From positions 1,054,001-1,118,000 of the forward strand of contig NZ_CP048788.1 in assembly GCF_012932215.1 (NCBI RefSeq): a stretch of DNA of 64,000 nt. Direction: 5' to 3'. A program made the translations under genes and the position numbers. Origin of the DNA: Roseobacter ponti (GTDB taxonomy: Bacteria > Pseudomonadota > Alphaproteobacteria > Rhodobacterales > Rhodobacteraceae). This document shows, piece after piece, positions 1-64,000 of this stretch (the first letter of the stretch is position 1; the number at the start of each line of letters is the position of its first letter). Under the pieces are notes generated by a model. The model saw only the letters and a program-made list of their open reading frames with translations, had not been told where the DNA came from and did not search any database.

Positions 1-1137
1 CGCGCACTGGCGATCCCGCTGGTGGTGCACGCAAGCCGCGTGACGACCGAAGCGCTGAACGGTGATCAGATCATGGTCGATGGTGAGCAGGGTATTGTGC
101 ATCTGCGCCCGGACGACACCGTCGTGACAGCCTTTCGAGACAAAATTGCGATGCTGGCGGAAGCGCAGGAGCGCTATGCCTCGATCCGGGACAAGCCCGC
201 CACAACGGCCTGCGGCAATACGGTCGGGCTCTTTATGAACGCGGGTCTGATGGCTGATCTGCCCTCGCTGCCGTCGTCCGGGGCTGAAGGGGTCGGGCTC
301 TTTCGCACTGAGCTGCAGTTTCTGGTGCGCAACCAGATGCCGCGACGGGGTGAGCTTGTCGCCCTTTACAAACGTGTTCTGGATGCTGCCGGTGGCAAGC
401 CTGTGGTCTTCCGCACGCTGGACATCGGGTCTGATAAAGTGCTGCCCTATATGAAGCCCAATGACGAGCCGAACCCGGCGCTCGGCTGGCGGGCGATCCG
501 GGTGGGCCTTGATAAGCCGGGGATTATGCGGATGCAGCTTCAGGCGCTGATCCGGGCGGCAGAAGGGCGGCCGCTGACGGTGATGTTCCCTTTCGTCGCA
601 CAGTTTGAGGAATACCGCGAAGCCCGCAGGCTCATGGAAAAAACCCTGCAGGCCGAAGAGCGCCTCGGCCATCCGCTGCCCGAAACAGTGAAAATCGGTG
701 CCATGCTTGAGACGCCGAGCCTCGGTTTCGCGCCGATGAAGTTTTTTGAAGAAGTCGATTTCCTGTCAATCGGCGGCAACGATCTGAAACAGTTTTTCTT
801 TGCGGCTGACCGGGAAAACGAACGTGTGCGGCGGCGCTATGACACGCTGAACGTCTCATTCCTGAGTTTTATCGAGAGTATCGTTGAGCGCTGCGACAAG
901 ACCGGAACACCGTTGTCATTTTGTGGTGAGGATGCGGGTCGCCCTGTCGAAGCCCTTTGTTTTGCTGCCATCGGGCTGCGGTCTCTGTCCATGCGGCCGG
1001 CGTCAATCGGCCCGGTCAAGAGCCTTCTGCGCCGGTCCGACCTCGGAGAAGTGCGCAAAGTCATTGCTGACGCACGTCATCGTGGCGGGATGTCAGTTCG
1101 CCCGGCTGTGATGGAATGGCTGCGCAATCAGGGGTAA
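1..1137 (+). CDS. ptsP: Phosphoenolpyruvate-protein phosphotransferase (nitrogen PTS enzyme I), 3' part
   Basis: The 5' end lies outside the window; the frame is open from base 1. PtsP autophosphorylates with PEP and passes phosphate to NPr (PtsO) in the regulatory nitrogen PTS of the cytoplasm. What is seen is the PEP-binding TIM barrel: GAEGVGLFRTE, FRTLDIGSDK, the metal-site segment LSIGGNDLKQFF (most family members have GTNDL), and the active-site cysteine in SFCGEDAG. The N-terminal GAF domain and phospho-histidine domain are not visible. The next gene is convergent and begins only four bases after the stop, so transcripts probably run into each other. The family call is firm; ptsP rather than a sugar-PTS ptsI is inferred from what is usual in Rhodobacteraceae. 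Confidence 0.9.
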   Translation, partial: RALAIPLVVHASRVTTEALNGDQIMVDGEQGIVHLRPDDTVVTAFRDKIAMLAEAQERYASIRDKPATTACGNTVGLFMNAGLMADLPSLPSSGAEGVGLFRTELQFLVRNQMPRRGELVALYKRVLDAAGGKPVVFRTLDIGSDKVLPYMKPNDEPNPALGWRAIRVGLDKPGIMRMQLQALIRAAEGRPLTVMFPFVAQFEEYREARRLMEKTLQAEERLGHPLPETVKIGAMLETPSLGFAPMKFFEEVDFLSIGGNDLKQFFFAADRENERVRRRYDTLNVSFLSFIESIVERCDKTGTPLSFCGEDAGRPVEALCFAAIGLRSLSMRPASIGPVKSLLRRSDLGEVRKVIADARHRGGMSVRPAVMEWLRNQG

Positions 1138-1141
1138 CGGT

Positions 1142-2062
1142 TCAGCCCGCTGCTGTGCCGCCATAGGTCTGCCGGAACATCCGGTCTCCCAGAAACGCAT
1201 TTGCCTCCCGTGTCACGCCGGCCATAAGATCGCTCACCGGGCTGCCTGTTACGTGGCTTGCAGTGAAGGCGATGGGCGGCAGATCGACCTCTGTGGGCAG
1301 AACAACGAGCCGTCCGTCCGCCAGTTCTTCGCGAATGACCGCTGCCGGGATCGCACAGATGCCAAAGCCTGCAACCGCCAGTCTGATAAGAGCGCCCAGT
1401 GACGACGAGGTCGACATGTCCAGCGTCGGCCGCGCATGCTGTGCGAGCATCTCACGCAGAAGCCGGCTGGGTTTGGTATTGTTTGCAAAGGTCAGAACGG
1501 GCTGTGCTGCGAGTTCTTCCACGCTCCACTTTTCCGACTTTCCCGCCAGGGAAGGGGTCGCCGCAAAGATCATGTCAAAGCTGCACAGTTCGCGGTTGGT
1601 GATGCTGGCCTCTGCAACAGGCCCCATCAGAAACGCCAGATCGATCTCGCGGGAGACCAGCGCATTTCGCAGACTGTCGGTGGAATCCACCATCAGATCA
1701 AAAGACAAGCCCTGGCGGGTGTCACTGAGCAGGCTCAGAAAATCCGGCAGCCAGGTGGCCACGATGGTCTCTGATGCCCCCAGACGGATCGACTGTTTGA
1801 CATTGGTCTGACCGCTGAAAGCCTCCAGAACATTCTGCTCAAGCGCCATGTACCGTCGCGCCAGCGGCAAAAGGCGCCGCCCCGAGGGCGTCAGCCCGGC
1901 GTGGCGGGCTCCACGCAGAAAAACTGTGGTGCCGAGGTCCTGCTCCAGCATCTGAATGCGTGCGCTGACAGCGGGCTGAGACAGATTGAGCTTCATAGCC
2001 GCTGCGCGGAAACTGCGCAGGGTGGCAATCCAGTAAAAGGTATCGAGATTCCTGATCCGCAT
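1142..2062 (-). CDS. LysR-family transcriptional regulator
   Basis: A DNA-binding regulator of 307 residues, normal for LysR proteins. The N-terminal winged helix-turn-helix covers roughly residues 1-60 (SFRAAAMKLNLSQPAVSARI), followed by a substrate-binding domain to the C terminus. I chose the ATG at 2062 because it has a good ribosome site (GGAG six bases upstream) and gives the standard LysR start MRIRNLDTFYW; the frame extends 17 codons further upstream without such a site. It is divergent from the DUF1445-TRAP genes across 130 bases, the usual arrangement for a LysR protein that controls its neighbour. That it controls the TRAP operon is inference from position. Confidence 0.9.
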   Translation of the reverse strand: MRIRNLDTFYWIATLRSFRAAAMKLNLSQPAVSARIQMLEQDLGTTVFLRGARHAGLTPSGRRLLPLARRYMALEQNVLEAFSGQTNVKQSIRLGASETIVATWLPDFLSLLSDTRQGLSFDLMVDSTDSLRNALVSREIDLAFLMGPVAEASITNRELCSFDMIFAATPSLAGKSEKWSVEELAAQPVLTFANNTKPSRLLREMLAQHARPTLDMSTSSSLGALIRLAVAGFGICAIPAAVIREELADGRLVVLPTEVDLPPIAFTASHVTGSPVSDLMAGVTREANAFLGDRMFRQTYGGTAAG

Positions 2063-2192
2063 CCTGATCTCCGTTTTAAGATAAAAAATTTCTATTAAAA
2101 TCCTTCTAAACATTCAATTTGACTGTATCCACCAGACGCGGGAGTGTCGGCTGGTGGAACGTATTCCGCAAAGCTGACGCCGGGGGGCTCAT

Positions 2193-3011
2193 GTGTCTGT
2201 CAAGGAAAGCCTGAAAGATCTGGATGTTCATGCGCTGCGCCGGCTGATCCGTGCTGGCGGCTATGCCCGTCATACGGCGGGTCTTGCTGCGGGCAGGCTG
2301 CAGTGCAATCTGGCAATCCTGCCGGAGGCATATGCTGCTGATTTCATCAGCTTTTGCGAACTGAACCCCAAGCCCTGTCCGATTGTGGCCGTGAGTGAGC
2401 CCGGGAACCCGGCGCTGCCTGATCTTGGCGCAGACATCGACATACGCACGGATGTGCCGCGCTACCGGCTGTTTCGCAACGGTGTCTTTGACGAGGAAGT
2501 GACGGATATTTCTACCTGCTGGCAGGACGATTTCGTGACCGTGGCGCTGGGATGTTCCTTTACGTTTGAAAATGCGCTTATGGCGCAGGGGATCGCGGTC
2601 AAACATATCGATCTCGATCAGACGGTGCCGATGTATCGCAGCGATATCGCACTTGCTCCCGCTGGTCCTTTTAGTGGTGAGATGGTCGTAACCATGCGGC
2701 CGATCCCGGAAGCGCGGGTGCAGGACGCCTGGGAGATCAGCGCCCGCTACCCCCACGCGCACGGCGCACCCATTGGCTCAGGACCGTCAGCCGGCATCGG
2801 CATCGCCGACCTTCAGAAGCCTGACTGGGGGGACCCTGTTGAGGTCTCTGACGGTGAGGTTCCGGTCTACTGGGCGTGCGGTGTGACGCCGCAAAACGTT
2901 CTGATGAAAGCTGCAATTCCGTTCTGCATCACCCATGCACCGGGTCATATGCTGGTCGCGGACGTGGCCGAGGATGCGGATATTCCTGTCTTCAAAGCAC
3001 ACCAACACTGA
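2193..3011 (+). CDS. DUF1445 family protein (putative hydro-lyase)
   Basis: A 272-residue cytoplasmic protein that matches the DUF1445/YcsI family, annotated as putative hydro-lyase and related by some authors to D-glutamate cyclase. Family-like segments include LAILPEAYAADFISFC near residue 50, VTVALGCSFTFENAL near 120, and VYWACGVTPQNV near 235. Length agrees with the family. The start is a GTG preceded by a G-rich stretch, because the ATG two bases upstream is in another frame. It lies 24 bases before the TRAP binding protein and is divergent from a LysR regulator, so the enzyme probably acts on what the TRAP system imports, perhaps a hydroxy or amino dicarboxylic acid. Substrate is unknown. 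Confidence 0.85.
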   Translation: MSVKESLKDLDVHALRRLIRAGGYARHTAGLAAGRLQCNLAILPEAYAADFISFCELNPKPCPIVAVSEPGNPALPDLGADIDIRTDVPRYRLFRNGVFDEEVTDISTCWQDDFVTVALGCSFTFENALMAQGIAVKHIDLDQTVPMYRSDIALAPAGPFSGEMVVTMRPIPEARVQDAWEISARYPHAHGAPIGSGPSAGIGIADLQKPDWGDPVEVSDGEVPVYWACGVTPQNVLMKAAIPFCITHAPGHMLVADVAEDADIPVFKAHQH

Positions 3012-3035
3012 ACAAAATCCAACAAGGAGTTAATC

Positions 3036-4067
3036 ATGCGCAAGACACTTACCCTTATGGCCGCGACAACCGCGCTGGCCGCCCCGGCAATGGCCGAAAC
3101 ACTGTCTGTTGTGGGCAGCTGGTCGAGCCTGCCGCTGCACCAGCAATATGAGGCACCGTTCTGGAGCGAGACCCTGCCGGCCGCCTCGGATGGCAAGCTG
3201 ACCGTTGAGCTGACCACGCATAACCAGATGGGCCTTGGCCTTGGTGACATTTACCCGCTGCTGGGGCAAGGGGTCTATGACGTCGCTATGACCGTTGCGG
3301 ATTATGCCGTTGCTGATGCGCCCGAACTGGAAGGGCTGGATGTTCCGTTGCTGGCGCTGACCGCGGATGAAGCCCGTGCGATGGTTGATGCGGCCCGACC
3401 GATGGTTGCCGATATCTATCGTGACCGGTTCAACGCACAGGTACTTGCGATCGCGCCTTATCCGCCGCAGGTGGTTTTCTGCAACCATGAGATTGCCGGG
3501 CTCGACGATCTGCAGGGCCTGAAAGTCCGTGCATCCGGCCGGATGACTGCCAAGCTGCTCGAAGCGCTGGGGGCTGAGGGCGTGAACGTTTCCTTCTCCG
3601 AAGTGCCGGGCGCGTTGCAGAACGGTGTGGTCGACTGCGCCGTCACCGGTGCGGGCTCGGGTTACAGCGCCGGCTGGTGGGAGGTTTCAACGCACCTCAT
3701 GCCGTTGCCGCTGGGTGGCTGGGATTCGGTGGTCACAGCGATGAACCTCGACAAATGGAACGGTCTGGATGCGGCGACCCGGGAGCTCATTGCAGCCGAA
3801 GTCAAAACCAGCTTTGAGGATCCTGCATGGGCCAGCGCGCAGACAGCACTGGTCGACGATATTTCCTGCCTGACCGGAAACGGTGACTGCCCCGCTGGTG
3901 AGAGCCGTTCGATGGTTCTGGTTGAGGCCTCGGACGCTGATTTTGCCAAAGCCCGTGAGATTCTGACCACTGAAGTGCTGCCTGACTGGGCCGAGCGTGC
4001 CGGCGGCGACTGGGCTCAGCGCTGGAACGCATCCGTCGGTCAGGTTGTCGGCGTCGAAATCAAATAA
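3036..4067 (+). CDS. TRAP transporter periplasmic solute-binding protein (DctP family)
   Basis: Periplasmic receptor of a tripartite ATP-independent periplasmic importer; it captures an organic acid and delivers it to the DctQM membrane pair. A Sec signal peptide with cleavage after AMA (about residue 20) is evident, then a DctP fold with LKVRASGRMTAKLLEALGAE around residue 165, the region that holds the conserved carboxylate-binding arginine. 343 residues is normal. The start ATG follows a strong AAGGAG site. First of three genes ordered P-Q-M. Ligand cannot be read from sequence; the upstream DUF1445 enzyme is the only hint. Confidence 0.92.
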   Translation: MRKTLTLMAATTALAAPAMAETLSVVGSWSSLPLHQQYEAPFWSETLPAASDGKLTVELTTHNQMGLGLGDIYPLLGQGVYDVAMTVADYAVADAPELEGLDVPLLALTADEARAMVDAARPMVADIYRDRFNAQVLAIAPYPPQVVFCNHEIAGLDDLQGLKVRASGRMTAKLLEALGAEGVNVSFSEVPGALQNGVVDCAVTGAGSGYSAGWWEVSTHLMPLPLGGWDSVVTAMNLDKWNGLDAATRELIAAEVKTSFEDPAWASAQTALVDDISCLTGNGDCPAGESRSMVLVEASDADFAKAREILTTEVLPDWAERAGGDWAQRWNASVGQVVGVEIK

Positions 4068-4093
4068 GTCTCTTCCGGGGAGAAAGATCTCAG

Positions 4094-4642
4094 ATGGAAC
4101 AGAAAGTTATCAACGCGTTGCGCCGGATTAACCGGGCCGTGGCCCTGATCGTGGGGATCATGCTTTTTGCCTGCGCCGGCATTGTGTTGCTTGATATTAT
4201 TCTGCGCCGTCTGGGGTCTTCTCTGGGGGGAACGGACGAGATCAGCGGCTATGTCATGGCCATCGCCACCTCGTGGGGCATGGCGTTTACGCTCCTTGAA
4301 CTGGGTCATGTGCGCATCGACCTTTTGCGCGCCAGAGCGGGAGCGTTTGTCCGCTCGCTGTTTGACGTCTTCTCCATGGTCGTGCTCAGCGCGGTGATCG
4401 TGATGATCGCTGTTAAAGCCTGGCCTGTGGTGGAGCGTTCGCTGAGCAACGGGTCGCGGGCGAACACGCCGCTCGAAACGCCACTGGTCTGGGTGCAGAC
4501 ACCCTGGTTTGCGGGCTGGGTGTGGTTTTCTGTGGTCTCCTGCGTGATGACCCTCGTCGCGCTGTCGCTGACGCTCAAAGGGCGCCACGGCGAGGTTGAA
4601 ACGGCCGTCGGTGCTTTTGCTGAACAGGATATGCTGCAATGA
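4094..4642 (+). CDS. TRAP transporter small permease (DctQ family)
   Basis: Small inner-membrane subunit of the TRAP importer, 182 residues with four hydrophobic segments (about residues 15-40, 50-75, 90-115 and 135-160). The family's typical central part is seen as EISGYVMAIATSWGMAFTL followed by LGHVRIDLL. It starts 26 bases after the binding protein gene and its stop overlaps the start of the large permease by four bases (ATGA), so the two permease subunits are translationally coupled. Confidence 0.9.
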   Translation: MEQKVINALRRINRAVALIVGIMLFACAGIVLLDIILRRLGSSLGGTDEISGYVMAIATSWGMAFTLLELGHVRIDLLRARAGAFVRSLFDVFSMVVLSAVIVMIAVKAWPVVERSLSNGSRANTPLETPLVWVQTPWFAGWVWFSVVSCVMTLVALSLTLKGRHGEVETAVGAFAEQDMLQ

Positions 4643-5922
4643 TCGGGTCTGTCGCTGCGGGACTGCTGGGCCTGCTTACACTGTCGATCCCGGTGGGGAT
4701 TGTGCTCTTTCTGCTCGGCTTCGGGGTGGATACGTTCTTTTCGTCTTTCCCGTTGACGCGGGGCCTTGGCAACATGGTCTGGTCGGCGTCAAACTCCGCA
4801 ACGCTGATCGCGATTCCCTTCTTTGTTCTGCTCGGCGAAATACTGGTACGCAGCGGTGTGGCCACCCGTACCTATGCAGCGCTCGACCGGTGGGTCAGCT
4901 GGCTGCCCGGGGGACTTGTGCACGCTAATATCGCCACGGCCACTATGTTTTCCGCGACCTCCGGGTCATCCGTCGCCACAGCAGCGACTGTTGCGACTGT
5001 CGCGATGCCGCAGGCGGAAAAACTGGGATATGATCCGCGGCTCTTTTCCGGCGCCATTGCGGCCGGCGGCACGCTCGGGATTATGATCCCGCCGTCTATT
5101 AACCTCATCGTTTATGGCTTTCTGACGCAGTCCTCGATCCCGCAGCTATTCCTCGCGGGCCTGTTGCCCGGCCTTGGCCTCGCCCTCGCGTTCATGGTGA
5201 TTACTGTTCTGCTGTGCATGCTCAGGCCGTCGCTGGGCGGAGTGCGCCGCACCTTTCCGCTGGCGCAGATGATGCGGGCGCTGGTCGATCTTGTTCCGAT
5301 CCTGCTGCTCTTCGGCCTGATCGTCGGTTCGATTTACAAAGGCTGGGCCACACCGACAGAAGCGGCCTCAGTGGGCGTGGCCGGCGCGCTGCTGATCGCG
5401 TTCTTTTTCGGAGGTGTGTCGTTCGGTATGCTGGGGCAAAGCGTGCTCGGGACCGTTAAAATAACTTCAATGATTATGCTGATCGTGATCGGCGCGTCAT
5501 TTCTCAATTTCACGCTCGCCTCCGCCGGGCTGGGGCGTGAGTTGACGGACTTTATGAATGGTCTCGGACTGACACCTCTGGGTACAATCATGGTGGTTGT
5601 GGTCCTCTATATCGTGCTCGGTTTTTTCATCGAGACCCTGTCGCTCATGGTGGTGACCATTCCGATTATCGTGCCGCTTGTGGTTGCGCAGGGGTATGAT
5701 CCGATCTGGTTCGGGATCCTGATGATCGTGCTGATCGAGATGGCACTGATCACGCCGCCGGTCGGGCTGAACCTCTATGTGGTCCAGGGAGCCCGTAAAT
5801 CGGGTACGTTGTCCGAGGTCATGGTGGGCACAATTCCGTATGTGGTCGCGATGCTTGTGATGGTCTTTGCGCTGATCGCCTTTCCGTCGATCGCATTGTT
5901 TCTGCCGCAGGCATTGCAATAA
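4639..5922 (+). CDS. TRAP transporter large permease (DctM family)
   Basis: Large membrane subunit, 427 residues and about twelve transmembrane segments, which carries substrate coupled to sodium entry. Family signatures are visible: FSATSGSSVATAATVATVAMP near residue 105, GTLGIMIPPSINLIVYG near 150, and the late helix VLIEMALITPPVGLNLYVVQ near 370. The ATGA overlap with the small permease sets the start. It is the last gene of the operon; I see no clear terminator before the convergent sensor kinase gene. Confidence 0.93.
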   Translation: MIGSVAAGLLGLLTLSIPVGIVLFLLGFGVDTFFSSFPLTRGLGNMVWSASNSATLIAIPFFVLLGEILVRSGVATRTYAALDRWVSWLPGGLVHANIATATMFSATSGSSVATAATVATVAMPQAEKLGYDPRLFSGAIAAGGTLGIMIPPSINLIVYGFLTQSSIPQLFLAGLLPGLGLALAFMVITVLLCMLRPSLGGVRRTFPLAQMMRALVDLVPILLLFGLIVGSIYKGWATPTEAASVGVAGALLIAFFFGGVSFGMLGQSVLGTVKITSMIMLIVIGASFLNFTLASAGLGRELTDFMNGLGLTPLGTIMVVVVLYIVLGFFIETLSLMVVTIPIIVPLVVAQGYDPIWFGILMIVLIEMALITPPVGLNLYVVQGARKSGTLSEVMVGTIPYVVAMLVMVFALIAFPSIALFLPQALQ

Positions 5923-6168
5923 ATGCATTGATTTTCTGCTCGGGTGCTTCCGCCATCCGGATGAAAGTTGCGATGCATCGGGTGTGCTGATTGTTTCGGA
6001 TGCCGGCGTCCTGCAGGCACTGGCGTTCAGCTGCGAAACCAGATCTGTGCCTGTCACTGCTGTCCGGCCTTCGGGCGGTTACAGACAGGGCAAAGCGCTA
6101 GCGCGCGCAAAAGCTGTAATTCCGCCGCCACCGGTAAGTATTTTGATGCTCTTAAAGGATGGCCGGGC

Positions 6169-8511
6169 TCACGCAGCCTGTTGATTGCCTGTATGCGTTT
6201 GTACCGGTGGTTTTGGCCACTCCACAAAAAAACGACACCCGTTACCCGGCGAAGATTCCAGCGAAATACGTCCCCCGGCGAGCGTGACGGTTTTCTGAAC
6301 AATCGCGAGCCCCATGCCGCTGCCCTCCACTTCATCGCGTGGTCTGAGTGTTTGAAACATCCCGAAAATGCGCTCGTGATATCTCGGGTCAATGCCTGGA
6401 CCGTCGTCTTCCACGCAAAAAAGATGCGCCTCACCTTTTTCCCTGACTGACAGTCGGATGGTGCCACAGGGCTTCTCCGCGTGCTTCACGGAATTTCGCA
6501 CAAGGTTGAGAAGAACCGTCAGCAGCGGCGTTGCGTTGACATGCACACTATCGAGGCTCTGGTCCAGTATCACGGTGAAGCTTTCCGGCACGGCAGCAAG
6601 ATCAATCACCTCAGTCGCCAGTTGCCTGCCGGAGACAAGGCGCAATCCGGTTTCGTTGCGATCGATCCTTGCGTGCTCCAGCAGATCGTGAAGCAGCATC
6701 GACATGCGGCTCACCCGGTTGCGCAGCAGATCGAAACTTTCACGGGATTCGTCGGTCAGTACCGGGCCCAGATCTTCTTCAATCCACTGCGACGTCTGCT
6801 CGATGGCAAGCAGTGGCGCCTTCAGATCGTGAGACGCGATATAGGCAAATGCATCCAGCTCGCTGTTGGAACGTGCGAGATCCGCATTGGTGATTTCAAG
6901 CTGCGCCACAAGTTCTTTTGCTTTGCGCGTGTGAGCCATCTCGATTTCGACAAGGCGCTGGTTCTGCGCTGCATCCCGCTGGTGCAGCAATCTGGCCCGG
7001 TGCTGAAGTGCTGCGTAGGCGCCAAGCACCAGCAGACCCGCAAGAGTCGCGATGGCGATCTGTGAGATCCGCTGATCGGAAATCAGCGGTTTTGGTCCGA
7101 ACCATTCCAGCTGCAGGTCACGGTATTCATCGGACGCAAGATACCCGGGTATCACGACGTTCAGTCTCTCGCGCACGTCACCAAGTCCAAAGCGGAGCGC
7201 CGGTGCGCGCTGCCCGGAGAAAAGCGGGGGTCGGACTTCCTGCGTCACACCCTCGAGGCCACCTTCTCTGGCGGCGGTCCGCAGGACGCTGGCGATGTTG
7301 ACTGCGGCACGAATTTCACCTGCCGCCAGCGCACCCATCATGCCGGGGACGTCTGAAAAAATCACAAGATCAATGCCTTCTGTGGCTTCCAGCCTGCGCC
7401 GGGCGATATTGACCTCTACTGCTCCGACCCGTTCGCCGGCCAGATCCTCCAGCGACTGCGGCCGGAAGACGTCATCCGCCCTGACGAATGCCGAGAGGGT
7501 GTATTCGCTCGTTGGCAGTGCAAAATCCATCCGGCGTGCGCGTTCAGGCGTCACACCAGCCTGAGGAAGGATGTCGTAGGTTCCGGCGCGGGGACCGGCG
7601 CCAAAGGCGTCGCTGGTGATCGGGACAAAGCGCAGCGAGAGACCGGCACGTTCTCCCAGAGCACGCAGCGCTTCAACGGAAAACCCGGTAAGGGTGCCGT
7701 TTTCTCTGATCACCTGAAAGGGCGGAAAATGGGTCACGCCGACGGTCAGCAGATCCGGTGCCCCTGAGGTTGGTACCAGCCCCCACTGCTGTCGCAGAAA
7801 TTCAAGCTCACCCGACGCGTTGAGGTCAGACAGTGCGGCATTTATAAGGGGCATGAGTTCTGCCCGGGAGCCATGCAGCGCAACAGCGCGGTCAAAGGTC
7901 TGAAGGGGCCCGTTGACGGAAGCGACCCTGTGGTCAATCCGTTTCAGGCGCAGATTGTGGAAAAACGGATCGCCGATCACAACCAGTGCATCCGTCAGTC
8001 CGGCGAGCAGCGCATGCAGACCATCAGGGCCGCTTTCATGAGGGATAATGTGGTGGCCGGCGAGCTTGTCGCGGGCAGTGAAGGTCATCCGCCGGCTTTC
8101 AATCACACCTATGCGTTTTACACCGCCGTCATCCAGGTCGAAGCCTGCGCGGTCTTCGGTCCGCACGACCAGGTAATGTGCGGATTGCGCGACAGGCTCA
8201 GAATATATGTTCGTCGCACTGAGAATACCGAGACGGGTGACACCCGCAAGCATTTGGACTTCGCCATTCGCCTGGGCACTGATCGCATCCCACATAGTGG
8301 CATAGCGCACAAACTCTATATCAAGACCCGCACGGTCGGCAATTCGGGTGGCCAGATTCCCGAAAAATCCGTCAGGGGTGTCGGTTCCTGTTTCCTCATA
8401 AAGACTGGGTACAGGGGCCCAGCCCACAAAGACCGCTTCGGCCTGCGCGGAAAGCCCGGCGAAGGCTGCGCAAATGGCAAAGGTGACCTGGCGAAGGGTC
8501 GGAAATGGCAT
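6169..8511 (-). CDS. Sensor histidine kinase with two tandem periplasmic solute-binding domains
   Basis: A 780-residue hybrid-free kinase of the BvgS/EvgS sensory type. After a signal sequence come two SBP_bac_3 Venus-flytrap domains (about 25-245 and 255-475), one membrane segment (IAIATLAGLLVLGAYAAL), a coiled linker, a HisKA domain with the phospho-accepting histidine in YIASHDLKAPL (near residue 558), and an ATPase domain with the N box (LLNLVRNSVKHA), G1 (VEDDGPGID), F (IFGMFQTL) and G2 (GSGMGLAIVQK) motifs. There is no PAS, receiver or Hpt domain, unlike BvgS, and no response regulator lies in the window. I chose ATG 8511 over GTG 8520 because an AAGAG stretch sits upstream. It probably senses an amino acid or organic acid. 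Confidence 0.9.
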   Translation of the reverse strand: MPFPTLRQVTFAICAAFAGLSAQAEAVFVGWAPVPSLYEETGTDTPDGFFGNLATRIADRAGLDIEFVRYATMWDAISAQANGEVQMLAGVTRLGILSATNIYSEPVAQSAHYLVVRTEDRAGFDLDDGGVKRIGVIESRRMTFTARDKLAGHHIIPHESGPDGLHALLAGLTDALVVIGDPFFHNLRLKRIDHRVASVNGPLQTFDRAVALHGSRAELMPLINAALSDLNASGELEFLRQQWGLVPTSGAPDLLTVGVTHFPPFQVIRENGTLTGFSVEALRALGERAGLSLRFVPITSDAFGAGPRAGTYDILPQAGVTPERARRMDFALPTSEYTLSAFVRADDVFRPQSLEDLAGERVGAVEVNIARRRLEATEGIDLVIFSDVPGMMGALAAGEIRAAVNIASVLRTAAREGGLEGVTQEVRPPLFSGQRAPALRFGLGDVRERLNVVIPGYLASDEYRDLQLEWFGPKPLISDQRISQIAIATLAGLLVLGAYAALQHRARLLHQRDAAQNQRLVEIEMAHTRKAKELVAQLEITNADLARSNSELDAFAYIASHDLKAPLLAIEQTSQWIEEDLGPVLTDESRESFDLLRNRVSRMSMLLHDLLEHARIDRNETGLRLVSGRQLATEVIDLAAVPESFTVILDQSLDSVHVNATPLLTVLLNLVRNSVKHAEKPCGTIRLSVREKGEAHLFCVEDDGPGIDPRYHERIFGMFQTLRPRDEVEGSGMGLAIVQKTVTLAGGRISLESSPGNGCRFFVEWPKPPVQTHTGNQQAA

Positions 8512-8739
8512 ATCGGTCACTCTTACGCGATTTACAGGTCACAGGGTGACGACTGTAGCGGCCCGTGATTGCAAAATGATTAAACCGTGCGGGACCGGTC
8601 CCGGGGGATGTCGTTTCAGGACCGCAGGCAGGTCGTGTCCGTGACGCGCCTTTCGCCACATCGGATGTGCCCGGAGTGATACAGACAAAGCTCAACATCA
8701 TCTGTAGTGCGGGACGTGAAAACGGGGCCGCGTCGTTGT

Positions 8740-8937
8740 TCAGCGCTGTAACGCAGGCTCGACAATCGGGCTTTCCGCAACGACGGTGCTGGCGCAGATG
8801 CCGGTGCCCTCGATTTCGACCCCGCTGGTCTCGCCCGGGCGCAACCAGCGGGGTGGCGTTTTCGCATGACCCACACCCGGCGCAATCAGGTCACCAGGGG
8901 TAAAGGCCTTATAGTCAAAAAAAGTGAACGCCGGGCT
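8740..8937 (-). pseudogene. 3' remnant of a fumarylacetoacetate hydrolase-family gene
   Basis: Reading the minus strand gives about 65 codons with the typical C-terminal end of the FAH family: FTPGDLIAPG, then GVGHAKTPPRWLRPGE, then VEIEGTG, and a stop at 8740. No start codon exists in this frame; it is closed by a stop at 8938-8940. Just upstream (about 8900-8998) another frame reads FGKEIKLVRQTTGKDHSPD, which may be the preceding part after a frameshift. The fragment lies downstream of, and in the same direction as, the molybdenum hydroxylase operon, so it may be the decayed last gene of that operon. An intact FAH-family gene exists at 18489-19175. Confidence 0.6.
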
Positions 8938-9126
8938 TCAGGATCCGGTGAGTGGTCTTTTCCAGTCGTTTGCCTGACCAGTTTGATCTCCTTGCCGAAC
9001 CATTAAGCAAAGGTATCGAGAATCGGCCCGGTTATCCGCCGTCAAAAGCATGCGCGTGACCCGTTATAACTCCATTCGGACAGCGCTCAGATTGCCCGTT
9101 CATCCGGCAGCCGACAGAGTTTTACT

Positions 9127-11244
9127 CTAAAGCGCTGCGGCGTGGCGCAGGATTGCATCGGCTGTAAGCGGTAACCGGGTCATCCGCATTCCTGTAGCGT
9201 CACAAAGCGCGTTCGCGATCGCCGCGATGGCTGGTCCCGGCGTGGCTTCGCCTGCACCGGCAGAAGGCTCGTGCTGCGCGTTGATAAGATCAACCGTGAT
9301 CTGCGGAACCCGGTCAAAGCGCAGTACCGGATAACTCTCCCAGTCACGCGAGAGGATGCCGTCGCGGTCCCATGTGACCTCTTCGCTGAGCGCGATGGAG
9401 GCGCCCTGGATAAAACCGCCTTCAAGCTGCGCGATCAGCCCCTCACGGTCCAGCACGCGACCGGCATCTGCCACGATCAGCACGTGTTTAAGCAGCACCT
9501 CGCCGGTATCTGCCATGTCGATATCAACGCATATCCCCACGCGGGTCATCGCGTTTTTATACTGTGCATAGGCAATGCCGCGCCCGCCGGTGTCGGGCAG
9601 GGCCGGCTGGCGGGTTATACCCTCCCGCAGGCGCTCAAGCACCGCACACCCGCGCGGATCCTGCATCTGGTTCAGCCGGTAGCGGATCGGGTCCTCTGAA
9701 GTCTGCTTTGCCAGCGTGTCCATCATGCTTTCAAGCGCGAAGATATTGGTCGTGGCCCCCAGGCAGCGGAATGCCGATGTACGATGCGGCAAACCGTGGA
9801 CGAGGTTCTTTACCAAACGCTTTTCGGGAAAGATGTAAACGGGGTCGAGATTGCGGTGCATACCACCGTGCCGGTTCATATTGGGGGTGGCCTTCGGCGC
9901 GGGCACATCACAGTCACGCAACTGGTTGGCGAGCAGACGGGCGGGGCCTGCGCGGTCGGGACCGGCGCGGGGGCGCCCGCGGTGAGTGTCGCTGAAAACC
10001 TCAGCAGAAAACGATGTGACCTGGCCGTCGGGGCCCTGTGACGCGGCCAGTTCGGTTGCCATCGCCGGGGCAAAGGGTTCCCAGGCGTGCTCGTCTTCAC
10101 GGCTCCATTTCAGCAGAACGGGTGTTCCCGCCAGTTCCAGAGCCACAAGTGCTGCTTCAAATGCCGCGTCATCCGCGCCGTTGTGCCCGTAGCAACCGGA
10201 GCCCGGCATGTGGGTGATGACAACTTTTTCCGGCGAGAGCCCCAGGCTGTCGGCGATGCTGTCGCGCAGGGGATAAATGCCCTGGCTGTGGCAGGTAATC
10301 TCCAGCACATCGTTGCGGAAAACGGCAAAGGCTGCGGAAGGTGCCAGCGCGCCGTGCAGAAAATAGGGCCGCTCGAAACGTTCGGAGTAGGTGGGGTTTT
10401 CGGGCTCTGCCGGGACGGGTTGGTCTTCCAGGGGCAGGCCTTCAACCACGGGCAGTCGCCGGATGGCGTTGTCGCGGGTCAGCACCCAAAAGACATCCTC
10501 TTCGGACAGACCGCCGTTCTGGTCCCATTCACAGGTGGCACTCAGACGGGAGGCCGCGCGCACGACCGCCCATTCGCCTTCGCCGGCGACAGCAATGAAA
10601 CTACCGCTCTGCATCACCCGCAGCCCCTCGTCGGTCAGGCGGGACAGGGTCTCAGTATCCATGGAGGCGAGCGTCGCGCGGGCATGAGGCGGCCGCACCA
10701 CGCGGGCATGCAGCATATCCGGCACATCAATATCCTGCACAAAGGTGAAACTGCCCCGGACGATATCTTCCAGCCCGCGCATCCGAGGGGCGGGAACCGT
10801 TTCGGCCGGTGCCATCGTCGTGGCCCCGGTATCCACTTCAAGGTGGCTCCAGTCTTCGGAGGCCATCAGACCCACGATACTGTGCGAGATGTTCGCGCCT
10901 TCACGCCGGAACGCGCCATTCTCCAGCGTCCATGGGCCGCGGCCTTCGGCATCGGTCAGCCGGGCCTGCAGCCAGTGGCGCAGTGTCGCCGCGGCAAGAC
11001 GCAGGGCGCGCCCGGAATGCTCCACCGAGTTGCTGCCTGAGGTAATGCCTTCGTCAGGCGAGCCGGCAGTGGTCACAGGCGCAACGCGGATCTCATCAGG
11101 TGGGAGCGTCAGCTCTTCGGCGACGACCTGGGCGAGGGCGGTGGAAATCCGCTGGCCGATATCGACCTTGCCGGTGTGCAGCGTAACGGCTTTCCCGTCG
11201 CTTTGCAGCCAATGGCGGACCAGGGGGAAGGCCGCGAGGCTCAT
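9127..11244 (-). CDS. Molybdenum hydroxylase large (molybdopterin-binding) subunit, isoquinoline 1-oxidoreductase beta-like
   Basis: Catalytic subunit of a xanthine oxidase-family hydroxylase that inserts water-derived oxygen into a carbon next to a ring nitrogen or an aldehyde carbon. The N terminus (VDIGQRISTALAQVVAEEL, then PDEGITSGSNSVEHSG) is the IorB/NicB pattern, with FRCLGATTNIFALESMMD near residue 540, GGFIQGASIALSEE near 615 for cofactor binding, and the conserved catalytic glutamate in GAGEATPGPA near 663. 705 residues, without the cytochrome c extension of NicB and without a Tat signal. The ATG at 11244 overlaps the stop of the iron-sulfur subunit gene (ATGA). Substrate unknown; N-heteroaromatic compounds are the family norm. 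Confidence 0.85.
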   Translation of the reverse strand: MSLAAFPLVRHWLQSDGKAVTLHTGKVDIGQRISTALAQVVAEELTLPPDEIRVAPVTTAGSPDEGITSGSNSVEHSGRALRLAAATLRHWLQARLTDAEGRGPWTLENGAFRREGANISHSIVGLMASEDWSHLEVDTGATTMAPAETVPAPRMRGLEDIVRGSFTFVQDIDVPDMLHARVVRPPHARATLASMDTETLSRLTDEGLRVMQSGSFIAVAGEGEWAVVRAASRLSATCEWDQNGGLSEEDVFWVLTRDNAIRRLPVVEGLPLEDQPVPAEPENPTYSERFERPYFLHGALAPSAAFAVFRNDVLEITCHSQGIYPLRDSIADSLGLSPEKVVITHMPGSGCYGHNGADDAAFEAALVALELAGTPVLLKWSREDEHAWEPFAPAMATELAASQGPDGQVTSFSAEVFSDTHRGRPRAGPDRAGPARLLANQLRDCDVPAPKATPNMNRHGGMHRNLDPVYIFPEKRLVKNLVHGLPHRTSAFRCLGATTNIFALESMMDTLAKQTSEDPIRYRLNQMQDPRGCAVLERLREGITRQPALPDTGGRGIAYAQYKNAMTRVGICVDIDMADTGEVLLKHVLIVADAGRVLDREGLIAQLEGGFIQGASIALSEEVTWDRDGILSRDWESYPVLRFDRVPQITVDLINAQHEPSAGAGEATPGPAIAAIANALCDATGMRMTRLPLTADAILRHAAAL

Positions 11245-11699
11245 GACCGCCCGGCGGCCGTCTCGACGGCTTTCAGAATGCGCGGGTGGGAGCCGCAGCG
11301 GCACAGATGCGGGGCAAGCGCGGTGCGGGTTTTCTCGGGATCAGGGGAGGGCGTCTCTTCCAGCAGGGCGGTGACGGCGACCACCAGCCCTGCCGTGCAA
11401 TACCCGCACTGGGCCGCACTCTCGGTGACAAAAGCCTCCTGCACGCGTTTACCGGTCGGCGTGGCGCCAAGCCCTTCGATGGTTGTGATCTCCTGACCCT
11501 CAAAGGTGCCGGCGGGCGACACACAGCTCAGCCGCACCCCGCCATCGACCAGCACCGCACAGGCGCCGCACTGCTCCAGGCCGCAGCCCAGTTTCGTGCC
11601 CCTGAGTTTCAGCGTATCGCGCAGAACGTAGATCAGCGGCGTGTCGGGATCATCCTCAACATCATGCGTTTTACCATTGATGCGCAGACGCAGGCTCAC
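11241..11699 (-). CDS. Molybdenum hydroxylase small subunit with two [2Fe-2S] clusters
   Basis: Electron-transfer subunit of 152 residues, paired with the molybdopterin subunit that follows. The plant-type ferredoxin cluster ligands are in CGLEQCGACAVLVDG plus the cysteine at LSC; the second, all-helical cluster domain has QCGYCTAG and LCRCGSHPRI. Both are complete. The gene overlaps its upstream neighbour (OsmC) and downstream neighbour by four bases each. No FAD-binding medium subunit is encoded nearby, which is the two-subunit architecture of isoquinoline and nicotinate dehydrogenases, enzymes that pass electrons to a cytochrome rather than to NAD or oxygen. Confidence 0.93.
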   Translation of the reverse strand: MSLRLRINGKTHDVEDDPDTPLIYVLRDTLKLRGTKLGCGLEQCGACAVLVDGGVRLSCVSPAGTFEGQEITTIEGLGATPTGKRVQEAFVTESAAQCGYCTAGLVVAVTALLEETPSPDPEKTRTALAPHLCRCGSHPRILKAVETAAGRS

Positions 11700-12181
11700 G
11701 AGGTCACGCGCTCCCAGTTGACGATGACCTCCACATCAGCCGAGCGGAAAAGGTTCATCACCGGGCAGCGGTATTCGACGTTTTTGATCAGACGGTCGAA
11801 ACGATCCTGCGTTTCATCGGTATGCACGCGGATATTGAGTTTAACCCAGTTGAAATACGGCCTGACGCCCTGGACCCCGCGCGAGCCGCGCTGGTCCACT
11901 TCGCCCTCACCGTCCATATCGACAGCCGTATAATCGAACGACATTGCCTCGGCGCAGCGGTTGATGATCACCCCTTCACAGCCCATCAGCGAGCTGAGCG
12001 CCATTTCCAGCGGGGTCGGGCCTGTATCTGTCTCTTTCTCATCAGTGATCAGCACATGATTGCGCACCATCACTACAGTGCGCGGGCGCGCCTCGTTGCG
12101 CGCGCTGACCTTGCGGATGCCGATGGCTTTCTTGTTGGGATCAACGCTCGGGGCGAGAAGATCAGGGTCCTGCGTGTTCAT
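11696..12181 (-). CDS. OsmC family protein
   Basis: OsmC/Ohr-fold protein of 161 residues. Characterised relatives are dimeric thiol peroxidases that reduce organic hydroperoxides; both active-site cysteines are present, Cys68 in SSLMGCEGVI and Cys139 in EYRCPVMN, so peroxidase chemistry is possible. The stretch TGPTPLEMALSSLMGCEG is the family hallmark. It sits inside a chain of overlapping genes between the LVIVD protein and the molybdenum hydroxylase, so its role is probably tied to that enzyme (for example removing reactive by-products) rather than general stress; that link is inference from position. Confidence 0.9.
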   Translation of the reverse strand: MNTQDPDLLAPSVDPNKKAIGIRKVSARNEARPRTVVMVRNHVLITDEKETDTGPTPLEMALSSLMGCEGVIINRCAEAMSFDYTAVDMDGEGEVDQRGSRGVQGVRPYFNWVKLNIRVHTDETQDRFDRLIKNVEYRCPVMNLFRSADVEVIVNWERVTS

Positions 12182-13458
12182 AGTGTCATCTCCAGTATTT
12201 CGAGGCCATTGTTACGGTCGAGCAGGTAGATCAGGCCGTTTTCGCCCACATCGACATCGTTTGACTGCGGTGGTGTGCCATCACTGCCGACAGGGGGCGT
12301 GTACCAGGCCACCTCCTCGGGCAGTTTCGGGTTCGCCACATCCAGCACCCGCAGGCCACCGGCAAACCAGGTGGCATAAATGAGCGTAGTATCGAGTTTC
12401 TCGCGGAACTGATGGCCGCCGAAGCGCGCCCCGGGCTGGCCGATATAAGGACAGGCGCGCTCGGTCAGATCCCAGGCCGCGACGGGCTCCATATTCTCAA
12501 GATCGGTAACGTCCATAATCCAGATAAAACCGTGCAGCTGGCCGGGTTTGTGATCGTGCTCTTCATCTATGGCGATGGCATAGCGGCGCCCGTCAATGAG
12601 GTTTTCCAGCGGCATGACGGTGTGGGTGGGCTCAGGGATAGCTTTGGGATAGACGTAGCTGCCTTTGACCGCCGGGATGGTACCGGAGGCCAGATCGCTG
12701 GCATCAAGCACGCGGTAGCCTGCGTGCCAGACCGCGGCCCAGAGCTCATCACCACAGCGCATGGCATGATGCAGCCGGACGCCGTAGCCTTCCCAGGTGG
12801 GCGTCTCACCGCCCGCCAGATGCTGTCCTGGCATATGCCAGCGGTTCACTTCGGTGGGGTTCGACGGATCCGAAAGGTCATAGACCACGAGGATATTGCC
12901 GACATAGCCCTCCATCTCGGTCGAGATATAAGCGTAGTTTTCATCCATATCAAAGCGGTGCACGCCAAAGCCATGGGTACGGACATAGGCGAGCTCTCTG
13001 GGTGCGGACCTGTCACTGATGTCCCAGACCCGGAAGCCGCCGCCGTCGTAGCCCCGGGCTAGTGCCGCTTCGAGATCCGGGATATCACTTTCTTTGACGC
13101 CGAGTGCTTCCGCGATCTGAGCGTCCGTTGCGCCGGCTCCGAGCTGGTCGCGAAGGCCGGCGATTTTCTCACCCTTGCGCAGAAAATGGCGCCGGTCCTG
13201 TTCGACGTTGGTAATCATGATGTCGCCCGCGACCCTGACCTTATGGGTATGGGAGTATTCATCCGGCGGCGCCACATGTGCCGTGACACGCGGATCTGAC
13301 GGATCTGACACATCAATGATCGAGGTGCCCATCGGTGGCTTCATGTGACCGACATAGGCATAGTTGCCCTGCACCACGACCTGGCCACCACCGGCGATGT
13401 CCAGATGGCCGAGCCTGCGGATGTTGCGGGCCAGTTCAAATTCGATTTCCTGCTTCAT
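12178..13458 (-). CDS. LVIVD-repeat protein (predicted beta-propeller)
   Basis: A 426-residue protein built of repeats with the LVIVD pattern: hydrophobic strand, then D-(V/L)-S-D/N-P (TSIIDVSDPSDP, FRVWDISDRSAP, LVVYDLSDPSNP, IWIMDVTDLENM, LRVLDVANPKLP, GLEILEMTL). Such repeats are thought to form a beta-propeller. No signal peptide is visible, so it is predicted cytoplasmic. Histidine-rich segments (VRLHHAMRCGDE, EEHDHKPGQLHG) could bind a metal. Function of the family is unknown; propellers often bind ligands or hydrolyse lactones. Start and stop overlap the flanking tctA and osmC genes by four bases, so it belongs to the transport-hydroxylase operon. Confidence 0.85.
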   Translation of the reverse strand: MKQEIEFELARNIRRLGHLDIAGGGQVVVQGNYAYVGHMKPPMGTSIIDVSDPSDPRVTAHVAPPDEYSHTHKVRVAGDIMITNVEQDRRHFLRKGEKIAGLRDQLGAGATDAQIAEALGVKESDIPDLEAALARGYDGGGFRVWDISDRSAPRELAYVRTHGFGVHRFDMDENYAYISTEMEGYVGNILVVYDLSDPSNPTEVNRWHMPGQHLAGGETPTWEGYGVRLHHAMRCGDELWAAVWHAGYRVLDASDLASGTIPAVKGSYVYPKAIPEPTHTVMPLENLIDGRRYAIAIDEEHDHKPGQLHGFIWIMDVTDLENMEPVAAWDLTERACPYIGQPGARFGGHQFREKLDTTLIYATWFAGGLRVLDVANPKLPEEVAWYTPPVGSDGTPPQSNDVDVGENGLIYLLDRNNGLEILEMTL

Positions 13459-14969
13459 TGTGTCACGATCTCCCGGCGTTTACGTCGCATTTCAAACCAG
13501 ATGGGCAGCACGATCGACAGGACGAGGCAGACCCATAGCACATTGCCCAGTGTGGACGAGAAGAGCACCATGATGTCGCCGTCGGACTTCTTGAGAGACC
13601 ACAGGAAATAGCGCTCCAGCAGTGGCCCGAGAATGACCCCGATCAGAATGGCCGCCACGTGATAGCCGGTGCGGCGCGCGACATAGCCCAGCACGCCGAA
13701 GGCGAGGGCGAGGTACATATCGAACATGTACTCGCGCGGCACGAAAGCGCCGACCAGTGTGAAGGAAATGATCATCGGTGCGAGGTAAATCGTCGGCACT
13801 GTGGTCACCCGGCTCATGTAGCGGCTGAGCGGCAGGATGGTGAACATCATAAACAGATAGCTGACCGCCATCGCCATAAACATGCCATAGCCGACCTTCG
13901 GGTTGTTCTCGAAAAGCGAGGGGCCGAAGCTCACACCGTGAAACTGCATCACCACGAGCATGATCGCCGCCGTCGCACCGCCCGGAATGCCCAGCACCAG
14001 CAGTGGTACGAGTGTGCCGGAAGTCACGCCGTTGTTGGCGCTTTCGGGCGCGATCAGACCCTCGGGGTGACCTGTGCCGTAGGCCTCGGGCGTTTTAGAA
14101 AAAGAGCGTGACTGCTGATAGGCGACAAAGCTCGCAATGGAAGCGCCGGCACCCGGGATCACTCCGATGATCAGACCGATCACGCTCGTCCAGGCGATAT
14201 GCCACCAGCGTTTCAGCGCGATGGAGGCCCCCTCAAACGTGGCGTGCCAGCTCGGGGTTGCCATGGCCTTGCGGGCATCGTCCGTGATGATCAGCCGTTT
14301 TTCGATAATCACGAAGGCCTCAGAGACGGCGAAGAGACCGACCAGAGCCGGTATGAGCGGGATGCCGTCGTAAAGCTCCAGAAACCCGAAAGTCGCGCGC
14401 GGAGTCGCATAGACGACATCGGTGCCGATGGAGCCGATCATCAGCCCCAGAAAGCCCGCGATCAGACCCTTGACCATATCCTGCGCTGCGATCGACGCGA
14501 TAAGAGAGATACCAAAGAGCATGACAACAATCATCTCGACGGAATGCATGTAAAAACCGACACGGGCGAGGATCGGCATGGTTGCAAGCGCGATGACTGT
14601 TGTCAGCAGGCCGCCCAGCGAGGAAGCCACAAAGGTCATCGCCAGTGCCTGCTGGCCACGGCCCTGTTTGGTCATCGGATAGCCGTCCAGCGGTGTGGCG
14701 GCTGCCCCTGCAGTGCCGGGGATATTGACCAGAATTGCCGGAATGCCGGCCCCCATACGGGCGGCACAGTAGAGCGAGACCATGAAGATCAGACCTGTCT
14801 CCAGATCCATCGCCAGCGTCAGGGGCATGAGAATGATGATGGTGTTGGCGGCGCTGAAGCCCGGGACACCGCCGACGATCAGACCTAAGAAAATAGTGGG
14901 AATGATCACCCACCAGTAGCTGATGGTCTGAAAGAATACTTCGACCAGAATGGTTCCTGTCTCACCCAT
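13455..14969 (-). CDS. Tripartite tricarboxylate transporter large permease (TctA family)
   Basis: Large membrane subunit of a TTT importer, 504 residues with about eleven membrane segments. Family motifs: GGVPGFSAANTIIILMPLT near residue 33, MGAGIPAILVNIPGTAGAAAT near 75 with the GYPMTKQGRG loop after it, and the duplicated half with GVIPGAGASIASF near 265. It imports a carboxylate brought by the periplasmic receptor encoded at 15552-16553. The gene overlaps tctB by eight bases upstream and the LVIVD gene by four bases downstream. Confidence 0.93.
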   Translation of the reverse strand: MGETGTILVEVFFQTISYWWVIIPTIFLGLIVGGVPGFSAANTIIILMPLTLAMDLETGLIFMVSLYCAARMGAGIPAILVNIPGTAGAAATPLDGYPMTKQGRGQQALAMTFVASSLGGLLTTVIALATMPILARVGFYMHSVEMIVVMLFGISLIASIAAQDMVKGLIAGFLGLMIGSIGTDVVYATPRATFGFLELYDGIPLIPALVGLFAVSEAFVIIEKRLIITDDARKAMATPSWHATFEGASIALKRWWHIAWTSVIGLIIGVIPGAGASIASFVAYQQSRSFSKTPEAYGTGHPEGLIAPESANNGVTSGTLVPLLVLGIPGGATAAIMLVVMQFHGVSFGPSLFENNPKVGYGMFMAMAVSYLFMMFTILPLSRYMSRVTTVPTIYLAPMIISFTLVGAFVPREYMFDMYLALAFGVLGYVARRTGYHVAAILIGVILGPLLERYFLWSLKKSDGDIMVLFSSTLGNVLWVCLVLSIVLPIWFEMRRKRREIVTQ

Positions 14970-15474
14970 TTGCCAGCACTGCCTTCATTGTCGTCTCAAA
15001 CCAGCCGCTCGGGAAACGGGTCTCAAATGCCCAGATAAAGACGGCCCAGCCGCCCAGCGACATCGCCGCAGAGATGGCGATGATCAGCCCGGGGCGTTTG
15101 CCGTGGCTGAGGATCAGCATGCTGAGCGCGAGAAACAGAAATGTGGTCAGGGTAAAGCCCAGCCGGTCGATCAGCAGGCAGTAGCCCACTGTGGTGATCA
15201 GCAGGCCGATACGGCGCGACGTGATGTCCTGCATTGAAAAGAGCGTACCAAATCCCAGAGATGCCCGACCCGACATAAGCTGTGAGATGCAGCGGACAAA
15301 GAATATCCCGCAGACCAGCAACAGAATGCCGCCGACGAGAAAGCCGCTGACCTGAGCTGTCCAGGGTGAGTTCCAGATTGAGGAAAAGAAATAGAGCGTG
15401 AAGGCAACAGCCACGATCGGAATAACCAGCTCGCCGCCGATCTGGCGGGGTGATTTATCATAGTCAGGTCGCAT
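14962..15474 (-). CDS. TTT transporter small permease (TctB family)
   Basis: Four-segment inner-membrane protein of 170 residues, second membrane component of the TTT importer. Hydrophobic segments lie at about residues 16-35, 42-62, 90-135 (two close together) and 133-152. The ATG at 15474 has a strong AAGGAGG site, so translation can initiate independently of the binding-protein gene upstream; the 77-base gap contains a GC-rich hairpin. Overlap of eight bases with tctA. Confidence 0.88.
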   Translation of the reverse strand: MRPDYDKSPRQIGGELVIPIVAVAFTLYFFSSIWNSPWTAQVSGFLVGGILLLVCGIFFVRCISQLMSGRASLGFGTLFSMQDITSRRIGLLITTVGYCLLIDRLGFTLTTFLFLALSMLILSHGKRPGLIIAISAAMSLGGWAVFIWAFETRFPSGWFETTMKAVLANG

Positions 15475-15515
15475 TTCAACGCCCTCCTTCAGGGATCAGA
15501 TATCGCTTGAAAGCA

Positions 15516-15540
15516 CCGGCGCGGGACAGACCCGCGCCGG
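15516..15540 (-). repeat. Intercistronic GC-rich hairpin between tctC and tctB
   Basis: A perfect ten-base-pair stem (CCGGCGCGGG and its complement) with a five-base loop lies just after the binding-protein stop codon. No U-run follows, so it is less likely a complete terminator than an mRNA-stabilising or partial stop element that would give more binding protein than permease. An equivalent hairpin sits in the same place in the second TTT operon at 24879-24905. Confidence 0.75.
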
Positions 15541-15551
15541 CTGTACCGGGT

Positions 15552-16553
15552 TTACGCGCCGGTCAGCAGCGGCTTGAAGCGCGCGCCAAGTTCAAGCATC
15601 GCGGCTTTGAATTCCGCACATTCCTCGATGCCGCCGTAGTTGAGGTACTCCGGCGTGCCGCGGCCTTCGACATAGGCGGTGAGCAGACGATCATCCTCGA
15701 AAGTCTCTTTGAACGTGCTGGTCAGCACGTCAAACCGGTCAGGGTAATCATCGACCGCTTTCTTGTGGATCCCGAAGGCCCGCGAAGAGAGCATTTCCGG
15801 CAGATCAAGATCAAAGGCATCATTGATGCTCGGCGCGTTATCCAGTGCTCCACCGACGCGGTTTTCACCAAAGACAAGCAGCGTTTTCACGGAATCGCCG
15901 GCGGCAATGACCGACCCGGAGGTCAGGACCGAGAAATCAACTTCACCGGTGACAGCACCCGCAACGGTGTTCTTGCCGCCTGAAAGCGGGATCAGGTTAA
16001 AATCAGCGCCTGTGGCCTCGCCAAGCGACAGCAGCCCGATAGAGGCAGGGTGCGCCATCCGGCTTGTGCCCACATTCAGGCGCCTTTTCTTACCTTCCGC
16101 GATTACGTCATCGAGGGTCTGCAGCGGGCTTTCCGCACCGACAAAGAGCGCGCCCGGATCGGTATCGACGCGCCCGAAGTAGAGGTAATCGTTGATGTCA
16201 AAGCTCGGCTCCTGCATGGCCCAGTTCAGGACCTCAGGACCCATGTTGCCAAAGATCAGATTGTAGGCATCGGGCTCGTTCTTGCCCATGTAGATCTCAT
16301 AGCCGACCCGGCCCGAGGCACCGGGGAAAAAGCCTGGTTCAAAATCGGTGCCGAGCTTTTCTTTCCAGATGCTGGTGAAGGCCCGGAAATTCCGGTCAGC
16401 ACCGCCACCTTCACGCGTCGGGATGACGACGTTGATATTGCGCTCGGGGTAGCTGCTGGCCCTGAGAAGCGTCGGTGCCGCAAGGGCGATGCCGCCCACG
16501 GCTGTTCCGGTTCTCAGGAAATTTCTGCGGTTGATTGTATGTCCTTTAGTCAT
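15552..16553 (-). CDS. TTT transporter periplasmic substrate-binding protein (TctC/Bug family)
   Basis: Receptor protein of 333 residues for a carboxylate. Export appears to be by the Tat route: the N terminus carries RRNFLRTGTAVGGIALAAP, a twin-arginine motif before a hydrophobic stretch, which differs from the Sec signal of the second TctC in this window. Mature part follows the Bug fold (NVVIPTREGGGADRNFRAF early). I chose the ATG at 16553 because GGAGG stands seven bases upstream; the frame could begin earlier at 16610 without a site. First gene of the TTT set (C-B-A). Confidence 0.88.
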   Translation of the reverse strand: MTKGHTINRRNFLRTGTAVGGIALAAPTLLRASSYPERNINVVIPTREGGGADRNFRAFTSIWKEKLGTDFEPGFFPGASGRVGYEIYMGKNEPDAYNLIFGNMGPEVLNWAMQEPSFDINDYLYFGRVDTDPGALFVGAESPLQTLDDVIAEGKKRRLNVGTSRMAHPASIGLLSLGEATGADFNLIPLSGGKNTVAGAVTGEVDFSVLTSGSVIAAGDSVKTLLVFGENRVGGALDNAPSINDAFDLDLPEMLSSRAFGIHKKAVDDYPDRFDVLTSTFKETFEDDRLLTAYVEGRGTPEYLNYGGIEECAEFKAAMLELGARFKPLLTGA

Positions 16554-16636
16554 TCTTTCCTCCACTTTTGCGTGCGCTTTGTTGGTGATGCTGCCGCCGG
16601 TCCTGCGCATGTCCGGCGGTCAGGGGCTTTATCAGG

Positions 16637-17410
16637 TTACCCTCCGGCCAGCTCCCTGCTGCGCCAGAGATCCATGCCTCCCGCATAGATCAGGCGCAGC
16701 GCCAGCAACGTCAGAATAGTATTCAGGGCGATTTTGAACCGTGCCTCATCAATTCTCAGAAGGATGTGGCGCCCGGCGACCGTACCCAGAAAACCGAAAC
16801 CGATCAGAAGCACGATCAGACCAAACCACTGTGAAAAGGCAAAACCGAGCAGTCCGAAAGCAATTGTTTTGAGCAGATGCTGTATCGTCATCAGCGTGGC
16901 ATGTGTGGCCACGTGCTGTACACGGCCGAGCTCAAGCGTTTTGATATAAGCCGCCACAAACGGGCCGGTGCCGCCGAAAAACATCGTCAGAAAGCTGGAA
17001 AACCCGCCCGTCACTGCCGGCGAATGGCGCATGAATGCGGGCGGGCGCGCGACGATTGTCCACAGAATGAAAAGTCCCAGACCGATCTGGATGAGGCCGG
17101 CATCAAGCTGTACGACAAAAGCGCCACCAACGGCGATGCCAATCAGAGAACCCAGCAGAAAGGGCAGCACAACACCGGTGTGCAGATCCCGGAAGAAAAG
17201 TGCGGCCCGGCCGGTGTTGGAGCCAAGCTGAACCAGACCGTGCAGCGGAATGATTGCAGGAGCAGGCAACAGGGTCGCCATCGCCGCCAGCATGACAGCA
17301 CCGCCGCCGATGCCCAGTCCCGCGGTCATCATCGAGCTGGCGAAACTGATCGCCGTCAGTGTCAGCGCTACCGGCATCCCGAGCCCGCCATGCAGAATAT
17401 CCCAGGTCAT
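16637..17410 (-). CDS. TauE/SafE family membrane exporter
   Basis: Inner-membrane protein of 257 residues with seven to eight hydrophobic segments and the family's duplicated pattern: GLGIGGGAVMLAAMA near residue 32 and SSFLTMFFGGTGPFVAAY near 138. Members export sulfite, sulfoacetate or related organic anions. Its start overlaps the stop of the decarboxylase-like gene by four bases, so it is made with it and could release an anionic product of the pathway. Substrate is not predictable. Confidence 0.85.
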   Translation of the reverse strand: MTWDILHGGLGMPVALTLTAISFASSMMTAGLGIGGGAVMLAAMATLLPAPAIIPLHGLVQLGSNTGRAALFFRDLHTGVVLPFLLGSLIGIAVGGAFVVQLDAGLIQIGLGLFILWTIVARPPAFMRHSPAVTGGFSSFLTMFFGGTGPFVAAYIKTLELGRVQHVATHATLMTIQHLLKTIAFGLLGFAFSQWFGLIVLLIGFGFLGTVAGRHILLRIDEARFKIALNTILTLLALRLIYAGGMDLWRSRELAGG

Positions 17411-18438
17411 GTGGACATCACCGAGGGATGGAACATCTCGTCCGGGCTGACGCGCCGGGCGGACAGAAACTGCTGATCTGAATAGCGGCAGACGGCGTCG
17501 AGCTCTGATTTGTTGGCGCTGATGCCATAGCGCCAGTAATCGGTACCCATTGCAGCGATCGTGCTTTCCAGACTTGCACCGAGCCAGGGCAGAGAAAGAC
17601 GGTTTGCATTGCCCAGCCAGACATCGCGCAGACGCGCCAGTGCCGTATCGCGTGCCGCAACCAGACCGTCATAGAGCACAGACGGCAACCAGGGGTGTTC
17701 GTCACAGAGGGATCTGCGCACGCCGATAAGATGCATGATCGGGAAGAAGCCGGTTCGGGCGTGCCACGCCTGCTCTTCACTCTGAAAATCCGGGAAAATA
17801 CGTCCGATCTGCGGGTTGCGATCAAGAAAGGCCGCGGGCGGTTTGGGGGCGAGAACCCCGTCAATCCGGCCATCCAGCAACAGCTGCTGCAGTGTCTCGC
17901 CGTCTTCGATGGGCGTGACTTTCATGTCGTCCGGCAAAGCCAGTTCCAGCCGTTCACGTCGCACGCCCTGATCCAGCGCACCGGTGTGCCAGTGGATATC
18001 CTGCGCGCCGACCCCTGCTTCGTCCTGCAGAATGCCGCGCATCCACAGCGCGGCAGTCATCTGGTATTCCGGCACACCGATCTTTTTGCCGGCGAAATCC
18101 GCCAGCGAGGTGATGCCGGATCCCGAACGGGTCATGAAACCAGAATGCCGGAAGGCACGGCTGATGAAAGCGGGCAGGGCGATATATTCGCCTTCGCCCC
18201 GCGAAATCTGCAGTATATAGCTGGAAACGGACATCTCGGTGATGTCATAGGGCGCATCGCCTACGGCTTTCGGAAACAGGCTGGCGGTCGGCTCAATAAC
18301 GGATCGCAGGCTGACGCCCGGCAGGCTGACGCGCCCGTCGTGCAGCGCCATAACCCGGTCGTGATCCCATGTCGCAAAGCTCAGGCTGAGCGTGTCACCG
18401 CGCGTGGCCGTGCGCGTGCGGGTGGCGGGCGCTGTCAT
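17407..18438 (-). CDS. 4,5-dihydroxyphthalate decarboxylase-like protein (periplasmic-binding-protein fold)
   Basis: A 343-residue cytoplasmic protein of the family annotated as 4,5-dihydroxyphthalate decarboxylase (Pht5/OphC type), which shares the NMT1/THI5 solute-binding fold. Typical stretches: PYDITEMSVSSYILQ near residue 62, ALPAFISRAFRHSG near 85, and DFAGKKIGVPEYQMTAALW near 112. No signal peptide. GGAGGG stands directly before the ATG. If the name is right, it removes a carboxyl group from an ortho-dihydroxy aromatic acid, placing it between the ring hydroxylation and hydrolase steps; but the family is often over-annotated and may only bind a ligand. Confidence 0.8.
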   Translation of the reverse strand: MTAPATRTRTATRGDTLSLSFATWDHDRVMALHDGRVSLPGVSLRSVIEPTASLFPKAVGDAPYDITEMSVSSYILQISRGEGEYIALPAFISRAFRHSGFMTRSGSGITSLADFAGKKIGVPEYQMTAALWMRGILQDEAGVGAQDIHWHTGALDQGVRRERLELALPDDMKVTPIEDGETLQQLLLDGRIDGVLAPKPPAAFLDRNPQIGRIFPDFQSEEQAWHARTGFFPIMHLIGVRRSLCDEHPWLPSVLYDGLVAARDTALARLRDVWLGNANRLSLPWLGASLESTIAAMGTDYWRYGISANKSELDAVCRYSDQQFLSARRVSPDEMFHPSVMST

Positions 18439-18488
18439 ACGCCCTCCACCTGATACTTTGCTGCGACACGGACCGCCCGGTGCATTGT

Positions 18489-19175
18489 TTAAACCACCTT
18501 TACCGTCATGCTGCCGAGGCCTTCGACACTGATCTCCATTTCATCGCCCTTGACGACAGGGCCCACACCCGACGGTGTGCCGGACATGATGACGTCGCCT
18601 GCGGCAAGTTCGAAGTATTCAGAGAGGTAAGAGATCATTTCCGGCACTTTCCAGATGAGTTGGTTCAGATCGCCTTCCTGACGCAACTCCCCGTTTACTT
18701 TCAGGGTGATGGCGCCCTCATCGGGGTTGCCTACGGCCTCGACGGTGTGGATCGGACCCACCGGGGCGGAGCGCTCAAAGGCCTTGCCGATTTCCCATGG
18801 ACGGCCTGCTTTCTTCATCTCGCCCTGCAGATCACGGCGGGTCATATCAAGCGAAAGCGCGTAACCATAAACGTGATCAAGCGCGCTTTCGACGGGGATG
18901 TTCGTACCGCCGGATTTCAGCATCACCGAAAGCTCCGCCTCATGGTGCACATCAGAAGTGTGAGGCGGGTATGGAAAATTACCGCTGCCATCCAGATTGT
19001 TCGGATTTTTCTGGAAGAAGAACGGTGCCTCGCGATCCGGGTCATGGCCCATTTCAATGGCATGTGCCGCGTAATTGCGGCCGATACAATAGACGCGCCG
19101 CACGGGGAATTTGGCGTCACTGCCGGCAACTTCAAGTGCCACAACGGGCGGGGTGTCGATCACGAAATCAGTCAT
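18489..19175 (-). CDS. Fumarylacetoacetate hydrolase-family protein (fumarylpyruvate hydrolase-like)
   Basis: A 228-residue enzyme of the short FAH type. The metal-binding acidic residues are visible in HHEAELSVML (about residues 78-87) and in SLDMTRRDLQ (about 110-119), and the C terminus has GDVIMSGTPSGVGPV. Closest in pattern to fumarylpyruvate hydrolase (NagK) of the gentisate route, which splits fumarylpyruvate to fumarate and pyruvate. The ATG at 19175 has a TGGAGA site; the frame continues upstream without one. Divergent from a GntR regulator across 131 AT-rich bases, and first gene of the leftward catabolic block. Confidence 0.88.
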   Translation of the reverse strand: MTDFVIDTPPVVALEVAGSDAKFPVRRVYCIGRNYAAHAIEMGHDPDREAPFFFQKNPNNLDGSGNFPYPPHTSDVHHEAELSVMLKSGGTNIPVESALDHVYGYALSLDMTRRDLQGEMKKAGRPWEIGKAFERSAPVGPIHTVEAVGNPDEGAITLKVNGELRQEGDLNQLIWKVPEMISYLSEYFELAAGDVIMSGTPSGVGPVVKGDEMEISVEGLGSMTVKVV

Positions 19176-19192
19176 TGGGTCTCCAGACATTC

Positions 19193-19318
19193 GGTTGCAA
19201 CAGCACAATAGCGCACCTAAAACCAATCGCAACCAATTTTTTAATTTTGCTGAAACGCTTGCCTGAACGGCGGTAAATGCCCTATAAACGCCGATATCTG
19301 ATGTGAATGATCTACCAA
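19193..19318. promoter_or_regulatory. Divergent control region with ACCAAT repeats and a GGTTGC/GCAACC dyad
   Basis: The AT-rich gap between the hydrolase gene and the GntR gene contains AACCAAT at 19221-19227 and again at 19231-19237, one helical turn apart, and ACCAAT at 19313-19318 inside the GntR leader. GGTTGC at 19193-19198 is the complement of GCAACC at 19229-19234. These are candidate operator elements for the adjacent FadR-type repressor; I see no textbook FadR-family palindrome, so the assignment is tentative. Confidence 0.35.
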
Positions 19319-20020
19319 TTAGAGGTGAAAGTGCTGATAAAGCCTGTGCAGACAGACAGAGATACCGCGCTGACCGCGCTGCGGGCATTCATTACACAGG
19401 GTGGCTATACTCCCGGAGACCGGCTGCCGTCCGAACGGGATCTGATCGAGAGCCTCAGCATGTCACGGGCGACCCTGCGCAAGGCGCTGGATGCGCTTGA
19501 GCGTGAAGGGGTGCTGTGGCGCCACGTCGGCAAGGGTACCTTTATCGCGGAGACCGATGGCAAAATCGGTGATCGTGGGCTGAATGAAATCAGTCACCAG
19601 CTGACGCCGGTCAAGATGATGCGGGCGCGGCTTGCCATTGAACCTGCGATCGCCCGGGAGGCAGCGATTAATGCCTCGGGTGAAGCTATTGTGCGCATGA
19701 AACTTATCCAGGAACGTGCCCGGGCAGCTGACTCCTGGGATGAATATGAAGTACAGGATGATAACTTCCACCGCGCTGTGGCGCAGGCCAGTGACAATAT
19801 TCTGCTTTTAGCGCTCTTTGATGAACTCAACAGCGTCCGGCGCAGCATCGCGCTGAATATCGTGGTCCGCGGCACTGACCGGCCCCCCGATGGTCACCGC
19901 AGCTTTGAGCAGCATGAAGAGATTATACGGGCGATTGACCAGCGCGAACCCGCAGCGGCCTATGACGCCATGCGTACCCACATCAAATCAGTATCCGCCA
20001 GGCTCTTCGAAGACGTCTGA
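19307..20020 (+). CDS. GntR/FadR-family transcriptional regulator
   Basis: A 237-residue regulator. The N-terminal winged helix covers GDRLPSERDLIESLSMSRAT and ALEREGVLWRHVGKGTF (about residues 34-80); the C-terminal FCD domain has the metal and ligand residues in DDNFHRAVAQASDN and QHEEIIRAIDQRE. Such proteins usually repress catabolic genes until a pathway acid binds. It is divergent from the hydrolase-decarboxylase block and followed by an acyl-CoA synthetase in the same direction, so it could control both sides. An in-frame GTG at 19331 has a better ribosome site (AGAGG) than the ATG at 19307 and may be the real start. Confidence 0.9.
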   Translation: MIYQLEVKVLIKPVQTDRDTALTALRAFITQGGYTPGDRLPSERDLIESLSMSRATLRKALDALEREGVLWRHVGKGTFIAETDGKIGDRGLNEISHQLTPVKMMRARLAIEPAIAREAAINASGEAIVRMKLIQERARAADSWDEYEVQDDNFHRAVAQASDNILLLALFDELNSVRRSIALNIVVRGTDRPPDGHRSFEQHEEIIRAIDQREPAAAYDAMRTHIKSVSARLFEDV

Positions 20021-20107
20021 AGCAGCCCTGAAGTCTTCCGCTGTCGAAGTCTGCGCGACCCGCGCTACATACCTTTGCCGATCCCCTTCTCACACGGAGA
20101 ATTTACG

Positions 20108-21643
20108 ATGACCGAAACGCTAGCAACGTTAATTGAGACACATGCAGAAGATCTGCCGGCCTTCGGTGCGCCGGACCGGGACTGGCTGAGCTATGGCGGG
20201 TTGCGCGGACTTGCCAGCAACGTTGCGGCCTCTCTGCACAGCATGGGTGTCGGGCGCGGCGACCGGGTTGCCATTGTTTTGCCGAACGGTCCTGAAATGG
20301 CGGCGGCATTTATCACCATCGCCCAGGTCGCGACGACAGCGCCGCTTAATCCGGCGTACCGTGAAGAGGAATACGATTTTTATCTGTCTGACCTGAAAGC
20401 GAAGGCGCTGGTGGTTATGGAGGGATACGACGGCCCGGCGCTGGCTGCGGCCCGCAAGGCTGACATGGCGGTGATCCGGCTCTCGGTGCCTGAAGGGGCG
20501 CCTGCGGGCGCTTTTGAACTCAGCTCTGACCGCGAGGACCGTGCGGACGAAAGCGCGCCGGGGCCGGAGGATATCGCGCTGATCCTGCACACTTCGGGCA
20601 CGACGTCCCGGCCCAAGATTGTGCCTCTGCTGCAGACCAATGTTGCCGCTTCGGCCATGCATATCAGAACCTCTCTGGATCTGACGCAGGAAGACCGGTG
20701 CATGAATGTTATGCCGCTCTTTCATATCCACGGGCTGATTGCGGCGGTCGCGGCCAGCCTCGCGGCCGGGGGATCGGTCTGGTGCGCGCCGGGCTTTGAT
20801 GCTCTGAAATTCTTTGGCTGGATGAAGGATTCAAAACCGACCTGGTACACTGCTGTGCCGACAATGCATCAGGCCATCCTGAGCCGGGCAGGGCGCAACG
20901 CGGAAACCATCGCCGAAACCCCGCTGCGGTTTTTGCGGTCCTCTTCCGCCTCGCTGCCGGCAAGTGTGATGCGCAGGCTCGAGGAAACTTTTGGTGCGCC
21001 GGTTATCGAAGGCTACGGTATGACCGAAGCCGCCCACCAGATGGCGTCTAACCCGCTTGGCAAGGGAAGACAGCGCCCGGGTGCTGTCGGCCTTGAGGCC
21101 GGTCCGAAGGTGCGTATCGCCCATGAGACCGAAGACCGGATCACCGGCGGGACAGGGGAGATTGTGATCTCTGGTCCGAATGTGACGCCGGGGTATGAGG
21201 GCAACCCGGATGCCAACGAAAAAAGCTTTTTCAGCGCCGAGGGCGCGCGCTGGTTCCGCACCGGGGATCAGGGAGCCTTTGACGAAGAAGGCTATCTGCG
21301 GCTGACCGGCAGGCTGAAAGAAATCATCAACCGCGGCGGCGAAAAGATCAGCCCGCTTGAAGTGGATGATGTGCTACTTGACCATCCGGATGTGGCTCAG
21401 GTTGTAACCTTTGCGCTACCGCATCCCAAGCTTGGCGAGGATGTCGCGGCCGCGGTCGTTCTGTCGGAAGGATCGGAGGCCACCGAAAAGGATATCCGCG
21501 CTTTCGCCGCAGAGCGTATAGCCGATTTCAAAGTGCCGCGCCGGATAATCATCATGGATGAGATCCCCAAAGGTGCGACGGGAAAGATGCAGCGCATCGG
21601 CCTTGCGGAAAAGCTGGGGCTCGTTGACGCGGCACAGAGCTGA
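20108..21643 (+). CDS. Acyl-CoA synthetase, oxalate-CoA ligase (AAE3)-like
   Basis: ANL-superfamily ligase of 511 residues that activates a carboxylate with ATP and CoA. AMP-binding motif LHTSGTTSRPKIVPL near residue 167, then MPLFHIHGLIAAVAASLA and TWYTAVPTMHQAIL, a pair characteristic of oxalyl-CoA synthetases of the plant AAE3 group, then GYGMTEAAHQM, WFRTGDQG, GRLKEIINRGGEKISPLEVD and the C-terminal catalytic lysine in GATGKMQR. The ATG at 20108 follows GGAG at good spacing. It begins 87 bases after the GntR gene, same direction. A short dicarboxylate or aromatic acid could be the substrate; oxalate is only a similarity-based suggestion. Confidence 0.85.
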   Translation: MTETLATLIETHAEDLPAFGAPDRDWLSYGGLRGLASNVAASLHSMGVGRGDRVAIVLPNGPEMAAAFITIAQVATTAPLNPAYREEEYDFYLSDLKAKALVVMEGYDGPALAAARKADMAVIRLSVPEGAPAGAFELSSDREDRADESAPGPEDIALILHTSGTTSRPKIVPLLQTNVAASAMHIRTSLDLTQEDRCMNVMPLFHIHGLIAAVAASLAAGGSVWCAPGFDALKFFGWMKDSKPTWYTAVPTMHQAILSRAGRNAETIAETPLRFLRSSSASLPASVMRRLEETFGAPVIEGYGMTEAAHQMASNPLGKGRQRPGAVGLEAGPKVRIAHETEDRITGGTGEIVISGPNVTPGYEGNPDANEKSFFSAEGARWFRTGDQGAFDEEGYLRLTGRLKEIINRGGEKISPLEVDDVLLDHPDVAQVVTFALPHPKLGEDVAAAVVLSEGSEATEKDIRAFAAERIADFKVPRRIIIMDEIPKGATGKMQRIGLAEKLGLVDAAQS

Positions 21644-21691
21644 GAGGCTGGTTAACAGGGCGGAGTGCCCGGGCAGACAAAGAGGGTGACG

Positions 21692-22675
21692 ATGAAGATT
21701 TGTATTTTCGGGGCCGGGGCCATCGGCGGCTATATGGGTGTCAAACTGGCTCAGGCGGGCGCCGACGTCAGCCTTGTTGCACGAGGTCCGCATCTGGCCG
21801 CGATGAAAGCCAGCGGGCTCAGCCTCATCGAAGAGGGCGAAAAAACCACTGTTGAGGTAAACGCCAGCGATGATCCGGCTGATCTGGGCGTGCAGGACTA
21901 TGTGATTGTCACGCTGAAAGCGCATTCCGTCCCTCCGGTTGTGCCAAAGATGCAGCCACTGATCGGGCCGCAAACAACGATCGTCAGCGGCGTGAACGGT
22001 GTGCCCTGGTGGTATTTCCACAAACTCGGAGGACCGCTGGAAGGAACGCGGCTCGAGACGGTCGATCCGGGCAATGCGCAATGGGATGGCTTCGGGCCGG
22101 ACCAGGTGCTGGGCTGCGTGGTCTATCCCGCCGCAGAGGTGTCCGAGCCGGGCGTTGTGCGCCATATCGAGGGCAATCGTTTCAGTCTCGGCGAGCCTGA
22201 TGGCAGCCGGTCAGATCGCGCAAAGGCACTCTCGGAGGCACTTTCTTCTGCAGGTCTCAAAGCGCCGGTGCGCCCGCGCCTGCGCGATGAGATCTGGGTC
22301 AAACTCTGGGGCAACCTGTCGTTCAATCCGATCTCGGCGCTCACTCATGCGACGCTTGATGTGCTGTGCACCGATCCCGGCACGCGGGCTGTTGCGCGGG
22401 ACATGATGATTGAGGCACAGCAGATCGCTGAGAAGCTGGGCGTGAAGTTTCCGATTGATGTGGACCGTCGCATCGATGGCGGTGCCGCGGTCGGTGCACA
22501 CCGGACCTCGATGCTGCAGGATCTTGATGCAGGTCGTCCGATGGAAATTGACGCGCTGCTCGGCTCCGTTCAGGAGCTTGGACGGATTACCGATACCGAA
22601 ACACCCGTGATCGACACGGTGCTGGCGCTGACTAAGCTGCGGGCGAAAACGGCCGGGCTCTACGGGCAGACCTGA
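21692..22675 (+). CDS. Ketopantoate reductase-family protein (2-dehydropantoate 2-reductase-like)
   Basis: NADPH-dependent oxidoreductase of 327 residues. The Rossmann motif GAGAIGGYMGVKLAQAGADV opens the protein; the active-site lysine region is LKAHSVPP near residue 76; the C-terminal helical domain contains KLWGNLSFNPISALTHAT near 205 and the conserved SMLQDLDAGRPMEID near 275. Placed in a catabolic cluster, it may reduce a 2-oxo acid pathway intermediate rather than make pantoate. The ATG at 21692 follows AGAGGG; the frame is open nine codons further upstream. About 48 bases after the CoA ligase gene, probably the same transcript. Confidence 0.85.
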   Translation: MKICIFGAGAIGGYMGVKLAQAGADVSLVARGPHLAAMKASGLSLIEEGEKTTVEVNASDDPADLGVQDYVIVTLKAHSVPPVVPKMQPLIGPQTTIVSGVNGVPWWYFHKLGGPLEGTRLETVDPGNAQWDGFGPDQVLGCVVYPAAEVSEPGVVRHIEGNRFSLGEPDGSRSDRAKALSEALSSAGLKAPVRPRLRDEIWVKLWGNLSFNPISALTHATLDVLCTDPGTRAVARDMMIEAQQIAEKLGVKFPIDVDRRIDGGAAVGAHRTSMLQDLDAGRPMEIDALLGSVQELGRITDTETPVIDTVLALTKLRAKTAGLYGQT

Positions 22676-22867
22676 ACACGGTTGGCGATTGCCGCTGTCC
22701 GCGGTGGAGTTCAGGTTGTGAAGCACGGCGCATAGAGCACCATGAGGCGCCGCTGGTCAGGAAAGCTGCCGCGCCTGACGATGGGCACCGGTCCCGTGCC
22801 CCGGCGTTGTCGGCTGTTTCTCTCGCCAGCGCGTCGGTTCTGTCTTTTTGTTTTGCGGAAGTGCGGA

Positions 22868-24370
22868 TTACCTGGCGGGAAGTCTGGCGCGCATCCATGA
22901 CCACAGCGGGGTCTGACTGATCAGCATCAGAACCAAAGCAGTCGTGAGCACCAGAGAAACCGGACTGGACAGAAAGCCCCAAACAAAATCGCCCAAATCT
23001 CCGCGGGCGCGCAGCATCGTCCGGCGGTAATTGCTGTCCATCATCGGACCTAGGATCACGCCCAGAATAACCGGTGCGACCTCGAAACCGTAGGTCTTCA
23101 TGAAGTAACCGATCACGCCAAAGAGCAGCATCCAGTACACGTCGACCGGGTTGTTCTGGATCGCATAGGTCCCGACCGCACTCAGCACGATGATAAGCGG
23201 GATCAGGACAGCCTTCGGACATTCCACGATCTTTGTGAACAATCGGATACCGGTGAGCCCGAAAACCAGCAGGAATATATTGGCGAGCGTCAGGGTGCCG
23301 ACGATAAACCAGAACAGATGAGGTGTTTCCACAAGCAGCAAGGGCCCGGGTTTCAGGCCATGGATAAACAGCGCACCGATGATCACGGCGGTCACGGCGT
23401 CGCCTGGGATGCCGAGCGTCAGCATCGGGATATGCGCGCCGCCGACGGCCGCGTTGTTGGCCGCCTCCGGTGCCACCAGCCCTTCGCGGTTGCCCGTGCC
23501 GAACGGGCGCTCGGGGTTTTTCGTGGTGCGTTTGGCGTCATCATAGGCCAGCAGGGCTGCAATATCACCACCCGTGCCCGGTAAAGCGCCGATGATCGTG
23601 CCGATACCCGACGCGCGGATGGCCAGCCAGAAGTATTTCTTCACATCCGAGACCTTCGGGATAATCCGGTCGATCTTTTGTTTGATGGCCGGAGTGTTCA
23701 GGGTGTTCAGCTGAACCAGAGCCTCAGCCACGCCAAAAAACCCGATCATTGCCGCCACATAAGGGATGCCACCGAGCAGATGGACCGAGCCAAAGGTAAA
23801 TCGCCCTTCGGCAGTCATCGGATCAAGTCCCACCATACCGATGAGCACACCCAGAGCACCGGCAAAGGCACCTTTGGCAAAGCTCCCGGCCGACAGCGTG
23901 CCGATCAGAAGGATCCCGATCGTGCCGAGCAGGAGATAATCGCGCGACTGGAACATCAGCGCAAAGTCGGAAATGACCGGTGCAAAGAGCGCGAGCGCCA
24001 GAATGCCGATGAACCCGCCGAACACCGACATTACCGTGGTGAGGCCGATCGCCTCTCCGGCTTCGCCGCGTCTGGCCAGAGGGTAACCTTCGATCGCCGT
24101 GGCAATCGCCGAAGGGGCACCGGGAATATTAAGCAGGATAGCTGTGCGCGAGCCCCCGTAGACGCCGCCGAAAAAGACACCCGAGATCAGCGCCAGCGCC
24201 TCGTTAACCTCCCATTTAAAGGTAAACGAAATCAGGATTGACGTGGCCATGGTGACCGACAGCCCGGGGATGGCGCCGATGTAGATGCCGGCAAAGGTCC
24301 CTGTGGCGACCAGAAAGATCAGCCAGGGATCGGTCCAGGCGATGGCAAAGAAACCCAGCGTTTCGATCAT
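22868..24370 (-). CDS. TTT transporter large permease (TctA family), second system
   Basis: 500-residue membrane subunit, about eleven segments. Family motifs: IGAIPGLSVTMATSILISF near residue 33, GSRTAILLNIPGAPSAIATA near 74 with GYPLARRGEAGEAIG next, and GALPGTGGDIAALLAYDDAK near 262. Clearly diverged from the TctA at 13455-14969, so this is not a recent duplication. Adjacent to tctB with no gap between stop and start. Convergent with the ketopantoate reductase-like gene; the 192 bases between hold nothing I recognise. Confidence 0.93.
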   Translation of the reverse strand: MIETLGFFAIAWTDPWLIFLVATGTFAGIYIGAIPGLSVTMATSILISFTFKWEVNEALALISGVFFGGVYGGSRTAILLNIPGAPSAIATAIEGYPLARRGEAGEAIGLTTVMSVFGGFIGILALALFAPVISDFALMFQSRDYLLLGTIGILLIGTLSAGSFAKGAFAGALGVLIGMVGLDPMTAEGRFTFGSVHLLGGIPYVAAMIGFFGVAEALVQLNTLNTPAIKQKIDRIIPKVSDVKKYFWLAIRASGIGTIIGALPGTGGDIAALLAYDDAKRTTKNPERPFGTGNREGLVAPEAANNAAVGGAHIPMLTLGIPGDAVTAVIIGALFIHGLKPGPLLLVETPHLFWFIVGTLTLANIFLLVFGLTGIRLFTKIVECPKAVLIPLIIVLSAVGTYAIQNNPVDVYWMLLFGVIGYFMKTYGFEVAPVILGVILGPMMDSNYRRTMLRARGDLGDFVWGFLSSPVSLVLTTALVLMLISQTPLWSWMRARLPAR

Positions 24371-24856
24371 TCAGAGAAAGCCCGCAAAAAGAGTGCCCCG
24401 CGGCAGAACCACCTGAAACACCTCCCGGAAAATAAACCAGATCAGCAGCAGTGTCCCTGCAGTCAGAGCCAGGGTGAGAAGCGGATTTTTACGCCACAGA
24501 AACTGAAAGGAGCAAAAGAGAAAAACCGCCGAAGCGGCGATAAAACCCAGCACCGGCATCAGCAGGACATATCCCAGCACCAGTCCGGTCAGGATAATGT
24601 GGCGCGGTGTGAGAACCTCTGCAAAAAAGCCGGGCGACTGTGCCGCAGGGCCGGGCTGACGGGCTGCTGAAACCAGAATGGCAATGCCTGAGAAGACCAT
24701 CACCCCGGAAGCGAGCATCGGAAACACACCGGGTTCTGTCTTTCCCGAAAATCCGGAAATGCCGTAGGACTGCCAGAAGGCAGCTACGGAAAATACGACA
24801 ATCAGCAGAGCAAAGACGAGTTCTCCGGGCCTGCGGTGCGGCGTCTGCGTTGTCAT
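24371..24856 (-). CDS. TTT transporter small permease (TctB family), second system
   Basis: Four-segment membrane protein of 161 residues: hydrophobic stretches at about residues 12-30, 43-62, 88-122 (two) and 132-150. Start ATG is preceded by GGAGGTGA, a near-perfect ribosome site. It lies after a hairpin-bearing gap behind the binding-protein gene and directly before tctA. Confidence 0.87.
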   Translation of the reverse strand: MTTQTPHRRPGELVFALLIVVFSVAAFWQSYGISGFSGKTEPGVFPMLASGVMVFSGIAILVSAARQPGPAAQSPGFFAEVLTPRHIILTGLVLGYVLLMPVLGFIAASAVFLFCSFQFLWRKNPLLTLALTAGTLLLIWFIFREVFQVVLPRGTLFAGFL

Positions 24857-24878
24857 GGGTCACCTCCGTCAAAAGGCG

Positions 24879-24905
24879 GCGCCGGCCCGTCAACCGGGCC
24901 GGCGC
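24879..24905 (-). repeat. Intercistronic GC-rich hairpin between tctC and tctB, second system
   Basis: Perfect eleven-base-pair stem (GCGCCGGCCCG and its complement) with a five-base loop, between the stop of the binding-protein gene and the ribosome site of tctB. It mirrors the element at 15516-15540 in position though not in sequence. Probable role is to stabilise or separate the binding-protein message. Confidence 0.75.
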
Positions 24906-24925
24906 GCATCTTGCAGAACCGGCGC

Positions 24926-25921
24926 TTACGGCCGCGCGATGCCCAGCTCTTCAGGGCTTACTTTGGCGGCACCTGTGTCCTGCAGGGCCCATGCTGTGAC
25001 CTGTTGCCATTTGGCAAGAAAATCAACAGCTTCCTGACCGGACATGTTCATCACGATGTTGCCCCGGTTGGCCATCAGCGTGGTGAAGGTTTCGCTTTGG
25101 GCCGCAGTATCAAACGCCGCCGTCATTTTAGCGACCACGTCGTCGGGCGTTCCGTTTTTTACGAAGACACCATAGAACGGGCCCCATGGCAGGAATCCCG
25201 CCATGTCCGGGATAGCATCAGTGATGGCGGGTGTGTCGGGAAGGGTGTCAACAGGCTCGGTGTTCACAACGGCCAGGGCACGCATGTTGCCGGCTTTAAT
25301 CTGCTCAGCGGCGGCTGAGATACCGGACGGCATAAAGTCAACTTCGCCTCCCAGCATCGCGGTCAGACCCGGGCCTTCCCCGTCGAACGGGATTGCCGTT
25401 ACCTCAAAGGGCGCGGAGTTGGCGATCAGCGCCCCGATCGTGCTGGGCAGGCCACCCGGCCCGGTGGAGCCCATGATCACGCCGCCCGGGTTGGCTTCGA
25501 TATCGGCCATAAGTTCGGACATGTCAGCGTATTTCGAATCCGCCGGCACGACGATTACGGCGACGCCGCGACCCAGGATATTGATCGGGGTAAAACCTGA
25601 GTAATCCAGATCGGACACGCCCATGACGGGGTGCAGTTGCGGGTTCTCGGCGCCGTATAAAAAGGTATATCCGTCCGCAGCGGCAGTATTCACATAGGCT
25701 GTCGAAATGGCGCCGGCGCCGCCTGATTTGTTCAGGACCACAATCGGCTTGCCCAGAGCTTCTTCTGCGGCCGGATTGACTGCCCTGGCAACGGTATCGG
25801 TGGCTCCCCCGGCCCCCCACATCACAACGCCCAGCAGTTCCCGTTCCGGGAATTCCTGCGCGAAGGCGGCTGTTCCCGTCATTGCAAGTGCTGCGACCGC
25901 AGCGATCACTGTCTTTTTCAT
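24926..25921 (-). CDS. TTT transporter periplasmic substrate-binding protein (TctC/Bug family), second system
   Basis: 331-residue receptor with a Sec signal peptide (cleavage probably after AFA, near residue 22). Mature protein begins QEFPERELLGVVMWGAGGAT, the Bug-family first strand, followed by KSGGAGAISTAYV near residue 65 and GSTGPGGLPSTIGAL near 150. GGAGG lies just before the ATG. Heads the second C-B-A operon. Ligand unknown; proximity to the CoA ligase suggests a carboxylic acid handled by it. Confidence 0.92.
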   Translation of the reverse strand: MKKTVIAAVAALAMTGTAAFAQEFPERELLGVVMWGAGGATDTVARAVNPAAEEALGKPIVVLNKSGGAGAISTAYVNTAAADGYTFLYGAENPQLHPVMGVSDLDYSGFTPINILGRGVAVIVVPADSKYADMSELMADIEANPGGVIMGSTGPGGLPSTIGALIANSAPFEVTAIPFDGEGPGLTAMLGGEVDFMPSGISAAAEQIKAGNMRALAVVNTEPVDTLPDTPAITDAIPDMAGFLPWGPFYGVFVKNGTPDDVVAKMTAAFDTAAQSETFTTLMANRGNIVMNMSGQEAVDFLAKWQQVTAWALQDTGAAKVSPEELGIARP

Positions 25922-26432
25922 TTATCCTCCCATGCGGCCCGGGCCGCGGACATTGCTTTGCTTTTTGGCACACTGTCAGCGGTTTCTGTCTGACAAAGGT
26001 AACTGAACGGGTTTGCGGGATATTTGCAAGTGCAGGCAACAGCGCGGAATTGTGCCGGAACGTCCGGGCCCGGTTCTGCTATTCCGGGCTTTGCAGGGGC
26101 AGTCGCCGGGGGGCCGTCCCACGTGTCCCGAGGTGCGGTGCATCGCGGGCAGCCTGCAGGAAAGATGGACGCAGCGCTGCTTCTGTAACGTCGCCAGTGC
26201 TCAGGTGTTGCCTTCACGTAAGTGGAATTCGGGCGTTCTGCGGGAAGGTGCATCTGCTCATCAAGACAGCCTGCTTTACATTGGGGCACCCGCGACTGCC
26301 CATAATTCCCGCAGTAAGCGCCTGTCTGTCGTTAAACATAACTCATGCGGCGTTGCAGCATGGGCAGACGCATCCGGTTCCGACTAGCATCTGCGGGGCA
26401 ATGCCGGGTGGCAGAACGGGGCAGGTACTATC
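25922..26432. other. Non-coding gap of about 510 bases between divergent transporter genes
   Basis: Holds the promoters of the second tctC (leftward) and of the MFS gene (rightward). Short open frames exist on both strands but their translations are cysteine/arginine-rich, lack ribosome sites and match no family I know. No repeat, tRNA or clear gene remnant was seen. Confidence 0.6.
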
Positions 26433-27695
26433 GTGATCAGAGTAATTTCCGGCGTCTGGGCTCTTTTGCTTGGCATTCTGCTGATCATGCTGGGCAACGG
26501 CATGCATTTCACGCTCATCGGACTGCGCGGCGGGATCGAAGGGTTCTCATCCACGGAACTGGCCGTGGTTACCTCCGGCTATTTCCTGGGTTTTCTCTCC
26601 GGCGCGCGTCTGACACCGCTGATGATTCAGAGGGTGGGTCATGTGCGTGTCTTCGCGGCCCTCGGCAGCTTTATGTCAGCGGCGCTGATCGCGCTGCCTC
26701 TGCTGACTGAGCCATGGGCCTGGACTGTTCTGCGGGTGCTCATCGGGTTCTGCATGTCGGGTATATATGTCGCGGCGGAAAGCTGGCTGAACGCGGCGGC
26801 TACAAATGACACCCGCGGCAAGGTGCTCTCCGCCTATATGATTGCCCAGACGCTTGGCATTATAGCGGCACAGGGGCTGCTGACGCTGGGCGATGCGGCG
26901 ACTTCGGTCCTGTTCATCTGCGCCTCAATCCTTGTGTCGGTCTCATTCGCCCCGATCCTGTTATCGGCCACACCTGTTCCGACCGTCGAAGTTGCCCGTC
27001 CCATGCCCCTGCGCGATCTGTTCCGTGGCTCGCCGCTCGGTACTGTGGGCATTTTTCTGCTTGGCAGTATCTATGCCACGCAATCGGGTATGGGGGCCGT
27101 TTTCGGCACACAGATCGGGTTGACCGCCTCTCAGATTGCGTCATTTGTCGCGATGCTTTTTGCCGGTGCCCTGGTAATGCAGTACCCCATCGGCTGGCTG
27201 TCTGACCGGATGGACAGACGAACGCTGATCCTCGGGCTCTCGGTGCTGGGGGCCGCTTCCTGTATTCCGGGTTGGCTCACAGGCGGCGGGCTGTGGCCTC
27301 TGATGGCGGCGGCCTTCTTTGCTGGCGGCGTGACGACACCGCTTTATGCGCTGCTGCTGGCTTATACCAACGACGCGCTTCCGACCGCTGATATGCCGGC
27401 CGCCTCCGGAGGCCTCGTGTTTACTTTCGGGCTGGGGGCCATCGCCGGACCCATGGTGACAGGGTGGGCGATGCAGGGGCTGGATCCTTATGCCTTCTGG
27501 CTGGTGCTTGGCGTGACATTTATCTGCATCGCAGTCTATGCGCTCTATCGCATGACACAGCGCGCCGTGGTCCCTGGCGAGGAAACGGACAGCTACCTGA
27601 ACGTTCTGCCCACCGCTTCGGCCGTGGCCGTCACGGCAGCAGGTGACTGGGCGGCTGAAAACGCTGACGGTGACAGCAGTACCGACCCCGTCTGA
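26433..27695 (+). CDS. MFS transporter, YcaD-like
   Basis: Twelve-segment major facilitator protein of 420 residues. It opens with GVWALLLGILLIMLGNGM, has the loop 2-3 region YFLGFLSGARLTPLMIQRVGH, IYVAAESWLNAAATNDTRGK near residue 112, and the repeated half-protein motif YPIGWLSDRMDRRTLILG near 252. These are hallmarks of the YcaD group, whose substrates are unknown. Start codon is GTG with a poor ribosome site. Single-gene unit followed by a 500-base stretch of degraded sequence. Confidence 0.85.
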   Translation: MIRVISGVWALLLGILLIMLGNGMHFTLIGLRGGIEGFSSTELAVVTSGYFLGFLSGARLTPLMIQRVGHVRVFAALGSFMSAALIALPLLTEPWAWTVLRVLIGFCMSGIYVAAESWLNAAATNDTRGKVLSAYMIAQTLGIIAAQGLLTLGDAATSVLFICASILVSVSFAPILLSATPVPTVEVARPMPLRDLFRGSPLGTVGIFLLGSIYATQSGMGAVFGTQIGLTASQIASFVAMLFAGALVMQYPIGWLSDRMDRRTLILGLSVLGAASCIPGWLTGGGLWPLMAAAFFAGGVTTPLYALLLAYTNDALPTADMPAASGGLVFTFGLGAIAGPMVTGWAMQGLDPYAFWLVLGVTFICIAVYALYRMTQRAVVPGEETDSYLNVLPTASAVAVTAAGDWAAENADGDSSTDPV

Positions 27696-27734
27696 ACCTG
27701 CCGGCGTCGGGCCGGAGCCAGGACGCTCAGCTTC

Positions 27735-28133
27735 CCGTGACGGGGGTGTCGACCTCCTGATCCGATATCCTGTGATGACTGCAATAATAACAAGCGTGAT
27801 CAGACCCGGCAGATAACGCACAAAACCCATAAGAGCGTCAGGCACTGGATCAGTGACACAGGCCGGCAGCACCTGTGCAGCCAGCCGTGTTCCGGCCGGG
27901 GACAGGAGCACAAACGACAGGCAGTATCAGATAAATGACTCACGGGATCAGGTTCACGGTAAAACCGACGAGACGGGGCACAGCGTTTCTCTGAACGACA
28001 GACCGGGTCGCTCGCTCACCCGGCTGAAACGGCGCATGGTCAGTCTTTTCAGCGCGCAGGTCAGGCTTTTGCGGCGACGGATAAACAGGGTGGGCAGCAT
28101 CACAAAGGCGGCAATTCAGCCGGCGGCAATCAT
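27735..28133 (-). pseudogene. Possible degraded membrane-protein gene
   Basis: On the minus strand, one frame runs from an ATG at 28133 through in-frame stops at 28116-28118 and 27954-27956 and continues to about 27735. It contains two plausible hydrophobic segments (IAAFVMLPTLFI and VRYLPGLITLVIIAVITGY) and basic stretches between them. This looks like a membrane protein gone to pieces, perhaps an ion-channel or permease type, but I cannot name the family. It lies between the MFS gene and the DUF1254 gene, in a 500-base gap otherwise without content. Confidence 0.3.
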
Positions 28134-28196
28134 TGCGCTTTCGATGCGGGCAGGCGTCCTGCTGACGTCTGCCCGCTCCTTCGGTGAACGGCTGCT

Positions 28197-29732
28197 TTAT
28201 TCGATCAGAGTGATTTCACCGGGACGCCAGGTCTGGTCAAACCAGGGCTCCAGCGGACCATATAGCCGCAGGATCGTATTCCAGCCTTTGCCGGGTACAG
28301 TCTGCAGCCAGTTGCTTTCTTTGCCTTCAGGTGCTTCAGGGCCAAAATAGATGTCAGTTGATCCGTCGTCGTTCTGAACAACGCCCGCGTCACTGCTTCC
28401 CAATGCAGGAAACTGCTTGTCGGTCTGCAGCATCGAGCGCGTCTGATTGTCATAAAGCGTGAAGGACCAGAAATCCTCTGCCGGGGGATTCGCCGGCACG
28501 TTCAGCACATAGTTTTTGGACCCGTCCAGCGCGTTGCCGTCCGCATCGCGGTACGTAAATGCATACTGAGAGCCTTTGCCGACAGCCTTGAAGGCCATAG
28601 CAGGTGTGACGCCCGTCGCATAAAAGTGGAACGCTGCGCGAAAGTCATGTCTCGTGACACCATCGAGGATGAAGGTGAACTCATTGCCCGGAAAGGCATT
28701 CTGCCAGTAGCTTTCACCCGGATACCAGTAGGCAAGATCATCCCGTGGTTTCGAAATCAGCGTTTTCACCGTCACCGAGCCGGCAGAGGCCGCCCGGCGC
28801 AGAATGTCCTGCATCCGCTCATCGGGTTCAAAATCCTGCCCTTTGACGATACCGGCCGCAGCGAGATAGCCCAATAGCTCCGGGTCTTCACCCATCAGCG
28901 GCTCGGCCTGAATAACGTTGTCAATCTCTTCGAACATCCGCTCATCCATCAGGTGGATCGTGTTGAACTCCTCGCCGGACACGTTGACAAACGTCATCTC
29001 AGGCGGGTTATCGGCCTGCGACAGCGGATACATCCTGAACGTTTCCTGGGTTTGCTGAACCGCCGCGTCGGGCGAGCCGTTTTCGTCCGTGTAGCCGCGC
29101 CAGAGGACCCAGTGTGCATAGGTATCTGTCTGCACAACGTCCGTGTAACCATCGGTAGGCGCATCTCCGTCGTATCCCGGTGGCAGGATCAGGAACTTTC
29201 CGCCCTGACCTTCATCCGGACCAAGGTTGCCAAAGTCCATGACATACCTGAACCACGCATTATTCAGAAACCCGAGCACGTTGGGGGGCGTTTCGATCAC
29301 CCAGGGCTCATCCGTCATGCGCAGTGACGCAGTCTGATAAACACTTGTGGTGTTCGGTGTCAGGAACAGCGCTGTTGAATCCATGAGATCGGCAAACTGT
29401 GCGACGTGTGTGTTGGCCGGCGCCTTGGCCTCGATCCCTCGCAGCATTGCATCCATGGACGCAATTTTCAGACCGCTCAGATAAGCCTGATAAGCCATCG
29501 AGAAATCGTAAAGGTTGTACACCTTTTCCGTTGTCTCCTCATCCGGCACGCCGTCAAAGAAGTTCAGATCGCCCAGCTGGGTTTCGATATTATCCGATGT
29601 CGTGATCCCGTCCGGAATATCAGTGGTCATTTCCATTTGTGGTGGCGTCTGCGCGACGGCACCCGAGGCGGCGATTGTCGCGCAAAGCGTTGCGACACCA
29701 GCCGTTGTTCTAAGTCCTGAAATCAGTTTCAT
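28197..29732 (-). CDS. DUF1254/DUF1214 family secreted protein
   Basis: 511 residues with a Sec signal (cleavage after AVA, near residue 27). The N-terminal half is DUF1254 (MAYQAYLSGLKIASMDAML region, NTTSVYQTASLRMTDEPWV near residue 135), the C-terminal half DUF1214 (NYVLNVPANPPAEDFWSF and NQTRSMLQTDKQFPALGS near 430). The family is periplasmic and of unknown function; it is widespread and often paired with regulators. Here it lies behind a TetR gene and a likely decayed paralogue on the same strand, suggesting TetR control. Ribosome site is weak. Confidence 0.9.
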   Translation of the reverse strand: MKLISGLRTTAGVATLCATIAASGAVAQTPPQMEMTTDIPDGITTSDNIETQLGDLNFFDGVPDEETTEKVYNLYDFSMAYQAYLSGLKIASMDAMLRGIEAKAPANTHVAQFADLMDSTALFLTPNTTSVYQTASLRMTDEPWVIETPPNVLGFLNNAWFRYVMDFGNLGPDEGQGGKFLILPPGYDGDAPTDGYTDVVQTDTYAHWVLWRGYTDENGSPDAAVQQTQETFRMYPLSQADNPPEMTFVNVSGEEFNTIHLMDERMFEEIDNVIQAEPLMGEDPELLGYLAAAGIVKGQDFEPDERMQDILRRAASAGSVTVKTLISKPRDDLAYWYPGESYWQNAFPGNEFTFILDGVTRHDFRAAFHFYATGVTPAMAFKAVGKGSQYAFTYRDADGNALDGSKNYVLNVPANPPAEDFWSFTLYDNQTRSMLQTDKQFPALGSSDAGVVQNDDGSTDIYFGPEAPEGKESNWLQTVPGKGWNTILRLYGPLEPWFDQTWRPGEITLIE

Positions 29733-29798
29733 TATCGTCTGTAACCTTTTCTGTTTATGGGAAGTTTTATGGTTTTGATGTCCGAAGGCGCGAAAGCC

Positions 29799-30149
29799 TC
29801 AGGTGGCTGATTGTGCAGGCAAAGCTGCAAAAGCGAATGTCCTGCTGCGTTGTTCTGGTGGAGGGCCAAAGATATCCCGCCGGTCTTCGGAGTTTGTTCC
29901 TGCAACAGCTCCGCCAGCCTGACAGCCGCTTGTCGCGACAGGCAGGTCTGCACTGTCGCTTTTCGCGAAACCTGTCGAGTACGCGACACCGGGCATCCCC
30001 CGGATCGCCGCTTTACGGGCGCGCTGCGTTACATTTTTGCGCTGAACCTCCGGCGTTACCTCCTGAATGTAAGGCGCGCCGCTGAGCACACATGCGGAAA
30101 TTCCGGGCAAAACACCTGCGGCAGTTGAATTCCCAATGGTTTCAGGCAT
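29799..30149 (-). pseudogene. Probable 5' remnant of a second DUF1254-family gene
   Basis: The minus strand has an ATG at 30149 with a fair ribosome site (AAGGAT, seven bases upstream), 25 bases after the TetR stop. The first 50 codons read like the start of a DUF1254 protein: QEVTPEVQRKNVTQRARKAA followed by IRGMPGVAYS, matching the family pattern R-x-A-V/I-x-G-M-P-x-V-x-Y. After about residue 60 the reading becomes unlike any protein, and no C-terminal part follows before the intact DUF1254 gene. I take it as a truncated or frameshifted paralogue. Confidence 0.4.
29931..29988. promoter_or_regulatory. Cluster of TGTCG/CGACA dyads upstream of the DUF1254 gene
   Basis: Contains the perfect ten-base palindrome TGTCGCGACA (29931-29940), a CTGTCGC at 29953-29959, and TGTCG-N6-CGACA at 29973-29988. 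The half site resembles the TGTCA/TGACA halves of the TetR operators at 30886-30918. It could be a further regulator site or only the remains of the decayed gene; function unproven. Confidence 0.3.
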
Positions 30150-30174
30150 TTTGAAATATCCTTATCGCGTGGCC

Positions 30175-30891
30175 CTAAGTGTCAGGGGGCAATCTTTCTG
30201 TGTTTTCCGAAGATGCCTTCGCTGAAGGTTCACCAGAGGCTGCGTCATAGCCGGGCAGGGGATAAAGAGCGGACACCCAGCAATGGGTCAGCGCAGACAG
30301 GACCTCTTCCTTAGGGGCTTTGGGCGTCTGGCCGAATCTGGCGATCAGAACCGCTGCATCCATCCGGTTGAGCGCATGTGCGACCGGCCGTGCGTCGAAG
30401 GGAGGTATTATGCCGATGGCCTGATCTTGCTGAATGCGCGCAGTGACGGCGTCGTCAAAGGACCTCAGAAAGTCTTCCCACATTTTTTCCAGTCTTTCGT
30501 CGGATGGTGCTGCATCGGAGACAGCACGCAGGATTGCTCCACGCTCCTCGCAGACATCCACAAGACCGCGCAAACCCTGTTTCAACAGTTTGACCGGGTC
30601 CCCCTTCTGTGCGAGCCAGGGACTGGTAGCTGCCACGACCTCCTCCTGCAATTCAGCGAGAAGAATTTCCATAACCTCGTGCAGGTCGACGAAATACTGA
30701 TAAAAGGCCGGCCTGCTCGCGCCTGCCTGCGCCATCAGCAGCCCGATGGTAAGATCCCGGAAAGGTCTTTTCTCCAGATACCGGAACGCCGTGTCCAGGA
30801 TCGCTGTCCGGGTCAGCGCTGACTTTCGTAGTGAGGAAAGATCCTCAGCTGTCTTCAGCCGGCGTTTTGCTGATTTTGAACTATCTGACAT
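30175..30891 (-). CDS. TetR-family transcriptional regulator
   Basis: 238 residues. The N-terminal helix-turn-helix domain is clear: RTAILDTAFRYLEKRPFRDL, then TIGLLMAQAGASRPAFYQYF at about residues 48-67, with the usual Y-x-Y/F-F end of the recognition helix. The C-terminal ligand domain ends in a disordered acidic/serine tail (SGEPSAKASSENTERLPPDT). The start codon lies within a double operator-like palindrome, so the protein probably represses itself. It reads toward the DUF1254 remnant and gene, its likely targets. Confidence 0.9.
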   Translation of the reverse strand: MSDSSKSAKRRLKTAEDLSSLRKSALTRTAILDTAFRYLEKRPFRDLTIGLLMAQAGASRPAFYQYFVDLHEVMEILLAELQEEVVAATSPWLAQKGDPVKLLKQGLRGLVDVCEERGAILRAVSDAAPSDERLEKMWEDFLRSFDDAVTARIQQDQAIGIIPPFDARPVAHALNRMDAAVLIARFGQTPKAPKEEVLSALTHCWVSALYPLPGYDAASGEPSAKASSENTERLPPDT

Positions 30892-30920
30892 CCTGTCAGT
30901 TATACTGACGCTATGTCAGA
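30884..30920. promoter_or_regulatory. Twin TetR-type operators over the tetR start
   Basis: Two TGAC-N5-GTCA palindromes, at 30886-30898 (TGACATCCTGTCA) and 30906-30918 (TGACGCTATGTCA), have centres exactly 20 bases apart, about two helical turns. Together they form a larger inverted repeat with 17-base arms (14 of 17 matching) around a three-base centre. The first overlaps the tetR ATG. This is the expected layout for cooperative binding of two TetR dimers and autoregulation. Confidence 0.7.
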
Positions 30921-31421
30921 AATTGCAAGTTTAATGTGTAGCAGAACCCGATGCCCGAAGAATATCAGGATACCCTCGCCCGCAAATCCGACAAAAAGGA
31001 GTTCCGCTATTGCCCGCCCCGAATTGCGGGACCGGTACGGCATGCATCGGTCGCAGGGACAAGCTGCGGGAGACTGCAAAACAAGGTTCTGGTGGAATGC
31101 TGAGACCGGTCACCAGAATGACGTGCGGCCATGCAGATAAATATCTGAGGCATTCAGTTAACTCAACGCTGGCTGATGAAGCCGCGCTTTGAGGTTAACA
31201 GCTGCAACATATATCAGCGTCCGGCCCGATCCGTACATTGGCTGGCTCGCTGCGGTATCAGCCCGGCATGCTTAAGTCTGCCGCCTGAAGGGCAGCCCGG
31301 CCGGTTTCATCCGACTGAAACACGAGGCGTTTGCTGTCCGGCTTTCAAAACAACCAGATCCAGTATGGAGAGCCGGCGATACGCCACTATTCGCAAGCTA
31401 AGCTAAGGAACCGGGTGGAAT
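30921..31421. other. Stretch of about 500 bases without a supported gene
   Basis: Between the TetR operators and tRNA-Cys. Short frames on both strands (for example from 30951 on the plus strand) lack ribosome sites and resemble nothing known. It separates accessory genes to the left from the housekeeping block to the right and may be decayed DNA. Confidence 0.5.
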
Positions 31422-31495
31422 TGGAGGCGAGTAGGAGAATCGAACTCCTGTACACGGATTTGCAATCCGCTGCGTAACCACTCCGCCAACTCGCC
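31422..31495 (-). tRNA. tRNA-Cys (GCA anticodon)
   Basis: Minus-strand cloverleaf: acceptor GGCGAGT pairs with ACTCGCC, D-arm around TTGGCGGAGTGG, anticodon loop ATTGCAAATC with GCA, T-arm AGGAGTTCGATTCTCCT, discriminator T and an encoded CCA (31422-31424). Size of 74 bases including CCA fits a class I tRNA without a long variable arm. It reads away from pcm. Confidence 0.96.
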
Positions 31496-31642
31496 GCCTG
31501 TGGTGCTCGCAAGGAGGTAGCCGATTAAACTTCCTGCTGCAAGTGGCGCGGAATATCAAATTTCGCGGGCTGAGGCGTTGCCGCAGGCGCACAACTGTGC
31601 GACACCTGAATTAACGCTATCTGAACGGATGAGTTTAGACAT

Positions 31643-32296
31643 ATGACAGACTTCGCAGCCCGCCGTACGATGATGGTCGACACACAGGTCCGGCCCTCAG
31701 ATGTGACGAAATTTCCGATCATAGACGCAATGCTCACAGTGCGCCGCGAAGACTTTGTGCCGTCGGGGAAACGCGAAGCCGCCTATATGGGGGAGAACCT
31801 GCCGCTTGATAAAAACCGGGTGATCCTTGAGCCCAGAACACTGGCCAAGATGCTGGATTCGCTTGATATCGCCAACGGCGAGCTTGTGCTCGATATCGGC
31901 GCGGGACTTGGATATTCTTCCGCAGTGATCGCGCGCATGGCCGAGGCGGTAGTGGCTGTGGAAGAAGATGAAGACTTCGCGCGCGACGCCCAGGATGCGC
32001 TGACGGAGGCGGGCGCGGACAACGTCATCCTTCACGCCGGACCGCTGCAGGAGGGTGCTGCACAGCACGGGCCCTATGATGTTGTCCTGATCCAGGGCGG
32101 TATTTCCGATCTGCCCGCAGCAATCGCCGAGCAGGTCAAAGACGGCGGACGCATTGCGGCGCTCTTTATGGAAAATGCCCTCGGAGAGGTCCGCATCGGA
32201 CGTAAACAGAACGGACAGATCTCGTGGCGGATGGCCTTTAACGCCTCGGCACCGGTTTTGCCGGGATTTGCGCGCGCGCCGGCATTCGAACTGTGA
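31643..32296 (+). CDS. pcm: Protein-L-isoaspartate O-methyltransferase
   Basis: AdoMet-dependent methyltransferase of 217 residues that repairs isoaspartyl residues in aged proteins. The AdoMet-binding motif I is VLDIGAGLGYSSAVIA near residue 80, followed by the acidic ribose-binding VAVEED. The preceding RTLAKMLDSLDI helix and the later YDVVLIQGGISDLPAAI fit the family. The N terminus (RRTMMVDTQVRPSDVT) is the version typical of alphaproteobacterial proteins encoded just upstream of tolC. A tolC-family gene follows 59 bases later. Confidence 0.9.
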   Translation: MTDFAARRTMMVDTQVRPSDVTKFPIIDAMLTVRREDFVPSGKREAAYMGENLPLDKNRVILEPRTLAKMLDSLDIANGELVLDIGAGLGYSSAVIARMAEAVVAVEEDEDFARDAQDALTEAGADNVILHAGPLQEGAAQHGPYDVVLIQGGISDLPAAIAEQVKDGGRIAALFMENALGEVRIGRKQNGQISWRMAFNASAPVLPGFARAPAFEL

Positions 32297-32355
32297 CGCG
32301 CTTGCTGGCGCAGACCGCCCGTGGCGAAGGCTCACGTAATCTGAGGCAGAAGAAA

Positions 32356-33798
32356 ATGGCAAAGCAGAGAGTTACGGCGCCGCGCGGCAAAACGTTCCGG
32401 GGGCTCGCTCTGGGGATTTGTGTCCTCGCAGGCACTCTCGCCGGGCCACTGCGCGCGGAAACGCTCGCGGATGCGCTGGTTGGTGCGTATAACAACAGCG
32501 GTCTGCTCGATCAGAACCGTGCCCTGCTCAGAGCGGCGGATGAAGACGTCGCAACCGCTGCTTCGGCTCTGAAACCAATTCTGAACTATACGGCTTCCGT
32601 GCAGCGCAATTTCGGAGATGTGCGGAGCACGTCTCCCTTTGGCCTCGTGTCGACCAGTTCACTGAGCTCCTCCAACCTGAGCGCAGGTCTGGTAGCAGAG
32701 TTGCTGCTTTATGATTTCGGTGCGACGCAGCTGGGGGTTGAGGCTGCCAAGGAAACTGTGCTGGCAACCCGTCAGCAGCTGATCAGCCTCGAACAGAATG
32801 TCCTGCTGCGCGCCGTCTCGGCCTATCTCAGCGTTCTGGCCACCCGTGAATTCGTGTCATTGCGGCAGAATAACCTTCGCCTGCTGACCCAGGAACTCCG
32901 CGCCGCACAGGACCGGTTCGAAGTGGGCGAGGTCACACGGACCGACGTGGCACAGGCCGAAGCGCAGCTGGCAGGCGCCCGCAGTGGCCTTGCAACGGCG
33001 CAGGGCGATCTGCTGACGGCCATCGAGGAATACCGGAATGTGGTCGGGCGCACGCCCGACAATCTGCGGCCACCGCCCGCGCTTCCGGCACTGCAGTCCG
33101 ATGTGGAAGCGGCCCGGGCACTTGCCGTGCGCGTACATCCGGATCTGCTGGCTGCACAATATGCTGTTGCTGCGGCTGAGCTGAACATTCTGCGCGCGCG
33201 GGCGGCTGTGAAGCCGTCGTTGCGCGCCAGCGGGTCACTGTCGGTTCAGGATGATCTGAGCAGCAGCGATTACACGAACTCAGGCAGCATAGGGATCACG
33301 CTGTCCGGTCCGATCTATCAGGGTGGCGCTATCGATTCTTCGATCCGTCGTGCAATTGCTGCGCGTGACGCACAGCGGGGCAACCTTCTGGAAGTGCGCA
33401 AACAGATCTCGCAGGACGTCGGCGTCGCCTATGCGCAGCTCTCAGCACAGCGTGCAAGCCTTGCGTCAACGGATGAACGGATCCGCGCAGCTGACATTGC
33501 CTTCAACGGCGTGCGGGAAGAGGCGCAGCTTGGCGCACGGACCACTCTTGATGTGCTCGACGCGGAACAGGAACTGTTGGATGCGCGCACATCGAGGGTG
33601 TCGGCTCAGGCCAATCTTTATGTTGCTGCATACGCCGTTTTGCAGGCCACAGGGAGACTGACTGCGCGCGATCTCAATCTTGACGTGCAGCTCTATGACC
33701 CTGCCGCCTATTACAACCTCGTTAAAGACGCCCCCGTCGCGCGTTCAGCGCAGGGCGAAAAACTTGACCGGGTTCTGCGCTCTTTGCAAAAAAACTGA
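32356..33798 (+). CDS. tolC: TolC-family outer membrane efflux protein
   Basis: Outer-membrane channel component of type I secretion and multidrug efflux, 480 residues from the ATG at 32356. A signal peptide is seen (LALGICVLAGTLAGPLRA, cut near residue 34). The two repeated outer-membrane-efflux halves are present: EQNVLLRAVSAYLSVLATRE with RFEVGEVTRTDVAQAEAQLA near residue 200, and KQISQDVGVAYAQL with EAQLGARTTLDVLDAEQELL near 400. The ORF could start at 32293, overlapping pcm, but that would bury the signal peptide. Confidence 0.92.
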   Translation: MAKQRVTAPRGKTFRGLALGICVLAGTLAGPLRAETLADALVGAYNNSGLLDQNRALLRAADEDVATAASALKPILNYTASVQRNFGDVRSTSPFGLVSTSSLSSSNLSAGLVAELLLYDFGATQLGVEAAKETVLATRQQLISLEQNVLLRAVSAYLSVLATREFVSLRQNNLRLLTQELRAAQDRFEVGEVTRTDVAQAEAQLAGARSGLATAQGDLLTAIEEYRNVVGRTPDNLRPPPALPALQSDVEAARALAVRVHPDLLAAQYAVAAAELNILRARAAVKPSLRASGSLSVQDDLSSSDYTNSGSIGITLSGPIYQGGAIDSSIRRAIAARDAQRGNLLEVRKQISQDVGVAYAQLSAQRASLASTDERIRAADIAFNGVREEAQLGARTTLDVLDAEQELLDARTSRVSAQANLYVAAYAVLQATGRLTARDLNLDVQLYDPAAYYNLVKDAPVARSAQGEKLDRVLRSLQKN

Positions 33799-33869
33799 CA
33801 TTTTAATCTACCCATTGTGCGAATAAGACCTGAGCACTACAATATGCGTGGGTAAGAGTGGTAAAAAAG

Positions 33870-34802
33870 ATGTCGAAACCAGTGACGAATTCGCAGGTGG
33901 AGGATGTGCTGTCATCCATCCGCAGGCTTGTAAGCGACAACAAGAAAAACAGTGGATCTGCCGGTGTTGTGCCTGTGCAGGATAAGCTTGTTCTCACGCC
34001 ACAGCTTCGTGTTTCCGAAGACAGCTCTGAGCACGAGGCAGAGGTCGCGGATTTAAACGGCGCGCCCCAGGGGCCAACATCCGACAGTACAGATTTCCAC
34101 AGCCCCGCCTCTGATGAAGATGCGACGGACGTCACGCCTGCCGATGCACCGGTTGATGCGCCGCTGCAGTTGTCGCCTGAGATGGCGGATGATGCTCTCG
34201 AAGGCTTTGACGGCTATGAAGAGCCATTGCCTGACCAGTCTGCTGAGCAGGAAACAGGTGGCGACGGAGGATTTGTTTTTGCCCGGCGGCGTGCCACAGC
34301 ACCCGAAGCCCGTGCGCCGCAACAGGCCGGAGCGGATGCCGGCCCTGCGCGTAAAGAGACTCCGGCGTCCGAGAATACGTCCGGGTCTTCGAGAGTATCA
34401 GAAGCCGACGCCCGATCACATCTATCAGAAAAAATTGCAGCACTGGAGACCGCCATCGCTCGTACGGCGGACCAGTGGGAGCCGGACGGCAATGGCCGCG
34501 ACGCTTACGCCGGCACCCGGGCGCCGTCGATGGACTGGCAGGACGGTGTTTCATTTGACGGCAAAGGAGCACCTTTGTCTGACGATGATCCGATCGAGCC
34601 GGTCGCGACTGTCGAAGGTGATACGGATGTGTCCTGGTCTGAAGAAGATCAGATTATCGACGAGGCAGCGCTGCGGCTTCTGGTCGGCGATATTGTCAGG
34701 TCTGAGCTGCAGGGCGAACTGGGCGAGCGCATCACGCGGAATGTGCGCCGGCTCGTCCATCGCGAGATAATGCGCGCCCTTGCGGCGCGCGACCTCGACT
34801 GA
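33870..34802 (+). CDS. PopZ-like protein (DUF2497 family)
   Basis: 310 residues of mostly low-complexity acidic sequence between two short conserved ends, the architecture of the polar organizing protein PopZ. The N-terminal helix VEDVLSSIRRLVSDNKK corresponds to the partner-recruiting helix; the C-terminal helices (EEDQIIDEAALRLLVGDIVR, then ERITRNVRRLVHREIMRALA) correspond to the oligomerisation part. The middle is rich in Pro, Ala, Asp and Glu. A pole-organising role is inferred from the family. I prefer the ATG at 33870 to the GTG at 33858. In other alphaproteobacteria this gene often lies between tolC and valS; here valS is 9 kb away on the other strand. Confidence 0.8.
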   Translation: MSKPVTNSQVEDVLSSIRRLVSDNKKNSGSAGVVPVQDKLVLTPQLRVSEDSSEHEAEVADLNGAPQGPTSDSTDFHSPASDEDATDVTPADAPVDAPLQLSPEMADDALEGFDGYEEPLPDQSAEQETGGDGGFVFARRRATAPEARAPQQAGADAGPARKETPASENTSGSSRVSEADARSHLSEKIAALETAIARTADQWEPDGNGRDAYAGTRAPSMDWQDGVSFDGKGAPLSDDDPIEPVATVEGDTDVSWSEEDQIIDEAALRLLVGDIVRSELQGELGERITRNVRRLVHREIMRALAARDLD

Positions 34803-34926
34803 CGAGACCTGACCGGGGCCTGCGGGAGTGTCCGGGTGCAGGGACGACACGGCCCAGGACACTTGAGGGCTTACAGCCGCTTCGCGTTTCGAGCAGACTG
34901 ACAGCCGATCTCTGAGGAACGCCCTG

Positions 34927-35505
34927 ATGAACACGCCTGCCCATCTGCTCCTGGGGGCTGCCGCGATGGCGCGCAGCGGAGACCGCCCGATCGTTCTCGC
35001 TGCGCTGGCGGGGGCGTTGCTGCCCGATCTGTCGCTCTATCTCATGGCCGGCGGCGCGCTCTATCTCTTTGCCGTTCCGCCACGCGTGGTTTTCGATGAG
35101 CTTTACTTTTCCCAGAGCTGGCAAACGGTTTTTGCGATCGACAATTCATTCACAGTCTGGGGCATCCTTGCCGCGCTGGCACTCTGGCACCGCAGCGCAT
35201 GGGCGACAGCCCTTACAGGGGCCGCGTTGTTGCATTTATGCCTCGATTTTCCGCTGCATCATGACGACGGTCGGGCGCATTTCTGGCCACTCTCGGGGTG
35301 GATATACGAAAGCCCCTACAGCTACTGGGACAGAGGGCAGGGGGCGCATCTGGTTGCGCCGCTTGAGGCCTTTGTGGCAGTGGTTGCGGCTCTGGTGTTG
35401 TGGCGACGAAGGGTCGGCCCGTGGCTCTCTGTGGTGGTTCTGGTTCTTCTGGCGGCTGAACTCTGGGTCGTGCGCCAATGGCTCTTCGTCTTTGGCATGG
35501 CCTGA
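34927..35505 (+). CDS. Membrane protein, metal-dependent hydrolase-like (often mislabelled CobQ)
   Basis: 192 residues with about five hydrophobic segments. It begins MNTPAHLLLGAAAMARS and has GALLPDLSLYLMAG, then LCLDFPLHHDDGRAHFWPLS, histidines and aspartates spaced as in the YdjM/DUF457 membrane metal-hydrolase group. Rhodobacteraceae homologues are frequently labelled cobalamin biosynthesis protein CobQ without support. Function unknown. Ends at a strong bidirectional terminator. Confidence 0.75.
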   Translation: MNTPAHLLLGAAAMARSGDRPIVLAALAGALLPDLSLYLMAGGALYLFAVPPRVVFDELYFSQSWQTVFAIDNSFTVWGILAALALWHRSAWATALTGAALLHLCLDFPLHHDDGRAHFWPLSGWIYESPYSYWDRGQGAHLVAPLEAFVAVVAALVLWRRRVGPWLSVVVLVLLAAELWVVRQWLFVFGMA

Positions 35506-35510
35506 AAACG

Positions 35511-35547
35511 CACAAAAGCGCGCCCTAAGAGAGGGCGCGCTTTTGTG
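35511..35547. terminator. Bidirectional rho-independent terminator
   Basis: Sixteen-base perfect stem (left arm CACAAAAGCGCGCCCT, 35511-35526; right arm 35532-35547) with a five-base loop. Because the arm includes AAAA on one side and TTTT on the other, it terminates in both directions, serving the convergent genes on either side. Confidence 0.92.
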
Positions 35548-35566
35548 TAAAGAATTCAGCCTGTTG

Positions 35567-35887
35567 TTACGCGGCTTCGGCTTGCTGCGCGGCGTTGCGG
35601 CGCTCCGATTCCTCGCGTGACAGAGCAACAGATGTTCGCACACCTTTGCCCACGAAATCCATAAGGCCAGAGACCACACGCTCGTTGGGGTCAATGCCCG
35701 CACAGCTCAGTACCTCACGGCCATCACGGGACCGTGCCCAGCGGGCAATCTGCTCAGGACCATTGCCGTACTTCTTGTCGTCGGCGATGGCGTCGTCCAG
35801 TGCAGCCAGTACCACAGCTGCAAAAAGTTTGCGTGCACGATTGCCTTGCTCGTTATTGAAGGCTGTGCCGTCAACGAAATCTTTCAT
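35567..35887 (-). CDS. DUF6280 family protein
   Basis: A 106-residue soluble, helical protein known from Rhodobacterales genomes, function unknown. It begins MKDFVDGTAFNNEQGNRARK and has LDDAIADDKKYGNGPEQIARW near residue 30-50. Good ribosome site (AAAGGAC). Divergent from efp over 221 bases, a distance that leaves room for two promoters. Confidence 0.8.
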   Translation of the reverse strand: MKDFVDGTAFNNEQGNRARKLFAAVVLAALDDAIADDKKYGNGPEQIARWARSRDGREVLSCAGIDPNERVVSGLMDFVGKGVRTSVALSREESERRNAAQQAEAA

Positions 35888-36108
35888 CTCGTCGTCCTTT
35901 CCATTATTCTTGCTCTTGTCTTTCCGGCGTGACGTCCCTTATGGAGGGTTTTGGTCGATTCGGATACCCTGTAATCGCATGGCCCGTATGCAAAATTTGC
36001 ATGGCTTTTCGCACCTGCATCATAAGGTATGGTTGCCTTGTCACCCCTTTGTCCTGCAGATATAGGGTGCCTTAACAATTCAACAACCTTTTGCCACAGG
36101 CCGGACCC

Positions 36109-36672
36109 ATGCCAAAAATTAACGGAAACGAAATTCGCCCCGGAAACGTTCTGGAGCACAACGGTGGTCTGTGGGCGGCTGTCAAAGTCGATCATGTAAA
36201 ACCCGGTAAAGGTGGCGCTTTTGCTCAGGTGGAACTCCGTAACCTGCGCAATGGTTCCAAACTCAATGAACGTTTCCGCAGCGCCGACAAGGTCGAGCGG
36301 GTTCGCCTGGAGCAGAAAGACCAGCAGTTTCTGTATGAAGATGCGGGCATGCTCGTTGTAATGGACACTGAAACGTATGAACAGGTGCAACTGCCCGCTG
36401 AGCTTCTGGGCGAGCGCCGCCCGTTTCTGCAGGACGGCATGACACTCGTGGTAGAATTCTATGATGACGAGGCGCTCAACGCCACGCTGCCGCAAAAGGT
36501 GGTCTGCAAGATCGTCGAAACCGAACCGGTCGTCAAAGGCCAGACGGCTGCGAATTCGTTCAAACCTGCCGTGCTGGACAATGGCGTGAAAGTCATGGTC
36601 CCGCCCTTTGTGGGTCAGGATGAGGATATCGTCGTAAACACCGAGACGATGGAATATTCCGAACGCGCCTGA
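36109..36672 (+). CDS. efp: Translation elongation factor P
   Basis: Rescues ribosomes stalled at polyproline. The 187 residues are the usual length: KOW-like N-terminal domain, then two OB domains ending in [20 protein letters not shown]. Lys34 in PGKGGA occupies the position that is beta-lysylated by EpmA in enterobacteria. The ATG at 36109 gives the conserved start [12 protein letters not shown]. It ends at a strong terminator. Confidence 0.96.
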
Positions 36673-36697
36673 CGTCCTTGAAAGTTCGCAGATTGCA

Positions 36698-36724
36698 AAG
36701 CCCCCGCCATGGCGGGGGCTTTTC
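36698..36724 (+). terminator. Rho-independent terminator of efp
   Basis: AAGCCCCCGCC and its complement form a stem around the centre, followed by TTTTC. It lies 26 bases after the efp stop. Confidence 0.92.
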
Positions 36725-36739
36725 TTTGTGGGGTGTCGG

Positions 36740-37480
36740 TTATGCGTCCGTCCGCAGGACGCGGGCCGTTCCCGCCTGCATCGGTTCTTTTGCCCGGTCA
36801 TAGCGCAGGTACGCGATGGCCGCATCTCCGCTTCGGGTGAGCAGGGTGCCAGCCGGTTTGCCGGAAACGGTGATGTCTTCCCCGGTCTCTGCCGGCCCTT
36901 GCACAGATACCCGCGCCAGCCCCTTGCGCAACTCGGTTTTGTGTTTCATGCGGGCGGTAACTTCCTGTCCGACATAGCATCCCTTGCGGAAATCCACGCC
37001 GTTCAGCCGCTCAAATCCTGCCTCGAGGATAAATGTATCAGGCGTGAGTTCCACACCGCTTTGCGGGATAAGGTGCGCCACACGCAGCGCTGTCCAGTCC
37101 GTGTCGTCATCCTCCTGAGGTGTGTCCCGATACGCGCGCCAGCCCAGGGCCTCGTGACGCGGGTCGGCAAAGCCGTCCTCAGGTCTCTCTCCTGTGCCCC
37201 GGTGGACATGCAGGTCGACCGGCGCAATCGCGACATCGGCGCGCAGTTTGTACATATTAAGCCTCGCCAGCAGCATATCTGCCAGCGGATCCGCCACATC
37301 CAGCAGCACCACGTCGCCCTGGCGTAGCAGGAAGAAATCAGCGATGTATTTGCCCTGTGGCGTCAGCAGCGCCGCATAGACCAGCCCGTTTTTCAGCCTG
37401 GCAATATCGTTGGTGATCAGCCCCTGCAGAAAATCATCCACATCATGGCCGGTCAGTTTCAGGGTGCGACGTTTGGACAT
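36740..37480 (-). CDS. ygfZ: Folate-binding protein YgfZ (CAF17/IBA57-like)
   Basis: 246-residue tetrahydrofolate-binding protein that helps maintain certain [4Fe-4S] enzymes. It belongs to the GcvT fold; the diagnostic motif KGCYVGQEVTARMKHK, with the essential cysteine at about residue 168, is complete. N-terminal part DFLQGLITNDIARLKNG and PQGKYIADFFL are typical. The ATG at 37480 has GGAG upstream; the frame continues upstream but would overlap the divergent glycosyltransferase promoter. Confidence 0.92.
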   Translation of the reverse strand: MSKRRTLKLTGHDVDDFLQGLITNDIARLKNGLVYAALLTPQGKYIADFFLLRQGDVVLLDVADPLADMLLARLNMYKLRADVAIAPVDLHVHRGTGERPEDGFADPRHEALGWRAYRDTPQEDDDTDWTALRVAHLIPQSGVELTPDTFILEAGFERLNGVDFRKGCYVGQEVTARMKHKTELRKGLARVSVQGPAETGEDITVSGKPAGTLLTRSGDAAIAYLRYDRAKEPMQAGTARVLRTDA

Positions 37481-37549
37481 AGGGGTCTCCTCACCGGCCT
37501 CTGGGTGCCATATAAGGTTACAACTGCCAAGGGGAAGAGGCGTCAAGAT

Positions 37550-38224
37550 ATGCGCGCACCGATATCGGTTATCGTACCGACATTGAATGCAGAAACGCGG
37601 CTGGGCAGTTGTCTGGCGGCGCTGATGCCTGGGTTAGAAGCCGGGCTGATCCGGGAACTGATCGTCACAGACGGCAGCTCGACCGACGACACCGTTGCGG
37701 TCGCGCGGGCCTGGGGTGCGGAAGTGGTCAGCGGTCCGGCCTCCCGTGGCGGGCAGCTTGCGCGCGGCTGTGATGCAGCGCAGGGCAAATGGCTGCTGGT
37801 GTTGCATGCGGATACCGCGCTTCAGCCGGACTGGGTCGGGCCTGTGATCCGGCATCTGGAAACTGATCAGGCCGGCTGGTTCCGGCTGGCCTTCGGGGCC
37901 GGCGGGATTGCCGGGCGTCTTGTTGCAGCATGGGCCAACCTGCGCAGCCGCTCGGGGCTACCCTACGGCGACCAGGGGCTGCTTGTGCCGGCGGCCCTTT
38001 ACCGCAGCGTGGGAGGGTATCGTGATCAGCCGCTGATGGAGGATGTCGCTCTTGCGCGGGCGCTTTCGGGGCGTTTGAGGATGATTGATGCCGTCGCGCA
38101 GACATCACCGGCACGCTATGTGCAGCAGGGCTGGCTGCGCCGCGGGGCCCGCAATCTGTGGACACTCACCCGGTATTTCTGCGGCGTGTCGCCGGCGCGG
38201 CTTGCTGAAAGCTACCGGCGCTAG
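37550..38224 (+). CDS. Family 2 glycosyltransferase (TIGR04283 type)
   Basis: 224 residues, GT-A fold. SVIVPTLNAETRLGSCLAAL, VTDGSSTDDTVAVARAWGAE and the metal site LVLHADTALQ are seen in order, followed by PYGDQGLLVPAALY and the acidic base region QPLMEDVALARAL. The pattern fits TIGR04283, a small glycosyltransferase group often paired with a TIGR04282 partner that is not present here. Divergent from ygfZ, 69 bases apart. The stop overlaps that of the convergent ABC transporter gene by four bases. Confidence 0.87.
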   Translation: MRAPISVIVPTLNAETRLGSCLAALMPGLEAGLIRELIVTDGSSTDDTVAVARAWGAEVVSGPASRGGQLARGCDAAQGKWLLVLHADTALQPDWVGPVIRHLETDQAGWFRLAFGAGGIAGRLVAAWANLRSRSGLPYGDQGLLVPAALYRSVGGYRDQPLMEDVALARALSGRLRMIDAVAQTSPARYVQQGWLRRGARNLWTLTRYFCGVSPARLAESYRR

Positions 38225-40074
38225 CGGAAGATAATCGAGCTGAGTTTCTGCAAAAGACCCGACGTGGCGGGAACCGCAGGGTCATGGCGGGCAGCGGGGC
38301 CCCTGGCGCGGTTGTCGGTCACTGTTTTGCCGTCCTGAAACTGCAGGCGGTAGAGATCAGCATAAATGCCGCCCCGCTCCAGCAGTTCGTCATGCGCGCC
38401 TTCGTCCACAACGCGGCCCCGGTCCATAACAACGATCTTGTCGGCACCGCGTACGGTTGAGAGCCGGTGTGCGATGACCAGCGTGGTGCGCCCCTCGGCA
38501 AGTGTGTCGAGGGCTTCCTGAACCACCTTTTCGGACTGGGCATCGAGGGCGGAGGTCGCCTCATCCAGCAGCAGAACGGGGGTGTCGCGCAGCAGCGCGC
38601 GGGCGATCACAACCCGCTGGCGCTGGCCCCCCGAGAGGGCAGAGCCGCGCGGGCCCACGCGCGTGTCGAGACCGGCGGGCAGTTTGGCCAGAAAGCTGGT
38701 GACATGCGCGGCATCAAGCACGGGCACAAGGTCTTCATCCGAGACATCCTCGCGCCCCATCAGAATGTTCTCGCGCAGGGTTTCGTCAAAGAGCAACGCT
38801 TCCTGAGTGACGACCGAGTAAAGCCCGCGCAGATCGGAGAGCGAAATCGCATCGGTTGCAACGCCACCGATCAGGATCTTTCCGGCATCGGGATCCACCA
38901 GACGGGTCAGCAGGTTGAAAATCGTCGATTTGCCGGCCCCTGAGGCACCAACCAGCGCCGTTGTCTGGCCTGCCTCCGCGGTCAGGTTGAGATCTTCCAG
39001 AATACGCGCCTCACCATAGCTCAGTGATACGTTTTCAAGGCGGATATCCGGCGTGCCGGTGGGGGCCGCAGCCGGGGAGGCGGGAGAGGTCAGCCTGATC
39101 GGAGCGTCCATAAGTTCTTTGATCCGCTCAATGGAGGCGGCAGCCGTCTGCCACAATCCGCTGATCGCGCCCAGTCGCCGCATCGGGTCAAAGGCAAACC
39201 CCATGGCGGTGAAAAAGCTCATGAACTGACCGATGGATTTTTCGCCTGCGATGATCTCTGAGCCGCCATAAATGATCACGGCCAGAAAGCCGAAACCAGA
39301 AATGATATCGATCATTGCCGGGATTGCAGCGGAGCCAAAGATCGTGCGGACCTGGGTGCGCACATACTGATCTGTCAGGTTACGGTACTGGCGGGCCTGG
39401 TATTCTTCTGCACCATTAAGCTTGATCTGCACGATGCCGTGGAAAATCTCATCCAGCCTGTTGGAAAGCGACGCGCCCAGATCGCGGGCTTCACGGGCGC
39501 GTTTGCGCACGAAACGCTGTGCCAGGGCGGCGGGCATCACCAGCACCGGGATGCCGATACAGGCCAGCAGCGCCCAGACCGGGTCCACGCTGATCGCCAC
39601 GCCGAGCAGCACAAACAAGCCAATGAAATCGCGCCCGGCCCCGGTGACGATGGCGCGCCAGACGTCATTTACAGCGTTCACGTCGGACTGAACACGCTGG
39701 ATCAGAAACCCAGGCGGGTGAGACTGATGAAAGGTGCCGTCCTGCTGCATCATGCGGCCCAGCAGGTCATTGCGCAGGCTTGCCGCGGATTTCTCCGCGA
39801 TGCGTGTCAGCAGGACTTTCTGCATGACGCCGGAAACCGCACGCATCAGGAAAATGCCGATGAGCACCGCGCCGACCACCGCCAGCATTGAGCTCTGACC
39901 GGCCACGAAGACCTGATCGAACATCGGCTGCATGAGCCAGGCGAGCGCGCCCAGCATTGATCCTTCGATGATCATAAAGAAAACCGCGACGGCAAGCGTG
40001 CCCAGGTGGCGGTTCAGGTACCCGCGCCACAACCATTTCATCAGATGGGCAGAAGCCTGATCGTTATCGCGCAT
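38221..40074 (-). CDS. ABC exporter with fused membrane and ATPase domains (MsbA-like)
   Basis: 617-residue half transporter working as a dimer. Six membrane segments in the first 320 residues (GTLAVAVFFMIIEGSMLGAL first), then an ATPase with Walker A GASGAGKST, signature LSGGQRQRVVIARAL, Walker B VLLLDEATSALD and switch histidine IAHRLST. It is similar to lipid A exporter MsbA and to multidrug exporters; the substrate cannot be decided. The start at 40074 gives a short N-terminal tail before the first segment; upstream in-frame extension overlaps the neighbouring promoter region. Confidence 0.92.
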   Translation of the reverse strand: MRDNDQASAHLMKWLWRGYLNRHLGTLAVAVFFMIIEGSMLGALAWLMQPMFDQVFVAGQSSMLAVVGAVLIGIFLMRAVSGVMQKVLLTRIAEKSAASLRNDLLGRMMQQDGTFHQSHPPGFLIQRVQSDVNAVNDVWRAIVTGAGRDFIGLFVLLGVAISVDPVWALLACIGIPVLVMPAALAQRFVRKRAREARDLGASLSNRLDEIFHGIVQIKLNGAEEYQARQYRNLTDQYVRTQVRTIFGSAAIPAMIDIISGFGFLAVIIYGGSEIIAGEKSIGQFMSFFTAMGFAFDPMRRLGAISGLWQTAAASIERIKELMDAPIRLTSPASPAAAPTGTPDIRLENVSLSYGEARILEDLNLTAEAGQTTALVGASGAGKSTIFNLLTRLVDPDAGKILIGGVATDAISLSDLRGLYSVVTQEALLFDETLRENILMGREDVSDEDLVPVLDAAHVTSFLAKLPAGLDTRVGPRGSALSGGQRQRVVIARALLRDTPVLLLDEATSALDAQSEKVVQEALDTLAEGRTTLVIAHRLSTVRGADKIVVMDRGRVVDEGAHDELLERGGIYADLYRLQFQDGKTVTDNRARGPAARHDPAVPATSGLLQKLSSIIFR

Positions 40075-40219
40075 CGAAAGCCTTTTTGCTGCGCCGGACC
40101 GCCGTGCCTGTCCGGTGATCTCCGGGTGTAGGCCTCTCACAGGGGCAAAGCAAGGCAGGTGGCGATTGACGCGGGCAACCCGGGGGCTAGTGTTGCGCCA
40201 AAGCAAAAGGACGGAATTT

Positions 40220-41428
40220 ATGGCCGGCAAACCCAACCCTGCCGCAGGACGCGGTTACCTCGCGATCCCGGGGCCTTCGGTGATCCCTGAGGCGGTGCTG
40301 AATGCGATGCACCGGCCTGCGCCCAATATCTATGCGGGCGAACTGCCGGATATGATGCCGGGGATCACGGAGGATCTGAAAAAGGTCGCGCGCACAAAGC
40401 ATGATGTGGCCATTTACATCGGGAACGGGCATGCCGCCTGGGAGGCCGCACTGGCCAATGTGATCGAACCGGGTGATCAGGTGCTGGTGCCGCGCACGGG
40501 TCATTTTTCCTGGGGCTGGGGCGATACGGCGGAAGGCCTCGGCGGCGAGGTGGTCAAGGTGGATACCGCGCTGGGTCAGCCGATGGATATGGCACGGATC
40601 ACTCAGGCACTGGTGGAAGACAGCGCGCAGCGGATCAAAGCCGTGCTGGCGGTGCATGTGGATACTTCGACCTCGCTGCGCAACGATATTGTCGCGCTCA
40701 GGGCGGCGATGGATGCTGCGGGCCATCCTGCACTGCTGATGGTGGACTGTATCGCCTCGCTGGCATGTGATGTCTTTGAGATGGACGGCTGGGGTGTCGA
40801 CGTGATGGTTACCGGCAGCCAGAAAGGCCTGATGGTGCCGCCCGGTATGAGCTTTGTCTTCTTCAACGACAAAGCGGCCGCCGTGCGCGAAAAGATGACC
40901 CGGGTCAGCCGCTACTGGGACTGGACGCCGCGTGCCAGCCCCGGGATGTTCATGCATTACTGGCACGGCACGGCACCCACGCATCACGTCTATGGCCTGC
41001 GCACAGCACTCGACATGATCCACGCAGAAGGGATCGAAAACATCTGGGCGCGTCACGAGGTTTTTGCACGCGCGATCTGGGCTGCCTGCGATGCCTGGGG
41101 GCAGCGTGGCAACCTGCGCATGACCGTTCGGGACCCGGCCCGCCGCAGCCATTCAGTTACCGGGCTGCAGCTGGAAAGCCCGCAGGCGACAGCGCTGCGC
41201 GAGTGGACCGAAGCGCATCTGGGCCTGACGCTGGGCATCGGCCTCGGCATGGCGCCCGCGGGCGATCCGGCGTGGCACGGGTATTTCCGTCTGGGGCATA
41301 TGGGTCACGTCAACGGTCACATGATCATGGGTCTGCTGGGGGGCATCCAGTCGGGCATGGCAGCACTTGGCCTTGAGCACGGCCGTGGCGCGCTGGATGC
41401 CGCATCTGAGATCATTGCAGAGAGCTGA
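40220..41428 (+). CDS. Class V aminotransferase (alanine/serine-glyoxylate aminotransferase family)
   Basis: 402-residue PLP enzyme. It opens with the phosphate-site loop YLAIPGPSVIPEAVLNAM, has HVDTSTSLRNDI, Asp176 in MVDCIASLACD, and the PLP-binding lysine at about residue 202 in VTGSQKGLMVPPGM. The family includes serine-glyoxylate, alanine-glyoxylate and pyridoxamine-pyruvate aminotransferases; in methylotrophic and C1-using bacteria the serine-glyoxylate form is common, but I cannot separate them. Ribosome site AAGGACGG. Stop abuts the stop of the small convergent gene. Confidence 0.87.
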   Translation: MAGKPNPAAGRGYLAIPGPSVIPEAVLNAMHRPAPNIYAGELPDMMPGITEDLKKVARTKHDVAIYIGNGHAAWEAALANVIEPGDQVLVPRTGHFSWGWGDTAEGLGGEVVKVDTALGQPMDMARITQALVEDSAQRIKAVLAVHVDTSTSLRNDIVALRAAMDAAGHPALLMVDCIASLACDVFEMDGWGVDVMVTGSQKGLMVPPGMSFVFFNDKAAAVREKMTRVSRYWDWTPRASPGMFMHYWHGTAPTHHVYGLRTALDMIHAEGIENIWARHEVFARAIWAACDAWGQRGNLRMTVRDPARRSHSVTGLQLESPQATALREWTEAHLGLTLGIGLGMAPAGDPAWHGYFRLGHMGHVNGHMIMGLLGGIQSGMAALGLEHGRGALDAASEIIAES

Positions 41429-41644
41429 TCAGCCGGGCGTTTTGCCGGCATAGAGCTGATCCGCCTGCCTGCGCCTCACTGCGACCCAGTTCAGCCAGTG
41501 ATTGACGATAAGGCAGATAAAAACCGCCGCAACAAGCCCGTAGATCGCGAAAAGAAACAGCAGCACCCAGCCCAGATTCACGCCGAACATCACGATGCAG
41601 GCATTGGTAAAGTCCGGTGCACGACCCAGTTTGTGATTTTCCAT
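41429..41644 (-). CDS. Small two-segment membrane protein, unknown
   Basis: 71 residues with one long hydrophobic region (ACIVMFGVNLGWVLLFLFAI and AAVFICLIVNHWLNWV), then a basic tail. No family recognised. It is on the same strand as, and 55 bases downstream of, the HisC-like gene, so could be co-transcribed. An arginine after TM2 suggests C terminus inside. Confidence 0.6.
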   Translation of the reverse strand: MENHKLGRAPDFTNACIVMFGVNLGWVLLFLFAIYGLVAAVFICLIVNHWLNWVAVRRRQADQLYAGKTPG

Positions 41645-41699
41645 TTAATGCCTCACAGGTTGGCTCCTGATAAAAACTATAGCCCTGCGCTGCGATCCG

Positions 41700-42803
41700 T
41701 CAGCAGTTTTCTGTGTTTTTTACCGCGTCGGGCAGGGCCTCTGCCAGAATTTCCAGCTGAGCAGGCGTTCCGCAACTGATCCGGATGCAGCGGTTTTGCG
41801 GTGCGACAAAGGGCATGCGCACAAAAACGCCCCGCGCATCCAGTTCTGTGAGCACGCGCTTTGCAAAATCTGCGTCTTTGCCACAGTCGATTGTCACAAA
41901 ATTCGCAGCCGAGGCCAGCGGTCGGAGGCCACAGGCGCCTGCGATCTCGGAAATCCGCAACCGCGCAGAAACAATGCGCGCCAGTACCGAGCGCAGCCAG
42001 ACATCGTCCTGAAGCGCGGCGAGTGCACCCGCCTGGGCTGCCCGGTTCATCCCGAAGTGATTGCGTACTTTATTGAAGGCGGCAATCAGATCGGGCGCGC
42101 CGATGGCATAGCCCACGCGTGCACCAGCGAGACCATAGGCTTTTGAAAAGGTGCGCAGGCGAATGAGGCGCGGGTCGTCCCAGGGCAACGGCACCTGTGC
42201 GGTTTCCGGCGCGCATTCGATATAGGCTTCGTCGAGGATCAGCAGAGTACCCGCCGGCAGGTCATCCATCGCCGCCGCAATCTGATCGCCGGTATGAAAG
42301 CTGCCCATCGGGTTGTCGGGATTCGACAGATAGACGAGTTTGGCGCGGGTTTCCGCAGCCTTTGCAAAAAGGCCGCTGAGGTCCTCGTGATCACCGTCAT
42401 ACGGCACTTTGTGAAGCACCCCTCCAAAGCCTGCCACGTGATAACTGAACGTGGGATAAGCCCCGTCTGATGTCACAACCGCGTCCCCCGGACCCACCAT
42501 CAGCCGCGCAAGATAACCCAGAAGTCCGTCGATGCCTTCACCGACCATGATGGTTTCTGCGGGTGTTACCAGGTGGCGGGCAAGAGCCTCGCGCAGATCA
42601 TAGCTTTCCGGGTCGCCATACATCCACAGTGGCGTTTCCGCCATGGCACGGATCGCTTCCGGCGAGGGTCCGAACACGTTCTCATTTGCGCCGAGCCTTG
42701 CCCGAAATCCCTGCCCTTTCTGACGCTCCCGGGTTTCGGGGCCGACGAAGGGCACGGTGTCAGGCAGGGAGGCGGCCAGCGGGGTCAGTCGGAAATGCGT
42801 CAT
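41700..42803 (-). CDS. Histidinol-phosphate aminotransferase-like PLP enzyme
   Basis: 367-residue class I/II aminotransferase. LGANENVFGPSPEAI (about 38-52), YLSNPDNPMGSF (about 158-169), ILDEAYIE with Asp191 and Tyr194, Lys221 in RTFSKAYGLAGARVGYA and the C-terminal arginine region RCIRISCGTPAQ are all present. The family includes HisC and aromatic amino acid aminotransferases. Not in a his operon, so it may be a HisC2-type enzyme acting on phenylalanine or tyrosine. Start chosen at 42803 with GGTGG upstream. Confidence 0.88.
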   Translation of the reverse strand: MTHFRLTPLAASLPDTVPFVGPETRERQKGQGFRARLGANENVFGPSPEAIRAMAETPLWMYGDPESYDLREALARHLVTPAETIMVGEGIDGLLGYLARLMVGPGDAVVTSDGAYPTFSYHVAGFGGVLHKVPYDGDHEDLSGLFAKAAETRAKLVYLSNPDNPMGSFHTGDQIAAAMDDLPAGTLLILDEAYIECAPETAQVPLPWDDPRLIRLRTFSKAYGLAGARVGYAIGAPDLIAAFNKVRNHFGMNRAAQAGALAALQDDVWLRSVLARIVSARLRISEIAGACGLRPLASAANFVTIDCGKDADFAKRVLTELDARGVFVRMPFVAPQNRCIRISCGTPAQLEILAEALPDAVKNTENC

Positions 42804-42917
42804 GCCACCACTTAAGTGCACAGAGGTCACGGGGGCAAGAGCAGGCGTGCCGTCACGTTTTGCTGGCCCCCGGCATGCGTTTGCGGTTCTGTGAAAAAAT
42901 CACAAATGGAGACCGCC

Positions 42918-43706
42918 ATGGCCCGCATCGAGGTTCTGACCGAAGATCACATTGCCCGCGTCACGCTGACCCGTCCGGACAAGAAAAACGCGATGGATCA
43001 GGAGATGATTGATGCGTTGATCGCGGCGGCGGATCAGGTGGCGGGCTCGAATGCGCGTGTTGTGGTGCTGAGCGGGCAGGGCAGTGCGTTCTGCGCCGGA
43101 ATTGATCTGGCGGGCCTTGGTGCGATGATCGGGCAGGACATGCAGGCGCTGATCGTGCCGCGCACCCATGGCGGGGGCACAACGAACCAGTGGCAGGAGG
43201 TTACGATGGCGTGGCACCGCCTGCCGGTGCCGGTAATTGCCGCTCTGCACGGGCAGGTTTTTGGTGCCGGCATGCAACTCGCTCTTGGCGCCGATATCCG
43301 CCTCGCGGCGCCTGACACCATGCTGGCGGTGATGGAATTGAAATGGGGCATCGTGCCTGACATGGGCGGTATGGTGCTGCTGCCGCGTCTTGTGCGCTCT
43401 GACGTGATGCGACGGCTGGTGTATACCGCCGCTCCTGTCAGTGCAGAACAGGCGGAGCGCTGGGGGCTGGTGACGGAAATTGCGGCGGATCCGCTTGAGG
43501 CCGCCATGGCATTAGCCGCTGAAATCGCAGAGAAAAGCCCGAAGGCGATCCGGGCGGCTAAGACGCTGATGGAGACTGCTGAGACGGCCGCACCGGACGC
43601 TGTCCTGATGGCTGAGGCGGAGGCCCAGGCCGGTCTTTTAGGCACACCTGAGCAGATGGAGGTCGTGGCCGCGCAGTTCGGCAAACGGGCGCCGGTTTTC
43701 AAATAG
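42918..43706 (+). CDS. Crotonase / enoyl-CoA isomerase-like protein
   Basis: 262-residue crotonase-fold enzyme acting on CoA thioesters. Oxyanion-hole segments SAFCAGIDLAGLG and HGQVFGAGMQLALGADIRLA are clear. Of the two catalytic glutamates of enoyl-CoA hydratase, the first (Glu144 in rat) is replaced by Gln120, while the second is kept as Glu140 in MELKWGIVPDMGG with the correct 20-residue spacing. One glutamate suggests isomerase rather than hydratase activity. The ATG at 42918 follows GGAGA; an ATG at 42906 has no site. Confidence 0.87.
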   Translation: MARIEVLTEDHIARVTLTRPDKKNAMDQEMIDALIAAADQVAGSNARVVVLSGQGSAFCAGIDLAGLGAMIGQDMQALIVPRTHGGGTTNQWQEVTMAWHRLPVPVIAALHGQVFGAGMQLALGADIRLAAPDTMLAVMELKWGIVPDMGGMVLLPRLVRSDVMRRLVYTAAPVSAEQAERWGLVTEIAADPLEAAMALAAEIAEKSPKAIRAAKTLMETAETAAPDAVLMAEAEAQAGLLGTPEQMEVVAAQFGKRAPVFK

Positions 43707-43732
43707 CACTACGGTTTGCAAAGAGCGTCAGG

Positions 43733-43785
43733 CCGGTTTGCAAACCGGGTGACGCGCCGGCGCTGCCCGTCTGCCGCGCGCCGGC
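43733..43785. repeat. Perfect 16-base palindrome and adjoining hairpin between two convergent genes
   Basis: CCGGTTTGCAAACCGG (43733-43748) is a perfect palindrome; an extra CGGTTTGCAAA copy lies at 43712-43722. Next to it GCCGGCGC (43756-43763) pairs with GCGCCGGC (43778-43785), right behind the valS stop. This may act as a terminator for both convergent genes, although no T-run follows, or as a protein-binding site. Confidence 0.6.
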
Positions 43786-46700
43786 TCAGCCCAGTTCGGC
43801 CAGCCGCGCCAGCGCCTCTTTCAGCTGCGTCTCTTCCTCTTCGCGCAGCGCCAGATTGGCACGGGTTTCCTCGACCACCTCTTCCGGCGCGGAGGCTGCG
43901 AATTTCGGGTTGTTCAGCCGCCCGCGCAGGCCGCCAAGCTCTTTGGTGAGCTTGCCCAGGGATTTCTCCAGCCGCGCCTTTTCTTCCGCGATATCAATGA
44001 TATCCGCCAGCGGAAGCCCGAAGGAAGCGCCGGGGACGGCAAGCGATACGGTCCCCTTGGGGAAGCTCTCTGCGCGGCTCAGATCACCGACCCGGGCGAG
44101 CCGTTTGATCATCACCTCGTTGCGCGCCCAGGCGGCCTCTCCGGCGGCATCAATGTCGGTGACAACCAGCGGCACATAAAGCCCTGCCGGCACATGCATC
44201 TGCGCGCGCGCAGAACGGATCGCCTCAATCAGGCTGATCACCCAGGTGAGCTCCCGGTCGGCGTCCGCATCAACAAGATCGGCGGCTTTGTAGTCAGGCC
44301 AGTCAGCGTGCACCAGCATCTTTTCACGGGTGCCCGTGGCGGCCCAGAGCTCTTCGGTGATGAAGGGCATGACCGGGTGCAGCAGGATCATGCACTGGTC
44401 CAGAACCCAGGCCATCGTCTCGCGCGTCTCGGGTGCGAATTCGGCGTTGGCCTCGTCCTGCAGCAGCGGTTTGCTGAGCTCCACATACCAGTCACAGACC
44501 TTGCCCCAGACAAAGGCATAGGCCGCATTGGCCGCGTCATTGAACCGGTAGTTTTCGAGCGCTGCGTCGATCTCTTCGCGGACGCGGGCGGTCTCGCCGA
44601 TGATCCATTTATTGACCGGTGCACGGGGATGCACAGGGCGTGCACCACCTGTGCACTGATCGTGCACCGTTTTCGCGCGATGCTCAAAAACCCCGTTCAT
44701 CTCAGCAAACCGGCAGGCGTTCCAGAGTTTGGTGCCGAAATTGCGGTAGCCGGCGATGCGCTGCGTCGAAAGCTTCAGGTCACGCCCCATGGCGGCCATC
44801 GCTGTGAGCGTAAAGCGCACGGCGTCGGCCCCGAATTCGTCGATCATGTCGAGCGGGTCGATGACATTGCGAAGCGACTTGGACATCTTCTTGCCCTTTT
44901 CGTCGCGCACCAGCGCGTGCACATAGACGGTGTCGAAGGGCTTCTGCCCGACCACGGCGTATTGCATCATCATCATCCGGGCGACCCAGAAGAAGATGAT
45001 GTCAAAGCCGGTGATCAGAACGGAAGTGGGGAAGTATTTCTGCAGCGCCTCATTGTCTGCGTCTTTCTCCGCGTTACCGGTCCAGCCGAGCGTGCCGATG
45101 GGCCAGAGGCCTGAGGAGAACCAGGTGTCGAGAACGTCGGGGTCGCGACCTAATTCAATGACACCTGATTTTCCGTCACGCGGCTTTCTTATCTGGAAAC
45201 CAGGCGAGTCAAAATCTGCCGCCACGATCTCGAAATCGTCTGGATAATAATCGCGTGCTTGTGCAATCAAATCTTCGATTGAAGCAGCGCAGAATACCTT
45301 TGCATTCGACGTATCGTAGCTTTCTCCAAACCCAGCATCCCGCTGGACTCTCCCGGTCAGCGCTGAGTTGCCATCAGCGTCGGTTTCGCAAGTGGGCCCG
45401 TACCACACCGGAATCTGATGCCCCCACCAGAGCTGCCGCGAGATGCACCAGGGCTCGATGTTTTCGAGCCAGTTGAAATAGACCTTCTTGTCCTGCTCGG
45501 GGAGGATTTCCGTCTCGCCATTGCGCACGGCATCGATCGCGGGCTGCACGATCTGCGCGGTGTCCACAAACCACTGATCCGTGAGCATCGGTTCGATCAC
45601 CACTTTTGAGCGGTCGCCAAACGGCTGCATGATCTTTTTGGCCTCAACGAGCGGGGCAAGCTCGCTGCTTTCCTGCCCGTCCTCTTCGTCGATCACCGGC
45701 ACGCGGTGCATGACCGCGAGACCCTCGGCGGTGATCTGTTCCACAACCTTTTTGCGCGCCTCGAACCGGTCAAGTCCGCGCAGATCTTCGGGCACCAGAT
45801 TGACGTCACTCACATCGGGCGCAGGTTGCTCTGAGGGCGACTGAAAGCGGCCTTCGGTGCTTTTGTGCATTTCGACCCACAGGTCCGCAATGCGCCCCGC
45901 CTCTTCGGCGGAGTCTTCGTAAGGTCGTCCGTCCGCGCGCATCCGGCCTTTGGTGTCCAGCAGCGCGTAAAGCGGAATGTTGTTGCGCATGGCCACGGCG
46001 TAGTCGTTGAAGTCATGCGCCCCGGTGATCTTCACCGCACCGGAGCCAAAGGCGGGGTCGGGGTATTCGTCGGTGATGATCGGGATAAGCCGGCGGTGCT
46101 CTTTCGGGCCGACCGGGATTTCACATAGTTTTCCGATGATTGGCGCATAACGCTCATCTGTCGGGTGAACGGCAACCGCGCCGTCGCCCAGCATGGTTTC
46201 GGGCCGCGTGGTGGCAATGGAGATATAGTCGCGCGTCTCGCGCAGGGTCTCATTGCCGTCCTCGTCCTTTTCCACATATTCATAGGTGGCACCGCCCGCG
46301 AGCGGGTATTTAAAGTGCCACATGAAGCCGTCGGTCTCGATGTTCTCGACCTCAAGATCGGAGATCGCCGTCTCGAAATGCGGGTCCCAGTTCACCAGGC
46401 GCTTGCCGCGGTAAATCAGGCCTTTGTTGTACATATCCACAAAGACCTTGATCACCGCATCGTGGAAATCGGGTCCCCGGCCGGCTTCCGGATCGCCCGG
46501 TGCGCCGCCCATGGTAAAGGCCTCGCGCGACCAGTCGCAGGAGGCGCCCAGACGTTTGAGCTGGCCGATGATGGTGCCGCGGGATTTTACCTTCTGCTCC
46601 CAGACGCGTGCGAGGAATTTGTCGCGGCCCATCTCGGCGCGCGTGGGCTCGCCGTTGGCGGCCATTTCGCGTTCGGTGACCATCTGCGTGGCGATGCCTG

Positions 46701-46953
46701 CGTGATCGGTGCCGGGCTGCCAGAGCGTGTCGAACCCGCGCATCCGGTGCCAGCGGGTCAGGATGTCCTGCAGTGTGTTGTTAAACGCATGCCCCATGTG
46801 CAGTGAGCCCGTCACATTTGGCGGGGGGATCATAATGGAAAAGGTCTCGCTGCGTGAGGCATTGGCCCCGGCTGCAAAAGCGCCGGCCTTTTCCCAGGCT
46901 GCATAGAGGCGGTCTTCGGCCGCTTTTGCGTCAAATGTTTTGTCCAGCGCCAT
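43786..46953 (-). CDS. valS: Valyl-tRNA synthetase
   Basis: Class Ia synthetase of 1055 residues, longer than the usual 880-950 but within the range of alphaproteobacterial forms. HIGH motif is [13 protein letters not shown] (HMGH at 52-55), zinc/editing region in the middle, KMSKS in [10 protein letters not shown] near residue 690, anticodon domain, and a C-terminal coiled coil rich in Glu, Lys and Leu ([20 protein letters not shown] onward). Two oddities: an AT-richer segment at about 45130-45350 whose protein carries extra residues, and a short insert with TGCAC repeats at 44623-44670. The frame is intact throughout. Confidence 0.95.
44623..44670 (-). repeat. TGCAC repeat array inside valS
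   Basis: Five copies of TGCAC spaced 10 to 11 bases apart lie in the valS coding sequence. On the protein they give [17 protein letters not shown], inserted before the conserved NKWIIGE helix. The periodicity is one turn of the helix and the insert looks recent. Confidence 0.65.
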
Positions 46954-47063
46954 GATCGCACCCTCATTTACGTGATGAGCGCTGATCTAGCGGAGCAGAG
47001 CACAAAGGGAAAGGTCACGCGTCGCGTTTTCGGTGCTGCGCCGGGCCCGGGCGTGGCCGGGCA

Positions 47064-47096
47064 GCCTCAGGCAGGCCTCGATGGCCTGCCTGAGGC
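47064..47096 (-). terminator. Strong hairpin downstream of the HD-domain gene
   Basis: Fourteen-base perfect stem (left arm GCCTCAGGCAGGCC) with a five-base loop, starting 21 bases after the HD gene stop. There is no U-run on the minus strand, so it may be a rho-assisted or stability element rather than a full intrinsic terminator. It separates this gene from valS on the same strand. Confidence 0.6.
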
Positions 47097-47116
47097 TTCG
47101 CCTGTGCACCCGCCCG

Positions 47117-47728
47117 TCAGCCTGCGACGAGCGGCACCCTTACGCCTGGGCGCAGAACCTCCGCATCCCATGGTGGTCTGGCGAAAACCTCTTCTACGCG
47201 CGGTGCAAAATGCGCCAGCGGCAGCGTGTCGTAGTCCGGATCAAAGCTCGCCTGATCCCAGCGCTCGCAGAACGTCGCACAGTCATCAAAGTACATATGC
47301 CCCGCGTAAGCGTCACGTTTATCCGGATTGCCGCCCACGTGATGCCCGTAATAGATCATCTGGAAATCGCCGTGTTTCTCCACCACCCAGGCGCACTGTT
47401 CGCGCACAAAAGGCCGCAGGATCGTTGCCGCGTATTCGTCGTGGTTATATGGCGCAAAGATATCACCGATGTCGTGCAGCAGCGCCGACACGATCCAGTC
47501 GGTATCCGCCCGGTCCCGCTCGGCGCGCGTGGCCGACTGCAGCGAGTGGCCCAGCCGCGTGATCTGATAGCCCGAGAGGCTCTCATCAAGGCTCACCAGC
47601 GCATTCAGCAGCCGGGACGCGGTTCCTTTGGTGTATTCCACCTCGTGTTCGGTCAGAAAGGCGTAGTCTTCCGCCGTGCCGTCCTTCATCTGTGTGAAGC
47701 CCACGTGGTCCATTTTCGCGCTGCTCAT
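47117..47728 (-). CDS. HD-domain protein, PhnZ-like putative metal oxygenase or phosphohydrolase
   Basis: 203 residues. HD metal ligands are His61, the pair His85-Asp86 (LLHDIGD), His96 and His119 (EKHGDFQM), with aspartates near 164-166. The His to His-Asp spacing of 24 is the same as in PhnZ, a diiron oxygenase of phosphonate breakdown, and the length is similar, but the next spacing differs. It could equally be a phosphohydrolase. The ATG at 47728 has GGGAGG upstream. Monocistronic and divergent from a molybdenum subunit gene. Confidence 0.7.
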   Translation of the reverse strand: MSSAKMDHVGFTQMKDGTAEDYAFLTEHEVEYTKGTASRLLNALVSLDESLSGYQITRLGHSLQSATRAERDRADTDWIVSALLHDIGDIFAPYNHDEYAATILRPFVREQCAWVVEKHGDFQMIYYGHHVGGNPDKRDAYAGHMYFDDCATFCERWDQASFDPDYDTLPLAHFAPRVEEVFARPPWDAEVLRPGVRVPLVAG

Positions 47729-48055
47729 GTGCAGATCCCTCCCGTAACCGGCAGGCCCCGCCAGCATGGCGTTCGCCCGGGCCTTAAAAACCACATCGTA
47801 TTGCGCAAAGGCGACGGGCGTAAAGAGCCCGCCTGATTAATGAGATCCGACAAGGCCGCGGTAAAACGTCCCCGGGGCCGGCATAAGGCAAATCCTGCCA
47901 CAGGTAGTCCTGCATCATGCCACCTGGCCATCGTGCGGTCAGTCGCTCCCGATTTCACCATCACGCGGCTTTTTGAGTGCCTCACGGGCTGGACAAGGGC
48001 TGGTGCGGGGCTACTCTCCCCCGCACAGCCTTCCCCCCTCAAAAGGACCACCTCC
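47729..48055. other. Divergent promoter gap of 327 bases
   Basis: Lies between the HD-domain gene (leftward) and the CoxL-like gene (rightward). The frame of each gene extends into it without ribosome sites or conserved residues, so it is treated as non-coding. No clear operator was seen. Confidence 0.6.
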
Positions 48056-50353
48056 ATGGACAAATTCGGCAAATCGCAGCCTGTCAAACGGGTTGAAGAC
48101 GTCCGGTTTCTGACCGGTCAGGGCCGTTATATGGATGATATCGCCCCGAAAGGCGCACTGAGGGGGGTCGTGTTCCGCGCGCCGGTTGCGCACGGTGTGA
48201 TCACCGGGCTTGATGTGAGTGCCGCGCGTGAGGCGGGGGGAGTTCGGGCAGTTTATACGGTGGACGATCTGGATGCCGCGGGGCTCAATATCAACATGAA
48301 CGCCACTGTCGTGAAAAACCGCGATGGTACAGACGGTGCGGCCCCCGCGCGCCCGATCCTTGCCAAAGACCGGATGCGCTTTGTCGGAGAGCCTGTGGCT
48401 TTTGTGGTCGCGGATAGCATGGAGGCCGCGCGGGATGCGGCAGAACTCATCGAGCTTGAGTATGACGATCTGGACGTCAAAACTGATGTCGGTCCCGGCG
48501 GGCCGCTGGTGCACCCGGAGGCGCCGGAAAACCGCGCCTTTGACTGGGGGATGGGTGATGAGGCGGCCACCGAGGCCGCTTTTGCCAAAGCGGCCCGGCG
48601 TGTGTCGCTGGAGGTGGGCGACAACCGCATCATCTGCAACGCGATGGAGCCGCGCGGCTGTCTGGCGGAATGGGACGGCAACCGCCTGCATGTGGCGCTT
48701 GGAGCGCAGGGTGTCTGGGCGCATAAGGCACAGATCGCCCAGGCCCTTAACCTCGATCCGGAAGCGGTGCATGTGACCATTCCGGACGTGGGCGGCGGGT
48801 TCGGCATGAAGGCCTTTGCCTATCCGGAGTATTTTCTATGCGCCCATGCCACGCGGGAACTCGGTAAGCCGGTCGCCTGGATGTCGGACCGCACCGAGGC
48901 GATGCTGAGCGATAACGGCGGGCGCGATCTGACATCGCTGGCGGAGTTTGCTTTTGACGACAACAACAAAATCACCGCCTATCGGGTGCGCACCAAATGC
49001 AATCTGGGGGCCTATAATTCGCAGTTCGGCCAGCCCATCCAGACGCAGCTTTTCAGCCGGGTGCTGATGGGATGCTATGATGTGCAGACCACCTGGCTGC
49101 AGGTTGAGGGCTATTACACCAACACGGTACAGGTCGATGCCTATCGCGGGGCGGGGCGGCCCGAGGCGATCTATGTGCTGGAGCGGCTGATGGACCGCGC
49201 GGCGCGCGAGCTTGGCGTGGACCCGTTTGAGCTGCGCCGGATCAATTTTATCAAACCGGACCAGTTCCCCTATGACACTTCCACCGGCGAGACCTATGAC
49301 GTGGGCGATTTCGCCCGGGTGATGGCGCGCGGGGCGGCAGAGGCGGATGTTCAGGGCTTTGCCGCGCGGCGTGACAGAGACGCAAAGACGGGACTGATGC
49401 GCGGGATCGGCATCTGTTACTATATTGAAAGTATTCTGGGCGATCCTTCGGAAGGCGCGCGTGTTGCGTTCAATGAGGATGGTACGGTGACGATCTTTGT
49501 CGGCACACAGAGCACAGGTCAGGGCCATGAGACGGTCTATGCCGGTTTCCTGGCCGATCAGACGGGTATCCCCGCGCATCTCATTGAAGTTGTGCAGGGT
49601 GACAGCGACCGGATTGCCAAAGGCGGCGGTACCGGCGGGTCGCGGTCTGTAACAGTTCAGAACAATGCGACACTGGCCGCAGTGGATGTGATGACGGAGG
49701 CCTTTACCGCCTTTCTCGCCGATGAGATGGGCGTTCCGGCCTCTGAGATCAGCTTTGATGACGAGCGTTTCCGGGCGGAGGGGTCGAACCTGACGCCGAC
49801 AATGCTGGAGGTCGCTGAGATGGCGCGCGATGGCGGGCGCGACGATCTGCTGAGCCATGAGGCGCGCGCGAAACTGCCCGCGCGCAGCTTTCCCAACGGA
49901 TGCCATATTTCTGAAGTAGTGATTGACCCCGAAACCGGAGTGACCACTGTGGACCGCTATTGCGTCGTTGACGATTTTGGCAACCTTATCAACCCGATGC
50001 TGGCCGAAGGTCAGGTGCATGGCGGGGTCGTTCAGGGCATTGGTCAGGCGATCACCGAGCAGGTTGTCTATGATACCGAGGGACAACTGCTCACGGCATC
50101 GTTTATGGATTACGCCTTGCCGCGGGCGGGCGACATTCCCCATATAAGTTTCACGTCCGAGCCGGTACCTTCGACCGCCAATATCATGGGGATGAAGGGG
50201 TGCGGCGAGGCCGGCACCGTCGGTGCGCTGGCGGCCGTCGCGAATGCGGTACAGGATGCACTCTGGGAGCGGGGCGTGCGGCAGGCCGACATGCCCTTTA
50301 CCCCGCATAACGTCTGGGAGCTGATCAGAAGTGAGGACATCGCAGCGCAATAA
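48056..50353 (+). CDS. Molybdenum hydroxylase large subunit, form II CoxL-like
   Basis: 765-residue cytoplasmic subunit of the xanthine oxidase family. It has RFLTGQGRYMDDI at the N terminus, GGGFGMKAFAYPEY near residue 245, the active-site loop AYRGAGR near 362 (form II pattern, not the AYRCSFR of true CO dehydrogenase), GTQSTGQGHET near 485 and the catalytic glutamate in GCGEAGTVGALA near 718. AAAGGA stands before the ATG. No medium (FAD) or small (2Fe-2S) subunit is encoded beside it, so partners must be elsewhere. Substrate unknown. Confidence 0.87.
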   Translation: MDKFGKSQPVKRVEDVRFLTGQGRYMDDIAPKGALRGVVFRAPVAHGVITGLDVSAAREAGGVRAVYTVDDLDAAGLNINMNATVVKNRDGTDGAAPARPILAKDRMRFVGEPVAFVVADSMEAARDAAELIELEYDDLDVKTDVGPGGPLVHPEAPENRAFDWGMGDEAATEAAFAKAARRVSLEVGDNRIICNAMEPRGCLAEWDGNRLHVALGAQGVWAHKAQIAQALNLDPEAVHVTIPDVGGGFGMKAFAYPEYFLCAHATRELGKPVAWMSDRTEAMLSDNGGRDLTSLAEFAFDDNNKITAYRVRTKCNLGAYNSQFGQPIQTQLFSRVLMGCYDVQTTWLQVEGYYTNTVQVDAYRGAGRPEAIYVLERLMDRAARELGVDPFELRRINFIKPDQFPYDTSTGETYDVGDFARVMARGAAEADVQGFAARRDRDAKTGLMRGIGICYYIESILGDPSEGARVAFNEDGTVTIFVGTQSTGQGHETVYAGFLADQTGIPAHLIEVVQGDSDRIAKGGGTGGSRSVTVQNNATLAAVDVMTEAFTAFLADEMGVPASEISFDDERFRAEGSNLTPTMLEVAEMARDGGRDDLLSHEARAKLPARSFPNGCHISEVVIDPETGVTTVDRYCVVDDFGNLINPMLAEGQVHGGVVQGIGQAITEQVVYDTEGQLLTASFMDYALPRAGDIPHISFTSEPVPSTANIMGMKGCGEAGTVGALAAVANAVQDALWERGVRQADMPFTPHNVWELIRSEDIAAQ

Positions 50354-51410
50354 GGGCCTTTTTGGCTGGCTGCGGGGCAGGATATGGCGCCGCCCGGCCA
50401 GCGATTTTGCGCCGCGTCGCGGACCGGTCACCCATGTTATCATTCTCGACGGGACGATGTCCTCGCTGGAGCCCGGCTGTGAAACGCATGCCGGGATCAC
50501 ATATAAGCTGATGCGCGAGACGGGCGGCAGGGTCTCGGTCTACTATGAGCCGGGTCTACAATGGAGCAACTGGCGCACGGCGATGGATGTTTTTGCCGGG
50601 CGCGGGATCAACCGCCAGATCCGCCGGGCTTACGGTTATCTTGCGTCGCGTTACCGACCAGGTGACCGCATTTACCTGATGGGTTATTCGCGCGGCGCCT
50701 ATGCGGTGCGCAGTCTTGCCGGCATCATCGATCTGGTGGGTCTGCTGCGTGCTGACGAAGCGACCGAGCGCAATATCCGCGAAATCTATCGTCACTATGA
50801 AAACGACCCCGGCACTGATGCCGCGCGGGCCTTTTCATCGGCGCGGTGCCACGACACGGTCGCGATTGAGATGATCGGGGTCTGGGACACGGTCAAATCA
50901 CTCGGGCTGAACCTGCCGTTCCTCTGGCGGCTGAGTGTCAAGAAGCACGATTTTCACAACCACGCGCTCAGCCACAACGTCAAAGCCGGGTTCCATGCGC
51001 TGGCCATCGATGAGACGCGCGTGGCCTATTCGCCGGTGCTCTGGTCAACGCCTGAAGGCTATGGCGGTCGGGTGGAGCAGATGTGGTTTGCCGGCACCCA
51101 CGGCGACATCGGCGGACAGCTTGGCGGATATGAGGCGGCGCGCCCGCTGGCCAATATCTCGCTGGTGTGGCTGCTGGGCCGCGCCCAGGCCAGCGGCCTG
51201 CCATTGCCCGAAGGCTGGATGCAGCGCTTTGTGCAGGATGCGACAGCGCCGATGCTGGGCACTTTCCGGGGCCACGGCAAGTGGCTGGTGTCACGGCGCA
51301 AACGGATCCGGATGCAGGACAGCTCAGAACGGGTCCACGAAAGCGTCGGCCTGCGTGCAGCCTCCCGGCCTGCGGCGAAGCGCTGGATCCAGACCGGCAC
51401 AACCGTCTGA
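50331..51410 (+). CDS. DUF2235 alpha/beta-hydrolase-like protein
   Basis: 359 residues. The nucleophile motif is GYSRGAYAVRSLAG (serine near residue 123), preceded by THVIILDGTMSS and followed by GVWDTVKSLG and GTHGDIGG, the pattern of DUF2235 proteins. Family members include phospholipase effectors of type VI secretion, but many are ordinary cytoplasmic proteins; no secretion genes are near. Starts with GTG and overlaps the CoxL-like gene by 23 bases, so translation is probably coupled. Confidence 0.82.
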   Translation: MRTSQRNKGLFGWLRGRIWRRPASDFAPRRGPVTHVIILDGTMSSLEPGCETHAGITYKLMRETGGRVSVYYEPGLQWSNWRTAMDVFAGRGINRQIRRAYGYLASRYRPGDRIYLMGYSRGAYAVRSLAGIIDLVGLLRADEATERNIREIYRHYENDPGTDAARAFSSARCHDTVAIEMIGVWDTVKSLGLNLPFLWRLSVKKHDFHNHALSHNVKAGFHALAIDETRVAYSPVLWSTPEGYGGRVEQMWFAGTHGDIGGQLGGYEAARPLANISLVWLLGRAQASGLPLPEGWMQRFVQDATAPMLGTFRGHGKWLVSRRKRIRMQDSSERVHESVGLRAASRPAAKRWIQTGTTV

Positions 51411-51478
51411 CGCGACGGGTCAGAATTCTGCCGTTTTGATGTGACATAACCGGGCGAGAGGTTGTGAAGGAGACCCTG

Positions 51479-51850
51479 GTGATCCGAATGTCATGTCTGG
51501 CCGTAGTTGCCCTCAGCGCCGCCGCTCCGTTATCCGCAGGTCAGCCCCTCAGCGAAAGCATGGTACAGTGCGGTGCGCTTTATACGGTGGCGGCAGGCTG
51601 GGTCGACAGGGACGGCACCCGCGAAAAGCTTCTGGATGCTGCCGAAGCCTGGGCAGTTTCGGCCGAGGCCCGCGCCGCGACCGAAGGGCGAAGCGATCCT
51701 GCGGGATATGTCGATGCCATGTGGCCGGTCAAATGCAGCGCATGGTCTCAAAAGCACCGCGCATATGTCTTCACAGGTGATTTCCGCGACTGGATGAGCT
51801 ATTGCCGCGCGCTTGCGAAACACGAAAACGTGCCGCTGCCGGGGTCCTGA
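51479..51850 (+). CDS. Small secreted protein of unknown function
   Basis: 123 residues with a signal peptide (CLAVVALSAAAPLSA, cleavage near residue 18) and four cysteines in the mature part or nearby (MVQCGALY, VKCSAWS, SYCRAL), spaced as for disulfides. I chose the GTG at 51479 because AAGGAG stands six bases upstream; earlier GTG 51464 lacks one. No family recognised. Stop codon abuts the stop of the convergent thioesterase gene. Confidence 0.65.
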   Translation: MIRMSCLAVVALSAAAPLSAGQPLSESMVQCGALYTVAAGWVDRDGTREKLLDAAEAWAVSAEARAATEGRSDPAGYVDAMWPVKCSAWSQKHRAYVFTGDFRDWMSYCRALAKHENVPLPGS

Positions 51851-52333
51851 TCAGGCGATCTTCATGATGATACAGGTTGTCGAGCCCGTGGCATAAACGC
51901 GCCCGTCGTCGCGCCCGCGGATAACGCCGCTCGCGACACAGGTCGATCGGCCCGCATGATCGACCGTTGCAGTGCAGATCACCGGTGTGCCCTGCGGGAT
52001 CGCCCGGGTGATATTCACCTTGTATTCAAGCGTTGTATAGACAGAGCCCTTTGGCACCATTGTCATTGCCGCACATCCCAGCGCGGAATCCAGCAGCGTG
52101 CCGTACCAGCCGCCGTGTACTGCGCCGCTGGGGTTCAGTGCGCCAAATCCGGGCGTGCCGGAGAAGACGACGCGACCCTCTTCAACCTCCAGAAGATCGA
52201 GGCCGAGTGTTTCCGCGATCGGGGCCCCGGCAATCCTGTCGTCCAGAATACCCTGCATGAACTCCAGCCCTGACATGCTCAGGATCTGGTCTCGGGGTGT
52301 CAGGTCGTCAGGCGTTCTGGCGGCATAGGTCAT
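51851..52333 (-). CDS. PaaI-family hotdog thioesterase
   Basis: 160 residues of the hotdog fold that hydrolyse acyl-CoA thioesters. The active-site stretch is NPSGAVHGGWYGTLLDSALG (about residues 67-86), with the family's HGG motif, and the later LEYKVNITRAIPQG. Probable role is removal of aromatic or unusual acyl groups from CoA. The start could be 52333 or 52360; I favour 52333. Confidence 0.87.
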   Translation of the reverse strand: MTYAARTPDDLTPRDQILSMSGLEFMQGILDDRIAGAPIAETLGLDLLEVEEGRVVFSGTPGFGALNPSGAVHGGWYGTLLDSALGCAAMTMVPKGSVYTTLEYKVNITRAIPQGTPVICTATVDHAGRSTCVASGVIRGRDDGRVYATGSTTCIIMKIA

Positions 52334-52396
52334 GGGGCGCGCTCCGCTGTTGATTGTCATCAACAGTTAGAACGCAGCCCTCAGAGCCTCAAGGGT

Positions 52397-53266
52397 TTAC
52401 GCAACGTCGCGCACGCCTGTCTCCGCCTGGGTGACCCCGAGAGCGTGGCAGATCTCACGCGTCAGCTCCGGCCGGTTCAGCGTATAGAAATGCAGGTTTT
52501 CGACACCCTCATCGACCAGCGCCGAGCACATCTCCGTGCAGACCGCGCGGGCCAGCAGGTCGTGGCGGTTATCGCGGATTGCGGTTTCAAAGGCCTGATC
52601 GAGCCAGAGAGGCACGCTGGTGCCGCAGCGCAGGGCGAATTTACGGGCGCTGGCCCAGTTGGTCACCGGCAGTATGCCCGGTGTTATCGGGGCGGTGATC
52701 CCGGCCTTTGCGCAGTCATCGCGGAAGCGCAGAAAGGTCTCTGCTTCAAAGAAGAACTGCGTGATCGCCTCGGCGGCACCTGCGTCGATCTTGGCTTTGA
52801 GCCAGTCAATGCTGGCCGCCTGGCTTGCCGCTTCGGGATGTTTTTCCGGATAGGCGCCGACGCGCAGGGTGAAAAGGTTCGTGGCGGCCAGCGCTTCGAT
52901 CAGATCCACGGAATTTGCAAAGCCGTCGGGGTGGGCGGTAAAGCCGTCGCTGCCCTCGGGCGCATCACCGCGCAGGGCCACAAGATCGGTCACACCGGCT
53001 TTGGCAAACCGGCGCGCGGTGGCCATGGTTTCGTCGCGCGTGGCGCCCACGCAGGTCAGATGCGCCGCGACCGGCAGGCCGGACGATTTGCGCAGCGTGT
53101 AGGCGGCGTCATGGGTCAGATCGCGCGTCGTGCCGCCCGCGCCATATGTCACCGAGAAAAACCGCGGTGCCAGCGGCGCCAGTGCCTGGGCCGTTTCCCA
53201 CAGGCGAAAGGATGCATCGATCGAGCGGGGCGGAAAGACTTCGAATGAAACAGCGGGTGTGGACAT
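52397..53266 (-). CDS. metF: Methylenetetrahydrofolate reductase
   Basis: FAD enzyme of 289 residues that reduces 5,10-methylene-THF to 5-methyl-THF for methionine synthesis. TIM-barrel motifs: SFEVFPPRS near the start, FFSVTYGAGGTTRDLT near residue 37, AHLTCVGATRDE near 68, VTDLVALRGDAPEG near 90 and AEAITQFFFEAETFLRF near 160. Divergent from metR over 88 bases that contain a MetR box. The sarcosine oxidase genes 5 kb to the right generate its substrate. Confidence 0.95.
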   Translation of the reverse strand: MSTPAVSFEVFPPRSIDASFRLWETAQALAPLAPRFFSVTYGAGGTTRDLTHDAAYTLRKSSGLPVAAHLTCVGATRDETMATARRFAKAGVTDLVALRGDAPEGSDGFTAHPDGFANSVDLIEALAATNLFTLRVGAYPEKHPEAASQAASIDWLKAKIDAGAAEAITQFFFEAETFLRFRDDCAKAGITAPITPGILPVTNWASARKFALRCGTSVPLWLDQAFETAIRDNRHDLLARAVCTEMCSALVDEGVENLHFYTLNRPELTREICHALGVTQAETGVRDVA

Positions 53267-53313
53267 CGGAACGGTTCCTTATGATTTCGTCTCTTGTGCC
53301 ATGAACGGAATGA

Positions 53314-53326
53314 TGAAACAAATTCA
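53314..53326. promoter_or_regulatory. MetR box between metF and metR
   Basis: TGAAACAAATTCA fits the enterobacterial MetR consensus TGAA-N5-TTCA exactly and extends to the symmetric ATGAA-N5-TTCAT. Further half sites (ATGAA at 53301, TTTCAT at 53331) flank it. Located between divergent metF and metR, so it likely serves both activation and autoregulation. Confidence 0.75.
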
Positions 53327-53354
53327 TAACTTTCATCTTTAATATGAGTTCGAC

Positions 53355-54260
53355 ATGCATATTGAGTTCAGACACCTGCGTACCATTCAGGCCATTCACG
53401 AGGCAGGCGGGCTCGCGCGCGCGGCTGATCTGCTGCACATCACGCAATCTGCCTTAAGTCATCAGATCAAGGGGCTCGAAGATCAGGCCGGCGTTGAACT
53501 GTTTGTGCGCCGCTCCAAGCCGCTGAAACTGTCGCCGGCGGGACAGAGGCTGCTGAAACTGGCAGAACAGGTGCTGCCCCAGGTGCAGGCGCTGCAGGAT
53601 GAGTTCACCGGCCTGCGCGCGGGCAGCACAGGCCGGATGCACATCGCCATCGAGTGTCACGCCTGTTTTGAATGGCTCTTCCCGGTTCTGGAGAAATTCC
53701 GGCGGTCCTGGGCGGATGTGGACGTCGATATCCGCCCCGGTCTTGCCTTTGACGCGCTGCCGGCGCTGCTCAAAGAGGAGGTCGATCTTGTGGTGTCTTC
53801 CGACCCTGAAGATCTGCCCGGGGTCGAGTTTGTGGAACTCTTTGATTATGCACCGGTTTTTGTGGCTTCGAGCCAGCACACGCTGGCGCAGAAGCCTTTC
53901 GTCGAGGCGGCGGATTTTCGTGGTGAGACGCTGATCACCTACCCGGTGGAACGCTCGCGACTGGATGTGTTCAGCCAGCTGCTGATCCCCGCCAAGGTCG
54001 AGCCGGCTGCGATCCGTCAGGTTGAACTTACTGCGGTGATACTGCTGCTCGTGGCGTCAAACCGGGGCGTTGCAGTGCTGCCTGACTGGGTGGTGCGCGA
54101 GGTGAAGTATTCTTCTGATTACGTCACACGCCCGCTGACCGAAAAGGGTGTGACCCGCAGGCTTTATGCGGCGGTCCGGCATGATGATATGGAAAAAGCG
54201 TATATGCAGCACCTGTTGCGGCTTGCCGGCGAAGAGGCGCGCAAACTGCAGGCCCGCTAA
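53355..54260 (+). CDS. metR: LysR-family regulator MetR
   Basis: 301-residue regulator responding to homocysteine in characterised members. HTH at residues 10-60 (AARAADLLHITQSALSHQI), followed by the MetR-type sensing domain with HIAIECHACFEWLFPVL near residue 95, a segment shared by MetR proteins, and LLLVASNRGVAVLPDW near 230. Divergent from metF with a consensus box between them. Confidence 0.93.
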   Translation: MHIEFRHLRTIQAIHEAGGLARAADLLHITQSALSHQIKGLEDQAGVELFVRRSKPLKLSPAGQRLLKLAEQVLPQVQALQDEFTGLRAGSTGRMHIAIECHACFEWLFPVLEKFRRSWADVDVDIRPGLAFDALPALLKEEVDLVVSSDPEDLPGVEFVELFDYAPVFVASSQHTLAQKPFVEAADFRGETLITYPVERSRLDVFSQLLIPAKVEPAAIRQVELTAVILLLVASNRGVAVLPDWVVREVKYSSDYVTRPLTEKGVTRRLYAAVRHDDMEKAYMQHLLRLAGEEARKLQAR

Positions 54261-54275
54261 GTCCGGTAACGCGCT

Positions 54276-55700
<1,425 letters not shown>

Positions 55701-55879
55701 ATTCAGTCCTTTTGCGCAGACGAATTCCGGGCGCGATAAGCTGGTTTGCACAAATGGTTAACGGAGTATTAAGGCCACAATTTGTCGCGAATCGCCGGAA
55801 GTTGACGAAACTGTGACAGCCCTGGCGCAGGCGAGGGCGCCCGGGAACCGGCGTAAAGGGGGGCAGTCCGGAGGTGTGG

Positions 55880-56110
55880 TCAGCGTGCGAGACGTGCCGC
55901 CCGCCCGCCGCGCCGGCGGGTGATCCGGCCCGCCCGCCCTGGCAGTTCAGCGATGATGGCCCGACGGGCCTCGACACTCAGGCGTGACCACTGCGTGATC
56001 TCGTCGATGCTGCGCAGACAGCCGGTGCAGAGCCGCGCCTCGGGATGCACCACGCAGACCTTGATGCAGGGGCTTTCGATCTCGTCCCGTTTCCAGATGT
56101 CGTCGCTCAT
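55880..56110 (-). CDS. DUF1289 family protein
   Basis: 76 residues with the metal-binding pattern ESPCIKVCVVHPEARLCTGC, then LRSIDEITQWSRLS, which defines DUF1289 (probably an iron-sulfur or zinc site). The C-terminal tail is arginine-rich. Overlaps ruvX by four bases and so is coupled to it. Confidence 0.9.
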   Translation of the reverse strand: MSDDIWKRDEIESPCIKVCVVHPEARLCTGCLRSIDEITQWSRLSVEARRAIIAELPGRAGRITRRRGGRAARLAR

Positions 56111-56598
56111 GCTCTGTCCTTATTGCGGCGCAATACGGCCATACGGTCCAGCGCCCCCTGCAGAATATACGCGGCTGCCACGTGATCAATCACCTCGGCG
56201 CGACGTTTGCGCGATGTATCCGCCTCAAGGAGCGCCCGTTCGGCGGCCACCGTCGAAAGCCGTTCGTCCCAGAAGGTCAGGGCGAGGTCAAACCCGTCGA
56301 GCCGGTCGATGTTGCGGGCGAAGGCGCGTGTCGACTGGCAGCGCGGCCCTTCGGAGCCGTCCATATTGCGTGGCAGGCCCAGGACGAGCCCGCCGATGCG
56401 TCGTTTATCCAGTACCAGCCGCAGTGCGGCGGCGTCTTCGGTGAACTTGCGGCGGCGGATGGTTTCGAGGGGCGTGGCCACCGACAGAAACGTATCGGAG
56501 ACCGCCACGCCGATCGTTACCGTGCCCAGATCAAGACCGGCAATGGCCTGCAGGGGGGGCAGGGCGGCCAGAAACGCTTCGGTGTCCTCAAAGATCAT
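56107..56598 (-). CDS. ruvX: Holliday junction resolvase RuvX/YqgF
   Basis: 163 residues, RNase H-like fold; acts in rRNA maturation and possibly recombination. LDLGTVTIGVAVSD near residue 21 carries the first acidic residue, GLVLGLPRNMDGSEGPR near 70, FWDERLSTVAAERALLE near 108 and the last aspartate in EVIDHVAAAYILQ. Overlaps both neighbours by four bases (ccmI upstream, DUF1289 downstream). Confidence 0.93.
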   Translation of the reverse strand: MIFEDTEAFLAALPPLQAIAGLDLGTVTIGVAVSDTFLSVATPLETIRRRKFTEDAAALRLVLDKRRIGGLVLGLPRNMDGSEGPRCQSTRAFARNIDRLDGFDLALTFWDERLSTVAAERALLEADTSRKRRAEVIDHVAAAYILQGALDRMAVLRRNKDRA

Positions 56599-57824
56599 TC
56601 CGCCACCTGTGCGCGCTGACCTGCGCGCAGCAGAAGATCAAGTGCGCGGGTGTCACCGGCAAAGACCTCCGTCGCGTTTTCATAGACGGCAGCGGCCTGG
56701 GACGTCTGTCCCAGCACGCCAAGTGCCGTGATCAGCTGTGCCCAGTCTTCGACCGGGCCGCCTTCAGTGGCCAGCCGGTCAGACAGTCCGGAGACCATAT
56801 TGCCGATCATCTCCATGCGCTCTGCCGGCGTCATGTCGCCGGCGGCCTCGATGTCGGCCGCCGTCGGCCCGCGGCCGCCGCCGATTTCAGGCAGCTGGTA
56901 GTTTACCCCGGCGCGAAAAGCCATTTCCTCGATCTGTGCGAGAACCGGCGGGATCCAGGGCGCGTCTTCCGGCCCCTCGCGCAGCAGCCCGTCCCAGATC
57001 CGGAAGGCCGTATCGGGCCGTCCGACCTGTGACATCATCAGGCCCATATAATAGCGCGCCGTGCCGTTGCCCGGATCAAGGCTGAGTGCGGTCTGCAGCG
57101 CGGCCTCGGCTTCGGGTGAGACATAGCCACCGGCCGAAAGCACCAGCATATCGGCCAGACCTGCGTAATCCGTGGCCTCTGCCGCATCACCCTTGAGGCG
57201 GATGACCTCGCGCTGTGCGTCGGCTGCTGCGGGGAAGTTGTTGAGGTTGGCCTCGTTCTGGGCCAGCAGGATCTGTCCCTGCACATCGCCGGGCCGGTTT
57301 GCGACAGTCGTGCGCAACTGCTCCACGAGCGCGATGTAGTCGGGGCTGGCACTGGCGGGTGTCTGCGGGCGCGGCAGGCTGGCTTCGGCGGCTTCCTGAG
57401 CGGGGCGGCTGGCGCGGCGTTCGTCGGCCATGGCGATGCGGTCAGCAAGCGCCAGATCGCCGTATCCCGGTGCGCCGAGCTGCGTGTAAATCGCGACACT
57501 GCCGCCGATCAGCAGCACGGCAGCAACGGCAGCAACGATCTGTGGTGCGCCTTTTTTATCGTGATCGCCGGCCTGTTCCTTCTGAAGTGCCGCATCGGCG
57601 GCCAGAATACGGCGGGAAACCTCGGCGCGTACCCGTTCCGCATCTGCCTGGCTCACCACGCCGCGGGCGAGGTCCCTGTCAACCTCGCGCAGCTGGTCGC
57701 GGTATACGCGCAGGTCATAGGCCGCTGCCGGCTCAGTACCTCGCTTACGCGGCGCGCGCATCGCCAGCGCGATCAGCACAGCGACCACGGTCGCAAGCCC
57801 GCCTGCGATGATCCAGAATATCAT
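56595..57824 (-). CDS. ccmI: Cytochrome c biogenesis protein CcmI
   Basis: 409-residue membrane-bound chaperone for apocytochrome c. Two membrane segments: IIAGGLATVVAVLIALAMRA at the N terminus and IVAAVAAVLLIGGSVAIY near residue 100, with the cytoplasmic loop YRDQLREVDRDLARGVVS between them, and a periplasmic TPR domain from about 160 (PGDVQGQILLAQNEANLN onward). GAGGGGA precedes the ATG at 57824. First gene of the coupled set ccmI-ruvX-DUF1289. The other ccm genes are not in the window. Confidence 0.92.
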   Translation of the reverse strand: MIFWIIAGGLATVVAVLIALAMRAPRKRGTEPAAAYDLRVYRDQLREVDRDLARGVVSQADAERVRAEVSRRILAADAALQKEQAGDHDKKGAPQIVAAVAAVLLIGGSVAIYTQLGAPGYGDLALADRIAMADERRASRPAQEAAEASLPRPQTPASASPDYIALVEQLRTTVANRPGDVQGQILLAQNEANLNNFPAAADAQREVIRLKGDAAEATDYAGLADMLVLSAGGYVSPEAEAALQTALSLDPGNGTARYYMGLMMSQVGRPDTAFRIWDGLLREGPEDAPWIPPVLAQIEEMAFRAGVNYQLPEIGGGRGPTAADIEAAGDMTPAERMEMIGNMVSGLSDRLATEGGPVEDWAQLITALGVLGQTSQAAAVYENATEVFAGDTRALDLLLRAGQRAQVAE

Positions 57825-58049
57825 GCCGTCCCCTCTGTCATGGCTGCAGATGTAGCCGCCCCGGCGCCGGACCAAAAGAGGCAAATGGCCACGGTGCTGT
57901 GACAGGTTGCTGCAATTGCGCCAGGTGTCGCAAACATGTCAGGATGTGACGCGCCGGGTCTTCAATTCTGCGCTGTTTCGCGCAGAAGGGTGGGGACTGG
58001 CGCGCCGGCGCGAATCCGGCATGTTTTTTCCCGGTCGGGGGTCTGTAAG

Positions 58050-59294
58050 ATGAAACGCTATTCTGTTTTTGCTGTCGCGCGCGAGGCTGCACGGTATCAC
58101 ACCGGCTGGGAACGCGCCTGGCGCAAAGCCGAACCAAAGAAAAAGTACGATGTGATCATCATCGGGGGCGGCGGGCACGGGCTGGCGACGGCGTACCACC
58201 TTGGCAAACGGTTCGGCATCAAAAACGTGGCGATCCTCGAGAAAGGCTGGCTGGGCGGCGGCAACACCGGCCGGAACACCACCATCATCCGCTCCAATTA
58301 CCTGCAGGACCCGTCGGCCGCACTTTATGAGAAGTCGCGCAGTCTTTATGAGACGATGAGCCAGGATCTCAACTACAACGTCATGTTCAGCCCGCGTGGC
58401 GTGATCATGCTGGCGCAGACCCATCACGAGGTGCGCGGCTATCAGCGCACGGCCCATGCCAATGCGCTGCAGGGCGTGAAAACCGAATGGATAAGCCCCA
58501 CGCGCGTGAAAGATCTGGTGCCGATCATGAACATCGCCGGGCCGCGCTATCCGGTGCTGGGCGGGCTCTGGCAGGCGCGGGGCGGCACGGCGCGCCATGA
58601 TGCGGTGGCCTGGGGCTATGCCCGGGCCTGTTCTGACATGGGCATGGATGTGATCCAGCAGTGCGAAGTCACGGCAGTGCGGCGCGAGGGCGGGAAAGTC
58701 GTCGGCGTGGATACCACGAAGGGTGCGATTGACTGCGACAAACTCGGGATCGTTGTGGCGGGCAATTCCGGTCACGTGGCCGGGCTCGCGGGGTTCCGGC
58801 TGCCGATCGAGAGTGTGGCGCTGCAGGCGCTGGTTTCGGAGCCGATCAAGCCCTGCATGGATGTGGTTGTCATGGCCAACACGGTGCACGGGTATCTGTC
58901 GCAGTCCGACAAGGGCGAGATGGTGATCGGCGGCGGCACGGACGGGTACAACAACTACACCCAGCGCGGCTCTTTCCATCATATCGAGGAAACCGTGCGC
59001 GCGCTGATCGAGACTTTCCCGATGCTGAGCCGTCTGAAGATGCTGCGCCAGTGGGGCGGCATTGTGGATGTGACGGGCGACCGTTCGCCGATCTTAAGCA
59101 AAACACCGGTGGAAAATGTGTTCATCAACTGCGGCTGGGGCACCGGCGGGTTCAAGGCAACGCCCGGATCGGGCTGGGCGATGGCGGAACTGATTGCGAA
59201 GGGTCACGGGCCGCTGACGGATGCTTTCGGGCTGGAGCGGTTTCGCGAAGGGCGCTTCATTGACGAAAGCGTTGCCGCCGGGGTGGCGCACTGA
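58050..59294 (+). CDS. soxB: Sarcosine oxidase beta subunit
   Basis: 414-residue flavoprotein subunit of heterotetrameric sarcosine oxidase, which demethylates sarcosine to glycine and delivers the methyl to THF with peroxide formation. FAD motif VIIIGGGGHGLATAYHLG near residue 36, GNTGRNTTIIRSNY near 70 and GGTARHDAVAWGY with His183, the likely covalent FMN site. The ATG at 58050 gives MKRYSVFAVAREA, the family start. Head of the sox cluster, but separated from soxD by three small genes. Confidence 0.96.
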   Translation: MKRYSVFAVAREAARYHTGWERAWRKAEPKKKYDVIIIGGGGHGLATAYHLGKRFGIKNVAILEKGWLGGGNTGRNTTIIRSNYLQDPSAALYEKSRSLYETMSQDLNYNVMFSPRGVIMLAQTHHEVRGYQRTAHANALQGVKTEWISPTRVKDLVPIMNIAGPRYPVLGGLWQARGGTARHDAVAWGYARACSDMGMDVIQQCEVTAVRREGGKVVGVDTTKGAIDCDKLGIVVAGNSGHVAGLAGFRLPIESVALQALVSEPIKPCMDVVVMANTVHGYLSQSDKGEMVIGGGTDGYNNYTQRGSFHHIEETVRALIETFPMLSRLKMLRQWGGIVDVTGDRSPILSKTPVENVFINCGWGTGGFKATPGSGWAMAELIAKGHGPLTDAFGLERFREGRFIDESVAAGVAH

Positions 59295-59296
59295 TG

Positions 59297-59446
59297 TCAG
59301 TCGGGCATGCCACCGTCGCCGGGCCCGCCGCCGATGTCGGCGCGGTTGCTGCCGTCATCGGGTTTGCGCGAGGTGCCGCGCCACACAAGCAGACCTGCGC
59401 CGCCGACAAGCACGCCAAGGGCCATCAGATAAAGGGTATCCGACAT
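59297..59446 (-). CDS. Small single-pass membrane protein
   Basis: 49 residues beginning MSDTLYLMALGVLVGGAGLL, one membrane helix, then a short basic and a glycine-rich acidic tail ending GGMPD. It is on the minus strand, its stop three bases after the soxB stop, and only six bases downstream of another tiny membrane protein gene. No family recognised. The ribosome site is weak. I support it as a gene because of its position, transmembrane pattern and clean start and stop. Confidence 0.55.
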   Translation of the reverse strand: MSDTLYLMALGVLVGGAGLLVWRGTSRKPDDGSNRADIGGGPGDGGMPD

Positions 59447-59452
59447 CTGAGG

Positions 59453-59641
59453 CTACTCGCCACTGGTCTTTTTGCCCTCGCCCGCCGCCGAGCCAAAAGC
59501 GATCAGGTCGCTCACATCGACCTCGCGGCCGCCGCGGGCCTCTTTGCGCTCAGCAATCCCGCGCCGTTCTTTCACAAGCATGAAAACGGCAATTGCGGCG
59601 ATCAGACCAAAGGCCAGAACGGCCATCATTTCCTTGCTCAT
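59453..59641 (-). CDS. Small single-pass membrane protein
   Basis: 62 residues, MSKEMMAVLAFGLIAAIAVF, then a charged region KERRGIAERKEARGG. The ATG at 59641 has an excellent ribosome site (AAGGAGATGAC). One membrane helix, charged C terminus. Probably co-transcribed with the next gene downstream (59297-59446). Function unknown. Confidence 0.65.
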   Translation of the reverse strand: MSKEMMAVLAFGLIAAIAVFMLVKERRGIAERKEARGGREVDVSDLIAFGSAAGEGKKTSGE

Positions 59642-59750
59642 GTCATCTCCTTTTTCGCGTCCTTCTGCGGACCGGTTCTCAGCATCATGGCACGGGCGCA
59701 CCGGTTTGGCGAGGTCTCAACGGGTGCCGCGCTGCGGAACTATTCCATCG

Positions 59751-59778
59751 GTAAGTACGTTTGCATGCCAGTACTTAC
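59751..59778. promoter_or_regulatory. Perfect inverted repeat upstream of the small membrane gene at 59797
   Basis: GTAAGTAC (59751-59758) is mirrored by GTACTTAC (59771-59778) with a twelve-base gap that includes GCATGC. Half-site centres are 20 bases apart, about two turns, as expected for a dimeric repressor. It lies 18 bases before the ATG and over the likely leader. Confidence 0.6.
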
Positions 59779-59796
59779 TTATCGCGGAGAAATGAA

Positions 59797-60075
59797 ATGG
59801 CTGACCATACAACAACGACCACACCGGCTCAGACGTCGACCACAACAACTTCTTCGGGCGGCAATGCCGGACTGGCATTTATCGTCGGCGCGCTTGTCGT
59901 CGTCGTCGGTGTGCTTGCCTGGATCATGCTTGCCGACACCGGCAGTTCCTCAGGCGGCGATGTCACCATCAGCGTTGAAGGTGCTGCAGATGAAGCAGCC
60001 GGTGCCGCAGCCGCTGTCGAAGGTGCTGCTAATGCTGTTGAAGGTGCCGTCGAAGGTGCTGCCGAAGGCAACTGA
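59797..60075 (+). CDS. Low-complexity membrane protein with VEGA repeats
   Basis: 92 residues: Thr/Ser-rich N terminus (TTTTTPAQTSTTTTSS), one membrane helix (LAFIVGALVVVVGVLAWIML), then an Ala/Gly/Glu tail repeating AVEGAA and VEGAVEGA. GGAG stands before the ATG at 59797. No family recognised. Followed by its own terminator at 60101-60130. Confidence 0.7.
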   Translation: MADHTTTTTPAQTSTTTTSSGGNAGLAFIVGALVVVVGVLAWIMLADTGSSSGGDVTISVEGAADEAAGAAAAVEGAANAVEGAVEGAAEGN

Positions 60076-60100
60076 ACCCGCCCGATATTTAACAGGCTTT

Positions 60101-60130
60101 GCCGGTGTCCTTCGGGGCGCCGGCTTTTTT
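60101..60130 (+). terminator. Rho-independent terminator
   Basis: GCCGG and CCGGC arms with an inner CC-TTCG-GG loop, followed by six T. Ends the small gene at 60075 just ahead of soxD, so soxD needs its own promoter or read-through. Confidence 0.8.
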
Positions 60131-60165
60131 GCGTCTGCGCCGGCTTTATCTGAACGGAGTGTTTC

Positions 60166-60495
60166 ATGCTGATCCTGACCTGTCCTGTCTGCGGTGTGAC
60201 CGCCGAAGAGACCGAATTTCACGCCGGTGGCGAAGCGCATCTGAAACGGTACGGGCCGGGGAGTTCTGAAGAGAATTTCGAGGAATATCTCTTTATGCGT
60301 GAAAATCCGAAGGGCGTGCATTTTGAACGCTGGCGGCATGTCTATGGCTGCGGCAAATGGTTTCATGCCGCACGCTCCACGACCACGCTTGAGGTTTTCG
60401 GTGTTTATCCTGCGCAGACGGTTGAACCGCCGGCCGGACTGAAATCCGCCATTTCCGAAAAACAGCCGGGCTGGTCCTGGAGGGGCTTCTCATGA
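60166..60495 (+). CDS. soxD: Sarcosine oxidase delta subunit
   Basis: 109-residue zinc-binding subunit. Zinc ligands Cys6, Cys9 (TCPVCG), His58 and Cys62 (WRHVYGCGKW) are in the family arrangement. Overlaps soxA by four bases. Needed for assembly of the heterotetramer. Confidence 0.95.
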   Translation: MLILTCPVCGVTAEETEFHAGGEAHLKRYGPGSSEENFEEYLFMRENPKGVHFERWRHVYGCGKWFHAARSTTTLEVFGVYPAQTVEPPAGLKSAISEKQPGWSWRGFS

Positions 60496-63400
60496 GTGAA
60501 CGTCTGGCAACGGGGGGCCGGCTGGTCAACCGCGACACATCCGTGTCCTTTACCTTTAACGGCAGAACGCTGACGGGCTGTGAAGGCGATACGCTCGCCT
60601 CTGCGCTGCTCGCGAACGATCAGATGCTGATCGGCCGTTCGTTCAAGTACCACCGCCCGCGCGGTGTCGTGGCGTCGGGCGCGGAAGAGCCCAACGGTCT
60701 GGTGAACATGGGCGAGGGCGCGCGGTTTGAGCCGAACCAGCGCGTGACGACAACGGAGCTTTTCGAGGGGCTCACAGCGCGCAGCCAGAACCACTGGCCC
60801 AGCCTTGAGTTCGACGTCGGTGCGATCAACACGAAACTCGCGCGGTTTCTGCCGGCGGGGTTCTATTACAAGATGTTCATCCACCCCCGGCCGCTCTGGA
60901 AGCACGTCTATGAACCCTTTATCCGTCAGTCTGCCGGTCTGGGTCAGGCGCCCGAAGAGGGCGACGCGGATACCTATGAGCATTTCTATGCCTTTTGCGA
61001 TGTGCTGGTGATCGGTGGCGGTGTCGCCGGGTTGCAGGCGGCGCATGCGGCAGCAAAAAGCGGTGCCCGTGTGATCCTTATGGAACAGACCGCAGGCTGG
61101 GGCGGGCGTGCGGTGGTCGATGGCGGCACGGTTGACGGCGCGCCTGTGGACAACTTCGTGGAACAAATCGTTTCCGAACTGGAAACAATGCCGGATGTGA
61201 CGATGCGGACGCGCATGACAGGCGCCGGCGTTTATGATCATGGCTATGCGCTGGGATACGAGCAACTGCGTGATAACGCGCCGCAAAAAGAGGGTCCGCG
61301 GCACCGGCTGTGGCGCATCAGAGCGACACAGATCATCACCGCCACGGGGGCCATCGAGCGACCTTTGTCCTTTGCCGGTAACGATGTGCCGGGCGTTATG
61401 CTGGCCTCGGCGGTGCGGGATTATGTTGTTAACTACGGCGTCTCGCCGGGGGATCGCACGGTGGTTGTGACCAACAATGATGATGCCTATCAGACCGCGA
61501 TCGCCCTTAATTATGCGGGTCTGACGGTCAAAGCGATCCTCGATGCGCGGGTGCTGCCCGAGGACAGCCCGGTGATGGAACAGGTCAAAGCGCTGGGCAT
61601 CCGTGTGCTGATGGGCCACGGCATCGCGGCGGTGCAGGGCGGCAAGCGGGTGAGCGGTGTCACCGTCTGCAGCCAGTCCGGTGAGGGCGATGTGATCGAG
61701 GAGATCTACTGCGATACGGTAGCGATGTCGGGGGGCTGGTCGCCGGTCGTGCACCTGTGGTCGCACTGCGGTGGCAAGCTGGCCTGGGACGCGGGCCAGG
61801 CCATGTTCCGCCCGGATGTGGATAAAGCACCGACGGGTGTGGACGGTGCGCCTTTTGTGATGCCTGCCGGAGCGGCTAACGGTATGATGTCGCTGAGCGA
61901 AATTATGTCTGATGCGCATGCCGCGGGCCAGTCTGCCGCGCGTGCTGCGGGCTTTAAACCGGGCAGCCGGAAGGCCCCTGTGGGCGAAAGCGGCGAAGAG
62001 GCTCCGATGATGCCGGTCTGGCTGATGCCACAGGGCGCGCCCTATAAGCTGCGCTCCAAAGCCTGGCTCGATTATCAGAACGATGTGAAGGTCAGTGATG
62101 TGCAGCTGGCCGCGCAGGAGGGCTTTGAAAGCGTCGAACACGCCAAGCGATATACCACCCTCGGCATGGCCACGGATCAGGGTAAGCTGAGTAACATCAA
62201 CGGTCTGGCCACGCTGGCAGGTGCTGTGGGTGCAGATATCCCGCAGGTGGGCACCACGACTTTCCGTCCGCCCTATACGCCGATTTCGATGGCTTCCATC
62301 GCAGGCGAGGCGCGCGGCGATGTGTTCCAGCCGCTGCGGCGCACGCCCATGCACGACTGGCATGACAGCAACGGCGCGCACTGGGAGCCGGTTGGCCAGT
62401 GGCGGCGGCCCTATGCCTATGTGCGGAGCGGTGAGTCGGTGGCGGATGCGGTCAACCGCGAGGTGTTCAACACACGGCAGAACCTCGGGCTGCTCGATGC
62501 CTCGACGCTGGGCAAGATCATCGTGCGGGGGCCGGATGCGCCGAAGTTCCTCGACATGATGTACACCAACATGATGAGCACGCTGAAGCCGGGCAAATGT
62601 CGTTATGGCCTGATGTGCTCGGAGAACGGGTTCCTGATCGATGACGGTGTGGTGGCGCGGATCGATGAGGACACCTTTCTTTGCCATACGACTACGGGCG
62701 GGGCGGAGCACATCCACCAGCATATGGAAGAGTGGCTGCAGACCGAATGGTGGGACTGGCAGGTCTATGTGGCCAACATCACCGAGCAGTATGCACAGAT
62801 CGCCGTGGTGGGCCCCAATGCGCGTGCGGCGCTGGAAAAGCTGGGCGGGATGGATGTCTCTGCCGAAGGGCTGGGGTTCATGGAATGGGCGGACGGCACG
62901 CTCGGCGGCTTTAAGTGTCGGGTCTTCCGGATCTCCTTCTCCGGTGAACTGAGTTATGAGATAGCGGTGGATGCAGGCCAGGGGCAGGCTTTCTGGGACG
63001 CTCTGATGGTGGTGGGTCACGATCTGGGTGTGATGCCCTACGGCACGGAGACACTTCACGTTCTGCGCGCCGAAAAGGGCTTCATCATGATCGGGGACGA
63101 GACCGACGGCACGGTGATCCCGCAGGATCTGGGGCTGAACTGGGCCATCTCAAAGAAAAAGGACGACTTTCTGGGCAAACGCGCGCAGGAGCGCAGCCAC
63201 ATGACGGACCCGGACCGCTGGAAGCTGGTGGGGCTGGAGACGGTATCAGGGGGCGTGCTGCCTGATGGTGCTTATGCGGTGGGCACGGGCACCAATGCCA
63301 ATGGCCAGCGCAATGTGATCGGACGCGTGACGTCAAGCTATCACTCGGCCACGCTGGGCCGGGGGATTGCCATGGGGCTGGTGCTGAACGGACCTGACCG

Positions 63401-63506
63401 GATGGGTGAGGTGATTGAGTTCCCGGGCACTGAAGGCGCGACATTCCGGGCGAAAATCGTCGACCCGGTGTTCTATGATAAAGAAGGGGAGAAGCAGAAT
63501 GTCTGA
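60492..63506 (+). CDS. soxA: Sarcosine oxidase alpha subunit
   Basis: 1004-residue subunit. N-terminal ferredoxin-like domain (TGCEGDTLASALLANDQ and FKYHRPRGVVASGAEEPN), then the NAD-binding Rossmann domain with VIGGGVAGLQAAHAAA near residue 172, and a C-terminal GcvT-like tetrahydrofolate domain (GTETLHVLRAEKGFIMIG near 853). The overlap with soxD (ATGA) and with soxG (eight bases) shows tight coupling. Confidence 0.97.
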   Translation: MSERLATGGRLVNRDTSVSFTFNGRTLTGCEGDTLASALLANDQMLIGRSFKYHRPRGVVASGAEEPNGLVNMGEGARFEPNQRVTTTELFEGLTARSQNHWPSLEFDVGAINTKLARFLPAGFYYKMFIHPRPLWKHVYEPFIRQSAGLGQAPEEGDADTYEHFYAFCDVLVIGGGVAGLQAAHAAAKSGARVILMEQTAGWGGRAVVDGGTVDGAPVDNFVEQIVSELETMPDVTMRTRMTGAGVYDHGYALGYEQLRDNAPQKEGPRHRLWRIRATQIITATGAIERPLSFAGNDVPGVMLASAVRDYVVNYGVSPGDRTVVVTNNDDAYQTAIALNYAGLTVKAILDARVLPEDSPVMEQVKALGIRVLMGHGIAAVQGGKRVSGVTVCSQSGEGDVIEEIYCDTVAMSGGWSPVVHLWSHCGGKLAWDAGQAMFRPDVDKAPTGVDGAPFVMPAGAANGMMSLSEIMSDAHAAGQSAARAAGFKPGSRKAPVGESGEEAPMMPVWLMPQGAPYKLRSKAWLDYQNDVKVSDVQLAAQEGFESVEHAKRYTTLGMATDQGKLSNINGLATLAGAVGADIPQVGTTTFRPPYTPISMASIAGEARGDVFQPLRRTPMHDWHDSNGAHWEPVGQWRRPYAYVRSGESVADAVNREVFNTRQNLGLLDASTLGKIIVRGPDAPKFLDMMYTNMMSTLKPGKCRYGLMCSENGFLIDDGVVARIDEDTFLCHTTTGGAEHIHQHMEEWLQTEWWDWQVYVANITEQYAQIAVVGPNARAALEKLGGMDVSAEGLGFMEWADGTLGGFKCRVFRISFSGELSYEIAVDAGQGQAFWDALMVVGHDLGVMPYGTETLHVLRAEKGFIMIGDETDGTVIPQDLGLNWAISKKKDDFLGKRAQERSHMTDPDRWKLVGLETVSGGVLPDGAYAVGTGTNANGQRNVIGRVTSSYHSATLGRGIAMGLVLNGPDRMGEVIEFPGTEGATFRAKIVDPVFYDKEGEKQNV

Positions 63507-64000
63507 CCCTCTGTCCGCCCTGAACGGGGCATCCACTGCAACCGGCATCGCCGGGGTGCGCGAACTGCCCCTGCAGGGGATGATCACACTGCGCGGTGAT
63601 ATGGGCGCCGCGGCGCTGAAAAAGGCTGTGACGGCCGCGGTCGGGCTGAAGATGCCGGCCCTGGGTGAAGCTCTGTCGGACGCGGGGAAAACCGTTTGTC
63701 GCATGTCGCCGGATGAGGTCCTGTTACTTTGCGATTACAATGCGGCAGGAGACATTCTTCAGGCAGCACGGGACGCGCTTGGAGACACGCACAGCCTGGT
63801 GGTGAACGTGTCTGATGCGCGCGCGGCCTTTGAGGTCAGCGGGCCCTTTGCGCGCGAGGTGTTGGCCAAGCTCTGCCCGGTTGATCTCGCGCCCGGGCGG
63901 TTTGAGCCGGGCATGTTCCGGCGCACCCGCATGGCTCAGGTCGCCGCGGCCTTCAGAATGCCGGCAGCAGATACGTTTCATATCATCTGTTTCCGCAGCC
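63499..64000 (+). CDS. soxG: Sarcosine oxidase gamma subunit, 5' part
   Basis: Starts at ATG 63499, overlapping soxA, and runs off the window end. The visible 167 residues (MSDPLSALNGASTATGIAG at the start, GRFEPGMFRRTRMAQVAAAF later) fit SoxG, the small GcvT-like gamma subunit of about 180-190 residues. It completes the sox cluster. Confidence 0.93.
   Translation, partial: MSDPLSALNGASTATGIAGVRELPLQGMITLRGDMGAAALKKAVTAAVGLKMPALGEALSDAGKTVCRMSPDEVLLLCDYNAAGDILQAARDALGDTHSLVVNVSDARAAFEVSGPFAREVLAKLCPVDLAPGRFEPGMFRRTRMAQVAAAFRMPAADTFHIICFRS

What the first reader, a model, noticed from the sequence alone, without database searches (positions are those of the whole stretch)
9127..15474. Six-gene translationally coupled chain linking a TTT importer, LVIVD propeller, OsmC and a molybdenum hydroxylase
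Seen: tctB, tctA, LVIVD, osmC, FeS subunit and Mo subunit overlap at every junction (four bases in four cases, eight in one). Known: such overlaps usually couple translation of partners. LVIVD-repeat proteins have no known function and OsmC is usually thought of as a stress protein. Inference: all six form one uptake-and-oxidation unit in which LVIVD handles ligand or lactone chemistry and OsmC removes peroxides from the hydroxylase. I know of no described system with this combination, so it is the best candidate for a new one.
Basis: partly seen in the sequence, partly recalled or inferred. Interest (0 to 1): 0.78.

Follow-up and report, generated by a model that had tools for sequence, protein, structure and literature searches.

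The report
Conserved import-and-breakdown operon with propeller enzyme
A marine bacterium carries a tightly packed, evolutionarily conserved gene set that seems to import and break down an unknown organic acid, and comparison with relatives suggests that two poorly understood proteins in it (a propeller-shaped protein and an OsmC protein) belong with the importer more than with the molybdenum enzyme.

Summary
In detail: six minus-strand genes overlap at every junction (8, 4, 4, 4, 4 bases). They belong to a ten-gene run that also holds tctC, a TauE permease, a 4,5-dihydroxyphthalate-decarboxylase homologue and an FAH hydrolase, with a divergent GntR regulator. Order and overlaps are conserved: LVIVD, OsmC and Mo subunit occur at high identity in the same 13 of 390 genomes of the order. 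LVIVD lies directly behind TctA in 31 of 44 more distant loci, while the Mo gene is found in 1 of 43; distant LVIVD genes lie behind ABC-importer genes. OsmC homologues often lie behind TTT, ABC and TRAP importers, four times next to an SMP-30 lactonase-like propeller where this operon has LVIVD. The LVIVD model is a propeller whose best solved match is the Sphingobium phosphotriesterase (binuclear metal centre); seven histidines are invariant in 99 or 100 of 100 relatives. I propose that LVIVD is a cytoplasmic metal-dependent hydrolase (lactone or ester) acting on the imported acid, with OsmC as thiol partner of that step; hydroxylase, decarboxylase and FAH do later breakdown. Substrate and OsmC chemistry are unknown.

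The parts
9127..11244 (-). Mo subunit of a two-subunit molybdenum hydroxylase (FeS + Mo; no FAD subunit among the ten profiled operon genes)
   Evidence: MoCoBD_1 and MoCoBD_2; PDB matches to aldehyde and nicotinate dehydrogenase subunits; invariant GAGEA with E666 in 13 of 13
11241..11699 (-). [2Fe-2S] subunit, GTG start, 4-base overlap with osmC
   Evidence: Fer2 and Fer2_2; XDH small-subunit type models below their cut-offs
11696..12181 (-). OsmC-family protein with the usual cysteine pair (C68, C139) and a motif RG..GV.G.RPYF
   Evidence: PF02566; alignment of 12; first cysteine in 59 and second in 60 of 60 homologues (exceptions to its stricter patterns read by eye)
12178..13458 (-). LVIVD-repeat seven-bladed propeller, predicted metal-dependent hydrolase, no export signal seen
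   Evidence: PF08309; AlphaFold2 model pLDDT 89; Foldseek top match 5hrm; invariant His, Glu and Asp set; N-terminus
13455..14969 (-). tctA, large permease subunit of a tripartite tricarboxylate transporter
   Evidence: PF01970, E 3.9e-125
14962..15474 (-). tctB, small permease subunit
   Evidence: PF07331
15552..16610 (-). tctC, binding protein of the importer
   Evidence: PF03401
16637..17410 (-). TauE/SafE-type permease; found in 10 of 12 relatives
   Evidence: PF01925
17407..18438 (-). homologue of 4,5-dihydroxyphthalate decarboxylase, no export signal seen
   Evidence: 9jp7_A, E 9.4e-80; N-termini; present in 12 of 12 relatives
18489..19175 (-). FAH-family hydrolase, fumarylpyruvate/acylpyruvate hydrolase type
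   Evidence: PF01557; 6j5y E 3.2e-77, 4maq E 3.5e-69
19307..20020 (+). divergent GntR/FCD regulator; a homologue in 12 of 12 relatives
   Evidence: PF00392 and PF07729
20075..21643 (+). oxalate-CoA-ligase-like enzyme, possibly part of the pathway (5' end uncertain); homologue in only 1 of the 12 relatives' fetched stretches
   Evidence: 5ie0 E 1.7e-126; directly behind Mo in L026; an acyl-CoA ligase with similar model matches in L216
21665..22675 (+). ApbA-type 2-dehydropantoate reductase family, beside the ligase gene here and in L026

Best explanation
A patchily distributed, co-inherited operon of the window's order imports one organic (probably cyclic or enolic, multiply carboxylated) acid through TctCBA and degrades it in the cytoplasm. 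LVIVD is a metal-dependent seven-bladed propeller hydrolase that opens a lactone or ester of the imported compound or of an early product. OsmC works with that uptake/hydrolysis step through its cysteine pair. The FeS+Mo pair hydroxylates, the dihydroxyphthalate-decarboxylase homologue removes CO2, and FAH splits an acylpyruvate; GntR/FCD controls expression. Shown: gene content, order, overlaps, co-occurrence, fold match, invariant residues. Inferred: location, metal binding, hydrolysis, order of steps. Unknown: substrate, OsmC chemistry.
For: Same 13 of 390 genomes at high identity for LVIVD, OsmC and Mo; gene order in 12 of 12 relatives; overlaps. Foldseek: 5hrm chains at E 7.9e-18 and 5.6e-17, next entry 2.8e-10; LVIVD profile against PDB sequences: only the two haloalkylphosphorus hydrolase entries, E 9.5e-15 and 2.2e-14, with H349 aligned to a histidine of that enzyme in a significant stretch and H279 in a stretch that is not significant alone. 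H38, H72, H167, H230, H231, H279, H349, E299, D316, D401 invariant in 99 of 99 or 100 of 100 sequences and in 11 of 11 distant plasmid homologues except one H167Q. Position swap: TRAP-SMP30-OsmC in L188, L189, L190, L223 against TctA-LVIVD-OsmC here. Sugar-acid genes near distant LVIVD genes: denD in two plasmid loci, with otnK, four-carbon acid sugar kinase and pdxA in one.
Against: No activity, metal or substrate is known. The match to 5hrm has TM 0.64-0.66, rmsd about 7 and 17-18% identity, and generic propellers follow at E 3e-10. H279 invariance in the 80 loci is partly by construction, because one of the search patterns contains it. Genes behind LVIVD vary elsewhere (alpha/beta hydrolase, aldo/keto reductase, isocitrate-dehydrogenase-like, FGE-sulfatase-like), so one common substrate is unlikely. 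LVIVD and SMP-30 protein are not clearly homologous (hhalign probability 23), so the swap is a positional analogy, and two of the four SMP-30 loci come from one genus. OsmC homologues L220 and L221 (45 and 41%) have no TTT, TRAP or ABC gene beside them.
Confidence: 0.43

Rival explanations
1. One reading: a dedicated system in which LVIVD and OsmC serve the molybdenum hydroxylase, OsmC removing its peroxide.
For: All loci at 70% or more with enough sequence hold the Mo gene (24 of 24); OsmC carries the redox cysteine pair; two OsmC loci elsewhere (L186, L216) have a CO-dehydrogenase-like Mo subunit in the same stretch (L216 profiled; L186 read by eye).
Against: LVIVD without Mo in 42 of 43 loci below 70% identity (two of them, L087 and L095, have an FeS-subunit-like hit 7-8 kb away on the other strand); OsmC behind importers without a homologue of this Mo gene; of the best 11 of 29 weaker Mo places, none holds OsmC or LVIVD in the fetched 17-19 kb.
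Confidence: 0.13
2. LVIVD and OsmC are non-catalytic accessory factors of the importer (assembly, gating or sensing).
For: LVIVD is directly 3' of a permease or binding-protein gene across TTT and ABC systems; OsmC behind TTT, TRAP and ABC.
Against: An invariant set of His/Glu/Asp at strand starts is typical of a catalytic metal site; no export signal seen for LVIVD and OsmC; SMP-30, an enzyme family, takes the same place.
Confidence: 0.2
3. LVIVD is a metalloenzyme of another kind: isomerase, rearrangement or ring-cleaving enzyme (as recalled for the WD40-like enzyme of bacterial ascorbate catabolism and for carotenoid oxygenases).
For: Many-histidine propeller; no ring-cleaving enzyme among the ten profiled operon genes although a decarboxylase homologue and an FAH hydrolase are there.
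Against: Closest solved relative is a hydrolase.
Confidence: 0.2
4. The operon is an accidental neighbourhood kept by recent common descent.
For: The core loci are related to each other and the whole run is co-inherited (Mantel r 0.57-0.84; no housekeeping control).
Against: OsmC, LVIVD and Mo proteins differ by 17, 23 and 41% on average over 23 loci while order stays; TctA-LVIVD adjacency persists below 70% identity in records titled as several orders.
Confidence: 0.04

Closest known systems
Phosphotriesterase / haloalkylphosphorus hydrolase of Sphingobium sp. TCM1 (PDB 5hrm, 5ioj)
   Same: Propeller fold; best fold and profile match; H349 aligned to one of its histidines, H279 weakly to another. 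The title of its structure paper, seen only in a reference list, names a binuclear metal centre in a seven-bladed propeller.
   Different: 17-18% identity, rmsd about 7; flame-retardant phosphotriester substrates (passage); its gene neighbourhood was not examined.
SMP-30/gluconolactonase propellers
   Same: Occupy the place between importer permease and OsmC in TRAP operons L188, L189, L190, L223
   Different: Different family (PF08450), about 300 aa, no clear homology
OsmC/Ohr family
   Same: PF02566 with both cysteines
   Different: Own motif RG..GV.G.RPYF; importer-linked gene position; only a faint PDB match (1lql, E 0.0027)
Two-subunit molybdenum hydroxylases of the isoquinoline 1-oxidoreductase (IorAB) type (name recalled)
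   Same: FeS + Mo subunits, no FAD subunit among profiled genes; MoCo-binding stretch at the N-terminus
   Different: No cytochrome partner among the ten profiled genes; substrate unknown; no IorAB sequence was compared
Tripartite tricarboxylate transporters with catabolic operons
   Same: TctA, TctB, TctC
   Different: LVIVD gene overlapping tctA in the core loci

Membership tests
LVIVD repeat proteins (PF08309) | Score over the Pfam cut-off | tested here: met
   61.2 bits against 20.2
Sphingobium TCM1-type propeller phosphotriesterases | Seven-bladed propeller fold | tested here: met
   Model strands that I group as 7 x 4 (grouping mine); top Foldseek match 5hrm, TM 0.64-0.66, rmsd about 7
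Sphingobium TCM1-type propeller phosphotriesterases | Metal-ligand residues conserved | tested here: inconclusive
   H349 aligns to a histidine of 5hrm in a significant stretch (i-Evalue 5.7e-5), H279 to another in a stretch that is not significant alone; that these are ligands (His-389, His-475) is recalled, the paper was not held
Sphingobium TCM1-type propeller phosphotriesterases | Phosphotriester hydrolysis | not testable with these tools
   needs enzyme assay
OsmC/Ohr | OsmC domain and two redox cysteines | tested here: met
OsmC/Ohr | Hydroperoxide reduction | not testable with these tools
   needs enzyme assay
Molybdenum hydroxylases (xanthine oxidase family) | [2Fe-2S] subunit plus MoCo-binding subunit with conserved active-site Glu | tested here: met
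   (role of the Glu recalled)
IorAB-type two-subunit enzymes | Closest to IorAB among molybdenum hydroxylases | not tested
   No NCBIfam model reaches its cut-off; no IorAB sequence was compared
4,5-dihydroxyphthalate decarboxylase | Homology over nearly the full length to a solved member | tested here: met
   9jp7_A, residues 15-342 of 343, E 9.4e-80
4,5-dihydroxyphthalate decarboxylase | Acts on 4,5-dihydroxyphthalate in a phthalate pathway | not testable with these tools
   No ring dioxygenase among the 14 window proteins profiled; the rest of the window was not profiled
Tripartite tricarboxylate transporters | TctA, TctB, TctC together | tested here: met

The most novel reading that the evidence does not exclude
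Importer-linked LVIVD propellers are an unrecognised class of cytoplasmic metallo-lactonases/esterases that do the first step on freshly imported acids, and an importer-linked OsmC subfamily is their thiol-dependent partner; cells mix and match importer (TTT, TRAP, ABC), propeller (LVIVD or SMP-30) and OsmC, with the molybdenum hydroxylase as one of several downstream modules.
Probability: 0.3. Interest if true: 0.72.

Novelty: new variant of a known kind. Interest (0 to 1): 0.5.

Why it matters
The neighbourhood and residue evidence gives both a testable one tied to solute uptake, and gives a defined operon in named isolates (for example Marivita cryptomonadis, Thalassococcus profundi, Roseobacter sp. 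H9; record titles) in which to find the substrate.

Tried and rejected
Literature, seen as search listings: the combination (none), 'LVIVD' (19 papers, titles and abstract starts), LVIVD with gene clusters (none), homarine operon, dihydroxyphthalate decarboxylase (15 of 29 listed), OsmC with TTT, OsmC with TRAP and gluconolactonase, decarboxylase/IorAB/TTT in pairs. None of the listed titles describes a system of this kind; only open-licence PMC papers are covered. Of two papers I saw passages; none was read whole. Ideas dropped: homarine catabolism (nothing found). The recalled WD40-like enzyme of ascorbate catabolism as an LVIVD protein could not be checked (not among the 20 listed of 56 papers) and is kept as a rival only. 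A Pfam scan of three short fragments of the Sphingobium enzyme, to ask whether it is itself an LVIVD protein, gave no hit and is uninformative at that length. The decarboxylase-like gene as an ABC binding protein was rejected: no export signal seen and a 271-bit match to 9jp7 against 19.8 bits to SsuA. The export-signal measure is crude: it separates LVIVD, OsmC and the decarboxylase homologue (at most 1.1) from most TctC proteins (1.1-1.7), but FAH (1.1-1.6) and some FeS and Mo relatives (up to 1.6) overlap with TctC, so I make no claim on those. The Mantel test shows co-inheritance but has no housekeeping control. Seven of the 12 core loci are the same contigs as loci, and L215 is L100, so the sets are not independent. 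In one search starts were chosen, within 36 bases of the expected place, to come closest to a 4-base overlap, which favours overlaps. L218 could not be read (antisense gene calls).
Full report
Observation. The six genes and their overlaps are as described (translations): tctB/tctA 8 bases, the other four junctions 4 bases, if the Mo gene starts at the ATG at 11244. The ORF list offers a GTG at 11304; in two of 12 relatives a stop lies between that place and the ATG, in ten it does not. The genes continue upstream on the same strand: tctC, TauE, a decarboxylase homologue (4-base overlap with TauE) and FAH, with a divergent GntR/FCD regulator. Four-base overlaps are not rare: 31 of 228 same-strand pairs in the outer parts of relative loci and 4 of 17 in the window outside the operon, so four in one chain is unusual but not proof. 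Conservation is stronger evidence.

Conservation. P0004 (LVIVD) matched 22 of 390 genomes of the order; 13, the own genome included, match at 74% or more. OsmC at 72% or more occurs in 13 of the same 390 and Mo at 52% or more in 13; the three lists name the same 13 genomes. In the 12 others, decarboxylase homologue, TctC, TctB, TctA, LVIVD, OsmC, FeS and Mo are all present in this order, with TauE in 10 of 12, a GntR homologue in 12 of 12 and FAH within the fetched 18-20 kb in 8 of 12. Overlaps are kept: tctB/tctA 8 bases in 11 of 12, tctA/LVIVD 4 in 11, LVIVD/OsmC 4 in 12, OsmC/FeS 4 in 8, FeS/Mo 4 in 12 (the choice of start codons leans towards overlaps). In the draw, 3 of 9 genomes of the window's own genus match, so the unit is patchy. 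Distances between the genes correlate across 21-23 loci (r 0.57-0.84, none of 999 permutations as high), without a housekeeping control.

Wider search. Seven of them are contigs already seen. For loci at 70% or more (27), TctA is directly 5' (same strand, within 400 bases) in 24 of 24 with enough sequence, OsmC directly 3' in 24 of 25 (the exception is a metagenome contig, L056; in L049 OsmC is cut short), and Mo present in 24 of 24. For loci below 70% (53), TctA is directly 5' in 31 of 44, OsmC directly 3' in 6 of 49 and Mo in 1 of 43; one of those OsmC loci and the Mo locus is L066, a core locus at just under 70%. L077 and L081 have OsmC a gene or more away, and L087 and L095 have an FeS-subunit-like hit on the other strand 7-8 kb away. 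By eye, 10 of the 13 loci without adjacent TctA still have a TctA in the stretch. On plasmids, 69 records hold LVIVD homologues; I looked at 11, of which 10 are annotated. In 7 of 10 the gene directly 5' on the same strand is a TctA permease or a binding protein; in the other 3 importer genes lie beside it on the other side or one or two genes away. The window's genome has 5 full-length TctA genes, so chance adjacency is small.

OsmC. Six genomes of the order have an OsmC homologue at 47-52% identity. All six lie next to importer genes, and none has LVIVD or a homologue of this Mo gene (tblastn E 1e-4) in the 12-18 kb fetched: TctC-TctA/B fusion (L185, L187), ABC (L186), TRAP plus an SMP-30 propeller (L188, L189, L190) (L187, L188 and L190 profiled, the others read from translations). 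L186 does end in what reads by eye as a CO-dehydrogenase-type Mo subunit on the other strand. Of nine further loci from the class, five adjoin importer genes: L215 (TctA-LVIVD; the same contig as L100), L216 (TctCBA, with one opposite-strand ORF between), L217 and L219 (ABC), L223 (TRAP-SMP30). L222 has a convergent binding-protein-like gene, L220 and L221 have no TTT, TRAP or ABC gene beside OsmC, L218 could not be read. L216 has a CO-dehydrogenase-like Mo subunit nearby together with an acyl-CoA ligase and an ApbA-like gene. The first cysteine is kept in 59 and the second in 60 of 60 sequences; the script's stricter patterns scored 49 and 59, and the exceptions were read by eye.

Hydroxylase. 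I fetched the best 11 of 29 Mo places below the core (33-37% identity). All 11 have the FeS gene and none has LVIVD or OsmC; several have TRAP genes, two with a class II aldolase gene between importer and FeS (L192 profiled, L196 by similarity). So the Mo pair is also a movable module.

LVIVD structure. AlphaFold2 on 21 sequences gives mean pLDDT 89.2 and pTM 0.88. I group its strands into seven four-stranded blades closed by the N-terminal strand. Foldseek's best matches are two chains of the Sphingobium phosphotriesterase (5hrm, E 7.9e-18 and 5.6e-17; TM 0.64-0.66, rmsd about 7), then generic propellers from 2.8e-10. The sequence profile finds only this enzyme in the PDB. H349 aligns with H388 of the 5hrm chain in a significant stretch (i-Evalue 5.7e-5); H279 aligns with H302 in a stretch that is not significant alone. 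5ioj numbers 87 higher, which would make them His-475 and His-389, metal ligands as I recall them (not read). H38, H72, H167, H230, H231, H279, H349, E299, D316 and D401 are invariant in 99 of 99 or 100 of 100 sequences (at least seven contigs counted twice; H279 lies in one of the search patterns) and in 11 of 11 distant plasmid homologues but for one H167Q. H72, H167, H230/H231, H279 and H349 fall in the innermost strand of successive blades, mostly at its start, as a metal site in the central channel would need; the coordinates themselves were not available to me. LVIVD, OsmC and the decarboxylase homologue show no export signal by a crude hydrophobicity measure, which does not settle the matter for FeS and Mo.

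Interpretation. I read its core logic as uptake plus propeller plus OsmC; the hydroxylase, decarboxylase and FAH are downstream modules in this lineage. Lactone or ester hydrolysis by LVIVD is the best guess from the fold match, the positional exchange with SMP-30 propellers, and the sugar-acid genes beside two distant LVIVD genes. Peroxide removal by OsmC for the hydroxylase fits poorly, as OsmC is found without it. The substrate is open: TTT import, a dihydroxyphthalate-decarboxylase homologue, an acylpyruvate-type FAH hydrolase and an oxalate-CoA-ligase-like neighbour (that neighbour is in only 1 of 12 relatives' stretches) point to a cyclic multi-carboxylate, no further.

Verdict. Confirmed observation, partly supported interpretation, new variant of a known kind. 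I found no description of this combination in the open-licence papers searched, seen as listings.

Noticed in passing
window 8776-8904 (-): Possible remnant of the C-terminus of a second, longer FAH-type hydrolase between the Mo gene and the histidine kinase gene (tblastn E about 1e-5 to 1e-4 against this 626-base stretch alone; not found at E 1e-3 in the whole window); such a second FAH gene is intact in several other LVIVD loci.
   Followed up: partly
window 6169-8520 (-): Histidine kinase whose N-terminus carries two stretches of the family-3 solute-binding domain, beside TRAP-type genes (the large permease gene is at 4639-5922).
   Followed up: no
window 22868-25921 (-): A second TctA (32% identical) with two further genes of the sizes of a TctB and a TctC, probably a second TTT importer.
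   Followed up: no
window 20075-22675 (+): Oxalate-CoA-ligase-like and ApbA genes behind the GntR gene; the same pair lies behind Mo in L026, and a similar pair by a TctCBA-OsmC locus in L216.
   Followed up: partly
L188 4295-9235, L189, L190, L223: TRAP importer, SMP-30 propeller and OsmC in one run, with a 4-base SMP-30/OsmC overlap in L188 and L189, which come from one genus.
   Followed up: partly
L228 (Pararhizobium plasmid), L235 (Martelella plasmid): Distant LVIVD gene behind a sugar ABC importer near D-erythronate dehydrogenase and, in L228, 3-oxo-tetronate kinase, four-carbon acid sugar kinase and PdxA.
   Followed up: no
L056 / L057: One metagenome-assembled genome has two contigs of this operon, one without the OsmC gene between LVIVD and FeS.
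   Followed up: no
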